A program made the position numbers and the translations under genes. A stretch of 43,520 bases of DNA. Source: a virus. Location of the stretch: positions 1 through 43,520 of IMG/VR virus record IMGVR_UViG_3300025728_000349. One strand, given 5' to 3'. Below the pieces are notes generated by a model. The model saw only the letters and a program-made list of their open reading frames with translations. It was not told the origin of the DNA and made no database searches. Position 1 is the first letter of the stretch, and every line of letters begins with the position of its first letter. Shown here piece by piece: positions 1 to 43,520 of the stretch.

Positions 1-753
1 CTAAGTTCTATTGATTGGCAGTGATTTGATGAAAGTTGAATCACTTTCAGGAATTAGCTCAATAAAGTTGTATTTAAAAATGCATATGGATTTGTCTTTA
101 GTCGACATTGCAAACGTCTTGTCTGAAATCGTAGCTATATATCTATATTGCTCATTTTTTTTTGTAATGCATGGCGAATCAGATTTGACAATGAATGTGT
201 TCTTGCCATCAATTATATTCGATGAATTGTATTGCGCAGCTTCATAAGAAATATATGGCATTAGTGTTAATACTAATAGTACAAACGGTCTGAATGTTCC
301 AAACTCAGATAGGATGTTTGTCTTTTCTTTAATGTAATAAGTGCCAAGTATAGATGCCATCAATAGGCCAACTATTAATTTAATGTCATAAGGAACAATC
401 AAAAGAACGATAATAGAGCCTATTATGGAGACGGTGTTGTCGAGATTTTTATGAAATCTCCCTAAGTCTAAGTTTATCTTATTTGATACTATTCTTTCTA
501 ATGCATTTAGAAAAAATGTTGTAATTTTCCCAGATACCTCAGCATAAACATAGGATAAAATAATTCCTAGTAGTATCAATATAGTAGGTATTAAGATGCT
601 AAATACAATTGAAGGTAAAAGGTCATTAATTGAAGCATACTGAAGAATGTTGATGTTAAATTTATTCCAAAAGCTCCACGAATAAATCAGTCCGTTAGCG
701 ATGGCATAGGCAGAAAACGCCGTCCATGAGAAAAATTTTACTTTAAAGGTCAT
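1..753 (-). CDS. Multi-pass membrane protein, cargo gene between att and int of prophage 1
   Basis: A 250-residue protein of unknown family. Hydrophobic stretches near residues 10-28, 48-70, 108-140 and 155-170 suggest about four membrane spans; the last 80 residues are polar with two cysteines and may form a small soluble domain. The start codon overlaps the last 11 bases of the integrase gene on the same strand, so it is probably translated in the CI-to-int lysogenic transcript and made in the lysogen. The gene is AT-rich compared with the structural genes. Prophage 2 has a different gene in the same place. A superinfection-exclusion or defence role is suggested by position only. Confidence 0.75.
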   Translation of the reverse strand: MTFKVKFFSWTAFSAYAIANGLIYSWSFWNKFNINILQYASINDLLPSIVFSILIPTILILLGIILSYVYAEVSGKITTFFLNALERIVSNKINLDLGRFHKNLDNTVSIIGSIIVLLIVPYDIKLIVGLLMASILGTYYIKEKTNILSEFGTFRPFVLLVLTLMPYISYEAAQYNSSNIIDGKNTFIVKSDSPCITKKNEQYRYIATISDKTFAMSTKDKSICIFKYNFIELIPESDSTFIKSLPINRT

Positions 754-1774
754 GGTTTGTGCCTGCCAACGGGTTGTATTTTATTACTTCTTCTAAATGG
801 TCTGGAGCAAAGTGTGCATACCTCATTGTCATTTTTATATCAGTATGGCCAAGAGCTCTTTGCAATACGAGAATATTTCCACCATTCATCATAAAGTGAC
901 TAGAAAAAGTATGTCTTAAAACATGAGTAAGTTGCCCCGCTGGTAATTCTATACCTGCACGCTCCAGTGCATTTCTAAACGCATAATAACAAGGGGTGAA
1001 AAGTAATCCATTTCTCTTTGGAAGAGACTCATACAGCTCAGAGGAAAGTGGAATTGTACGGTTTCGCTTCCCTTTCGTTTTAATAAACGTGACTTTTCCC
1101 GCAGCAACTTGTGAGCGTTTCAATGTCTCAGCTTCACTCCATCGTGCACCAGTAGCCAAACAAATCTTAACTATCATTTCAAGATCTTTGGCTGAACTAT
1201 TACGACATTCTTGCAAGAGGATATTTATTTGTTCACCCGCCAGAAATGCCATTTCGCTTTCATCAGTTCTAAACTGACGTACGTTTTCCAAAGGATTTGG
1301 GGCTTTCCATTCTCCCAGCCGTTTTAGCTCATTGAATACTGCTAGAAAATAGGCGTGTTCAAGATTAAGGGTGCGAGGGGAGACCTTTGATACGCGTTTA
1401 GTCCTAGCAAATTCACCTTCAAGTCTTTTGGCCCGATAAACAGTGAATAGCTGGGCGTTAAATTCTGTAGCCAGTGGTGACCCCATACACTCCGCAGCCC
1501 AAAGCATCGAGCTTTTGCGTTTCTCACCATCATTCAAAGTGATGCCATGACGATCGAACCAGAGATGCACTAAATCAGAGAGGCGGCGAACGTCTTTGCC
1601 TTCCCCAAGCCAAGGAGAATCATCAATTTTTTGCAGAGTATAGTTCTCGAAAGCAAGCGCTTCTCCTTTGGTCGAGAACTTCTTGCGGATGCGCTTGCCA
1701 TCTTTACCGTTGCTACGATCAACAGTGTAAAAATCTGCGACCCATTGACCATCAGATAGTTTTCTTACAGGCAT
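743..1774 (-). CDS. int: Tyrosine-recombinase integrase of prophage 1
   Basis: A 343-residue P2-like integrase that recombines attP with the tRNA-Ile2 attB. The catalytic set is visible: R211 (in GARW), K235, H284 and R287 (HVLRH), H310 (LGHT) and nucleophile Y319 (MRYAHF). The N-terminal 60 residues form the arm-binding domain. It starts 3 bases after the stop of the PH-SHOCT gene and its end overlaps the downstream membrane gene, so CI, PH-SHOCT, int and the membrane gene look like one minus-strand operon. It is clearly homologous over its full length to the prophage 2 integrase, which explains use of the same site. No defect is seen. Confidence 0.95.
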   Translation of the reverse strand: MPVRKLSDGQWVADFYTVDRSNGKDGKRIRKKFSTKGEALAFENYTLQKIDDSPWLGEGKDVRRLSDLVHLWFDRHGITLNDGEKRKSSMLWAAECMGSPLATEFNAQLFTVYRAKRLEGEFARTKRVSKVSPRTLNLEHAYFLAVFNELKRLGEWKAPNPLENVRQFRTDESEMAFLAGEQINILLQECRNSSAKDLEMIVKICLATGARWSEAETLKRSQVAAGKVTFIKTKGKRNRTIPLSSELYESLPKRNGLLFTPCYYAFRNALERAGIELPAGQLTHVLRHTFSSHFMMNGGNILVLQRALGHTDIKMTMRYAHFAPDHLEEVIKYNPLAGTNHDL

Positions 1775-1777
1775 AAC

Positions 1778-2335
1778 TCAACCGTTTAGGATCCGTTGTT
1801 TCTGCTGTTGGAATTCTTCATCGCTGAGAATTCCTTTTTCTTTGAGTGCCGCTAAGCGTTCCATCTGAGAGATTAAATCATCCGCCTGAGGTTTTGGTTG
1901 TTCAACAGGCTGTGAGGCTTCGCTCTGAGCGTTACGGGTTGAGTTGATCAGGTTTGTGAAAGGAATAACTGACGCCTTCATGACGTTTTTGATGGTATAT
2001 GTTTGACCGCTGGTAGAAATCATAATCTCACCAAGAAGCAGCCCAGTTTTCCCACCAACACTTACGATGTTTTTAAGATTAACATCGACCTGTTTTACAC
2101 CAAAAACCATGCCCTTATCCAGAAAGATGACTCGTTGGTTTGTGAGAGTTATTAGCCAGGTATTACCATCCATCGCCCCACTTGCAACTGCCAGCGGTTG
2201 CTCATCTGAATTGAGGATGTTTGGTAAATGGAAAAACTCTTTCTTAGTGCCAAAAGCAGAATCAGAGACAACTTTTGCTAACCGTGAGAATTCCTGTTTT
2301 AGCTGATCTTTAGATGCGGTTTTATAGTCAATCAT
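1778..2335 (-). CDS. PH-domain and SHOCT-domain protein in the lysogeny operon
   Basis: A 185-residue protein. Residues about 40-130 look like a bacterial PH-like domain (alternating strands, ITLTNQRVIFLDKG motif). A Gln/Pro-rich linker follows, then a C-terminal SHOCT helix pair at about 153-183 (DDLISQMERLAALKEKGILSD... type). SHOCT motifs commonly mediate oligomerisation and occur at the ends of membrane-proximal or phage-encoded proteins; the precise function is unknown. It lies between CI (15 bases upstream) and int (3 bases downstream), so it is expected to be expressed from the prophage with the repressor. Prophage 2 has CI directly next to int, so this gene is an insertion into the operon. 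Confidence 0.8.
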   Translation of the reverse strand: MIDYKTASKDQLKQEFSRLAKVVSDSAFGTKKEFFHLPNILNSDEQPLAVASGAMDGNTWLITLTNQRVIFLDKGMVFGVKQVDVNLKNIVSVGGKTGLLLGEIMISTSGQTYTIKNVMKASVIPFTNLINSTRNAQSEASQPVEQPKPQADDLISQMERLAALKEKGILSDEEFQQQKQRILNG

Positions 2336-2350
2336 TATGAAATCCCTATC

Positions 2351-2935
2351 TTATTTTAAGGTTAATACAACCCTGCCAATGATTTTTATGTCATCAATAG
2401 CACAATCAAATGCTATGCCTACACCACTAACGCGTACTTTACCAACTGGGATGCGCGTGAGCCTGCGAATGCTTGTTTTTCCTTCTACATCAACCAGCCA
2501 ATCATCGTCATAAACTTCAGAATAAGACTGGTCAACGATGTATTGCATCAGGCCATCAATAACGCACATCGGCTTTTCTGGTAGTGGTTTACCAGGCAAG
2601 AACGTCGCTTTATCCAACATTAGAATGCCAGCTTCATAAAGCTGGCCATCAACGATCTTATAACGAGGGACTTTGATAATATCTAATTCGCTATCGTCAA
2701 ATTTGCTACCTCGCCCAGTAGCTAGCCATTCAAGATTTACACCAGTTTCTGCCATGCACTTGATCATGATATCGGCAGGAAGTCCGCCACGTTTGTATCG
2801 CGATGATAATGAACTTGCTGCAATATCAAGGAGCTCAGCCAGTTGCATCTTTTGTGTGAAGCCATATGCCTCTATCCAATACTGGTGCGCTGTCTGTATC
2901 AGGATCAATTCGGAATCGTGCCATTTAACATTCAA
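2351..2935 (-). CDS. cI: CI repressor of prophage 1 (186 CI family)
   Basis: A 194-residue lysogenic repressor. Residues about 25-70 form the helix-turn-helix (MQLAELLDIAASSLSSRYKR), followed by the family signature NLEWLATG and a C-terminal oligomerisation domain (from about residue 85) that begins LYEAGILMLDK. 186 CI is 192 residues, so the length fits. It diverges from cox across an intergenic region holding two palindromic sites (2939-2983) that are probable operators. The prophage 2 repressor is homologous but differs in the recognition helix (SSRYKRG against SARRTRG), so the two are probably heteroimmune. Confidence 0.9.
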   Translation of the reverse strand: MNVKWHDSELILIQTAHQYWIEAYGFTQKMQLAELLDIAASSLSSRYKRGGLPADIMIKCMAETGVNLEWLATGRGSKFDDSELDIIKVPRYKIVDGQLYEAGILMLDKATFLPGKPLPEKPMCVIDGLMQYIVDQSYSEVYDDDWLVDVEGKTSIRRLTRIPVGKVRVSGVGIAFDCAIDDIKIIGRVVLTLK

Positions 2936-2938
2936 TGG

Positions 2939-2983
2939 TTTAGATTTTTTCTAAATATAATTAACACTTAGATTTTATCTAAC
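2939..2983. promoter_or_regulatory. Twin palindromic operator candidates between cI and cox, prophage 1
   Basis: Two near-identical palindromes lie between the divergent genes. The first is TTTAGA-N5-TCTAAA at about 2939-2955; the second is TTAGAT-TTT-ATCTAA at 2968-2982. Both contain TAGATTTT(T/A)TCTA and their centres are 28 bp apart, close to three helical turns. The spacing and position fit cooperative binding of CI dimers over the divergent lysogenic and early promoters. Binding is inference. Confidence 0.6.
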
Positions 2984-3060
2984 TAACCTTGCTCCGTAGT
3001 TTGAATGTTGCCTTATATAACCCTGTATTGCCGTACAGGTTAACTCACGGAGTTTGCACT

Positions 3061-3282
3061 ATGCGCCCCAACATTACAATCATCATCCCAGAGCCCTACT
3101 TGCCACTAGATGAGTATTGCCGCCGCACTGGCACCAACAAAGAAACCGCTAGAAACCTGATTGAATACGGTAAATTGCCCATTAAACCGAAAGGAAAGCA
3201 GAAAAAAGGGTTAGTTGAAATCAACATGGCCGCGCTTACCATTCAGGCATTAAGCGAATGTGATATTTCGCTTAACGCGTAA
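3061..3282 (+). CDS. cox: Cox/Apl-type excisionase and early regulator, prophage 1
   Basis: A 73-residue basic protein, first gene of the rightward early operon. The start at 3061 is chosen because a 72-codon longer reading is not conserved, whereas this start aligns exactly with the 73-residue prophage 2 homologue, and it is preceded by GGAG at suitable spacing. Both share MRPNITI, the PYLP(L/I)DEYCR helix and the C-terminal AALTVQALSEC-like helix. In P2 and 186 this protein directs excision and represses the lysogenic promoter. Here it sits opposite CI across the twin operators. Confidence 0.85.
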   Translation: MRPNITIIIPEPYLPLDEYCRRTGTNKETARNLIEYGKLPIKPKGKQKKGLVEINMAALTIQALSECDISLNA

Positions 3283-3312
3283 ATCATCCTATCGATTAGC
3301 TAGAGGCGAATC

Positions 3313-3822
3313 ATGTTTGATTTTCAGGTTTCCAAACATCCCCACTATGACGATGCGTGTCGTGCATTTGCTAAACGTCACAACATGGCGAAGCTGGCAG
3401 AGCGTGCGGGTATGAACGTTCAAACGTTACGTAACAAGCTCAACCCGGAACAGCCTCACCAGTTTACGCCGCCTGAATTGTGGCTGCTGACTGACCTGAC
3501 CGAAGACTCGACTCTCGTCGATGGTTTTCTGGCACAGATTCATTGTTTGCCATGTGTGCCAGTGAACGAGCTGGCAAAAGATAAATTACAGGCCTATGTC
3601 ATGTGCGCCATGAGTGAACTCGGTGAACTGGCAACCGGCGCTGTATCGACTGAGCGCATGACCTCTGACCGTAAGTACAACATGGTTGAAAGTGTTAATT
3701 CAGGTATTCGCATGCTGTCTCTTTCCGCTCTCGCGTTACAGGCTCGGCTTCAGGCTAACCCGGCAATGTCCAGTGTCGTCGATACCATGACTGGCATCGG
3801 CGCAACCTTTGGTTTGGTGTGA
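3313..3822 (+). CDS. cII: CII-like transcription activator, prophage 1
   Basis: A 169-residue protein of the 186 CII (Phage_CP76) family, which activates transcription of the repressor to establish lysogeny. The N-terminal half carries a helix-turn-helix (MAKLAERAGMNVQTLRNKLNP) typical of the family, and 169 residues is the size of 186 CII. It follows cox by 30 bases, with an AGAGG ribosome site. The prophage 2 copy (167 residues) is colinear throughout. It appears intact. Confidence 0.88.
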   Translation: MFDFQVSKHPHYDDACRAFAKRHNMAKLAERAGMNVQTLRNKLNPEQPHQFTPPELWLLTDLTEDSTLVDGFLAQIHCLPCVPVNELAKDKLQAYVMCAMSELGELATGAVSTERMTSDRKYNMVESVNSGIRMLSLSALALQARLQANPAMSSVVDTMTGIGATFGLV

Positions 3823-3829
3823 GGTGAGT

Positions 3830-3943
3830 ATGCTGACTAAAGAGCCATCTTTTGCGTCACTACTGGTTAAACATAGTCCTTCGATGCACTACGGTCACGG
3901 CTGGATTGCAGGTCAGGACGGTAGTCGAGGCTTTCCAATGTGA
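3830..3943 (+). pseudogene. fil: 5' fragment of a fil (filamentation) gene
   Basis: An open frame of 37 codons beginning MLTKEPSFASLLVK and continuing HYGHGWIAGQDG. This is the start of the P2/186 Fil family as I remember it; Fil of 186 inhibits host cell division. The family pattern is lost after about codon 33 (GSRGFPM, stop), where the sequence joins a DinI-like gene. The normal gene is about 75 codons. The remnant starts 8 bases after cII. Confidence 0.65.
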
Positions 3944-4103
3944 ATTAACTCGGCGGATACAGTGTGTATTTCCGTCAACGCGAGTTACTGTCAAAAAGGG
4001 CTCCATAACTGGTGTGGAGTTGGTGGGATTCGATAAAGATACAGACCGTGAGGCGTTGGATAGTATCCTTCAGGAAGTTTGGGAAGACGAAAGCTGGCGT
4101 TAG
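3937..4103 (+). pseudogene. 3' fragment of a DinI-like gene
   Basis: The frame ending at 4103 encodes CELTRRIQCVFPSTRVTVKKG and ends EALDSILQEVWEDESW, the C-terminal two thirds of the DinI family (LTRRI ... ILQETWESADDW pattern). Upstream of about 3937 the frame runs out of frame through the fil remnant and has only a TTG as possible start. In Fels-2/186-type phages a DinI-like gene lies after replication gene A, so the junction marks a deletion that removed A and the small early genes. A chimeric 83-residue product from the TTG is possible but unlikely to be functional. Confidence 0.7.
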
Positions 4104-4125
4104 TTTCTGAGAAATTAATGAAGAT

Positions 4126-4159
4126 CAACCCCATGTTTGATAGTATGGGGTTGTTTTTT
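4126..4159 (+). terminator. Rho-independent terminator after the early remnant
   Basis: AACCCCAT (4127-4134), a 10-base loop, ATGGGGTT (4145-4152), then GTTTTTTA. It closes the cox-cII-dinI transcript and separates it from the accessory gene at 4186. Confidence 0.8.
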
Positions 4160-4185
4160 ATGGGAATTACACACAAAGGAAAATA

Positions 4186-4917
4186 ATGGATACCGTAATT
4201 GCTTTTTTATCTCTGGCTCTCTTTATTGCTTTTATCGTAGGTTTAATTAAACCGTCTCTGGTTCGTATGCCTAACCGTAAGCGCTCCAGTTTGGTTTATC
4301 TCGGTGGTTGTCTGGCTCTGGGCGTTGTAGGCTCAACCTTATGGCCAACTGAAAAAAGTCAAACTGTAGCAAAACATGACGCACCAGCGGTTGTTGCGTC
4401 GCCAGCTACACCAACGTTTGAATACTCAGATAAGACTCTTAAGGAATACCGCAATGAGTCAAAAGAAAACCGACATAAAATCATTAATAGTTACGTTGAC
4501 TTCAAAAGCGTACCAATCAGCGCTAGGGATGCTTTTTACGCATGTATGAGTGAATTCAGTTTTACTAAGGATGATGCGTTAAAAGTCGGTGATGTGCTTG
4601 GATGGTGTTTTAATGACTTTGAGAGTGATCCCAACTCACTGAATGATAAAATTAATCTTGATACATTCAAGGGTAATTTTAGTGGTTGGGATGGTTCTTA
4701 TCGTCCGCTAGAAAAACTGATTAAAGCCAGCATGAATGATGATTCCTCTTATAAGCACGTCGAAACGGTCTATCATCTAATTTTGAACAAAGACCCTCAC
4801 GCCATTGTAAGAACTACATTTCGTGGTACTAATGCTTATGGTGGGATCGTTAAAGAAAGTATTTCGGCTCGAGTTAATGTGAAAACGGGTGAGATTATTT
4901 CAATTATAAATAATTAA
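4186..4917 (+). CDS. Membrane-anchored protein of unknown function, rep-to-cos accessory slot
   Basis: A 243-residue protein. Residues 2-23 and about 38-55 are hydrophobic (FLSLALFIAFIVGLI; LVYLGGCLALGVVGSTLW), separated by a short basic loop (MPNRKRSS), so two N-terminal spans with a soluble C-terminal domain of about 185 residues. No catalytic motif is recognised. It has its own AAAGGA ribosome site and follows a strong terminator, so it probably has its own promoter. It lies where P2 carries tin and old, between the replication gene and cos, a known place for phage-exclusion genes. Function unknown. Confidence 0.75.
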   Translation: MDTVIAFLSLALFIAFIVGLIKPSLVRMPNRKRSSLVYLGGCLALGVVGSTLWPTEKSQTVAKHDAPAVVASPATPTFEYSDKTLKEYRNESKENRHKIINSYVDFKSVPISARDAFYACMSEFSFTKDDALKVGDVLGWCFNDFESDPNSLNDKINLDTFKGNFSGWDGSYRPLEKLIKASMNDDSSYKHVETVYHLILNKDPHAIVRTTFRGTNAYGGIVKESISARVNVKTGEIISIINN

Positions 4918-4928
4918 TGAAATGTACT

Positions 4929-4955
4929 CAGCACCGGGAGTGAATTTCGGTGCTG
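4929..4955 (+). terminator. Hairpin after the membrane gene (weak terminator)
   Basis: CAGCACCG (4929-4936) pairs with CGGTGCTG (4948-4955), an 8-bp stem with an 11-base loop. Only a mixed T/A tract follows, so termination may be inefficient and the HNH gene downstream could be cotranscribed. Confidence 0.5.
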
Positions 4956-5012
4956 GTTAATATTAAGTGTATGTTGTGATTTATTAGCATGTTGGATTAT
5001 ATAGGGGCATAG

Positions 5013-5726
5013 ATGAGATTAAATACACATTGTGTCTATTGCGGAGTCCTCATGAACAGGGTGGTAAACGACCCGGCAAGCAGAACTGTTGAGCATATGA
5101 TTCCACAGGTTTCAGTCTCTTTTCGGCGAACGAACGGCGAGGGGGATTTTTACGCATGTAAACAATGCAATAGTCAGAAAAGTAGGGCTGATGAGGTTTT
5201 GGGTGTCATTTGTCGTATGGTTGGTGAACATTCAGAGGGAAGTTTTGACGCTATTAATCGATTTCATAAAGCTTTAGCAAGAAAAGATTCTAAATTCATT
5301 CAGGCATATGAAAGTGTTAGTCATAGCAAAAAAGGGACTTCTTTACGTTTACCATTAACAGCAGAAGAGATTTATCGCTATGGTGAATGGTTAGGGAAGG
5401 GTACTTATTTTATCCAAAATGGTGTTTTGCTGCCTGAGAACCAATTGGTTTGGGTCGAGCTTATAGGTCATGAGGAAGTTAATTATATAAAAGACCAATA
5501 CAAGCGCCAGCATGGTTCCGAAGCGTTTGATGATTTATCAAGAAACAACGAAATTCCGAATATTAACAAAGAGTCTTTTTTAATATCTGGTACGGGTGCT
5601 AGGGGGATGTTTATATGTTTTAATCGAGTGATGATGTTTCATATACAGATTTTAGCTAAAACATACGTCAATAAAAATAAGTGCGATAAAGCATTGCGAA
5701 AGCTTAGAAAACAGATCCGTAAATAA
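5013..5726 (+). CDS. HNH-type endonuclease-like protein, rep-to-cos accessory slot
   Basis: A 237-residue protein with an N-terminal HNH/zinc module: C7-x2-C10, E27-H28-MIPQ, C49-x2-C52-N53-x2-K56. The EHxIP and CxxCNxxK elements are typical of HNH nucleases in which the cysteines hold a structural zinc. The remaining 170 residues are not recognised and could be a sensor or DNA-binding part. It is preceded by AGGGG five bases before the ATG. The position just upstream of cos equals the P2 tin/old region. It could be a defence nuclease, a packaging-associated HNH protein or a homing-type nuclease; the extra C-terminal domain and the slot favour defence, as inference. Confidence 0.7.
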   Translation: MRLNTHCVYCGVLMNRVVNDPASRTVEHMIPQVSVSFRRTNGEGDFYACKQCNSQKSRADEVLGVICRMVGEHSEGSFDAINRFHKALARKDSKFIQAYESVSHSKKGTSLRLPLTAEEIYRYGEWLGKGTYFIQNGVLLPENQLVWVELIGHEEVNYIKDQYKRQHGSEAFDDLSRNNEIPNINKESFLISGTGARGMFICFNRVMMFHIQILAKTYVNKNKCDKALRKLRKQIRK

Positions 5727-5819
5727 ATTTAAAGGGTGCATGCATCTGATGCATCAGTTTGCATTTAATTAAATGGTTCTTTTTTGCTTGTGAGCGCCAG
5801 TCTTGGCGGTGCTCTGGGA

Positions 5820-5960
5820 GCCTAATGCACCTGCATTAAAACCGACCCACGAAGCGGGCAGGCGTGGCGGGGTAAGCATTGCGCGCTGAGCCCGGTGTTT
5901 AATTTATTTATTCAGCGCCTGAGCGCGTCCCTGTGGCGCTGTAATGGTCTCGGGTGAATA
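5820..5960. other. cos: cos packaging site, 186 type (nick region 5861-5879)
   Basis: The gene-free stretch 5727-6054 contains GGCGTGGCGGGGTAAGCAT at 5861-5879. As I remember it, the 19-base cohesive end of phage 186 is GGCGTGGCGGGGAAAGCAT and that of P2 is GGCGAGGCGGGGAAAGCAC, so this differs from 186 at one base. Flanking repeats TGCGCGCTGAG and CTGAGCGCGT, separated by an AT-rich segment, fit terminase binding elements. The site lies between the early region and gene Q as in P2. It looks usable, although the terminase of this prophage is broken. Confidence 0.8.
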
Positions 5961-6054
5961 ACGGGCGGGGAAAGATAACGGCGGCGTGTCGTCGCGCTGA
6001 GGGCGTTGTGTGCGATAGGGGAAGAGCCGCCACGATGGGCGGCTGAAGGTGGGA

Positions 6055-7089
6055 TTACTCAGCGGGATCCAGACTATATTTTTCGAAGCGGATAATCTCA
6101 TCACCCGCCCACTCGTTCAGCTCCATGAATCGCGTCTGTAGTGGCGTCAGCTCATTACGCACAAAGACCTTTGCCACCTTCTCAACATCCCCCACTGAGC
6201 CGACATTCTCAGGCTTGCCGCCCATGAGCTGGAACGGGATTCGGTGCGCGTCGAGCAGGTCAGCCGCGCTGACTTTCTTGATATTAAAAAAATCATCTTT
6301 CGTCGCGACTTCGCTCAATGGCACAATTTTAATCCCGTCCGGTTTTCCGTGTGGTGCGTAGAAAAACAGATTTTTAAAATTGCCGAGTCCCTTCGAGTCG
6401 CGCATCGCTTTACGCAGCGATTCGACGTCGGTGCTGTTCTGCGCGGCGTCGGTCACGTACATGATGTACCCGGCATGCGCGCCGTTCTGGTAATACTTGC
6501 GACGAAACAGCGTCGCGGATTCATTCAGCCAGGCTGAATTGAGCGCGCTCAGGTATTCCGGCATTCCGTAAAGCTCCTGATTAATATCGGGCTCAAGCAG
6601 GTGGAAGACGGAACCGGCCGAAAATTCGTGCGGCTGTGTGTAACTCTGAATGTACCAGTACACATCATCTTCGACGCCCCGGCGGGTATATTTTGCCGGG
6701 GAGGTTTCCAGCTTTAATGACTTACCGGTCAGGCCGCGACGCTCTTCGAGAAACGCGTTACCAAACACCAGGTAATCGAGCACAAACCGGCTGAAGTCCT
6801 GACGGGATAACAGCGGGTGAGGAATGTAGGTCGACACCAGAATATTACGCTTAACGTAAATCGGCGAGCTGTGGTGAACGGCGGCGCGCATACTCTTCGC
6901 CAGCCCGGAGAAACTCACCGGCGGCTCGTACCACTGACCGTTGTCGATGCATTCCACATAATCGAGAATATCGCGGCGGTCGAGCACTGGCGTCGGCTCG
7001 CCAAAGGTGAACGCCTCCATGCTCTGTGCCGGGGCGGCGGTTTGGTTTTGGGTGCGCGGCTGCTGGCGTTTGTTATTTTTCCTGCTCAT
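6055..7089 (-). CDS. Q: Portal vertex protein, prophage 1 (P2 gpQ)
   Basis: A 344-residue portal protein, the same length as P2 gpQ, with the start at MSRKNNK. It would form the head-tail connector ring through which DNA is packaged. Family landmarks are present: FTFGEPTPVLD near the N-terminus, HPLLSRQDF, YGMPEYLSALNS, FRRKYYQNGAHAG, the RDSKGLGNF motif and LLDAHRIPFQLMG. The start ATG overlaps the stop of the terminase remnant (TAATG), as in the normal P-Q operon. It is intact although its packaging partners are gone, which suggests recent decay or selection. Confidence 0.92.
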   Translation of the reverse strand: MSRKNNKRQQPRTQNQTAAPAQSMEAFTFGEPTPVLDRRDILDYVECIDNGQWYEPPVSFSGLAKSMRAAVHHSSPIYVKRNILVSTYIPHPLLSRQDFSRFVLDYLVFGNAFLEERRGLTGKSLKLETSPAKYTRRGVEDDVYWYIQSYTQPHEFSAGSVFHLLEPDINQELYGMPEYLSALNSAWLNESATLFRRKYYQNGAHAGYIMYVTDAAQNSTDVESLRKAMRDSKGLGNFKNLFFYAPHGKPDGIKIVPLSEVATKDDFFNIKKVSAADLLDAHRIPFQLMGGKPENVGSVGDVEKVAKVFVRNELTPLQTRFMELNEWAGDEIIRFEKYSLDPAE

Positions 7090-8203
7090 TAGTTCCACTC
7101 CATAATACTGGATGACTGCTCACCGGTTGCGGCGGTCAGGGGCTCATTGATTAATACGTGCATGGTTGCCCACGCGAGGTCGGCGTGACTGGCTTCCTCG
7201 GTGCGGCTGGCCTCATAGGTCGAGCTGCGGCCGCTGCTGGTCATGGTTTTACGAATCGACATAAACGACTGCGTGGGGTCGGTCGCGCTGACGTCGTACT
7301 CGAGGCACCCGCGACGAATGGTGTCTTTGGCTTTGAGCACCATTGAGGTTTTCATTTCCGGCGTGTAGCGGATTTCACGCGCTGCCGGGTAGAACGAGCG
7401 CACCAGCTGGAAGACGCCCTGACCGAGCCCGGTCGCATCGATGCCGATATACTCGACGGTATATTTCTGCGTGAGCTCGCGGATGGATTCGGCCTGCTGA
7501 GCAAAGTCCATCCCTTTCCACTGGTGGCGCTCGAGGATGCGGAATTTGCCACCGGCAACGACCGGCGGCGCGATGACAACACAACCGGCACTGTCGCCCT
7601 GTAATGACGGGTCGTAGCCAATCCATACCGGACGGTGACCGAATGGCCGGTCGGCGAATGGCTGGTAGTCCTCCCATTTTTCGAGGCTGTCGACCATGCA
7701 GCGCTGGAGCTCTTCGAACGGGAAGACCGACGCTTTATCGTCGACGAACTCGCACATAAACAGGTTGCGGAACTCTTCGACGCTGTTCTCGCGCTTCAGC
7801 GTATCGATGTTAAACAGGGTGCACCCTTTGGCGAGTGCGTCCTCGATGGTGACAATCTGCCGCCACTGGCCGTCCGGGCAAGCGACGCCCTTCGCGAGTG
7901 CGGCGTGACTGATATCGATATCGACACGCTCGCTCTTGTCTGTGCGTCCCTTGTTGAACTGTTCGCCAGACCAGAATTGATAGGCACCGTGTGCCAGCGA
8001 TGAGGGGGTCGAAAAATAGGTCGTGCGTAAATGCTCCTGTGACGACATGCCACCGGCGACGCGCTTCAGCTTCTGGAAGTTGGGGATCCAGAATATTTCA
8101 TCGACATACAGGTCGCCGTTGTGACTCTGTGCCGTATTGGCGTTGGTACCGAGAAACATCAGCTCGGCACCGTTATTGCCGAGAACAATCGGGTCGCCGG
8201 TGA
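7089..8203 (-). pseudogene. P: Terminase large subunit, C-terminal fragment (P2 gpP)
   Basis: Homology to gpP begins at FTGDPIVLGNNGAE, which corresponds to about residue 223 of the 591-residue prophage 2 terminase, and runs to the normal C-terminus. The Walker B strand (YVDEIFW) and nuclease aspartates (GYDPSLQGD; IGIDATGLGQG) remain. The N-terminal helix-turn-helix and the Walker A region (SRQIGATW in prophage 2) are lost. The frame continues to 8312 only because it is open antisense to the S fragment, so the apparent 407-residue product has about 36 spurious leading residues. No ATPase activity is expected. Confidence 0.88.
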
Positions 8204-8205
8204 AA

Positions 8206-8469
8206 GCGAAAAAAGGCCGGGTTAAGCGGGAAATGTTCGCAAAGCTCCGCACCAGTCGCTTTATGAAAGCCACGGCGGGAAATGACGCGGCGGTCGTGGA
8301 ATTTACCGGCAAGGTGCAACGGATGGTGAATGTGCATCAGTACGGCCTGAAGGATAAGCCTGGGCCTGATAGAGCCGAAGTAATATATCCATCAAGAATT
8401 TTATTAGGTATTAATAGTAAAGATTGTGACATGATTACCGATGTGATCATTGGGGATTTAACAAGGTGA
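8206..8469 (+). pseudogene. S: Virion morphogenesis/tail completion protein, 3' fragment (P2 gpS)
   Basis: The plus-strand frame encodes KKGRVKREMFAKLRTSRF, then a VHQYGLKD motif and an SRILLG motif, ending IGDLTR. These are the C-terminal landmarks of P2 gpS. About 88 codons remain of roughly 150. It is joined tail-to-tail with the terminase fragment at about 8203-8212, so the deletion took out the 5' part of P, all of O, N, M, L, X, lysis genes and R, and the 5' part of S. Confidence 0.78.
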
Positions 8470-8478
8470 GATAATAAC

Positions 8479-9216
8479 GTGCGTGAACTATTTGGGAGTA
8501 TGTTAACTGGTTTTATTCATGGCGTTTTTTTTTGCAAGCTTAAAAAAATAATAATCTGGCTTAGGCCTTTTTCATTTATAAATATTGTTTTTTATATTTT
8601 TTGTGTTCTTTGCTTTACTTTTTTTATTTTTTTCTTAGCTCGACTATTCATGAATGCTGAGGGAGACCACTATGTCAGTTTCGTTGCTCTTCTGGCAGCA
8701 ACAGCAACGCTTACAACTCTAATATATAACCTCAGGCGTCATATGTCCGAGGATTATTTTAAAGATGGCAAAGAGTATCTGAAGCGTGCCTATGAAGTTC
8801 TTGAACCTAAAATCGGAGAGAAAGCCCCCCCAAATGATAGAATGACATGGCTTACAGCAGCTAGATTCATTGGTATTGCCAATCGATTAGGTAATAAAAT
8901 AATAATGGATTCACATAAGGAGTCATTTCTTGAGGAACAAGAATTTTGGAAGTCCAAACTTCGAAATATAATTAAGGATTTTGTGTGGGATTACTATTGT
9001 GATGGGGTTGGTAAATTTAAAATTTGGACTCCCCATGATCGTGAACCTATTGCAGAACCATCAATTTACGCCATTCATAAGTTTATTGAATGGAATGATG
9101 ATTATACCGATCCATTACCAGACATTAGGTTTTCCAATCAAGAATTGGAAAAACTTAGAAGGCATTTTCCATCATTGGCTCAGCTCCTTTCTCAAGTGCA
9201 AGGTAATAGAAATTGA
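8479..9216 (+). CDS. Two-span membrane protein of unknown function, S-V accessory slot
   Basis: A 245-residue protein with two strongly hydrophobic stretches near residues 31-57 (INIVFYIFCVLCFTFFIFFLA) and 65-83, then a soluble C-terminal region of about 160 residues rich in charged and aromatic residues. The GTG start has AAGGTGAG nine bases upstream, inside the end of the S fragment, so it may be translated from the late transcript as well as from its own. It is AT-rich and clearly foreign to the late genes. It occupies the position of P2 orf30, between S and V. A strong terminator follows. Function unknown; a membrane effector or sensor of a defence module is one possibility. Confidence 0.75.
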   Translation: MRELFGSMLTGFIHGVFFCKLKKIIIWLRPFSFINIVFYIFCVLCFTFFIFFLARLFMNAEGDHYVSFVALLAATATLTTLIYNLRRHMSEDYFKDGKEYLKRAYEVLEPKIGEKAPPNDRMTWLTAARFIGIANRLGNKIIMDSHKESFLEEQEFWKSKLRNIIKDFVWDYYCDGVGKFKIWTPHDREPIAEPSIYAIHKFIEWNDDYTDPLPDIRFSNQELEKLRRHFPSLAQLLSQVQGNRN

Positions 9217-9252
9217 GCTGTAAATATGAGGTTTAAATCGTTTATTGTTAAT

Positions 9253-9284
9253 ATGCCATCATACCTAATGATGGCATGTTTTTA
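9253..9284 (+). terminator. Strong rho-independent terminator after the S-V membrane gene
   Basis: ATGCCATCAT (9253-9262) pairs perfectly with ATGATGGCAT (9268-9277), five-base loop, followed by GTTTTTAA. It insulates the membrane gene from the convergent HEPN gene that ends at 9304. Confidence 0.85.
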
Positions 9285-9303
9285 ACCACTAGCTTTAATT
9301 GAG

Positions 9304-10053
9304 TTATAATAAAGCATTTTTAGGGAGGTCATCCAAGAATCTTGATAATTTCCTGTTGTAATCAACCTCATCGAATCCAAATAATGAAAAGTAATAAATA
9401 GCTCGAATCAAAGTCTTTCCGCAAAATTCTACCACGTTAAAACTTACGTTCTCAGTTGTTGATGAGCCATGAATTATGTTTGATCGGGCAGTATAAAGCT
9501 CTAATGCCTGCTTACCAATAGCATTATCAACCCCTAAATGAGTGATATTTAAATTTGATACCCTTTTGCAGAATGTATCTGTTATATTTCCATCTTTAAA
9601 AATAACTATTGCCTCTATAGAAATAACTAGTTTTTGTATTTTCTGCTGGATATCTCTTTCAATTACTGCCTCGCCATACCACATTAGAGCGCGTTCAAGG
9701 CGTTCAATCACTCTTGTTTTTGGTGTGGATTTTGAAAGGATCATTTCTGGTATTTTCATAGATAGGTTAATAATATTACCTGCAAGTTCTTTACCAATTA
9801 AAAAGTTGCTCCAAAACTCCTTTGATCTAGAGTGCTCAATAGCGAAACTATATCTTGTGGATTTAGTGAATTTATTTATATTATCGGAATGCAAGTGAAA
9901 ATCAAATCTATGTCTGCGAGCTTCACCAAAGGAAAGCAATGGTATTGCATTGACGGATTGAGTTGAACCAAATAATCTAATTATATTCAAAGTTGCATCT
10001 CGAGCTTTTTCTGCTAGACCATAAGCAAATAACTCGGTGCATTTCATCTTCAC
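9304..10053 (-). CDS. Apea-like HEPN-domain protein, C-terminal portion of a frame-interrupted gene
   Basis: The open frame gives 249 residues from a GTG at 10053. It carries the Apea-like HEPN landmarks: an RLERALMWYGEA helix near residues 118-129, a VISIEAIVIF helix near 143-152 and the RNase-type motif R190-SNII-H195 followed by GSS. The R-x4-H motif is the catalytic signature of HEPN ribonucleases. The frame stays open to about 10113 without a start (…DVNYWLEIKV…), so the true N-terminus lies upstream in another frame. Adding one A to the A7 tract at 10092-10098 and one to the A7 tract at 10228-10234 gives a continuous 458-residue protein with the upstream frame. HEPN RNases are common effectors in abortive infection. 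Confidence 0.75.
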   Translation of the reverse strand: MKMKCTELFAYGLAEKARDATLNIIRLFGSTQSVNAIPLLSFGEARRHRFDFHLHSDNINKFTKSTRYSFAIEHSRSKEFWSNFLIGKELAGNIINLSMKIPEMILSKSTPKTRVIERLERALMWYGEAVIERDIQQKIQKLVISIEAIVIFKDGNITDTFCKRVSNLNITHLGVDNAIGKQALELYTARSNIIHGSSTTENVSFNVVEFCGKTLIRAIYYFSLFGFDEVDYNRKLSRFLDDLPKNALL

Positions 10054-10195
10054 TTTAATTTCAAGCCAGTAGTTAACATCATAAAGTCTTGTTTTTTTGA
10101 AAGCGATAATTCATCAGCTACGTCATCTAAATTCTCGATCGGGACGAGGCGAATGTTAGCGCTCAGATCAATAGCTTCATCAAGATTAAAAATTG

Positions 10196-10678
10196 TTATC
10201 GGGAATCTAAATGTATGTATTGAAATATTTTTTTAAAAAATGAATTTTTTTTGTTAAGTATGTTCTTGACTTCATCAAAAAGGAATGCCCACTGATCTCC
10301 ATGCTCATCATTGATATCAATGAATCTATCTAGGTCGTTGTTCAAATATTCATACAGGGTCTCTTCCATTAGTGATTTCAACTCAAATGGAATACAGGGG
10401 ATATTATTTGATTTTTGTACTACATCCAAGATTGCTGTCATTAATTTATAGGAACGTTCGGAGTAATGAAGTTGGTAAAAGCAATGCACCCCTCTTTTTC
10501 TTTTCTCTTCCATTATTACAGTAAGGTGCCTGGGCGCATTAATGGTTGTAAGAATTAAATTGGCTTTTTGTATTTCTGCCAGATAAAGCTGGTGATTGTT
10601 TCTAAAAAAGATGTCGGTTTGAAGAAACTCGCGAAGTAACAAAGTAATTTTCTCTTTGAATTCATTAGATATCACCAT
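10196..10678 (-). CDS. N-terminal portion of the frame-interrupted HEPN gene
   Basis: A 160-residue open frame starting MVISNEFKEKI, mostly helical, ending shortly after a homopolymer-rich stretch (T8 at 10245-10252 and T7 at 10228-10234 on the plus strand). By itself it is not recognised. With one extra A in the 10228-10234 tract it reads on through ISIHTFRFPITIFNLDEAID into a middle segment open to about 10098, and with a second extra A into the HEPN domain. I therefore read 9304-10678 as one gene of about 458 codons that is either pseudogenised, slippage-dependent, or wrongly called at homopolymers. If read as it stands it is a separate small protein. Confidence 0.6.
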   Translation of the reverse strand: MVISNEFKEKITLLLREFLQTDIFFRNNHQLYLAEIQKANLILTTINAPRHLTVIMEEKRKRGVHCFYQLHYSERSYKLMTAILDVVQKSNNIPCIPFELKSLMEETLYEYLNNDLDRFIDINDEHGDQWAFLFDEVKNILNKKNSFFKKIFQYIHLDSR

Positions 10679-10839
10679 TATTCATCTCCTTCATGTTTAT
10701 TTTTAATTATCCTAGGTATGATCTTTAAGACATTGTAAATACTACTCTATCCTCCAAGAATATTCATGCCTTGTTGTACTGACTTTCATACATATGAATA
10801 GGTTTGTAATCCATCGCTGGTAGCTGCATTCTTTTTCTC

Positions 10840-11475
10840 ATGAATATATTAACGAAAATCCAAGATCTCGCGCGGTTGTTGCGCAATCTAATCCGCACTG
10901 GTGTTATCGTCGAGGTTGACCTTGATGGCGGGCGCTGTCGTGTGCAGACCGGCGGCATCGTTACCGACTGGCTTCAGTGTCTGACCACCCGCGCCGGTCG
11001 TTCTCGTTCGTGGTGGGCTCCATCAGTGGGCGAGCAGGTCTTACTGCTGGCCGTTGGCGGCGAGCTCGATACCGCCTTTGTGCTGCCCGGTATTTTCTCT
11101 GACGACCACCCCGCGCCGTCGGCGTCGGCCGATGCATTTCACATCACCTTTCCTGATGGGGCGGTTATCGAGTACGAGCCGGAGACCGGCGCGCTGACCG
11201 TGAGCGGTATTAAAACCGCCGATGTGTCGGCGTCGGATTCCATCACCGTCACGGTACCGGTTGTGACGGTTAAAGCCGAGACCCGCATCACCCTTGATAC
11301 CCCTGAAGTGGTCTGCACTAACAAGCTGAAAACCGGCACTCTTGAGGTGACTAAGGGCGGGGAGATGAAAGGCGATATCAAGCACACCGGCGGCTCGCTC
11401 TCTTCAAACGGAAAAGTGCTGCATCTGCATAAACACCCCGGCGACAGCGGCGGTGAAACCGGGACACCACTATGA
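10840..11475 (+). CDS. V: Baseplate spike protein, prophage 1 (P2 gpV)
   Basis: A 211-residue homologue of P2 gpV, the membrane-piercing spike. It has the N-terminal OB-fold (MIRTGxIVEVD-type start, RVQTGG, WWAPSVGEQV, TAFVLPGI), then the triple beta-helix repeats and the apex motif H195-L-H197-K-H199-PGDSGG that binds a metal ion in P2. It is full length (P2 gpV is 211 residues). It starts the retained V-W-J' block; 161 bases of AT-rich sequence separate it from the HEPN gene, which faces away from it. Confidence 0.93.
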   Translation: MNILTKIQDLARLLRNLIRTGVIVEVDLDGGRCRVQTGGIVTDWLQCLTTRAGRSRSWWAPSVGEQVLLLAVGGELDTAFVLPGIFSDDHPAPSASADAFHITFPDGAVIEYEPETGALTVSGIKTADVSASDSITVTVPVVTVKAETRITLDTPEVVCTNKLKTGTLEVTKGGEMKGDIKHTGGSLSSNGKVLHLHKHPGDSGGETGTPL

Positions 11476-11819
11476 CAACACGCTACACCGGCATGAACCG
11501 CGAGACCGGGCGCACCATTACCGACGCCGACCACATCCGTCAGAGCTGTGGCGATATCCTGCGCACACCGGTCGGCTCGCGCGTGATGCGCCGCGATTAT
11601 GGCTCGCTGCTGTTCTCCCTGATTGATATGCCGCAGACCGACGCGCTGAAGCTGCAAATCATGTGTGCCTGTTATATGGCGCTGCTGAAGTGGGAGCCGC
11701 GCATCAGTATCAGCTCGCTGACGGTTGAGCGTCAGTTTAATGGTCAGATGATTGTCGAGCTGCACGGCGAGACAAAAGACACCGGCCAGCCCCTTTCTCT
11801 AACCATTCCTGTGAGTTGA
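11472..11819 (+). CDS. W: Baseplate wedge protein, prophage 1 (P2 gpW)
   Basis: A 115-residue gp25-like baseplate component, the same length as P2 gpW. Landmarks are the IRQSCGDILRTPVGSRVMRRDYGS motif region and the C-terminal strands. Its ATG overlaps the V stop by four bases (ATGA), showing translational coupling in the late operon. Intact. Confidence 0.92.
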   Translation: MTTRYTGMNRETGRTITDADHIRQSCGDILRTPVGSRVMRRDYGSLLFSLIDMPQTDALKLQIMCACYMALLKWEPRISISSLTVERQFNGQMIVELHGETKDTGQPLSLTIPVS

Positions 11820-11823
11820 ATTT

Positions 11824-12181
11824 ATGGCAACCATCGACCTGAGCCAGCTCCCCGCGCCTGACGTTGTGGAAACGCTGGATTTTGAAACCATCCTTGCTGA
11901 GCGCAAAGTGACGTTTGTCTCTCTGTATCCTGAAGACCAGCAAGAGGCCATCGCCCGGACGCTCGCCCTTGAGTCTGAGCCGGTGACAAAGTACCTGGAA
12001 GAAAACGCCTATCGCGAGGTCATCTGGCGTCAGCGGGTGAACAATGCCGCTAAAGCGGTCACGCTGGCCTATGCCGAAAATAACGACCTTGACGTCATCG
12101 GCGCAAACTTCAACGTTGAGCGCCTTGTAATTACGCCCGCCGATGAATCGGCCATACCTCCTGTGGCGGCGGTGATGGAAT
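11824..12181 (+). pseudogene. J: Baseplate protein J, 5' fragment
   Basis: About 119 codons match the beginning of P2 gpJ (IDLSQLPAPDVVE, FETILAERK, ALESEPVTKYLEENAYRE, LVITPADESAIPPVAAVME). P2 gpJ is about 300 residues. After VME the frame changes to eight unrelated residues and stops at 12207, because a deletion has joined J to the end of gene D. Confidence 0.85.
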
Positions 12182-12250
12182 GGCTTCACGACGGCTGTAG
12201 AGCTTGAGGTTATGCTTTCCGGAGTGGAGTATGAAGAGGAGAGAGAGTAA
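12182..12250 (+). pseudogene. D: Last 22 codons of tail gene D
   Basis: In the frame starting at 12182 the sequence reads GFTTAVELEVMLSGVEYEE and then stops at 12250. It resembles the C-terminal end of P2 gpD and lies directly before ogr, where D ends in P2. It shows that the J-to-D deletion removed I, H, G, FI, FII, E, T, U and nearly all of D. Confidence 0.7.
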
Positions 12251-12315
12251 TGACTTCGCAAATTGCGAATTTTGGAGTGTGATTTTTTCTCTTTTTGAGA
12301 TTCTAGAGGTGCATC

Positions 12316-12537
12316 ATGTTCCATTGTCCGAAATGTCAGCACGCGGCGCATGCGCGCACCAGTCGTTATCTAAGCGAAAATACGAAAGAGCGTTATCACC
12401 AGTGCACTAATATTAATTGCAGTTGCACATTTGTGACAATGGAATCGGTGGAGCGCTATATTGTTACTCCCGGGATTGTCCTTCCAGCGCCGCCGCACCC
12501 GTCATCAAGTGGGCAAAACTCATTGCCTTGGCTATAA
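12316..12537 (+). CDS. ogr: Ogr/Delta zinc-finger activator of late transcription, prophage 1
   Basis: A 73-residue protein with the Ogr zinc site C4-x2-C7-x22-C30-x4-C35. P2 Ogr is 72 residues. It binds upstream of late promoters and contacts the RNA polymerase alpha subunit. The ATG follows AGAGGTGCATC. It is the last gene of the element before the terminator and att, as in P2, and appears intact, so it could in principle turn on late promoters of another P2-type phage in the same cell. Confidence 0.92.
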   Translation: MFHCPKCQHAAHARTSRYLSENTKERYHQCTNINCSCTFVTMESVERYIVTPGIVLPAPPHPSSSGQNSLPWL

Positions 12538-12542
12538 AACGA

Positions 12543-12567
12543 ACCCGCCACTGAGCGGGTTTTTTAT
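12543..12567 (+). terminator. Terminator after ogr, prophage 1
   Basis: ACCCGC, a six-base loop CACTGA, GCGGGT, then TTTTTATT. It ends the late V-W-ogr transcript before the att region. Confidence 0.88.
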
Positions 12568-12644
12568 TGTCATAAAATTGGGGAGTTAGTCATGATGCGA
12601 TGCCACAAAAAAACAGTGCGACGTTTTTGCGACACTTGGTATTT

Positions 12645-12675
12645 TAAAAGCAAAAAAACCACTCGCAGGAGTGGC
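12645..12675 (-). terminator. Minus-strand terminator just past the tRNA 3' end
   Basis: Read on the minus strand: CCACTC-CTGC-GAGTGG followed by seven T. It lies about 30 bases downstream of the CCA end of the tRNA fragment, within the phage right arm. When the att site is joined to a complete tRNA, this arm would supply the transcription terminator for the tRNA gene. Confidence 0.75.
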
Positions 12676-12703
12676 TTAATTACATGATTTTGAAGCGAAA
12701 ATT

Positions 12704-12748
12704 TGGTGGCCCCTGCTGGGTTTGAACCAGCGACCAAGCGATTATGAG
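12704..12748 (-). other. att core: 3' part of a tRNA-Ile2 (CAT) gene, junction of the two prophages
   Basis: The minus strand reads CTCATAATCGCTTGGTC, then GCTGG-TTCAAAC-CCAGC (T-arm), then AGGGGCC-A-CCA (acceptor and CCA). This matches E. coli ileX/ileY from the anticodon loop to the end as I remember them, apart from the T-loop bases. The 5' half of the tRNA is absent: the sequence on the other side (AACGATGTACC on the plus strand) does not form the anticodon stem. So this is an attachment-site copy left by integration, not a working tRNA. The gap 12568-12906 otherwise holds only phage attachment-arm DNA, including the inverted repeat GTTAGA/TCTAAC at about 12797-12820. Confidence 0.88.
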
Positions 12749-12906
12749 AACGATGTACCAGCTAATAAAATCAATGAGTTGCAATGAAATCATAAAGTTA
12801 GAAAACGAATGTTATCTAACTTTAATGAGGTTTTGAGTTCTGAGGGGACAAAAAGGGGGCACCTTTCCTCAGCGAACTACTTTGCTAGCATTCCAGAGAA
12901 TAGCGT

Positions 12907-14151
12907 CTAGTTATCCAGATATCCTTCCGGGAAAAAACTCTCATGCAAGGCTTGTAGTTCAATGTATTGATGATCGAAATCTATTGCTTCTCGAACTACA
13001 TTTAGGCCTAACTCGACAGAGTTTAGATTTAAATGAGTGTTTCCGTTTTTATATTCTTCATTTAATTTGCTGACTGTGAGGTCCTTAAATATTCCCCATG
13101 AAGTGAAATATAGTGGTTCCCAATTTGATTCAAGCTCTGCATTTATTCTATCCCAGGTTGTTAGTCCTTCAACTCTTGGACTGCATACATGTTCTAGGAA
13201 AGTAAAGGATGAGTTTAGAAGATTATTTAAACAAGCTCCATATCCATAAGGCGAATACTCCATGTAAATATCCACGTATTTTTTTGTAATGCTTGGGAGG
13301 TCATTGTAATGCGAGATTTCTGATGAGTGCATTATCCTTTCTAAACACTTGAATGGAGCAACGTTTATGACATGAATAAAATATGGTGACAAACCATACC
13401 CAATTATCTCCTTGCTCAAAAATGCAAATCCGTGGCTGTTTATTTTCTCCCCTTTTGTTGAGATGTTGTCTACACTTGCCATCATAAGATTAAGATGCTT
13501 ATGTAGTTCGGTTGGTTGTGGATTGTTACTTTGCTGAGTGTCGTCATATAAACAAATTGTATAGCCAGCAAGTTGTTGATCGCTGAACTTTTCGGCCGAG
13601 GAACCCTGAACTAGCAGTTTTATATCAATTACTTTGAGTGATATTTTTCCTTCATGAATTACAGGCTCAAGACAAAGAACGTTTTTATTTTGCCAAACTA
13701 TCGAGTTATATAGATGATGCTTTATTAATGTCGGCCAAGATGGTGAGACAATCACACTTATGATGTCACCATCAGATAGGCATTCTAATGATGATTTAAT
13801 TTCTGCTGAGTAAGCTGATATTTCCGTTCCTGCTTCTCGGGTAGTACCTGCGAAATTTTTAAGCTCAATAATTACTATCGCTTCTTTTTCAGGTGAGTAA
13901 GCAAGCAAATCTGGCTTTAGGATGTCGCCTTTTTTATTTGATATATTTTCATTTTTTGATATTACTTCTGTCAGATAAAGGCCGCTGATACATGAGGTAA
14001 AGCTATCTTTTATTTTTTGCTCTGGAGTGTTGCTGGGGATGAAATCATCTACTTCTTCTGTGTTTATTATTAATTCGCTGAGCCCTTCGACATCTTTGAG
14101 CTGGTCTTCCATCCAGGCTTGCATTTCACTTTCATTAACAAATATGGCCAT
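12907..14151 (-). CDS. PD-(D/E)XK nuclease-like cargo protein between att and int, prophage 2
   Basis: A 414-residue protein. Residues about 70-120 carry a PD-(D/E)XK-type core: KPD81-LLAY, a hydrophobic strand AIVIIE96-L-K98, then a helix with S/A/Y residues. The rest is unrecognised: an acidic N-terminal region and a helical C-terminal half of about 250 residues with aromatic patches (MEYSPYGYG). It starts 12 bases after the integrase stop and is probably cotranscribed with CI and int. It is much more AT-rich than the late genes. The family is unknown to me; a restriction-like antiviral nuclease is the leading idea, based on the core motif and the slot. Confidence 0.7.
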   Translation of the reverse strand: MAIFVNESEMQAWMEDQLKDVEGLSELIINTEEVDDFIPSNTPEQKIKDSFTSCISGLYLTEVISKNENISNKKGDILKPDLLAYSPEKEAIVIIELKNFAGTTREAGTEISAYSAEIKSSLECLSDGDIISVIVSPSWPTLIKHHLYNSIVWQNKNVLCLEPVIHEGKISLKVIDIKLLVQGSSAEKFSDQQLAGYTICLYDDTQQSNNPQPTELHKHLNLMMASVDNISTKGEKINSHGFAFLSKEIIGYGLSPYFIHVINVAPFKCLERIMHSSEISHYNDLPSITKKYVDIYMEYSPYGYGACLNNLLNSSFTFLEHVCSPRVEGLTTWDRINAELESNWEPLYFTSWGIFKDLTVSKLNEEYKNGNTHLNLNSVELGLNVVREAIDFDHQYIELQALHESFFPEGYLDN

Positions 14152-14163
14152 ATTAGCCCTCTC

Positions 14164-15207
14164 TTAGTCAATTTTTAAGTTTTCTAAGTTTCTTAATGGA
14201 TTCAGTTTTGTTGCATCTTCTAAGTGATTTGGTGCGAAATGAGCATAGCGCATAGTCATTTTAATATCAGTGTGCCCCAGAATACGTTGAAGCACGAGTA
14301 TATTCCCTCCGTTCATCATGAAATGTGAGGCAAAAGTGTGTCTTAGCACATGGGACAGTTGTCCTGCAGGTAGATTCAACTCTGCACGTTCAACAGCTTT
14401 TCGGAACGCTGAATAACATGGTTGAAAGATACGTCCTGCTTTTTCTGGTTTCGGCAGTGAATCAAAAAATTCCTTGCTGATAGGTACTGTTCTATTACGA
14501 TTCCCTTTCGTTTTAAAAAAACTAACTTTTAGGTTTCGGATTTGCTTTGTGGTAAGTGATTCTGCTTCATCCCAACGCGCACCAGTTGCCAGGCATGTGC
14601 AGGCCACCCAAAATGTGCTTTCGTTTCTGCTTTTTCGGCACTCTTCCAGCAAGCGGGTAATTTCATCGTCTTCAAGATAAGTTAACTCCGCCTCTTCTGA
14701 TTTGAATGGTCTGAGATCGAGAAGGGGATTATCAAGTTTCCAGTGACCCAGGCGTTTCAGCTCGTTGAACACTGCCCTGAAATACGCCAATTCAAGATTC
14801 ATTGTGCGCGGGGAAACTTGTTTTACTCGTGCTGTACGAACGATTTCGCCCGAGAGCCTTTTTTTTCTATAGGTGGAAAACATAGTTGCACTAAATTCAT
14901 GTGCAGTTGGTTCGCCCATGCTTTCACATGCAAATTCCATCGCTCCTTTCCGTTTTTCGCCATCATCCAGTGTTACGCCGTGTTCATCAAACCACTGCTG
15001 AACAAGGTCGCGAAGTTTACGACGGTCTTCTTTGCCATCGAGCCACGGTTTCACATGGATGTTCTCCATGATGTGGTTTTCGTAAGCCTGCGCTTCGCCT
15101 TTCGTGGAGAAGGTTTTGCGAATACGTTTTGCTGGTTTCCCTTTTGGTTTACCTTCAGGGTAAAAATCCAGTAACCACTTGCTGTCTGGCTGCTTTCTGA
15201 TGCTCAT
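14164..15207 (-). CDS. int: Tyrosine-recombinase integrase of prophage 2
   Basis: A 347-residue P2-like integrase with R211 (GARW), K234 (KTKGN), H286 and R289 (HVLRH), H312 (LGHT) and Y321 (MRYAHF). It aligns over the whole length with the prophage 1 integrase; the catalytic C-terminal third is nearly identical and the N-terminal domain more divergent. Its start codon shares a base with the CI stop, so CI and int are translationally coupled, as expected for the lysogenic transcript. Confidence 0.95.
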   Translation of the reverse strand: MSIRKQPDSKWLLDFYPEGKPKGKPAKRIRKTFSTKGEAQAYENHIMENIHVKPWLDGKEDRRKLRDLVQQWFDEHGVTLDDGEKRKGAMEFACESMGEPTAHEFSATMFSTYRKKRLSGEIVRTARVKQVSPRTMNLELAYFRAVFNELKRLGHWKLDNPLLDLRPFKSEEAELTYLEDDEITRLLEECRKSRNESTFWVACTCLATGARWDEAESLTTKQIRNLKVSFFKTKGNRNRTVPISKEFFDSLPKPEKAGRIFQPCYSAFRKAVERAELNLPAGQLSHVLRHTFASHFMMNGGNILVLQRILGHTDIKMTMRYAHFAPNHLEDATKLNPLRNLENLKID

Positions 15208-15800
15208 TATGAATTGGTGATAGTCATTACAACGCGGCCAATAACGTCAATATCTTCAAGCGCACAATCAAAGGCCATGCCCACACCACTGACACGCACT
15301 TTCTTAATTGGGATGCGAGTTAACGTTCTGATGCTAATTTTGCCCTCAACATTGACTAGCCACTCACCATCAAAAACCTCAGCGAATGTTTGATCGAGGA
15401 TGTATTGAGTTTTGTCGTCTTGAATACACAGCGGGTTTTCGGGTAACGGAGTACCAGCCCGGAAAAGGACTTTATCAAACATCACATAGCCAGAATCATA
15501 GAGTTGTCCGTCAACTAGTTTTTTTCTAGTGAACTTCATTATGTCTAGCGTGTCGTTTTCGCATTTTTTACCTACGCCCGTGGCAAGCCACTCCAGGTTA
15601 AATCCTGTTTCAAGAGCGCATTTTACAACGATGTCTGCGGGGAAAACTCCACGTGTTCTGCGGGCTGACATGCTGCTAGAGGCAATGTCCAAATAATCTG
15701 CCAACTGTAATGATGTAGTGAAACCATATGCTTCACACACGCGATCCAGAACTTCAGCGCTATTTGTAGGTAGCGTTGTTTTTCGTTTTTGTTGGGTCAT
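15207..15800 (-). CDS. cI: CI repressor of prophage 2 (186 CI family)
   Basis: A 197-residue repressor. Helix-turn-helix at about residues 28-60 (LQLADYLDIASSSMSARRTRG), signature NLEWLATG and a C-terminal domain beginning LYDSGYVMFDK, colinear with the prophage 1 repressor. In 186 the CI protein is not cleaved by RecA; induction goes through a LexA-controlled antirepressor. The LexA-box gene at 21426 may play that part here. It diverges from cox across 15801-15907. Confidence 0.9.
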   Translation of the reverse strand: MTQQKRKTTLPTNSAEVLDRVCEAYGFTTSLQLADYLDIASSSMSARRTRGVFPADIVVKCALETGFNLEWLATGVGKKCENDTLDIMKFTRKKLVDGQLYDSGYVMFDKVLFRAGTPLPENPLCIQDDKTQYILDQTFAEVFDGEWLVNVEGKISIRTLTRIPIKKVRVSGVGMAFDCALEDIDVIGRVVMTITNS

Positions 15801-15810
15801 GGCGCTTGCA

Positions 15811-15885
15811 AACTCGCTTTTATCGAGTTAGTCTCCGGTTCGTTGTATAGGTTATATCGAATGTCAATGAGCGTTACCGCGCTCA
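15811..15885. promoter_or_regulatory. Operator/promoter region between cI and cox, prophage 2
   Basis: Contains AACTCG-N7-CGAGTT (15811-15829) and TGAGCG-N6-CGCTCA (15868-15885). An outer inverted repeat GCAAACTC / GAGTTTGC (15808-15815 and 15897-15904) encloses both. None matches the TTAGAT...ATCTAA sites of prophage 1. These are candidate CI and Cox binding sites over the divergent promoters. Confidence 0.45.
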
Positions 15886-15907
15886 ACTGAACAAAGGAGT
15901 TTGCCTT

Positions 15908-16129
15908 ATGCGTCCTAACATTACAATCACCATCCCCACACCCTACCTGCCTATTGATGAGTATTGTCGCATCACTGGAACGCCTATGGGCACGGCCCGT
16001 GACATGGTTCGCGATGGGCGCTTGCCTATTCGTGGTAAGGGGGATAAGCCTCGCGCACGTGTTGAAATCAACATGGCCGCCCTGACAGTCCAGGCATTAA
16101 GCGAATGCAATATTGCGCTTAACGCGTAA
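15908..16129 (+). CDS. cox: Cox/Apl-type excisionase and early regulator, prophage 2
   Basis: A 73-residue protein colinear with the prophage 1 Cox (shared MRPNIT, PYLP-DEYCR and the C-terminal NMAALTVQALSEC helix). First gene of the rightward early operon; AAAGGAG lies 10 bases before the ATG. In relatives it drives excision with Int and represses the lysogenic promoter. The central recognition segment differs from prophage 1 (MGTARDMVRDGRLPI against KETARNLIEYGKLPI), in line with separate immunity. Confidence 0.87.
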   Translation: MRPNITITIPTPYLPIDEYCRITGTPMGTARDMVRDGRLPIRGKGDKPRARVEINMAALTVQALSECNIALNA

Positions 16130-16159
16130 TTCATCCTACGGATTAGAGCGGGGCTAACA

Positions 16160-16663
16160 ATGTTTGATTATGAAACTTCCAAACATGCTCACTTTGATGC
16201 AGCTTGCCGAGCGTTTGCGCTGGCACACAATCTTGAAGATGTGGCCGCTGCTGTTGGTATTCGTCCGCAAATTCTGCGCAATAAGTTGAATCCGGTTCAG
16301 CCGCATCGCCTGACTTGCGACGAGCTCCTGGCCATCACGGATTGCACCGAAGATGCGCGTTTGCTTGATGGTCTGCTGAGCCAGATTAACTGTCTGCCAT
16401 CAGTACCAGTGAACAACGCAACGCCGGGAAACATGCAGCTGTGCGCCTTGAGCGCTACCGCCGATATTGGCGCGATTGCTGGGCAAGCGGTATCAGAAGA
16501 ACGCATGACCGCCGAACGTAAGAACCAAATCCTTGATCGCGCCCGTGACGCTATTCGCAGCCTTTCCGTGCTGGCGTATGCCGTCGAAAGCCGTTTCCAA
16601 TCCGCGCCAGTTTTGGCCGCTGCTGTCGATGTTGTGACTAGCGGCGCAGCTGGCTTGATGTGA
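16160..16663 (+). CDS. cII: CII-like transcription activator, prophage 2
   Basis: A 167-residue member of the 186 CII family with the helix-turn-helix LEDVAAAVGIRPQILRNKLNP. It has the same gene position and length as the prophage 1 protein. It is expected to activate the establishment promoter for cI. Ribosome site AGCGGGG before the ATG. Intact. Confidence 0.88.
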   Translation: MFDYETSKHAHFDAACRAFALAHNLEDVAAAVGIRPQILRNKLNPVQPHRLTCDELLAITDCTEDARLLDGLLSQINCLPSVPVNNATPGNMQLCALSATADIGAIAGQAVSEERMTAERKNQILDRARDAIRSLSVLAYAVESRFQSAPVLAAAVDVVTSGAAGLM

Positions 16664-16672
16664 GGGATCGCC

Positions 16673-16897
16673 ATGAACATTAAACCGTTTGTTACTTACC
16701 TCAAACGACAGTCACCGCCGCCGCAGCTGGCCAGCGGTTCCACTGGTTGGCTGGAGCTGCCGAACGGGCAGCGCTGGAATCCTGGCCACGCCTACAAATT
16801 TAACTCTGATGCTCACCGGCCGCAGAAAGCTGGCCGTATCCTGCGTTTTGTTTCATCCGTCGCCGTGATTCTGGCGAGGGGGCGTAATGGCCGTTAA
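16673..16897 (+). CDS. Fil-like small early protein
   Basis: A 74-residue basic protein with LLKRQSP-like start (FVTYLKRQSPPPQ), then GWLELPNGQRWNPG, which is the GW-x-x-x-DG-x-R-W-x-P pattern of the Fil family. In 186, Fil blocks cell division. The C-terminal SVAVILARGRNGR is hydrophobic-basic. It starts 10 bases after cII and overlaps the next gene by 11. The family assignment is by pattern and position only. Confidence 0.55.
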   Translation: MNIKPFVTYLKRQSPPPQLASGSTGWLELPNGQRWNPGHAYKFNSDAHRPQKAGRILRFVSSVAVILARGRNGR

Positions 16898-17327
16898 CCA
16901 GACACAGCAGGAAAAGAACCTGGCGCAGCTGGCGCGTATTAAGCGTAAGTATTTCAGTAACAGCAGCGCAGCGGCGGATTGGTGGGACAAGTTAACACCT
17001 GAATGGCGTGGCGTAGTGCTTCACGCTGCTGGGGTTAACTCTGGTTCGGATGTGTTCAAAGCAGCATTAAGCCGCTGCAGCTGGCGTGAATTGTTCGAAC
17101 GCCTCGACTATCGGGCAATGATTCAGCTGCGCCAGGGTATTTCCCATGCGCGCGCCACGTTTGAGGGTTTCGGTTCGCTGCGTGATAGCGATTTTTCCCG
17201 TCGCACAGCTGCACGGCAAGAGCCGCGCCAGAAGTGTAATCCAATCCATACCAGCGAGGTGCAAATGGTTGTTGCGCCAAACGCAGTATTAAACATGCTG
17301 GCAAAACAGCAGGGAGTTCAGGAATGA
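16887..17327 (+). CDS. Conserved P2-like early protein of unknown function (146 aa)
   Basis: A 146-residue, mostly helical protein beginning MAVNQTQQEKNLAQLARIKRKYF with WWDKLTPEWRGVVLHAAGV near residues 33-50. I associate this pattern with a small early gene seen between fil and the DUF2732 gene in 186/Fels-2-like phages, but know no function. It overlaps neighbours on both sides (11 and 4 bases), so it is part of a tightly coupled operon. Confidence 0.65.
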   Translation: MAVNQTQQEKNLAQLARIKRKYFSNSSAAADWWDKLTPEWRGVVLHAAGVNSGSDVFKAALSRCSWRELFERLDYRAMIQLRQGISHARATFEGFGSLRDSDFSRRTAARQEPRQKCNPIHTSEVQMVVAPNAVLNMLAKQQGVQE

Positions 17328-17725
17328 GCATTATTTCAGTTGATCGCAAGATTTTGGCAAAAGAGCTATCTGCGTGGCGTGTTCCGTTCGAATACGAGGA
17401 GGCGTTTTTTGATAAGAGTATCGTCGCAAATGGTCGGATAAGTCTGCATCCATTCTTTTTTAACGATACCGAGCATCTTACTAATCAGCGCCATTGGCTT
17501 GCGCTTAACGCTGCTTTCTGGTGCTGCGTTTACCGCGAGGCCGAAAGCAAAGAATCACAGATTGAAGCTGTTGCCGGAATCCGCGCGATTTTCTATACAG
17601 CTGGCGCGCTGGGTGCCGGGGAAATTAAGGCGCTGATCCAGGAGTGGTGGCGTAATACGTTTGAATTGCACCGCATACCGGCACCGAACTACACCGCCGT
17701 AACAAAAACAGTCTTTCTTCACTAA
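17324..17725 (+). CDS. Early operon protein of unknown function (133 aa)
   Basis: A 133-residue protein without a recognised domain: aromatic and acidic N-terminal half (VPFEYEEAFFDKS), and a helical centre with three tryptophans and a Cys pair (FWCCVYREAESK). The ATGA overlap with the preceding gene indicates translational coupling. Located among early small genes of the replication module. Confidence 0.6.
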   Translation: MSIISVDRKILAKELSAWRVPFEYEEAFFDKSIVANGRISLHPFFFNDTEHLTNQRHWLALNAAFWCCVYREAESKESQIEAVAGIRAIFYTAGALGAGEIKALIQEWWRNTFELHRIPAPNYTAVTKTVFLH

Positions 17726-17791
17726 TTAACAGCCTGAATTTTTGGCCATCGTTTAGATGGCCGGGGATTCTTTTGCCTTGAGGAAACCAAA

Positions 17792-18025
17792 ATGCACATG
17801 ACTCGTCAGGATTTACCAGCAACGCAATCAGGTATCGAGCTGATGGCCATTCTTATCAAGGCCACGCAGGAAGGTAAGGTTGCAGCGGCTGATCTGTGTT
17901 CTACCCGTCTGGACAAGCTGGCTACTCATGCCGCAGTTGAAGGTTTGAGCGCCGTAGAAATTATTGAACTGATCCGCGAAGAGGCTGCAGCTATCTGCAG
18001 TAAAGGCGGCGCGGCATGGAGCTGA
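17792..18025 (+). CDS. DUF2732-like small early protein
   Basis: A 77-residue helical protein. The pattern of LDKLA-HA-x-x-x-LSA-x-EIIELIREEA followed by a short tail is that of the DUF2732 family found in P2-like early operons. Function unknown. Preceded by TGAGGAAACC. Overlaps the next small gene by 10 bases. Confidence 0.65.
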   Translation: MHMTRQDLPATQSGIELMAILIKATQEGKVAAADLCSTRLDKLATHAAVEGLSAVEIIELIREEAAAICSKGGAAWS

Positions 18026-18174
18026 ATGAACGCCTGACAGACGTTGAGCTGAATCGCCTGATTTGGGGTTTGGAAGCTCACGGGAATCTTAAGCGCACGT
18101 TGGCCGGGTTAGTTGAATTGCGTGACCGCCGCAATGCTGAAATTAAAGGGGAGGACACTGAACATGACCATTAA
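18016..18174 (+). CDS. Small early gene of 52 codons
   Basis: An open frame from ATG 18016 to TAA 18172-18174, reading [20 protein letters not shown] and ending in TEHDH. It is helical and charged. It overlaps the previous gene by 10 bases and the next by 11, the same coupling as in the rest of the operon, and fills what would otherwise be a 138-base gap. Coding is supported by this packing and by its Leu/Arg/Glu-rich helix; the family is not known to me. Confidence 0.7.
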
Positions 18175-18493
18175 GATTCACACCATAAAGATTGCCCCTA
18201 AATACCTTAACGCGGTTGTAGCGGGTCAGAAGAAAGCCGAGCTGCGCAAAAATGACCGTAACTATAAAGTCGGTGATGTTCTTTCATTGAAGGAGTGGAA
18301 GCACGGCAAATATACCGGTAGAGAGTGGTCAGCGGTAATCACTCATGTACTGCCGGTGGGGGAGGTAGTGACCGGTTTAGATAGCTGGGTTGTTTTGTCG
18401 ATTAACGCAATGTCTCTTTTTGACGTTGCCATATACATTTACGAAACTGGCGGTTTTGCGCAGATGCTGGCGGAGGCTAAGAATGGCCGTTAA
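18164..18493 (+). CDS. DUF3850 / ASCH-like RNA-binding-fold protein
   Basis: A 109-residue protein starting [10 protein letters not shown] at 18164; a longer upstream frame overlaps the 52-codon gene too far to be likely. The sequence [29 protein letters not shown] follows the DUF3850 pattern (ASCH/PUA-like beta barrel: YF-x-x-V-x-x-G-x-K-x-x-E-x-R-x-ND-R-x-Y-x-x-GD), with LSLKEW and YTGREW after it. ASCH-like domains bind RNA or modified nucleotides; the role in phages is not established. It overlaps the methylase gene by 11 bases. Confidence 0.75.
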
Positions 18494-19286
18494 AACCCCG
18501 CTGAAATGGGTGGGCAGCAAAGCCCGCCTTATGCCACAGCTATTGCCACATTTGCCGGAAGGCAAGCGCCTGATTGAGCCGTTTGCCGGTTCCTGTTCAG
18601 TCATGATGAATACTGATTATGACGAATACCTGATTGCAGACGTTAACCCGGATTTAATCGGGTTTTATCGTGCTGCAGCTGCAGCGCCGCTTGAATTAAT
18701 TGACCGTGCAAAGCACCTGTTTGAAACGTTTAATACTGAGGATGGCTATTACGATAGCCGTGATTCTTTCAATCATGACACCGATCAGGAATGGCGCCCG
18801 GCGCTGTTCCTTTTCCTGAACCGTCACGGTTTTAACGGCCTGTGCCGCTACAACAAATCAGGCCGTTTCAATGTGCCTTATGGCAGATACAAAAAACCTT
18901 ACTTTCCTGAGGATGAAATAAAAGCGTTTGCTGAAAAGGCAAAACGCGCCACTTTCGTATGCGCAAATTATTCCGTAACGCTTGATATGGTTCGGGATGG
19001 GTTCGATGTGGTTTATTGCGATCCACCTTATTTGACCGAATCCGGGAACTTTACCGCCTACCACGAGCGCGGTTTTAACCATATGGATCAAGGCCGCTTA
19101 GCGCGTAAACTCCGCCGCCTGGCGGGGAAAGGAATTAGCGTTATCGCTTCAAACAGTAATCTGGATACTGTGCGTTCTCTTTATGCTGATTTTGAGGCCG
19201 TAAGCATAAGTGCGCCGCGTAGTGTTGGCGCTGCCGCGAATAGCGTGAAAACTGCCGCTGAACTTATTTTAAAGGCTGGCGTATGA
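18483..19286 (+). CDS. dam: DNA adenine methylase (Dam family), phage-encoded
   Basis: A 267-residue N6-adenine methyltransferase; start at [13 protein letters not shown]. Motifs in Dam order: PLKWVGSK (6-13), SAM-binding EPFAGSCSV (32-40), motif II acidic residue ADVNPD (52-57), catalytic DPPY (180-183). The target is probably GATC by family. It could protect phage DNA from restriction, mark it for mismatch repair, or tune replication. The ATG overlaps the preceding stop by 11 bases and its own stop overlaps replication gene A by four, so it is made with the initiator. Confidence 0.9.
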
Positions 19287-21307
19287 CGCTGGCCGTTAAT
19301 GAAAATAGTCATGCCGTCGATAGTTGGCGGAGTGACACATTCGCACCGGGTACGCCTGCAGGTGCAACAATCACAGAGCGCCGTCTATGGGCTAAAAACC
19401 CGCAGGATTACGCCTGGCGCTCACAATATCTTCACGAGATACCCGACTGGTTAGCCGGGTATTTTGGCACCCGCTACGAAAAGCTACTGGCTGGCCGTGA
19501 TGGCCGTCGTCGTGCCAATACGTTCCTGCGCAAGACTATCGGCGGGAACGTATTACCACGCCTGCGGAAAGTGGCAGCTCGTTATCGTCTGGCCGCTGAT
19601 GCTTCTGATCTTCCATTTGGTAAAGCGCTGGGGCGTTTGCCATCCCTTGATCGTACAGACCTGAAAAAGCTGGCCGATCAGGTATCGCGCTGGATGGCGG
19701 AATGTCTGTATGAATTTGCTGACCGGTTGCCTGTTGGCACGGATGATGAAAAAGAACTGTATCAACGAACTATGGAGGCTTACCGTAATTTGGGTGAATG
19801 CTCTCTGATGCTGAACAATCAGCCGCCGTACTGGAAAGAGTTTGAGGCGAAAGGTCTGCTGGAACAGCAAAAGGCTGAATCTGGCATTTTGCGCATGATT
19901 GCCCCGGAGTGGTGGCGGCTGCGCTTAAAGCGCGCGCGCGATGTTCAGCGTGAACATTTTGCGATCGCTGTTGGCCAGGTTCAGAAAGCGGCCAGTGCGT
20001 ATGTTTCCCGAAGCACCCTGGGCGAGTGGATAGAGCAGAAAAAACGTAATGCGGAGTTTTTCAAGAAATTTGACCTGATTAATGACCAGGGCGATCGGAT
20101 ATCGCTGGCCGATATGGTTCATGGCAGCGTGGCCAATCCGGCGATCCGACGCTGTGAACTAATGGTTCGCATGCGTGGGTTTGAGGATATCGCAAACGAA
20201 GAGGGGCTGGCGGGGGAGTTCTACACCATCACAGCGCCTTCACGCTTCCATGCCGTACATAGCAAGGGCGGATTTGTGTCGCAGTGGAGCGGCTGCAGCC
20301 CGCAGGACACCCAGCGCTATTTATGCGGCGTATGGGCAAAAGCCCGTGCAGCAATCTCCCGCGCAGATATTCATGTCTTTGGCTTCCGGGTTGTAGAGCC
20401 TCACCATGACGGCACCCCACACTGGCACATGCTCCTTTTTATGCGTCCGCAGGATGTTGATGTGGTGCGCGATATTCTTTGTTATTACGCCAGAATCACC
20501 GATTCAGAAGAGTTACAGACACCCCACGCGCTTAAGGCGCGTTTTCACGTTGAGCCTATCGATCCGGAAAAAGGTTCGGCCACTGGCTATATCGCGAAAT
20601 ACATTTCCAAAAATATTGATGGGTTTTCCCTGGACGGTGAAACAGATGATGAAACCGGGGAAAGCCTGCGTGATATGGCCAAATCTGTAACGGCATGGGC
20701 ATCCCGCTGGCACATTCGCCAGTTTCAGCAAATCGGTGGCGCGCCGGTAACGGTCTGGCGCGAGCTGCGCCGCCTTCCTGGTGAAGAACAGATTCTGCTA
20801 ACGGAAGATATGGATAACGTGCGGTTCGCTGCTGATGTTGGAGACTGGCGCGCATACACCGAATGCCAGGGCGGGGCGTTTGTTGCGCGTAAGGATCTGA
20901 CTGTTCGCCTGGCTTATGAGATTACAAAACAGGGTAACGAGTATGCAGAAGATGTGCAGCGCGTTCAGGGTGTTTACTCACCGCATATTCCAGATTCAGG
21001 GATTTGTACGCGCCTGGTGAAGTGGCAGAAGGTTGCGAAGTTGGCCGAAGCGGCAGCGGAGGCTGGTTTTGACCTTGACCTTAATCACCCTTGGAGTTCT
21101 GTCAATAACTGTACGGAGGGCGGAACCCGGAGGCGGTTAAAACTGGAACTGAATAAACGTGGGTACGTTGGTACTGACGATGAAGTAGCCATTTTGATGC
21201 GCGGTAGCGGGCTAATGTATGGCCGTTCGTCGCTGATTTATAGAAATGGCCAATTGCTGGAGCGGAAAGGCAATGTGATGCATGAACAGTGGCCGGGATG
21301 GCAGTAA
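19283..21307 (+). CDS. A: Replication initiator protein A, HUH endonuclease
   Basis: A 674-residue rolling-circle initiator of the P2 gpA/Rep superfamily. The HUH motif is H380-W-H382 in PHHDGTPHWHMLLF, and the paired catalytic tyrosines are Y436 and Y440 in YIAKYISKN, the YxxxY arrangement of P2 gpA. It nicks the phage origin (often inside its own gene) and primes single-strand displacement. It ends the early operon. Prophage 1 has lost this gene. Confidence 0.93.
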   Translation: MTLAVNENSHAVDSWRSDTFAPGTPAGATITERRLWAKNPQDYAWRSQYLHEIPDWLAGYFGTRYEKLLAGRDGRRRANTFLRKTIGGNVLPRLRKVAARYRLAADASDLPFGKALGRLPSLDRTDLKKLADQVSRWMAECLYEFADRLPVGTDDEKELYQRTMEAYRNLGECSLMLNNQPPYWKEFEAKGLLEQQKAESGILRMIAPEWWRLRLKRARDVQREHFAIAVGQVQKAASAYVSRSTLGEWIEQKKRNAEFFKKFDLINDQGDRISLADMVHGSVANPAIRRCELMVRMRGFEDIANEEGLAGEFYTITAPSRFHAVHSKGGFVSQWSGCSPQDTQRYLCGVWAKARAAISRADIHVFGFRVVEPHHDGTPHWHMLLFMRPQDVDVVRDILCYYARITDSEELQTPHALKARFHVEPIDPEKGSATGYIAKYISKNIDGFSLDGETDDETGESLRDMAKSVTAWASRWHIRQFQQIGGAPVTVWRELRRLPGEEQILLTEDMDNVRFAADVGDWRAYTECQGGAFVARKDLTVRLAYEITKQGNEYAEDVQRVQGVYSPHIPDSGICTRLVKWQKVAKLAEAAAEAGFDLDLNHPWSSVNNCTEGGTRRRLKLELNKRGYVGTDDEVAILMRGSGLMYGRSSLIYRNGQLLERKGNVMHEQWPGWQ

Positions 21308-21361
21308 AACGATAATCATATGATCCGTATATAGTTATCCCGGAAAATTTGGATGTTTCAA

Positions 21362-21404
21362 TTTACATTTAGTGCTTTAATGTATACTGTGTATTTATAC
21401 AGTA
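21362..21404 (+). promoter_or_regulatory. LexA (SOS) box overlapping a promoter
   Basis: TACTGTGTATTTATACAGTA at 21385-21404 fits the LexA consensus CTGT-N8-ACAG with the flanking TA bases as well. TATACT at 21383-21388 can serve as a -10 and TTTACA at 21362-21367 as a -35 (15-base spacer). A 64-codon gene starts 22 bases after the box. It lies between rep A and the portal gene, like the LexA-controlled p95 promoter of phage 186. Confidence 0.85.
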
Positions 21405-21425
21405 TATCGTTTTCGTGAGGGCTTC

Positions 21426-21620
21426 ATGGATATGTTAGAGGCGACAGCACAGCTGGAGCGTATTGAGCTACTGGCAAAAATCGCCCATGCCAGCGACTGC
21501 AACACAAAAGAAAAAACGATCGCACTGGTTTGGATTGGTGAGATTGTTGAAGGAATGCGAGTAGAAATAAAAAACCCCCAGAGCGGGGGCGTTTCACGCG
21601 GCGGGTGCGGCTTTAAGTAA
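21426..21620 (+). CDS. SOS-controlled small protein, candidate antirepressor (64 aa)
   Basis: A 64-residue protein, helical for the first 45 residues (LERIELLAKIAHASDCNTKEKTIALVWIGEIVEGM region) with a glycine-rich tail encoded across the terminator of the convergent ogr gene. GTGAGG lies five bases before the ATG. Direct LexA control and position between rep and cos/portal equal those of 186 tum, whose product inactivates CI after DNA damage; but Tum is larger and I see no sequence likeness. So the call of antirepressor is inference from regulation and location. Confidence 0.7.
   Translation: MDMLEATAQLERIELLAKIAHASDCNTKEKTIALVWIGEIVEGMRVEIKNPQSGGVSRGGCGFK
21567..21591 (-). terminator. Terminator of the leftward late operon (after ogr)
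   Basis: On the minus strand CCCCC-GCTCT-GGGGG followed by TTTTTT, just past the ogr stop. It lies inside the 3' end of the convergent SOS gene, so collision or shared use is possible. Confidence 0.85.
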
Positions 21621-21863
21621 GTCCAGCGCCATTTGCTTTTGGTTCGGTGAAAGCGTGCTAAGCAGCTGCTGAACCAGAGCATCACCCGTTTTAGCGCTGG
21701 GGCTGAGAGTGTGGGAGAAAGTCAGATTCATAACAAAGGTATGCCCACACTCCACATCTGAACAGGCGCAGTAAATATCAGCAATCTGCCGGTGCTTCCG
21801 GTTTGTCTTACGAATGATGGCCTTTGCGCCGCATTCCGGGCATTCAATTTTTAGTACGCGCAT
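21594..21863 (-). CDS. ogr: Ogr/Delta-like late transcription activator, prophage 2
   Basis: An 89-residue protein from the start MRVLKIECPECG at 21863, chosen because GGAG lies suitably upstream and the zinc finger then sits at the N-terminus as in Ogr. Zinc ligands C8-x2-C11 and C34-x4-C39 (CSDVECGHTF). The C-terminal half (PNQKQMALDLLKAAPAA) is longer than in P2 Ogr. It lies downstream of portal on the leftward late transcript, unlike P2 where ogr follows D; this would give positive feedback on its own synthesis. Confidence 0.85.
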   Translation of the reverse strand: MRVLKIECPECGAKAIIRKTNRKHRQIADIYCACSDVECGHTFVMNLTFSHTLSPSAKTGDALVQQLLSTLSPNQKQMALDLLKAAPAA

Positions 21864-21913
21864 ATTCCATTCTCCGGCCGTCAAATTATGCCTGGATTTT
21901 AGCCTGTTTTGCC

Positions 21914-22963
21914 TCATGCCGCACCCTTATCAGTTGATTCATCGGCGAAATTCAAATGCAGGCGAGCAGGAATTTCGGGATCGCAGTTAACCGCTGCCGC
22001 AAATCGTCGCTGGATAGGACGCGATTCACTTTTTTTATACACCCGCTCTGCTTTTTCAGGGTCGCCAAGTCCGGCAGTATTCTGCGGAACAATACCCGCC
22101 AGCCCGGCAGGGAAGCGGTGGGCGTTCAGTATGTCCTGCGCGCTGATGTTCTTCACGCTGGCAAATTCATCCTTTGCCGAAATATCCCCCATTTCGATGA
22201 ACTTGATAGCGTCACCTTCTCCACCTGGAATGTTCACCAGGATGGTGGAGAAATTCCCGATCCCTTTGCTGTCTCGCAGCTGCTGTTCAATCTCTTCTTC
22301 CATTTCATCTGTCATGCTGGGGTCGCGTGTATACAGAATGCCGCCCGTGTGTGCGCCGTTGTGATAGTAGCGGCGGCGGAAAATGACCGCCTCGCTGTTC
22401 AGTAGCGCGGAATGTACTCCGCCGATGTAGTCCGGCAGGCCATAAATGTGCTGCTGCGGGTCGTACATCTTGATAAAAATAATGTCCTCTTCCGGGTAAA
22501 TCAGTGGCTCACCTTCCTGCAGTACCACGTAATCCCCCGGCACGTTGCGATCTTCATCGCGTACCTTGCGGCGGCGCAGGTATAGGCCTGGCAGCGCTTC
22601 CAGCCCGATAACATCACCCCAGCCATTGCGTACTTTGGCGATCGCAACGTCGCCAAAGGTTAAAAAGTCGAATGTTGCCGCTTCCAGTTCGTCATAAGTC
22701 AGACCGCCGCCCTGGTAATCGGACATAATCATATTTTTACGGGCGTGGATGATGCCCCCGTGCTGGCCATTCAGGTTAATCAGCTGTGACAGCGCCAGCC
22801 GGTCAATCGGCAGGGTGAAATGGTCTGCGCCATTGTCGTACCAGATATCACGGTAGTCCGTGCCGGTGGTCAGAATCGGTTCTGGCTTTCCGAAAGAAAT
22901 GATGCTCATTTTTTTTGACTGTTCGGCGCGCTGCCCGTGTTTCACAAATTTCTTTTTCTTCAT
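21914..22963 (-). CDS. Q: Portal vertex protein, prophage 2 (gpQ)
   Basis: A 349-residue portal of the P2 gpQ family: basic N-terminus (MKKKKFVKHGQR), SFGKPEPIL, YGLPDYIGGVHSALLNS, FRRRYYHNGAHTGG, LRDSKGIGNFSTIL and LNAHRFPAGLAG, aligned throughout with the prophage 1 portal but clearly divergent. The start overlaps the terminase stop by four bases. It forms the packaging channel and head-tail connector. Confidence 0.93.
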   Translation of the reverse strand: MKKKKFVKHGQRAEQSKKMSIISFGKPEPILTTGTDYRDIWYDNGADHFTLPIDRLALSQLINLNGQHGGIIHARKNMIMSDYQGGGLTYDELEAATFDFLTFGDVAIAKVRNGWGDVIGLEALPGLYLRRRKVRDEDRNVPGDYVVLQEGEPLIYPEEDIIFIKMYDPQQHIYGLPDYIGGVHSALLNSEAVIFRRRYYHNGAHTGGILYTRDPSMTDEMEEEIEQQLRDSKGIGNFSTILVNIPGGEGDAIKFIEMGDISAKDEFASVKNISAQDILNAHRFPAGLAGIVPQNTAGLGDPEKAERVYKKSESRPIQRRFAAAVNCDPEIPARLHLNFADESTDKGAA

Positions 22964-24735
22964 GCTGCCTTCTTCACTCCCCAGCGGGATTTTGGTTTGT
23001 TTTCATAGTTCAGCGGTTCATTGTGCAGGGCGTGAGTAATCGCCCAGAATGATTCCGCGTGGCCAGTTTCGGGGCTACGGTCTGCGACAAAGGTCATTGC
23101 ATTGCCGCTTTGCGTGGTGGTGCGACGAATGGCCATAAAGCTGGCCGGGATCTCTTTCAGGTTTTTATCCCACTCAATACGCTGGCTTTCGACCACATCG
23201 GCGGCTTTCAGTACCAGCTGGTTTTTGGTGTTCAGGTCGTAGCGAATCGGAACGGCCACGCGCATGGCGAAATGTTGTATGTTGTCAAAAACACCCTGGC
23301 CGATGCCGGTCACGTCCACGCCGAGATAGGTGAAGTTGTATTTTTTGAACAGGGTTTCAATCTGCTTTGCCTGCCACCGGAAGTTCATGCCCTTCCAGTT
23401 GAATACCGCCAGTACGCGAAACTTCTCCACGGCCAGTTCAGGCGGGGCGATTATCACGAAACAGGACAAATCACCGCTGCGCGCCGGGTCAAAGCCACCC
23501 CATACCGGCCGATTGCCGAACGGTCGCGCCGCGTTCGGGTCGTGATCCTGCCAGGTCTCAATTTCAACGCCGCAGGCTTCCAGGTCGGAAAAGCTGAAAA
23601 CAGAATCTTTGCTGTCCACGAAAACGCACATATAGAGCATGTTGAACGTGGTTTCGTTGTATCGGTTCCGCAGCTTCTCAATGTTGGCAAGGTTGAAGCC
23701 ACCGGCTATCGCGTCCTCCATCGTGATGATGTAGCGCCATTGGCCATCCGGGCAGAGTCGGCCACCGTTGCGCATTTCATCGAATAGCGGGAATTTGATG
23801 GCGCTGCGTTTCTTGCTGCCCTGTTTCCACTCTTCACCCGTCCAGAACGGGTACGCCTGGTGCGTTTTGGCGGAAGGCGTGGAAAAGTAGGTGGTGCGCC
23901 ATTTGTCGTGTGTGGCCATTGCGCTGGCCACTTCGTTCAGGCGCGCAAAGTTCGGCACCCAAAAATATTCATCACAGTACAAATGGCCGCTGTATGACTG
24001 TGCGGTGTTTTTGTTGGTGGAGAGAAAACGCAGCTCTGCGCCGTTGCTTAAGCGGATCGGGTTGCCGGTCAGTGTGATGCCGAAATACTGCTCTGCAATG
24101 TTGACGATGTATGAGCGGAAAACCTCCGCCTGTGCTTTTGACGCTGACAGGAAGATTTGCGGATCGCCGGTCATGACCGCATTTTCAAACGCTTCAAATG
24201 CAAAGTACCAGGTTGCTCCGATCTGGCGGCTTTTCAGGATATTGCGCACCGCCTGGCCAATGTTCTGGCGCAGGTGCTTCTGATAACCAAAAAGATGCTC
24301 GTCTGCCCAGGTGTCGAAATCATCCTGGGTGAGTGATGAAATATCGTTTTTCTTGTATTTGCGTTTGCTACGCGGTTCGTCGTCGTCACCATCGCGCGGC
24401 GCAGCTGCTTGCCCATTCCCCTGACCGGTGGCCATCTTCTCTTTATGCTTATTGCTCTGTGCGCGCAGCTTAGTAGCGTGGGCAATCAGCAAATCCATTT
24501 CTTTTAAGTCGAGATCGGTTTTATTGTCGCGGCTGGCCAGCAGCTGGTAGCGGCGTTCAATCGCCTCTTCTGTGCTTTCATAACTGAGTAAATCAGCCCA
24601 GCCATTTTTTTCTGCCCAGTAGTAAACGATCCGCGTATTCGGCAGATTTAGTTCTGATGCAATTTCTTTAGGTGTATAGCGGCGCAGGTAAAGAGCGCGC
24701 GCAACGCCTTTTAATTCTTCTGAGTATTTAGCCAT
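22960..24735 (-). CDS. P: Terminase large subunit, ATPase and nuclease (gpP)
   Basis: A 591-residue packaging motor, the size of P2 gpP. N-terminal helix-turn-helix (YTPKEIASELNLPNTRIVYYW, 20-40), a linker rich in Asp/Arg/Lys, Walker A-like SRQIGATW (169-176), Walker B YCDEYFW (253-259), then the C-terminal nuclease domain with GGFDPARSGD and YLGVDVTGIGQG acidic residues. First gene of the leftward late transcript from the 24736-24907 promoter region. Confidence 0.94.
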   Translation of the reverse strand: MAKYSEELKGVARALYLRRYTPKEIASELNLPNTRIVYYWAEKNGWADLLSYESTEEAIERRYQLLASRDNKTDLDLKEMDLLIAHATKLRAQSNKHKEKMATGQGNGQAAAPRDGDDDEPRSKRKYKKNDISSLTQDDFDTWADEHLFGYQKHLRQNIGQAVRNILKSRQIGATWYFAFEAFENAVMTGDPQIFLSASKAQAEVFRSYIVNIAEQYFGITLTGNPIRLSNGAELRFLSTNKNTAQSYSGHLYCDEYFWVPNFARLNEVASAMATHDKWRTTYFSTPSAKTHQAYPFWTGEEWKQGSKKRSAIKFPLFDEMRNGGRLCPDGQWRYIITMEDAIAGGFNLANIEKLRNRYNETTFNMLYMCVFVDSKDSVFSFSDLEACGVEIETWQDHDPNAARPFGNRPVWGGFDPARSGDLSCFVIIAPPELAVEKFRVLAVFNWKGMNFRWQAKQIETLFKKYNFTYLGVDVTGIGQGVFDNIQHFAMRVAVPIRYDLNTKNQLVLKAADVVESQRIEWDKNLKEIPASFMAIRRTTTQSGNAMTFVADRSPETGHAESFWAITHALHNEPLNYENKPKSRWGVKKAA

Positions 24736-24771
24736 AGATTTAATTATGCCGTGACCAGAAATAAAAAACGG

Positions 24772-24854
24772 CGGGGTTAATTCGTGACTGTTCGGTAAAG
24801 GCTTATAACCGAACTGAACAGAATAAAACGTAATGCGCTGCCGGGGTTAATTCG
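24772..24854. promoter_or_regulatory. Divergent late-promoter region with dyad and direct repeat
   Basis: The 172-base gap between terminase (minus) and scaffold (plus) contains the dyad GTTCGGT-N11-ACCGAAC at 24790-24814 and a 13-base direct repeat CGGGGTTAATTCG at 24772-24784 and 24842-24854. P2 late genes P and O are likewise driven from divergent Ogr-dependent promoters with a dyad site (TGT-N12-ACA). The dyad is a candidate Ogr site; the direct repeat may be a second element or part of cos. Confidence 0.5.
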
Positions 24855-24907
24855 CAATAATTCAATTCACAGCAGGATATTCAGTAAATCGACAGGGGAG
24901 GAAATAT

Positions 24908-25705
24908 GTGTCGCATTTAAAAACTGACTGGCTGTGTGTTGCTACCGAAGGGGATACCGTTGATGGGCGGGATATTAAGCGACAGTGGATTATTGATATG
25001 GGGGAAACCTACGACTATAGCCACTACGTCGCATTAATCTGGCCAGAGCATGAAGATGATTGCGGCAATTTGGGTGAGGTGCTGGAAGCCACCTGGCACG
25101 ATGGTGATGATGGGCTGGCGCGTTTGTATGTAAGCCTTTGCCCTAACATGCGTCTGATTTTTGCCAATCATGAAGATCAGCTGCTTTTCTTCTCTATCGA
25201 ACCGGAAGAGAACTGGCGCGGCAGCGGGCGCACTTACCTGAAGGGGCTGGCGGTGACTGATACACCCGCCAGTGTTGGCACTACACGGCTGCGCTTTAGC
25301 ACGCGGCGAAAGTTATCGAAACGGGGGTATTACAGTTGTGTAATTTCCCATGATGGCAAAATTAAACAGGAAGAGAAGATGAAGAACTGGCAGAAATTAT
25401 TTGGTATTAAGCCGAAGTTTGAAGATGAATCGCAGCAGGAAGGTGAGCCAGCGAATGACGATAAACTGCAGGCGCTGGCTAGTGCTCTGAATGAGCTGGA
25501 AGGCCGCGTGGGTAAAATTGAAACCCAGCTTAATTCCGTTTCGGACGATGTAAGCACTATTGCAGAAGTGGTGGACACCGAAGAGTTTTCCGCTATTCGT
25601 GATAATGCATCTGAAATCGTTAAGCGTTTTAGTGCGCTGGATAAAAAGCCCGTTGGTAATAAGCGCAATATTCCGGGTAAATCGGGTAATTTCAAATATA
25701 TCTAA
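24908..25705 (+). CDS. O: Capsid scaffolding protein with protease domain (gpO)
   Basis: A 265-residue GPO-family protein. GTG start with AGGGGAGG upstream; the overlapping ATG at 24906 is out of frame. N-terminal protease domain with D19 (TVDGRD), H48 (PEHED) and a serine in TDTPASVGT (S122), consistent with the Asp-His-Ser set reported for P2 gpO; C-terminal half (about 145-250) is charged helical scaffold with an ALNELEGRVGKIE coiled-coil-like stretch. It guides procapsid assembly and cleaves head proteins. Confidence 0.92.
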   Translation: MSHLKTDWLCVATEGDTVDGRDIKRQWIIDMGETYDYSHYVALIWPEHEDDCGNLGEVLEATWHDGDDGLARLYVSLCPNMRLIFANHEDQLLFFSIEPEENWRGSGRTYLKGLAVTDTPASVGTTRLRFSTRRKLSKRGYYSCVISHDGKIKQEEKMKNWQKLFGIKPKFEDESQQEGEPANDDKLQALASALNELEGRVGKIETQLNSVSDDVSTIAEVVDTEEFSAIRDNASEIVKRFSALDKKPVGNKRNIPGKSGNFKYI

Positions 25706-25765
25706 TTCGCCGCGCGTAACACCGTAACGATTAACTTATTTATCGCGTTATAGCGAGGGAGTTTT

Positions 25766-26788
25766 ATGTTTTTAAATCAACGTGCACGAAGCCTGATGAA
25801 GCAATATTGCTCCGGTCTGGCTGAAAGTTACGGCCAGGAGGATGCGAGCCTTTATTTCTCGTTAACCGATCCGCAGGAAACTAGTCTGCGTATGGCGTTG
25901 CTGGAGGCAGTCGAGTTCCTGAACATGATTACCTGTGCCGATGTGGATCAGTTGTCTGGCCAGGTTATTTCCGTGGGTTCTTCTGCGCTGCACACCGGCC
26001 GTAATGAGTCCGGGCGTTTTATGCGTCGTGTGGGCGTCGATGGTAATGATTATAAGCTGGTTGAAACTGACAGCTGCGCCGCGCTGCGCTGGGATTTGCT
26101 TTCTGTTTGGGCTAACGCCGGGCGTGAAGAAAACGAGTTTTTTAACCTGGTTCAGACCTTCTCTAATCAGGCGTTTGCGCTGGATATGCTGCGCATCGGT
26201 TTCAACGGTACCAGCGTGGCCAAGACCACTGATCCGACTGCAAACCCGATGGGCGAGGATGTGAATATTGGCTGGCATGCCCGTATGAAGGCTTTCAACG
26301 GTGGCAATCAGATTATCACTGATCCGATTGTGCTGGACGACAAAGGCGACTACCGCGGGCTTGATGCTATGGCATCCGATCTGATTAACACCAAAATCCC
26401 GGCACAGTTCCGTAATGACCCACGCCTGGTGGTGCTGGTTGGCGCTGACCTGGTGGCGGCGGAACAGTATCGACTGTATCAGGCTGCAGACCGTCCATCT
26501 GAGAAGATTGCGGCGCAGATGCTGGGAAGCACCATTGCAGGCCGTAAGGCAATTATCCCGCCGTTCATGCCGGGTAAACGCATGGTGGTTACACCGCTGA
26601 GTAACCTGCACATCTACACCCAGCGCAACACGCGCCAGCGTAAAGCGGAATTTGTTGAAGACCGTAAGCAGTACGAAAACAAATACCTGCGCAACGAAGG
26701 CTATGCGGTTGAAGAGCCGGAGCTGTATGCCGCGATTGATGAAGACGCGGTAACAATCGGCACCGTCACCGAACAACCGGAGGGCTGA
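25766..26788 (+). CDS. N: Major capsid protein (gpN)
   Basis: A 340-residue HK97-fold capsid protein of the P2 gpN family (P2: 357). Landmarks: MFLNQRARSLMKQY start, ALDMLRIGFNGTSVA, DVNIGWHA, NDPRLVVLVGADLVA and NKYLRNEGYAVEEPELYAA near the C-terminus. Sits between scaffold and small terminase as in P2. Strong AGCGAGGGAG ribosome site fits high expression. Confidence 0.94.
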   Translation: MFLNQRARSLMKQYCSGLAESYGQEDASLYFSLTDPQETSLRMALLEAVEFLNMITCADVDQLSGQVISVGSSALHTGRNESGRFMRRVGVDGNDYKLVETDSCAALRWDLLSVWANAGREENEFFNLVQTFSNQAFALDMLRIGFNGTSVAKTTDPTANPMGEDVNIGWHARMKAFNGGNQIITDPIVLDDKGDYRGLDAMASDLINTKIPAQFRNDPRLVVLVGADLVAAEQYRLYQAADRPSEKIAAQMLGSTIAGRKAIIPPFMPGKRMVVTPLSNLHIYTQRNTRQRKAEFVEDRKQYENKYLRNEGYAVEEPELYAAIDEDAVTIGTVTEQPEG

Positions 26789-26791
26789 TAA

Positions 26792-27493
26792 ATGGCACTT
26801 TCTCCCGCGCAACGGCACAGCCAGCGCATTGCTACAGAACGTCGCCTGACGAACAGCCAGGCGGTGGACAGCCGCGAAAGTATGCATGTGCTGCTTGCTG
26901 CGCTTGAAAAAGATGTGGCGCTGGCCAGAAGCCTGCCGGTGATAGCCGATCGCGTTGTGTTAAAGCGTGATGTGTTGCTGCCGCGCTGGATGCCTACCGT
27001 GGAAGCCTATCTGGCCAGCGGGCAGAACTACGCCAACCCGATACTGGCCTGGTGCGTGATCTGGCTGTTTGACGTAGGCGAGCTGGAAAAGGCGCTGGAT
27101 TGGGCTGATATCGCAATCAGTCAGCAGCAGGCCACGCCGGAACGGCTGCGCAGCAATTTCCCTACGTTTGTGGCCGATACGATGCTGGCCTGGGCGGAGG
27201 AGTCTGCCGGGCGCGGGGAAAGTATTGAACCGTATTTCTCACGTACCTTTGACCGCGTGGCGAATACCTGGCGCCTGCATGAGCAGGTTACAGCTAAATG
27301 GTTCAAGTTTGCCGGGCTGGAGCTGCTGCGCGGGGAAGATGGTCAGAAAACGCCAGCGGCCGTGGATGATGTTGAAACACTGGAAAAGGCCGATCAGCTG
27401 CTGGCTATCGCTGAAAAGCATTATTTCAGAATTGGCGTGAAAACCGCCCGGCAGACTATTGCCGCACGTCTGCGCAAATTGACGCAGGGTTAA
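26792..27493 (+). CDS. M: Terminase small subunit (gpM)
   Basis: A 233-residue P2 gpM-family protein that recognises cos and partners gpP. Features: basic N-terminus (SPAQRHSQRI), LARSLPVIADRV, then YANPILAWCVIWLFDVGELEKALDWAD, LPLW-type helices and a C-terminal AEKHYFRIGVKTARQTIAARLR. Follows capsid by three bases. Intact. Confidence 0.92.
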   Translation: MALSPAQRHSQRIATERRLTNSQAVDSRESMHVLLAALEKDVALARSLPVIADRVVLKRDVLLPRWMPTVEAYLASGQNYANPILAWCVIWLFDVGELEKALDWADIAISQQQATPERLRSNFPTFVADTMLAWAEESAGRGESIEPYFSRTFDRVANTWRLHEQVTAKWFKFAGLELLRGEDGQKTPAAVDDVETLEKADQLLAIAEKHYFRIGVKTARQTIAARLRKLTQG

Positions 27494-27508
27494 CGACTAC
27501 CGCAAGCC

Positions 27509-27579
27509 AGGCGGGCGCGGTGGAGGGCAGCGCACAGACCGTGCATCTGCGCCGTGGAAACCGGCCAGCCCGCCTTTTT
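27509..27579 (+). terminator. Branched RNA hairpin ending in a T-run, between M and L
   Basis: AGGCGGGC (27509-27516) pairs with GCCCGCCT (27568-27575) directly before TTTT. Inside lies a second hairpin, GCAGCGCAC-AGACC-GTGCATCTGC. The overall fold is larger than an ordinary terminator. It lies within the late operon, so it is either a partial terminator that lowers distal expression or a structured leader of the head-completion gene. Confidence 0.5.
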
Positions 27580-27590
27580 CGGGAGATTTT

Positions 27591-28043
27591 ATGTTTAGTG
27601 GCAAGCCACTGGATTACCAGGATGAACCGCTAACGAATAACGGCTTTTGGCCAGATCTGAACCTCAAAGATTTTCAGGAACAGCGGTCACTGCCGGTTGA
27701 TATTGCCGCCGCCACTATAGCGCAGGCGCTGCTTGCCGCAGCCGTGGAAGTGAATGCCGAGCTGGAGAACGTTGAAGCCAGCTGGCGCGCGAAGGGTTAC
27801 ACCCTGGCGGCTGACGTGCCAGGGGTAAAAATGGCCGGGCTGAATGGCCTGTGTGCGCAGTACACCAAAGCGGTGTTTGCCCGTGGAAAGGCCGATTTGA
27901 TGGGGGAGTTTGCCACGGTGGGGCGGCGTGATAGTCACCCAGGGCAGGAAAGCCCGGAAACCCGTGCAGGGCTGCTGGCGGAATCCTCGGTGGTGATCCG
28001 TCGCATGAAAGGGCTTAAACGGGCAACGGTGAAAAAGGTATGA
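27591..28043 (+). CDS. L: Head completion/stabilisation protein (gpL)
   Basis: A 150-residue GPL-family protein: NGFWPDLNLKDFQEQRSLP near the N-terminus, then TIAQALLAAAVEVNAELE and a YTKAVFARGKADLMGEF helix, matching the P2 gpL pattern. It completes the filled head. The ATG follows GGGAG. Its stop overlaps the next start. Confidence 0.9.
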   Translation: MFSGKPLDYQDEPLTNNGFWPDLNLKDFQEQRSLPVDIAAATIAQALLAAAVEVNAELENVEASWRAKGYTLAADVPGVKMAGLNGLCAQYTKAVFARGKADLMGEFATVGRRDSHPGQESPETRAGLLAESSVVIRRMKGLKRATVKKV

Positions 28044-28552
28044 GTGAGACACAAACGCAGCTTGAAAGTCTGACCGCTTTTTTTAAGCAGAACGTACCAG
28101 CGCGCGCAATGCAGCGTTTTGACAGTGTACTGGATGAAATGGAGTTCATACCGGCTGCTAAGGATTTGGGGCTGGAACAGTATCGGCTGGCGGTTATCCG
28201 TTATGACGCGGTGCTGAGCTGGGAGCGTTTCCCCTATCGGCTGTGCGCGCCGCAGCTGCTGATGGCGCTGATGGCCGTGTGGCTGGATGAGGCCGATCGC
28301 GACCTGTTTGATGATGTCGGGATAACGGAAACCGATCCGCAATGGGACGTAACGGTGGAGGACGAAGAGACAGCCACTATTGTGCTGACTGTGCCAATGG
28401 CGGAAGAGCTGGTGATCCGTGAGGACAAAAACGGCGCAATTCCACGGGAAGGAAAGCGCTGGTCACTGGCCAGCACTGAAATCTGGACGGCAGTCACCGG
28501 CAATATGTTTGCCGTGGATCAGGCCGGTGCGCCACTCGGTGAACCGGAATGA
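28040..28552 (+). CDS. R: Tail completion protein (gpR family)
   Basis: A 170-residue member of the P2 gpR tail-completion family: VLSWERFPYRLCAPQLLMALMAVWL and LFDDVGITETDPQWDVTV are characteristic. It joins the tail to the connector. ATGA overlap with gene L and with the next gene shows tight coupling. In P2 the lysis cluster lies between L and R; here lysis genes lie after the tube gene, as in the HP1 branch. Confidence 0.85.
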   Translation: MSETQTQLESLTAFFKQNVPARAMQRFDSVLDEMEFIPAAKDLGLEQYRLAVIRYDAVLSWERFPYRLCAPQLLMALMAVWLDEADRDLFDDVGITETDPQWDVTVEDEETATIVLTVPMAEELVIREDKNGAIPREGKRWSLASTEIWTAVTGNMFAVDQAGAPLGEPE

Positions 28553-29256
28553 TTGCGGGCGGCGAGCTGAATAAAAAACAGCTGGCTGAGCTGCGCAAGG
28601 CGCTGGCAGATATGGAGCTGCCACCACGTAAGCGGCAGCGTCTGCTGTGGCGAATGGCCAAATATGGCGTTATCGCAGCGGCAAAGCGAAATGTGCGCAA
28701 TCAGGCCGCGCCGGATGGCACTGCGTGGCCAGGGCGTAAAACAAAGCGCAAAGGGAAGATGCTGCGCAATATGCCGAAGCTGCTGCACATCCGGGAAATG
28801 CCGGAAATGCAGGCAGTAAGAATCTACCTGCAGGGCGGCGGTTATCGGAACGGGGAAAAGCCCGTACCCGCTGGCACCGTGGGCTATGCCCAGCAAAACG
28901 GGATGCATGTGCGTGTAAATCGCGCCAGCCAGTCGCAGAAAGGCCAGCCAGGAAAGCAGGCAACGGCAGCGCAGGCCAAAAAACTGCGCGCGCTGGGGTA
29001 CAAGGTGCGTCGGGGGAAGCGCTGGAAAAAGCCAACCCTGGGCGAAATAACCGCCTCAATGCCTTATGACCAGGCTGGGCTGCTGATCAGGAAACTAAGC
29101 GGTAAAACGGTGAAAACCAGCTGGACTATCGATCTGCCTGCTCGCGTATTTTTGGGTATGTCAGATGATGAATTTAACAAAGCGCTGGCGCGGCAGCTGC
29201 AAGCCATAGGCTACGGCTGGAACGTGAACGCGCAGGATATTAAGGGGAAATCATGA
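28549..29256 (+). CDS. S: Virion morphogenesis/tail completion protein (gpS family)
   Basis: A 235-residue protein of the phage virion morphogenesis family, longer than P2 gpS (about 150). The N-terminal basic segment (LPPRKRQRLLWRMAKYG), FRNQ..PDGTAWPGRK-type motif, then a GTVGYAQQNGMHVRVNRA core and the C-terminal PARVFLGMSDDEFNKALARQL signature, the same landmark as the S fragment in prophage 1. Start overlaps the R stop. Confidence 0.88.
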   Translation: MIAGGELNKKQLAELRKALADMELPPRKRQRLLWRMAKYGVIAAAKRNVRNQAAPDGTAWPGRKTKRKGKMLRNMPKLLHIREMPEMQAVRIYLQGGGYRNGEKPVPAGTVGYAQQNGMHVRVNRASQSQKGQPGKQATAAQAKKLRALGYKVRRGKRWKKPTLGEITASMPYDQAGLLIRKLSGKTVKTSWTIDLPARVFLGMSDDEFNKALARQLQAIGYGWNVNAQDIKGKS

Positions 29257-30380
29257 CCTGGCCAAATGTTGGCGTTAACCAGATTAACCAGTTGCAGGGC
29301 GAGACTAATGAAGTTGAACGCTGTGTGCTGTTTATCGGAACGGGTGCTGTAAATGTAGGTAAAACGCTGGCAGTGAACACCCAAAGCAATTTTGACACGC
29401 TCCTGGGTGAAAGTGATAGTCAGCTAAAAAGTGATGTGATGGCCGCATTAGCTAACGCCGGTCAAAACTGGTGGGGATTCGTTCATGTATTGGCTGCTGA
29501 TGCAGAGCCAGATGCCTGGGTGGACGCGGTAAAAGCGGCGCAGGTGTCTTGTTCTGTTGAAGGGGTATTGTTGTCCGATGACATTACAGCGAAGGCGCCA
29601 ATTAATCAGGCCATTACCCTGCGTTCTGAGCTGATTGCGAAATACGGCCGCTGGGTATGGTTCATCCTGGCAGCGCAGGGGATGCAGGAAGATGAAGCGC
29701 AGGCGGATTACCTGGTGCGTATGTCCACGCTGCAGGATGGCATTGCAGAAAAGGCGGTTCAGCTGGTTCCGCGTCTGTGGGGTAACGATCCCGCCGTGCT
29801 GGCTGGTCGCCTTTGTAATCGCGCTGTGACCATTGCCGATAGTCCGGCACGGGTAAAAACCGGGGCGCTGATAAGCCTGGGCAGTAATGAGTTACCACTG
29901 GATGGTGCCGGAAAGGTGCTGGAGCTGGCCACGCTGCAGGCGCTGGAAATGCAGCGTTTCAGTGTGCCGATGTGGTACCCGGACTATGACGGTTTTTATT
30001 GGTCTGACGGGCGCACCCTGGACGTTGAGGGCGGGGATTATCAATCCATCGAGACGCTGCGCATTGCGGATAAAGCTGCGCGCCGTATCCGTCTGCTGGC
30101 TATCGGAAAAATAGCTGACCGTTCGCTGAACAGTACGCCGGGCAGCATTGCGGCCAATCAGTCGTATTTCATGAAGCCGCTGCGCGAAATGTCAACCGCC
30201 GCCAGTATTAACGGCGTGTCTTTCCCTGGCGAAGTTAAGCCGCCGCAGGATGGGGATGTGACCATTGTCTGGAAGAGCAAAAAGGCGGTGGATATTTACA
30301 TTGTGGTGCGCACGTATGAAGTGCCGCTGCAGATCACTATTAATCTGATGCTGGATGCCAGTCTGGAGGCTACTGCATGA
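29253..30380 (+). CDS. Contractile tail sheath protein (DUF2586 type)
   Basis: A 375-residue protein starting MTWPNVGVNQINQLQGET. It resembles the DUF2586 sheath of HP1/K139-like phages rather than P2 gpFI. Landmarks are FIGTGAVNVGKTL, VLAADAEPDAWVDAVK, LVPRLWGNDPAVLAGRL and the C-terminal WKSKKAVDIYIVVRTYEVPLQI strand region. It precedes the tube gene by a four-base overlap, the usual sheath-tube order. Confidence 0.85.
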   Translation: MTWPNVGVNQINQLQGETNEVERCVLFIGTGAVNVGKTLAVNTQSNFDTLLGESDSQLKSDVMAALANAGQNWWGFVHVLAADAEPDAWVDAVKAAQVSCSVEGVLLSDDITAKAPINQAITLRSELIAKYGRWVWFILAAQGMQEDEAQADYLVRMSTLQDGIAEKAVQLVPRLWGNDPAVLAGRLCNRAVTIADSPARVKTGALISLGSNELPLDGAGKVLELATLQALEMQRFSVPMWYPDYDGFYWSDGRTLDVEGGDYQSIETLRIADKAARRIRLLAIGKIADRSLNSTPGSIAANQSYFMKPLREMSTAASINGVSFPGEVKPPQDGDVTIVWKSKKAVDIYIVVRTYEVPLQITINLMLDASLEATA

Positions 30381-30832
30381 GCAAGCGTATTTCCGGCCAG
30401 TCCTTTGACAGTTATCTGGATGGCGATCTTATTCATATTGAGAAAATTTCTCTCGATATTACCGATAACACCGCCGCCGCGCAGACCCGTGGTGTACCAG
30501 ATGGTTATACAGATGGTGATGTGTCGGCAGAGGGGGAAATTGAAGTAAGCACTAAGGTACTGCAGGTGCTGACGGCAAAAGCCCGCGCGGCCGGTTCGTG
30601 GCGCGGTATTGCGCCGGTTGATTTTCTGTTTTACGCCAAAGCCGGTAGTGAGGAAATCAAGGTGGAAACGTTCGGCAATAAGCTGCAGCTGTCTAATCTG
30701 TTGGATATCGATCCGAAGGGTGGCGCCGTTTCAACGCACAAAATTAAGTATTTCGTGACCAGTCCGAAATTCGTAAACATCAACGGCGTCCCGTATCTGG
30801 AAGCGGAAGCCACTGAAAACCTGATCGGTTAA
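30377..30832 (+). CDS. Tail tube protein (DUF2597 type)
   Basis: A 151-residue protein beginning MSKRISGQSFDSYLDGDLIHIEK, of the DUF2597 family that follows the sheath in HP1/K139-like phages. Beta-rich, with GVPDGYTDGDVSAEGEIEVS and the C-terminal LEAEATENLIG. It would form the inner tail tube. Overlaps the sheath by four bases. Confidence 0.85.
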   Translation: MSKRISGQSFDSYLDGDLIHIEKISLDITDNTAAAQTRGVPDGYTDGDVSAEGEIEVSTKVLQVLTAKARAAGSWRGIAPVDFLFYAKAGSEEIKVETFGNKLQLSNLLDIDPKGGAVSTHKIKYFVTSPKFVNINGVPYLEAEATENLIG

Positions 30833-30841
30833 GGGGCAGGG

Positions 30842-31141
30842 ATGCAGGAGCATGAAAAGAGTCTTTACACCCTTATCGCGATCGGCCTGCTGGTCGCACT
30901 CGGGAAGTTATTGACCAGCGATGATGTTATTACGCCGCGTTTGTTTTTTGGTCGTCTGATCCTCGGTGGTCTGGTTTCGACGGCTGCAGGCGCTGTGCTG
31001 TTCCAGATACCTGATGCCAGCCCTTTGGCGGTTAACAGCTTAGGTACGATTCTGGCTATTGCCGGTTATCAGTCCGTAGAAATTTATCTCCGCCGCAGGG
31101 CGGCAGGAAAGAAAGGGAGTGGTGAAAATGACGTTAGGTGA
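30842..31141 (+). CDS. Holin
   Basis: A 99-residue membrane protein with hydrophobic segments at about 9-25 (LYTLIAIGLLVALGKLL), 36-56 and 65-80, then a basic tail (LRRRAAGKKG). Topology, size and placement directly before the endolysin gene identify a holin, probably of the LydA/HP1 type. It times lysis by opening the inner membrane. Its 3' end overlaps the endolysin start. Confidence 0.82.
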   Translation: MQEHEKSLYTLIAIGLLVALGKLLTSDDVITPRLFFGRLILGGLVSTAAGAVLFQIPDASPLAVNSLGTILAIAGYQSVEIYLRRRAAGKKGSGENDVR

Positions 31142-31469
31142 AAAACAGCAGCTGTTTACGGTGATGATTGGCAACCTGATCCATTGGGCGGAAGAAAAAG
31201 GCTATCGCCTGACGTTTGGTGAAGCCTACCGAACGGCGGAACAGGCAGCGCTAAATGCGAAAAAGGGCAGCGGTATTTCAAATAGCCTGCACACCAGGCG
31301 TCTGGCCGTTGACTTCAATCTGTTCATTAATGGCCAGTACATGACCCGTACCGAAGATTACCGGCCGCTGGGCGAGTATTGGGAATCTATCGGCGGCAGC
31401 TGGGGCGGGCGCTTTAAATCCAACCCTGACGGCAATCACTTTAGTCTGGAACATGACGGGGTGCGCTGA
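31128..31469 (+). CDS. M15-family peptidase endolysin
   Basis: A 113-residue endolysin of the VanY/peptidase M15 fold. Zinc ligands are H55 and D62 in SLHTRRLAVDFN and H104 in GNHFSLEHD. It hydrolyses peptide bonds in peptidoglycan. The start ATG at 31128 is chosen because GGGAG lies eight bases upstream; GTG codons at 31119 and 31122 have no usable spacing. There is no signal peptide, so export depends on the holin. P2 and HP1 use a glycosidase-type lysozyme, so this is a module swap. Confidence 0.88.
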   Translation: MTLGEKQQLFTVMIGNLIHWAEEKGYRLTFGEAYRTAEQAALNAKKGSGISNSLHTRRLAVDFNLFINGQYMTRTEDYRPLGEYWESIGGSWGGRFKSNPDGNHFSLEHDGVR

Positions 31470-31801
31470 TGAACCGTGTGGCCGTGGTCGCTGTAGTGCT
31501 TTGCGTGCTGGCGTTTGCCGGAGGCTGGAAGGCGGCAACCTGGCAGCGTGACAGCATTGATCTGGCCATTAGCAAGACTGCCACTGCCACCGGCAAAAAG
31601 CTGGCAGATGTGGCCAGCGAATCGGGGCGAAAACTGGAAGACCAGCTGGAGGCTTTGAAAAATGCGCCACCGCGTGAAATACGCACCGAAGTGCTTAAGC
31701 CGGTATTTACCAATCGTTGTCTGTCTGATGAATTTATCAGCATGTACAACGACGCCGCCGCCAGCGCCGAACGTGCGTTATCAGGAAAACCTGAAAACTA
31801 A
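31469..31801 (+). CDS. Inner-membrane spanin (Rz-like)
   Basis: A 110-residue protein with an N-terminal membrane anchor (residues 4-24, VAVVAVVLCVLAFAGGWKAA) followed by a helical periplasmic domain (KLADVASESGRKLEDQLEALKN) and a short Cys-containing tail. This is the i-spanin pattern (P2 LysB equivalent). It starts one base overlapping the endolysin stop and contains the start of the o-spanin gene in another frame. Confidence 0.8.
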   Translation: MNRVAVVAVVLCVLAFAGGWKAATWQRDSIDLAISKTATATGKKLADVASESGRKLEDQLEALKNAPPREIRTEVLKPVFTNRCLSDEFISMYNDAAASAERALSGKPEN

Positions 31802-31961
31802 ATGCACCGCGCAGCTGCCGCGCCTGACTGGTACAACAGGGCATGACGCTGCAGAGCTGTTAATTATTTATCTGGATATATACGGGCAGTGCGCTGCACG
31901 TCATAACCAGCTAGTCGATGAAATTAATTTAAGAGAGAGTTTATTAAATGGAAAAAATTAA
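31662..31961 (+). CDS. Outer-membrane lipoprotein spanin (Rz1-like), nested
   Basis: A 99-residue frame starting inside the Rz gene in a different frame and running 160 bases past it. Residues 14-28 form a lipoprotein signal (LPIVVCLMNLSAC) with lipobox L-S-A-C28, followed by TTTPPPAP, the proline-rich start of o-spanins. Mature length about 71 residues. With Rz it would span the periplasm and fuse the membranes at lysis. The end overlaps the tail chaperone start. Confidence 0.82.
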   Translation: MRHRVKYAPKCLSRYLPIVVCLMNLSACTTTPPPAPNVRYQENLKTKCTAQLPRLTGTTGHDAAELLIIYLDIYGQCAARHNQLVDEINLRESLLNGKN

Positions 31962-32205
31962 ACTGTGTGTTTGTGGTGTGGATATTGTATTTGAACCAAA
32001 TCAGACTGCTTACAATAAATTTATTAATGAAATGGCGATGGATAATAAAGTGTCGCCTGCGCATAGTTACCTTACTCGTATTGTTGCTACTGAAAGTAAA
32101 GAAGCACTGGCGGAAATTTTAAAACGGCCAGGCGCAGCGCTTCAACTAACCGGAAAAGTAAATGAAATCTATGCACCTGAGCTGGAGATCGAAGTAAAAA
32201 ACTGA
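31948..32205 (+). CDS. Tail assembly chaperone, zero-frame product (E-like, DUF2765 type)
   Basis: An 85-residue acidic protein (KIKLCVCGVDIVFEPNQTAYNKFINEM start) located directly before the tape-measure gene, the fixed position of tail chaperones. The last codons read GTA AAA AAC TGA, so the stop immediately follows the heptamer A AAA AAC (32196-32202), a classical -1 slippery sequence. The zero-frame product corresponds to P2 gpE. Confidence 0.85.
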   Translation: MEKIKLCVCGVDIVFEPNQTAYNKFINEMAMDNKVSPAHSYLTRIVATESKEALAEILKRPGAALQLTGKVNEIYAPELEIEVKN

Positions 32206-32396
32206 GTCGGCGGGTTCGTAGTATTGAAAATAACGGACTCGAACAGTATTTAATTTTACGCCGCCATTATATACCGCAGGGTGATGACTCCATTGATGAT
32301 ATAGCCGCCGCTATCTGGCTGGATAATCGTCACTGGGAAAACATGTCTATTGCTATTGCTAACGGGATCAGCACGGCTTTTAAAGGCACTGAATGA
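32202..32396 (+). CDS. -1 frameshift extension of the tail chaperone (E+E' type)
   Basis: After a -1 shift at A AAA AAC, reading continues CTG AGT CGG CGG … for 64 codons to TGA 32394-32396, giving a fused product of 149 residues (P2 E+E' is similar). The extension has no start codon of its own near the beginning, is open with protein-like content (LSRRVRSIENNG, LEQYLILRRHYIP, IAAAIWLDNRHWENM), and its stop overlaps the tape-measure ATG (ATGA). Downstream GAGTC/GACTC or GTTCG/CGAAC pairings could act as the stimulatory structure. P2-type and lambda-type tails make the fusion to load the tape measure. Confidence 0.85.
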   Translation: MSRRVRSIENNGLEQYLILRRHYIPQGDDSIDDIAAAIWLDNRHWENMSIAIANGISTAFKGTE

Positions 32397-34357
32397 AACA
32401 GTTAGATTTTACATTAAGCCTGATTGACAAATTATCGCGTCCGTTAAAACAGGTGCAGGGTAATGTCACGGGTTTTGCTGAAAAATCCAATGCGGCATTT
32501 AAGCAAATTGGCGGCGGTGTGCTGGCGCTGGTCGGCGTCGGTATGGCTATCAAGGGCGCGCTGTCGCCAGCTATCGAAATGTTTGATGCGCTTAATGATG
32601 CATCGGCTAAAGGGATTGATGATAGTGCGCTGAAAACGGTGCAACGTGATGCCCTGACATTCAGTACAACCTACGGCGCCAGTGCTGTGGCGTTTGTTCA
32701 GTCCACCGAAAGCATTAATGCTTCCATTGCCGGCCTGACAGGGAAAGAACTGCCGAAGGTGACGAAAGTCGCCAATACCCTGGCCTTTGCCCTTAAATCT
32801 ACCGCCGCTGAAACGTCGGAATTTATGGGGCAGATGTTTGGTAATTTCTCCGCCGATGCGGAACGCCTGGGCAAAGTCCAGTTTGCGGAACAGTTGGCGG
32901 GCAAGATGGTGTACATGCGCAAGACCTTTGGCGCGGAAATGTCCACTATCAAAGATTTGATGGAAGGCGCGCGCGGCGTGGGTACTAACTACGGCGTCGG
33001 GCTGGATGAGCAGTTGGCCGTGCTGGGGCAGCTAAACAGGACGCTGGGAACGGAAGCCAGCAGCGCCTATGAAGGCTTCATGACCGGCGCGCTCGATGGC
33101 GCTAAAAAGCTGGGGCTGTCGTTTACGGACTCCACCGACAAAATGCTGTCGATGCCTGAAATGCTGATTAAGCTGCAGGGCAAATACGGCAAAAGCCTGG
33201 ACGGGAACCTGAAAGCGCAGGCGGAACTTGATGCCGCGTTTGGCGATAGTTCGGCAGTAATTAAGCATCTTTACGGCAATGTGGCCGTGCTGCAACGCAA
33301 TATCACGGAGCTGGGCGGTGCCGATGGTCTTAAGCGGACACAGGAAATGGCCAGCAAAATGGTGAAGCCGTGGGATCGCTTTGTGGCCATTCTGACGGCG
33401 ATTAAGACCGTTATCGGATTGACGCTGATCCCTGTGCTATATCCGGTTCTTAACCGCCTGGCTGATATGGGACAGACCTTTTCACGCTGGATGCAGATGT
33501 TTCCTAATATCGCCAGGGTGGTTGGGTATGCCGCGATGTCGCTACTAAGTTTTGCGGCAGCTGGAGCAGTGGCCAACATTGTGATCGGGGTATCAAGGTT
33601 CATCATGATGGGCTGGAAAGGCCTATGGAAAGCCATTACAACGCTCACAAAAATTGATACAGCCTGGACGTGGCTCAACACGAAAGCAAAGCTAGCCTGG
33701 GGCGCGGCAATGAGGGGGTTACGCGGGATTTTAATGGCGTTGCGTATGCAGGCCATTTTGACCGGCGCGGCTATTAACTTCATGAGCTGGCCAATTCTAT
33801 TGGTCATTGCTGCCATCGCGGCGCTGGCTGTGGGCTGTTATCTGCTGGTTAAGTACTGGGATTCAATAAAAGCGGCCGTAATGGACAGCGCTGCTTTTAA
33901 TGCTGCCGCCGAGGTAGTGAAGTGGCTGGCGGGGATATTTAGTACAGCCTGGGATTCTATTACCGATGGCTGGAATAGCTTTATCGCGTTACTTACTGGT
34001 TTTTCCGCGTCAGAAACGCTAAGCGGGATGGCCACCGGGATTGTTTCGCTGTTTGATAATGTCTGGAAAACTATCAAAGGTGGATTCCTCAAATCATGGG
34101 ACTGGATTGTCGGGAAACTCAATAAAATCCCCGGCGTGGATATATCACTGGCCAGTGATAGTTCATCTACGTTAACCACAAATACACTTTCTACCGGGAG
34201 TGAATTAAAAGATGTGGATAAGGGTGGAATAAATAAAACTATCAGCAGTAACTCTAAATCAGTAACTGACAATAGCAAAAAAATTCAGGAGGTTCATTTC
34301 CACACGAAAGAGGCAATGACACCAGGTCAGTTGATGGAATGGCAGGAGCTTAATTAA
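32393..34357 (+). CDS. T: Tail tape-measure protein (gpT)
   Basis: A 654-residue protein, shorter than P2 gpT (815), predicting a shorter tail. N-terminus MKQLDFTLSLIDKLSRPLKQVQGN is typical; then long helical segments (tape-measure core ALKSTAAETSEFMGQMFGNF region), hydrophobic segments near residues 375-405 and 452-485, and a low-complexity Ser/Thr/Asn region at about 590-630. It sets tail length and lies under chaperone control. Confidence 0.92.
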   Translation: MKQLDFTLSLIDKLSRPLKQVQGNVTGFAEKSNAAFKQIGGGVLALVGVGMAIKGALSPAIEMFDALNDASAKGIDDSALKTVQRDALTFSTTYGASAVAFVQSTESINASIAGLTGKELPKVTKVANTLAFALKSTAAETSEFMGQMFGNFSADAERLGKVQFAEQLAGKMVYMRKTFGAEMSTIKDLMEGARGVGTNYGVGLDEQLAVLGQLNRTLGTEASSAYEGFMTGALDGAKKLGLSFTDSTDKMLSMPEMLIKLQGKYGKSLDGNLKAQAELDAAFGDSSAVIKHLYGNVAVLQRNITELGGADGLKRTQEMASKMVKPWDRFVAILTAIKTVIGLTLIPVLYPVLNRLADMGQTFSRWMQMFPNIARVVGYAAMSLLSFAAAGAVANIVIGVSRFIMMGWKGLWKAITTLTKIDTAWTWLNTKAKLAWGAAMRGLRGILMALRMQAILTGAAINFMSWPILLVIAAIAALAVGCYLLVKYWDSIKAAVMDSAAFNAAAEVVKWLAGIFSTAWDSITDGWNSFIALLTGFSASETLSGMATGIVSLFDNVWKTIKGGFLKSWDWIVGKLNKIPGVDISLASDSSSTLTTNTLSTGSELKDVDKGGINKTISSNSKSVTDNSKKIQEVHFHTKEAMTPGQLMEWQELN

Positions 34358-34686
34358 TGAGTGAATTACTTTATATCGATCTGCTAATCGAAAATGGTGA
34401 TTTTGTCCTGAATGCGGGAAATGAACCTGAACTGTGTAATAACCGTAAAAGTATTGGGCAGGATGTTATTCATTCTATTCTGGAAAGTGGACTTATTACA
34501 CGATTAATTGCGGAAAGAAGCCCGACGATGCGAGCAGATATTTTTACCCAGCTGGAAATGCTGGTTGAAAGTGATGAACGCATTGTTCCAGGAACGGTGG
34601 AAATCAGTGAAGAGAGTCTGGCACGGCTCTGGGTGACGGCCAGTACTTATGATTTTGGCAGCATTTCTTATCAGGTGGATTTATGA
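34357..34686 (+). CDS. Baseplate wedge protein, gp25/gpW role (DUF2590 type)
   Basis: A 109-residue protein with MSELLYIDLLIENGDFVLN, NRKSIGQDVIHSILESGL and EISEESLARLWVTAS. I read it as the DUF2590 family that takes the gpW position before gpJ in HP1/K139-like phages. The start overlaps the tape-measure stop by one base and the end overlaps J by four. Confidence 0.8.
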   Translation: MSELLYIDLLIENGDFVLNAGNEPELCNNRKSIGQDVIHSILESGLITRLIAERSPTMRADIFTQLEMLVESDERIVPGTVEISEESLARLWVTASTYDFGSISYQVDL

Positions 34687-35867
34687 CGGAAAAGCCGCAG
34701 GTAGATTTTAATGAAGTGTTGAAAACCAGCGGAATGCCAGTGACGGAAAATGAGGTTAAAGCCCGTTTTAATGCCATTGCCGCCGATGAAGGGATGATAA
34801 CAAATACCTCCCGAATGTCGCCTTTCTGGCGCCTGATTACTGCCATTGTGACAGCGCCGGTTATGTGGCTGAAAGATGCCCTGGTGTCAGTGGTGCTGAC
34901 AAATATGTTTGTTGCCACGGCAGGCGGTACGCTGCTGCGATTACTGGCCTGGGCGGTAAATGTCACGGTAAAACCCGCCAGCGCCGCAGAGGGAATGATT
35001 CGGTTTATCAAAACAGATAGCAAAACGGCGACAACGGTTAAAGCCGGGACACTGGTACAGACTGAGCGAATAAATGGCAAAGTTTATGTGCTGGCCACTG
35101 TTGCCGATGTGGTTATCCCAGCCGGAACGGCTAGCGCACTGATCCCTGTAAAGGCGGCAGAGGCCGGAGGTGCTTATAACCTTGCGCCGGGGTACTACCG
35201 TATTTTGCCTGTGGCGGTGGATGGGATAAGCCAGGTTATGAGTGAAGAGAACTGGCTGATAACACCGGGGGCAGATGAAGAAAGCGATGATGAATTACGT
35301 GAGCGCTGTCGTAACCAGTTTAACCTGGTCGGAAATTACCACACTGATGCGGTTTACAGGGCGATGATTGCCGCGATTACTGCGCTAAGTATTGACCGTA
35401 TTTTTTTTGAACACGATGCGCCACGCGGGGCAGGTACAGCAAATGCGTATCTTTTACTGGATTCTGGCGTGGCGTCTGCACCATTTATTGACGCGGTAAA
35501 CGATTATATCAATTCGCAAGGCCATCATGGCCACGGTGACGATATGCAGTGTTTTGCGATGCCTGAAACCCGCCATGATCTGGACGTTACTGTTTATGTG
35601 CCGAGTATTAAAAATATCACGGAAGAAGATGCGAAGGCACTTAAAGCCGGAATTGAAGATCTGATCCGCTGTGCTTTCCGGGAAAACGCTAATTTTGATG
35701 TGAAAAAAACATGGCCATATTCGCGGTTCTCTTTTTCGCAGCTGTCGCGTGAGATACACAAGACCTTTTCCCTGACTGATTCCATTGAGTTTTCCATGCG
35801 GGATATTACCAGTGGGTTGAATGTTCCGCGCCTGAACGCTCTGACCGTGGAGCTGGTTGATGGCTGA
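34683..35867 (+). CDS. J: Baseplate protein J-like
   Basis: A 394-residue baseplate wedge protein. Landmarks of the J family: APVMWLKDALVSVVL, AGTLVQTERINGKVYVL, VIPAGTASALIPVKAAEAGGAYNLAPG, GADEESDDELRERCRNQF and HGHGDDMQC. Longer than P2 gpJ (about 300). Follows the gpW-role gene and precedes the gpI-role gene as in P2. Confidence 0.9.
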   Translation: MTEKPQVDFNEVLKTSGMPVTENEVKARFNAIAADEGMITNTSRMSPFWRLITAIVTAPVMWLKDALVSVVLTNMFVATAGGTLLRLLAWAVNVTVKPASAAEGMIRFIKTDSKTATTVKAGTLVQTERINGKVYVLATVADVVIPAGTASALIPVKAAEAGGAYNLAPGYYRILPVAVDGISQVMSEENWLITPGADEESDDELRERCRNQFNLVGNYHTDAVYRAMIAAITALSIDRIFFEHDAPRGAGTANAYLLLDSGVASAPFIDAVNDYINSQGHHGHGDDMQCFAMPETRHDLDVTVYVPSIKNITEEDAKALKAGIEDLIRCAFRENANFDVKKTWPYSRFSFSQLSREIHKTFSLTDSIEFSMRDITSGLNVPRLNALTVELVDG

Positions 35868-36447
35868 ATTTTTGAAGAAGCTGGCCGGGATGGCGTTGCC
35901 GTCGTGGATGAATAAAGGTGAGCCGTGGAAACTGCTGAAAGTAATGCGCCGGTTCTGGGCTGAGGTGTTCGGCTGGATTAGCTGGCCGCTGGCACAGCTT
36001 GATCCACTGACCTGCAGTGTGGCGATTCTGAACCTGATTGCGTATGACAGGGATATTACCCGCTTTGATGGTGAGCCTTTGAGACTGTTTCGGAAACGTG
36101 TGGCGTATGCGTTTGTTAATGCCGCAGATGCCGGTTCAGTTGAAGGGTTTGTCAGTATTTTTGCGCGGCTTGAAATTGGCTATGTGGAATTACTGGAGCG
36201 CCAGCCGGGAATTGACTGGGATGTGATTCTGGTTCGCGTTTCGGATAGTCAGATTGCCGATAACACCCAGCTGATGATTCAGATTATCCGCCAGTATGGA
36301 CGAACCTGCCGACGCTACCAGTTTGAAGTGATCACATCTGAAAATCTGCTTATTCGGGCTGGATGGGATCAGGGTGAGTATGTTGTTTATCCGGCAAAGA
36401 TTGCCGAAGTAGAAACCAGCAGCGCAACTTTTAGCGCGAGTATTTAA
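35860..36447 (+). CDS. Tail/baseplate protein I-like
   Basis: A 195-residue protein in the position of P2 gpI. Contains FDGEPLRLFRKRVAYAFVNAADAGSVEGF and LLERQPGIDWDVILVRVSD, the pattern of phage tail protein I relatives. The ATG at 35860 is preferred over a TTG three bases earlier because GGAG lies seven bases before it. Overlaps the J stop by eight bases. Confidence 0.78.
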   Translation: MAEFLKKLAGMALPSWMNKGEPWKLLKVMRRFWAEVFGWISWPLAQLDPLTCSVAILNLIAYDRDITRFDGEPLRLFRKRVAYAFVNAADAGSVEGFVSIFARLEIGYVELLERQPGIDWDVILVRVSDSQIADNTQLMIQIIRQYGRTCRRYQFEVITSENLLIRAGWDQGEYVVYPAKIAEVETSSATFSASI

Positions 36448-36456
36448 GGAGCTGAT

Positions 36457-38445
36457 ATGTCACAGACTGCCATCACACTGGCGTTTGAACAGTGGAAAGC
36501 CCAGCAGGGTGCGACGGGGGAAGTTGTCCTGCTGGATGAATTTATTTTTGCGAATGTTCCAGGCCTTGATCCGGCACAGCCGATTGACCGCAACGAAAAG
36601 CTACCCCCTGCCGGGCAAATTGTTCATCGTCAGGCGGTAAGCCGAAAAGGCGTAGTCAATGAAAATGCCGTGGTGCATTCCGTTGTGCTGGGTGCAGATG
36701 TCGGGGATTTTTCATTTAACTGGATTGGCCTGATTAATAAGGCCACCGGTACCCTGGCCATGATTGTACACGCGCCAGAACAGCAGAAGCTGAAAACCAG
36801 CGGAGGGCAGCAGGGCAATGTGCTTACCCGTTCTTTTTTGATGGAGTACAACGGCGCCCAGACTGAAACTGGCATTAATACACCGGCAGAAACCTGGCAG
36901 ATTGACTTCACTGCACGTATGGCGGGGATGGATGAACGCCAGCGCGCTGAAAATATTGATATTTACGGTGCTGCGGCGTTCCTGGGGGATGGCTGGCTGG
37001 TTGGTAAAACCGGTAATCAGTATTTTGTCACCAAAGGCGTGGGATATGTTGCTGGACTCCGGGCTGTTGCGGCTGCGAACCAGAATATTACCGTCACCAC
37101 AAAGCCAGTCAAAGTCTGGCTGGATGTCAGTTGGACGGGGGCACTGACCAGTATCTGGACAGTGCAGAGCAGGGTCACTGTAGCTGCCAGCCTTGCTGAC
37201 TATGTGCAAAACGGTGTGAAACATTACGTTTTTGCACTGGCCAGTATCGACGCCAACGGGAACATCACAGATTTGCGCCCTAAAGGTGGGCTAAGTGACC
37301 AGTCACTAAAAGAGCATGAAAAATCCCGCAATCATCCGGACGGGACGTTAAATGCTAAGGGATTTGTGCAGCTTTCAAGTGCGACAGATAGTGACTCTGA
37401 ATCGCAGGCCGCCACACCTAAAGCCGTCAAAGCAGCGAATGATAATGCTAACGGGCGTGTGCCATCGACACGAAAAGTTAACAGCAAACCCTTATCTGGC
37501 GATATCACGTTATCTGCTGATGATGTTGTGGCTGTGCCGGGAAAGATTCGTGGTTCGATTAATAACGGCATGACAATGGCGGAAGCGGACAAAACCGGAT
37601 GGTGGCAGATTGCTGTATCTGATACGTCGACGGTTTCAGACTTTCCGAAAAAACCGAACGGGTCGAAGCTTTACGGATATGGGTATATGTTTGTGTGGGT
37701 CACAGGTAATACATGGTTCCAGCATTATTACGCCCATCATGGGGAGGTAGCCTATCGTCAGGAATGGACTTCCGGCCCGAGTGCAGCCGCTGGTTGGGTT
37801 GTTGAGTTCAACACGGTTAATAAGCCTGCCGCTGCGGATGTTGATGCCGTAAGTGCATCCGGTGGCGGGACATTCAAAGGTGTTGTGAATTTTAATAGTA
37901 TCGTCAGGATTGATAAATCCTATCCTGGTTTAGTTCTGAGGGATTCGGACACCGGAGATAATGTTGTTGGGAAGGATATTATCCTGGAAGCATCCGGTAG
38001 TAATGTGCGCCTTCTCTTCAGGAAGAAAGATGTTACTGACAATCAGTTAATGCTGAGCTTCCCTAAAGTAACCGGAACACTCTATTCAACTGGCAATAAA
38101 CCCACAGCTGGTGACGTAGGTGCATATTCAAAGGCAGAATCTGATGCGCGTTATAATCTTAAAAACACCGCAAGCCGTGCCGCTAATGGTTGGTTTAAAG
38201 ATAACAGCACAGGAATGATTTTCCAGTGGGGAACATCCAATAGAGGGAATAACACCACGTCGCAAACATTCCCCATTGCGTTTCCTTCAACATGTCTGGC
38301 GGTGATTGGTTCTCTTGCTGCCTATGTTTCAGACCTAACAGGTTCAACAAACAATGTTCATACGCGCCTGAAAGATAATAAATCGTTCCAGTGGGATGCG
38401 AATGGAAATGAAAACAAGATTATGTTTTTTGCAATTGGTTATTAA
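36457..38445 (+). CDS. H: Tail fibre protein (gpH-like)
   Basis: A 662-residue fibre. The N-terminal 150 residues match the tail-collar fibre domain that attaches to the baseplate (ITLAFEQWKAQQG, LDEFIFANVPGLDP, VVHSVVLGADVGDFSFNWIGL). The middle has fibre repeats (GFVQLSSATDSDSESQAATPKAVKAAND). The C-terminal 85 residues (GWFKDNSTGMIFQWGTSN, FPIAFPSTCLAVIG, IMFFAIGY) match the receptor-binding tip type of many enterobacterial fibres. It determines host range. Chaperone gene follows. Confidence 0.93.
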   Translation: MSQTAITLAFEQWKAQQGATGEVVLLDEFIFANVPGLDPAQPIDRNEKLPPAGQIVHRQAVSRKGVVNENAVVHSVVLGADVGDFSFNWIGLINKATGTLAMIVHAPEQQKLKTSGGQQGNVLTRSFLMEYNGAQTETGINTPAETWQIDFTARMAGMDERQRAENIDIYGAAAFLGDGWLVGKTGNQYFVTKGVGYVAGLRAVAAANQNITVTTKPVKVWLDVSWTGALTSIWTVQSRVTVAASLADYVQNGVKHYVFALASIDANGNITDLRPKGGLSDQSLKEHEKSRNHPDGTLNAKGFVQLSSATDSDSESQAATPKAVKAANDNANGRVPSTRKVNSKPLSGDITLSADDVVAVPGKIRGSINNGMTMAEADKTGWWQIAVSDTSTVSDFPKKPNGSKLYGYGYMFVWVTGNTWFQHYYAHHGEVAYRQEWTSGPSAAAGWVVEFNTVNKPAAADVDAVSASGGGTFKGVVNFNSIVRIDKSYPGLVLRDSDTGDNVVGKDIILEASGSNVRLLFRKKDVTDNQLMLSFPKVTGTLYSTGNKPTAGDVGAYSKAESDARYNLKNTASRAANGWFKDNSTGMIFQWGTSNRGNNTTSQTFPIAFPSTCLAVIGSLAAYVSDLTGSTNNVHTRLKDNKSFQWDANGNENKIMFFAIGY

Positions 38446-38453
38446 GGGGTTCT

Positions 38454-38891
38454 ATGTCTGACTATTTATATAGTGCTGCCACTAATACTTTTTATCCTGA
38501 ATCTATGCAGAATTTATATATTGCCGCAGGAACGTGGCCGACAGATATTGTGGTCGTAGATAATGCCGTTTATCAGGAGTTTGCCGCCAGCGACACGCCA
38601 GAGGGTAAATATCGCATAGCGGGGGATGATGGATTGCCTGCATGGGCTGATATTCTCCCGCCTACCCATAGTGAGTTGGTAATGAAGGCTGACTCACTTA
38701 AGGCCGAGTTGATGGAGGTTGCAGAGGCAAAAATTAAACTTCTGGAGCGCGTGGTTAAACTGGGTATGGCTACGGATGCAGAAACATCCACCCTTGAAGC
38801 CTGGGAGAAATACAGCGTTTTACTGATGCGGGTTAAGCCAGAAGATGTTCCTGATATTGACTGGCCAGAGGTGCCCGAAGATGTGGCGTGA
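38454..38891 (+). CDS. G: Tail fibre assembly chaperone (gpG-like)
   Basis: A 145-residue protein of the Caudo_TAP family: YSAATNTFYPESM at the start and LPPTHSELVMKADSLKAELMEVAEAKIKLLERVVKLGMATDAE in the C-terminal half. It helps fold and attach the fibre encoded just upstream (eight-base gap). Confidence 0.93.
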   Translation: MSDYLYSAATNTFYPESMQNLYIAAGTWPTDIVVVDNAVYQEFAASDTPEGKYRIAGDDGLPAWADILPPTHSELVMKADSLKAELMEVAEAKIKLLERVVKLGMATDAETSTLEAWEKYSVLLMRVKPEDVPDIDWPEVPEDVA

Positions 38892-39606
38892 GGCGCGTCT
38901 GGAGTTTTCTGATTCATTGTCTGCTGTGAATTGTTCAATTATCCCAGCGCACCCGTGGGTTTATGGTCTGGGGCAGCAGACGAAGAACGGAACATACCTT
39001 AGCCCTGCCAATGCCCTGGCATACCTTGCCGAAAAATTGGCAGGTATTGGGGGGGCTGCAGACATAGTGATCCTGATGGTGGCCAGCCAGTCGCAAGAAA
39101 GCTTTATGAATAGCCTTACTCAGCTGGTTGATGTTTTTCCATCCCCATCCTTTACACAGGTAAAACGCCTGGCACAATCCGCCGCGCAGCTGGCAACCGA
39201 TAAAATGCAGATCCCTGCAGGTCTGGGTAATGGCTTGCCGGTGGCAATGCCACTATCCGTTCCCACTAATCGAACTGCCCTGGCTGCTGCTGCCGTCAAA
39301 AAAGCGCAGGAAGAAGCGGCGGCGCTAGTTGATATGGATGGTTTGCAAAAGCAGCTTGATGATTTCATGCAGCTACGTTCTGTGATGCAGGCGGACATTG
39401 CCAGTGGTCTGGATGATCTTAAAGCAAAATCAGCACAGGTGTGGGCATTTACAGCCAGCGGCGATCTGGCCACTAATCTACTGGCATTAGTTAAAGATAT
39501 TCCGCTGCCGTCTGCTGTTCATACTGCAGCCATAATGCTGGTCGGGGATAACCTCGACGGGATAAAAGGAATGATTCATGACCTCGATTATCACTCTGGC
39601 GCTTAA
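38881..39606 (+). CDS. Tail/baseplate assembly protein of the HP1/K139 type, function uncertain
   Basis: A 241-residue protein with start MWREARLEFSDSL at 38881, which overlaps the chaperone stop; a longer reading inside the chaperone gene is improbable. The central region is Ala-rich helical (AALAAAAVKKAQEEAAALVDM), and a CSIIPAHPWVYGLGQQTKNG segment lies near the N-terminus. This gene type follows the fibre chaperone in HP1/K139-like phages and may correspond to a hub-associated protein; some relatives are annotated as DNA circularisation proteins. Role not shown by the sequence. Confidence 0.65.
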   Translation: MWREARLEFSDSLSAVNCSIIPAHPWVYGLGQQTKNGTYLSPANALAYLAEKLAGIGGAADIVILMVASQSQESFMNSLTQLVDVFPSPSFTQVKRLAQSAAQLATDKMQIPAGLGNGLPVAMPLSVPTNRTALAAAAVKKAQEEAAALVDMDGLQKQLDDFMQLRSVMQADIASGLDDLKAKSAQVWAFTASGDLATNLLALVKDIPLPSAVHTAAIMLVGDNLDGIKGMIHDLDYHSGA

Positions 39607-40123
39607 TGGTGAAGCGATCCCTTTGAAAAACATGCGTGTCACGTTGACGCAGCAATTTCAGGATAAAGACCAAAGCGGCCAGACCAGTGCTACGACGAAA
39701 TCAGAGCAGGGCGTGAAAGGTAAAGAGCTGCGCGTATCAGGAGAAATCCCCTTTAAATCACCGGATGTGCTTAAGCGTATCTTTGAACTGGCGACAGCTA
39801 CCGATAGCAGCGGCCAGCGGCAGAAATACCGTGTTGCTCACGAAATGGCGAGAGCCGTTAATTTTCGTGAGGCAACATTCACCGGTTCGCTGGATGCACC
39901 CCAGCAGGATGGGAAAATGGCATGGCTGATCACGTTTACGCTCACTGAACATATCAGTGTCCAGGAAAAGCGCGAAGCAAGGGCGGACAGTAAAACTACT
40001 GTCAAAAAACAGACTGCTGGCGGATCGGGAAAAGGGGGCGGGCAGGATGCCGCCGAGGATGAAGAAAAAATGACGTGGTTTGAGCGAAAAGTGCTTAAGC
40101 CGGTCAATAATGCACTGGGGTAA
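39578..40123 (+). CDS. Baseplate hub-associated protein (gpU position)
   Basis: A 181-residue protein beginning MTSIITLALNGEAIPLKNMRVTLTQQF, with a tube-like beta-rich domain (GVKGKELRVSGEIPF; FTGSLDAPQQDGKMAWLITFTL) and a Gly/Lys linker before a C-terminal EKMTWFERKVLKPVNNALG helix. It lies between the previous gene and the spike, the place of P2 gpU. Overlaps its upstream neighbour by 29 bases. Domain family not named with certainty. Confidence 0.7.
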   Translation: MTSIITLALNGEAIPLKNMRVTLTQQFQDKDQSGQTSATTKSEQGVKGKELRVSGEIPFKSPDVLKRIFELATATDSSGQRQKYRVAHEMARAVNFREATFTGSLDAPQQDGKMAWLITFTLTEHISVQEKREARADSKTTVKKQTAGGSGKGGGQDAAEDEEKMTWFERKVLKPVNNALG

Positions 40124-40125
40124 GT

Positions 40126-41805
40126 ATGAAACCCGTTAAACGTTTGTATTTATCCAGTGATGAAGTGCATCTTGCAGATGCAAAACTGGTGCTGGAGCTG
40201 AACAGCTGCGGCCGTGGATTTATCACGGCACAGACAACGCAGGACTATACCGGGAAGCTGGTGCGGCTTGATGTTGGTTACACCGATCTGATCCTGCGCT
40301 GGTTTACCGGTTATGTTGAGCGCTCACAGCCTGCAGAAAATGGCTTTCAGCGTTTGTTTGTTCGTGAGCTGGTCGGCGTCTTTGAAAAATCGTGGCCATG
40401 CTCGTTTCAGCACCCAACACTGCGCAAAGTGGCCAGTTGGCTGGAAGAGAACAGCGGCATTACGGTAAGCGTACCGGATGCGGAATATTCAGATACACCG
40501 ATCCCCCATTTCACCCACAGCGGCAGTGGTTATCAGCTTTTAAGCAATTTAGGCAAAGCCTTTGGTATCACAGATTACATCTGGTACCAGCTACCCGATG
40601 GTGGTTTATACGTTGGTGGTGCTGATCTGTCATTGTTTGCCGGTAAAACGGTGGATATTCCTGCTGAATTCAGCCAAGGTGCAGCCGGTGGCCATACCAT
40701 GACGCTGCCAGTGATCCAGAGTCTGCGGCCGGGTGTAGATATGAACGGCGAGCGTGTAACACGTATCCAGCTGAATAATGACACGATGGATGTTACCTGG
40801 ACGCCTCGTAATAAAAATACGGGGGAACCGCTGCAGAAGAACCCGTTACAGCGTCAGATTGAAGGTCAGTACCCGGAGTTGGCTGCGGGTTTACATCTGC
40901 CGAAGTTTGCCAGGGTGCTGGCGCCAACGGAAGCGGTCAGTAGTGGTAACTTTGCCGATCCGTTCCGCCCGCGCTATGCGGTTAACGTGCAGCTGCTTGA
41001 CGCAGACGGCAACCCGGATAAGCAGACGCCAGTTTATAACGCCGTGCCGCTGCCAGTGCCGATGGCCGGTAATGATTCGGGCATGTTCCAGTTTCCACCA
41101 GAAGGAACTCTGGTAGAAGTCGGTTTTACCGGGGGCAGGGCAGATAAGCCTTTCATCCGCCAGACGATGCCAGAGGGTAACAGCCTGCCCGATGTTAAAC
41201 CTGGTGAACAGCTACAGCAGCAGCGCGCGGAAGTTTCGCAGCGTGTCACGCAGTCTGGTGACTGGGTTCGCCAGACTGATCAGTCGATCAGTGAAACGTC
41301 AATGGCCAGGAATATCAAAGCCGATACGGAAGTGCGCGAGCTGGTAAGTCGTGATACCACTATCAAGGCGACGGATAAGACCACTGTTCTGGGCGCTGCC
41401 ACGTTAATGGCTGGTGCTATTGTGCAAATCAGTACCGGCAATTACAGCCAGGCAGTGAAGGGAAACTGGCTGGCCAATGTCGGTGGCAACGCTGAAATGA
41501 AGATTGCGGGTGATCACGTTGTGAATGTTGCTGGTAGTCTGACGGAGCAAATAGGGAGCATTCGCAAAAGCGTGGCTGCAGCACAGCAGCAGATTATAGC
41601 GCCAGTGGTCTGGATTGGTTCCGATAGCGTGAACATCGCGCAATTGATGCTGGATACGCTGGATGTGATGCAGCAGCTGGCAGAGCAAACGGCCAGCCAC
41701 ACCCATAGCAATACTGGTGCGCCGGGGAACGCCGCCGCCATACGCGCCGCCAGCCAGAAGGCCGAACAGCTTAATAGCAAGTATTCGCCAGTTATTGGCC
41801 AGTAG
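40126..41805 (+). CDS. VgrG-like baseplate hub and spike (fusion of gpD- and gpV-type domains)
   Basis: A 559-residue protein. Residues 1-230 resemble P2 gpD/VgrG hub domains (LILRWFTGYVERSQPAENG, VASWLEENSGITVSV, GKAFGITDYIWYQLPDGG). Residues about 250-350 form an OB-fold (FARVLAPTEAVSSGNFADPFRPRYAV; GTLVEVGFTGGRADKPFI). Residues 370-510 are beta-helical repeats (VRELVSRDTTIKATDKTTVLGAA). The apex H525-T-H527-SNTGAPG matches the metal-binding HxH of P2 gpV tips. So hub and spike are one chain here, while prophage 1 keeps a separate V. Last gene of the late operon. Confidence 0.88.
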   Translation: MKPVKRLYLSSDEVHLADAKLVLELNSCGRGFITAQTTQDYTGKLVRLDVGYTDLILRWFTGYVERSQPAENGFQRLFVRELVGVFEKSWPCSFQHPTLRKVASWLEENSGITVSVPDAEYSDTPIPHFTHSGSGYQLLSNLGKAFGITDYIWYQLPDGGLYVGGADLSLFAGKTVDIPAEFSQGAAGGHTMTLPVIQSLRPGVDMNGERVTRIQLNNDTMDVTWTPRNKNTGEPLQKNPLQRQIEGQYPELAAGLHLPKFARVLAPTEAVSSGNFADPFRPRYAVNVQLLDADGNPDKQTPVYNAVPLPVPMAGNDSGMFQFPPEGTLVEVGFTGGRADKPFIRQTMPEGNSLPDVKPGEQLQQQRAEVSQRVTQSGDWVRQTDQSISETSMARNIKADTEVRELVSRDTTIKATDKTTVLGAATLMAGAIVQISTGNYSQAVKGNWLANVGGNAEMKIAGDHVVNVAGSLTEQIGSIRKSVAAAQQQIIAPVVWIGSDSVNIAQLMLDTLDVMQQLAEQTASHTHSNTGAPGNAAAIRAASQKAEQLNSKYSPVIGQ

Positions 41806-41821
41806 TCCAGAGCACTAAACG

Positions 41822-41849
41822 AAAGCCCGCATAACGCGGGTTTTTTTAT
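41822..41849 (+). terminator. Terminator of the rightward late operon
   Basis: CCCGC-ATAA-CGCGGG type stem (AAGCCCGCATAACGCGGG) followed by seven T, about 20 bases after the spike stop. Confidence 0.88.
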
Positions 41850-42680
41850 ACCCATCATACAGCCGCACAGAACACAACCTGCCGCACCCACAAGCCCAAA
41901 CAACCCAACGGGCTACCTGAAATAGATCATGCGCACAGTGCTGCGTTGGCTGCGCCTGAGCATGACAAAATAAATCTTTCCATGACGAAAACGGCGCTAC
42001 ACCGCACCCGCCTGCGGGTTTTGAATCGTAAAAATTTTTCAGTTAGATTTTTCTTCAAAACATATCACCAGCCCGCGCCTGCACTGGCGGCTTTGCGGAG
42101 ATTGGAAACTGAAAAGATTGAAAAGAATTTCAATAATTTTCAGTTCTGAAGATGGCTTTAACAGTTGCCTTTCATGTTAACTAATTGATATGTAATTTAA
42201 TTTTTATTTTTATGTGTTTGATGATCGCATATGAAGATTTAAATGCATCAAAGGCGTATGGAACTCAAAGCGCCCACTGGTGCGGGTTCTGGGATATTTG
42301 ATGAAAGATCGACTACTGAAAAATGTTCCTAACATATTGATATTTTACCCGTATGTTAGTACTTACTATCATTTCATCTAATCGGTTCTATTGTACAAAG
42401 TCACATCGCATCATCAGGTGCTCAAATTGATTGATTTTTAACTGGAATTTTGAGATAAAAATGGTACTCGCTAGCAGTTTTTAAAAAATTAATTGAACAT
42501 ATCAGTTAGTTACGGTGTCTATAGTTAAGATAGGGAATACCTTGTAGATTGAATAGTAAGTACATACTAAGATAGATAGTAATCAGATAGTGTTTACTTA
42601 CTTATGATAAAAAGTAACTTGTATTAGTAACGTGTTTGATGTTAGGTTACGCCCACTACCAAAGCGGTTAAACAAATTTA
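41850..42680. other. Right-arm sequence without a supported gene
   Basis: The first 300 bases contain an open frame of 67 codons (41946-42149) with no convincing ribosome site and no recognisable protein pattern. From 42150 the sequence is strongly AT-rich. An 8-bp inverted repeat AGTAAGTA / TACTTACT lies at 42555-42562 and 42595-42602. I see no tRNA, att copy or IS. This may hold integrase/Cox arm sites, since attR should lie beyond the window. Confidence 0.5.
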
Positions 42681-42828
42681 GTTTTGCGTAATACGCAAAA
42701 CCATGAAGCAACACAGGAGAGCTAACATGACTAAACTGTTCCGTCGTATTGATGAAGAGAACTGGGGTGTTTGATAGACATCTCTTGTTTGTCTGATAAA
42801 AAGAGGAGCTTTTGCTCCTCTTTTTTTT
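42681..42828 (+). ncRNA. Hairpin, 15-codon ORF and terminator: small transcription unit
   Basis: A perfect hairpin GTTTTGCGT-AAT-ACGCAAAAC (42681-42701) is followed by AGGAG (42715-42719) and a 15-codon frame at 42727-42774 (MTKLFRRIDEENWGV, TGA, then a second stop). A short hairpin AGACA/TGTCT follows and then a very strong terminator AGAGGAGC-TTTT-GCTCCTCT-T7 (42802-42828). The next gene starts 42 bases later. The layout fits a leader-peptide/attenuator or a small RNA with a short coding frame. I do not recognise the peptide. Confidence 0.45.
42727..42774 (+). CDS. Possible 15-codon small ORF
   Basis: ATG with AGGAG seven bases upstream; encodes MTKLFRRIDEENWGV, ending TGA-TAG. Too short for a confident call; supported only by the ribosome site and the flanking hairpin and terminator. 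It may be a leader peptide, a remnant start of a lost gene, or a true microprotein. Confidence 0.4.
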   Translation: MTKLFRRIDEENWGV

Positions 42829-42869
42829 ATGTATGATGTAGCTGAAAATTCTTATAAGGGTTGCATCGT

Positions 42870-43520
42870 ATGTGGGAACATTTTGTTTTAGCAGCAATCA
42901 ATGTCTGGGAAAAAAACCCAACGTTCTATGCGGCGCTTTTAGCAGCTATCATTGCAGTTTCAGGTATCTTGGCTCAACGTAAAAGTTCCAGAGAAAAGAA
43001 TTCGTTAGATTTCGAAGCAGCTTATAAACGCAACGATAAAATTCTTTCTGCATGGGAGCAAGTTCTTGAAATCTATAGGAATAGAGAAAGTAGTCCTATT
43101 GCTGAGTTTGGTAAAAAAGAGAATTCTAAAACCCCTGAAGCTAAGGCGTTACAGACTATTTTCAATGAATGGGAACGCTGTGCCAACGCCGTAAATCACA
43201 AAATTTACGATGATCGCTATCTTTACAAGGTTTTTGGTTCAGCCTTGATTTTTCTAGATACTGAATTTGAACCATACATGGAAGAATGCCGTAAGACTAA
43301 CCCTCGTTTTTACAGAAACATGAAATGGTTAGCTTTAACATGGCGAGTCCGCAGGGCGCATGAGGATCATCAACATGACCATGATAGGCACGGCATGGAT
43401 TTGAGAATATGTACTCGTGCAGCTGAAGTTTGTGAAGAGTACTGCAAGGTAAACAAATACCACCGCAAAACCTTCCGAAATGCTAAAAGTGCAGTGAAAG
43501 CCATTAGAGTTAAAAAATAA
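42870..43520 (+). CDS. Membrane-anchored cargo protein (DUF4760-like), right arm of prophage 2
   Basis: A 216-residue protein starting MWEHFVLAAINVW; the ATG at 42870 is preferred over a TTG nine bases earlier because AAGGG lies nine bases upstream of it. One membrane span at about residues 20-37 (FYAALLAAIIAVSGILA), then a helical soluble domain (RNDKILSAWEQVLEIY; NEWERCANAVNHKIYDDRYLYKVFGSALIFL) and a His/Asp-rich stretch HEDHQHDHDRHG near 163-174. The layout resembles DUF4760 proteins, an uncharacterised family. It lies between late genes and the predicted attR, a cargo position. The His-rich stretch could bind metal. Confidence 0.7.
   Translation: MWEHFVLAAINVWEKNPTFYAALLAAIIAVSGILAQRKSSREKNSLDFEAAYKRNDKILSAWEQVLEIYRNRESSPIAEFGKKENSKTPEAKALQTIFNEWERCANAVNHKIYDDRYLYKVFGSALIFLDTEFEPYMEECRKTNPRFYRNMKWLALTWRVRRAHEDHQHDHDRHGMDLRICTRAAEVCEEYCKVNKYHRKTFRNAKSAVKAIRVKK

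Follow-up and report, generated by a model that had tools for sequence, protein, structure and literature searches.

The LexA box and the genes around it

Within the window, by which we mean the whole stretch of 43,520 nucleotides analysed, the replication gene A of prophage 2 (GPA, 19283-21307, plus strand; PF05840, E 2.6e-109) is followed directly by a small module consisting of a LexA (SOS) box and an open reading frame of 64 codons, which runs on the plus strand from an ATG at 21426 to a stop codon at 21618-21620 (tumA, 21426-21620). The box, TACTGTGTATTTATACAGTA (21385-21404), scores 26.5 bits in a LexA weight matrix derived from 16 SOS boxes of E. coli, which is near the top of the range of the reference boxes (13.9-27.0), and a box stands at the equivalent place in relatives. 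The runner-up across the 43.5-kb window reaches 13.3 bits, and the best site per simulated window averaged 11.8 and never exceeded 15.3 bits (40 Markov-1 sequences of 43.5 kb each); TACTGTGTATTTATACAGTA is no chance match. It is a near-perfect LexA box and the sole strong one in the window.

A putative tumA promoter can be placed at 21362-21390 (plus strand), with the -35 element TTTACA (21362-21367), a spacer of 17 bp and the -10 element TACTGT (21385-21390), which is at the same time the left half-site of the LexA box. This layout corresponds in position to the p95 promoter as annotated in phage 186, where the LexA left half-site also doubles as the -10, and relatives carry TTTACA or TTTCACA at equal spacing. 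The original prediction, which had the box overlap a plausible -10, is favoured by the p95-like arrangement, whereas a generic sigma-70 scan did not flag the tumA promoter. The same prediction placed a consensus LexA box 22 bases before the gene: box, gene and their proximity were confirmed, the exact figure was not, as box and ATG are separated by 21 nt. The good ribosome site that it claimed is found in a Shine-Dalgarno-like GAGGG (21417-21421, plus strand) just 5' of the ATG.

On the opposite strand, convergent with tumA, lies a gene for an ogr/Delta-like late-gene activator (21594-21863, minus strand; PF04606, E 7.8e-20), whose start was picked to fit the 270-nt gene of ESSI2_ev040. Its 3' end overlaps tumA by 27 nt, and its intrinsic terminator lies at 21574-21590 (minus strand). 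In P2 and 186 the ogr gene is found beside the tail genes, whereas the ogr-like gene of prophage 2 lies downstream of Q and ends the P-Q late operon (21594-22963), an arrangement that could provide a positive feedback on late genes. The module lies between gene A and the packaging genes; by analogy with 186, it would also be situated before cos. The window region remained unmatched among E. coli genomes at megablast sensitivity.

The presumed target of the gene product, the CI repressor of prophage 2 (CI2; 15207-15800, minus strand), yielded only PF07022 and PF16452 in a domain search; an S24 autocleavage domain was not found. This is in line with the parallel drawn earlier to 186, where CI itself is not cleaved, and a separate SOS input would therefore be needed, as in 186.

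The TumA protein and its non-conserved tail

The 64-codon gene is real because its product is homologous to phrog_698 (E 1.6e-19). It aligns with the N-terminal ~45 residues of 186 Tum, although the identity is low (about 30% over ~45 residues), with STM2728 of Fels-2, and further with unnamed open reading frames of ESSI-2, ESSI2_ev040, vB_YenM_324 and S.Kent 1-2-1; a LexA box of similar type precedes each of the aligned GenBank homologues. In the PsP3 record, the corresponding gene is labelled tumA, "similar to 5' end 186 tum; UV induction of prophage", and is followed by tumB, the DinI half. Taking this naming together with the homology, we identify the window gene as tumA. A DinI gene was sought up to 900 nt downstream of tumA and was not found there, nor was one found in prophage 2 as a whole; since the DinI half is absent both as a fusion and as the next open reading frame, the window protein is TumA and not a full Tum. 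The missing DinI domain also explains its size, correctly described before as less than half that of Tum (64 versus 146 amino acids). The proposal of a new, minimal antirepressor has to be abandoned as far as novelty is concerned: the Tum N-terminal part already exists as a separate gene in PsP3 (TumA) and Fels-2 (STM2728).

AlphaFold2 predicts a two-helix hairpin (helices at residues 3-21 and 27-49), with mean pLDDT values of 91, 96, 91, 96 and 86 in the first five 10-residue blocks. A PDB sequence search gave no match, and a fold search returned generic helical hairpins only, all with E > 0.8. The conserved domain comprises residues 1-49 (21426-21572). Beyond it, from about codon 50 on (residues 50-64, ~15 codons; 21573-21620), the reading frame runs through the terminator hairpin of the ogr-like gene, which is kept in most relatives with a variable loop. 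This tail drops to a pLDDT of about 50, compared with ~90 or more for most of residues 3-49, and is missing from the 186, Fels-2 and Klebsiella-group proteins. It is terminator readthrough and not a conserved part of the protein; the working part of TumA is about 49 residues long.

The shared 3' ends, with the last tumA codons serving as ogr terminator, would also suit the view that the LexA box is real while the open reading frame gives no functional product, the transcript acting mainly as antisense to the ogr-like gene. As the N-terminal domain is conserved as a protein in 186, Fels-2 and the Klebsiella group, where no ogr gene lies at this place, we regard this as extremely unlikely.

Distribution of TumA and its association with 186-type CI

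Scans of viral and genome contigs revealed 312 loci with the TumA N-terminal domain, representing 82 distinct sequences, and in nearly all of those with intact upstream sequence a strong LexA box lies 38-46 nt ahead; Fels-2 is an exception with 61 nt between box and TumA reading frame. The loci comprise 81 Tum-DinI fusions, 81 with an adjacent DinI reading frame and 150 with TumA alone, counts which are shaped by the queries chosen. The convergent ogr-like gene is present, as in the window, in 86 of the 150 TumA-alone loci. An arrangement lacking DinI is frequent, though seldom annotated. The order A - LexA box - tum is common to 186, Fels-2, PsP3, ESSI-2, ESSI2_ev040 and vB_YenM_324, which supports the claim that the gene occupies the same interval as 186 tum.

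Could TumA modulate the SOS response itself, acting on RecA filaments in the manner of DinI and leaving CI untouched? Such a role is suggested by the DinI half present in the Tum-family genes of 186, Fels-2 and PsP3, and by a weak match of TumA to the DinI/Tum family phrog_189. However, this match covers only positions 7-45 of a profile with 151 positions, outside its DinI part; Pfam and NCBIfam contain no model matching TumA, DinI included, so that the window protein does not class with the DinI family; and of the 150 TumA-alone loci only one has DinI elsewhere, namely this very window with its prophage 1 remnant. We consider this explanation improbable.

A second survey was seeded on gene A, hence independently of TumA, and covered 58 loci with sufficient flank. 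A TumA match was found in 44 of the 49 loci with a 186-type CI and in none of the seven with a P2-type C (Fisher p 3e-6), where a LexA box was likewise not found. In three of the five TumA-less loci with 186-type CI, a strong box precedes a short open reading frame that resembles a diverged TumA. It should also be noted that several AT-rich P2-like loci with a 186-type CI (L362, L364, L366, L373) contain short open reading frames resembling a very diverged TumA, preceded in the first three by a strong LexA-type box.

A second alternative makes TumA an SOS-induced accessory protein, for example a growth inhibitor or an exclusion factor, dispensable for prophage induction. As is generally known, small SOS-driven accessory genes are frequent in temperate phages, and the very different CI types found beside identical TumA domains (see below) would fit such a function; the homology to the Tum N-terminus, the fixed position and the near-perfect co-occurrence with 186-type CI, but never with P2-type C, speak against it and leave it with a slim chance.

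The proposed SOS switch

We therefore very probably deal with the switch by which prophage 2 responds to SOS, a LexA-controlled TumA antirepressor acting on a 186-type CI. The LexA-controlled antirepressor of the original prediction is favoured by the Tum N-terminal homology, the box and the association with 186-type CI. In the lysogen, LexA would be bound to 21385-21404 and block the overlapping promoter. Upon DNA damage, RecA-stimulated cleavage of LexA would free this promoter and the 64-amino-acid TumA would be made; the predicted helical hairpin would then bind CI2 and prevent it from holding its operators, whereupon pR would fire and the lytic programme start. We infer binding of LexA, binding of CI2 and induction at this locus from the above comparisons. 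A function is thereby offered for a small open reading frame that is left unannotated or hypothetical in the records, and in a large group of P2-like phages the 186-type SOS switch lacks a DinI partner.

One TumA and many CI repressors

One set of observations is at odds with the SOS switch reading. In the Klebsiella group, 41 loci with an identical TumA N-terminal domain carry 24 CI types that are more than 25% apart, and in 41 loci of the Fels-2 type, again with an identical domain, there are 18 such types; the CI proteins beside identical TumA domains differ by up to two-thirds. Such a spread is unexpected for a CI-specific TumA, unless a conserved feature is recognised, and counts against the antirepressor. 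A relative, L008, provides a similar case: its TumA N-terminal domain is identical and the DNA of the tumA region 97-100% identical, whereas the CI-operator region has about 60-69% DNA identity and its CI is 65% identical to that of prophage 2 (78% to that of prophage 1). An antirepressor role of TumA in both cases would require that it tolerates this difference in CI.

The occurrence of identical TumA beside widely differing CI suggests that TumA may be broad-range, recognising a conserved feature of the diverse 186-type CI proteins, perhaps the DNA-binding domain; we put this forward tentatively and hold it to be somewhat less probable than a narrower range. If it were true, one SOS-induced TumA would free all 186-type prophages of a cell irrespective of immunity type, and co-resident prophages that differ in immunity would be coupled in their induction. 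TumA distance tracks the CI N-terminal domain more closely than the C-terminal one (partial Spearman 0.58 versus 0.07, 143 loci), but this signal lies mainly between clades: within the clade of the window the values are 0.47 and 0.39, and in the fused clade it is not clear (11/200 and 21/200 permutations). Because clade structure confounds the correlation, it should be taken as a lead only. Among the phages with identical TumA (L217, L214, L212 and others of the Klebsiella and Fels-2 groups), the median p-distance of the CI C-terminal domain is 0.68, and that of the DNA-binding N-terminal domain is far lower (0.27-0.28).

The prophage 1 remnant

A possible second target of TumA is the CI repressor of prophage 1 (CI1; 2351-2935, minus strand), which is 62% identical to CI2 over 172 amino acids and 78% identical to the CI of L008, the relative with the identical TumA N-terminal domain. 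Prophage 1 (743-12540) is a 186-like remnant with int, CI, apl and cII, followed by a fil-tum deletion junction, beyond which come tum with its DinI half only, an orf97-like gene, Q, a P reading frame that is short, baseplate-type genes and an ogr/B-like gene. In blastn, the match to 186 runs through cII into fil (3921) and resumes inside tum (3919 onward); the tum remnant, joined to fil, retains the DinI half only (3919-4103, plus strand; NCBIfam DinI, E 1.4e-8). Judged from the alignment, the TumA half of this tum was lost in the deletion together with its LexA box and the replication genes. The terminase reading frame is short, visual inspection of the open reading frames revealed no capsid genes, and prophage 1 looks defective. 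Its release upon SOS induction would depend on TumA from prophage 2, which may derepress it, although this is less certain than the action on prophage 2 itself. The other CTGT-N8-ACAG match of the window (3023-3038), in the CI-apl interval of prophage 1, was rejected as a LexA box with a score of 9.5. The palindrome CCCTGTATTGCCGTACAGGT at 3021-3040, in the same interval and a poor LexA match, may serve CI1 or Apl as an operator.

Comparison with known systems

Tum of phage 186 is an antirepressor under LexA control, which inactivates CI (PMC7708051, PMC3121763). The p95-tum SOS operon shares with the window the LexA box on the promoter, the location 3' of gene A, a homologous N-terminal domain and, as partner, a same-family CI that cannot be cleaved. 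It differs by a C-terminal DinI domain, only the N-terminal part being represented in the window, where a convergent ogr-like gene lies downstream instead and prophage 2 lacks a DinI gene.

The split tum of PsP3 (TumA) and Fels-2 (STM2728) resembles the window in that a separate antirepressor reading frame of ~60 amino acids lies behind the LexA box, but in both the DinI reading frame (TumB) comes directly next, whereas the window is without one. For PsP3, the antirepressor activity was assigned to the upstream half, according to a personal communication cited by Lemire et al. 2011 (PMC3121763). In PsP3, divergence is strong in TumA but not in TumB, and the PsP3 CI apparently has a duplicated helix-turn-helix region (L312, 3219-4079). 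In the Fels-2-like prophage DuoHS, tum mutants as well as mutants in LexA cleavage (lexA(Ind-)) fail to induce, the main text leaving unspecified which of the two tum halves had been removed (PMC12055606); the E. coli HS record shows split tum reading frames of the Fels-2 type. Small LexA-controlled antirepressors are also known from the Gifsy phages (GfoA, GftA), some of them active on non-cognate repressors (PMC3121763). These belong to a different phage family; like AntC of N15, they are compared with TumA as described in PMC3121763.

The same layout as in the window, A - LexA box - TumA alone - convergent ogr-like gene - Q, is found in ESSI-2 (Cronobacter), ESSI2_ev040 (Escherichia) and vB_YenM_324 (Yersinia), whose TumA proteins, mostly unannotated there, are 33-37% identical to that of the window.
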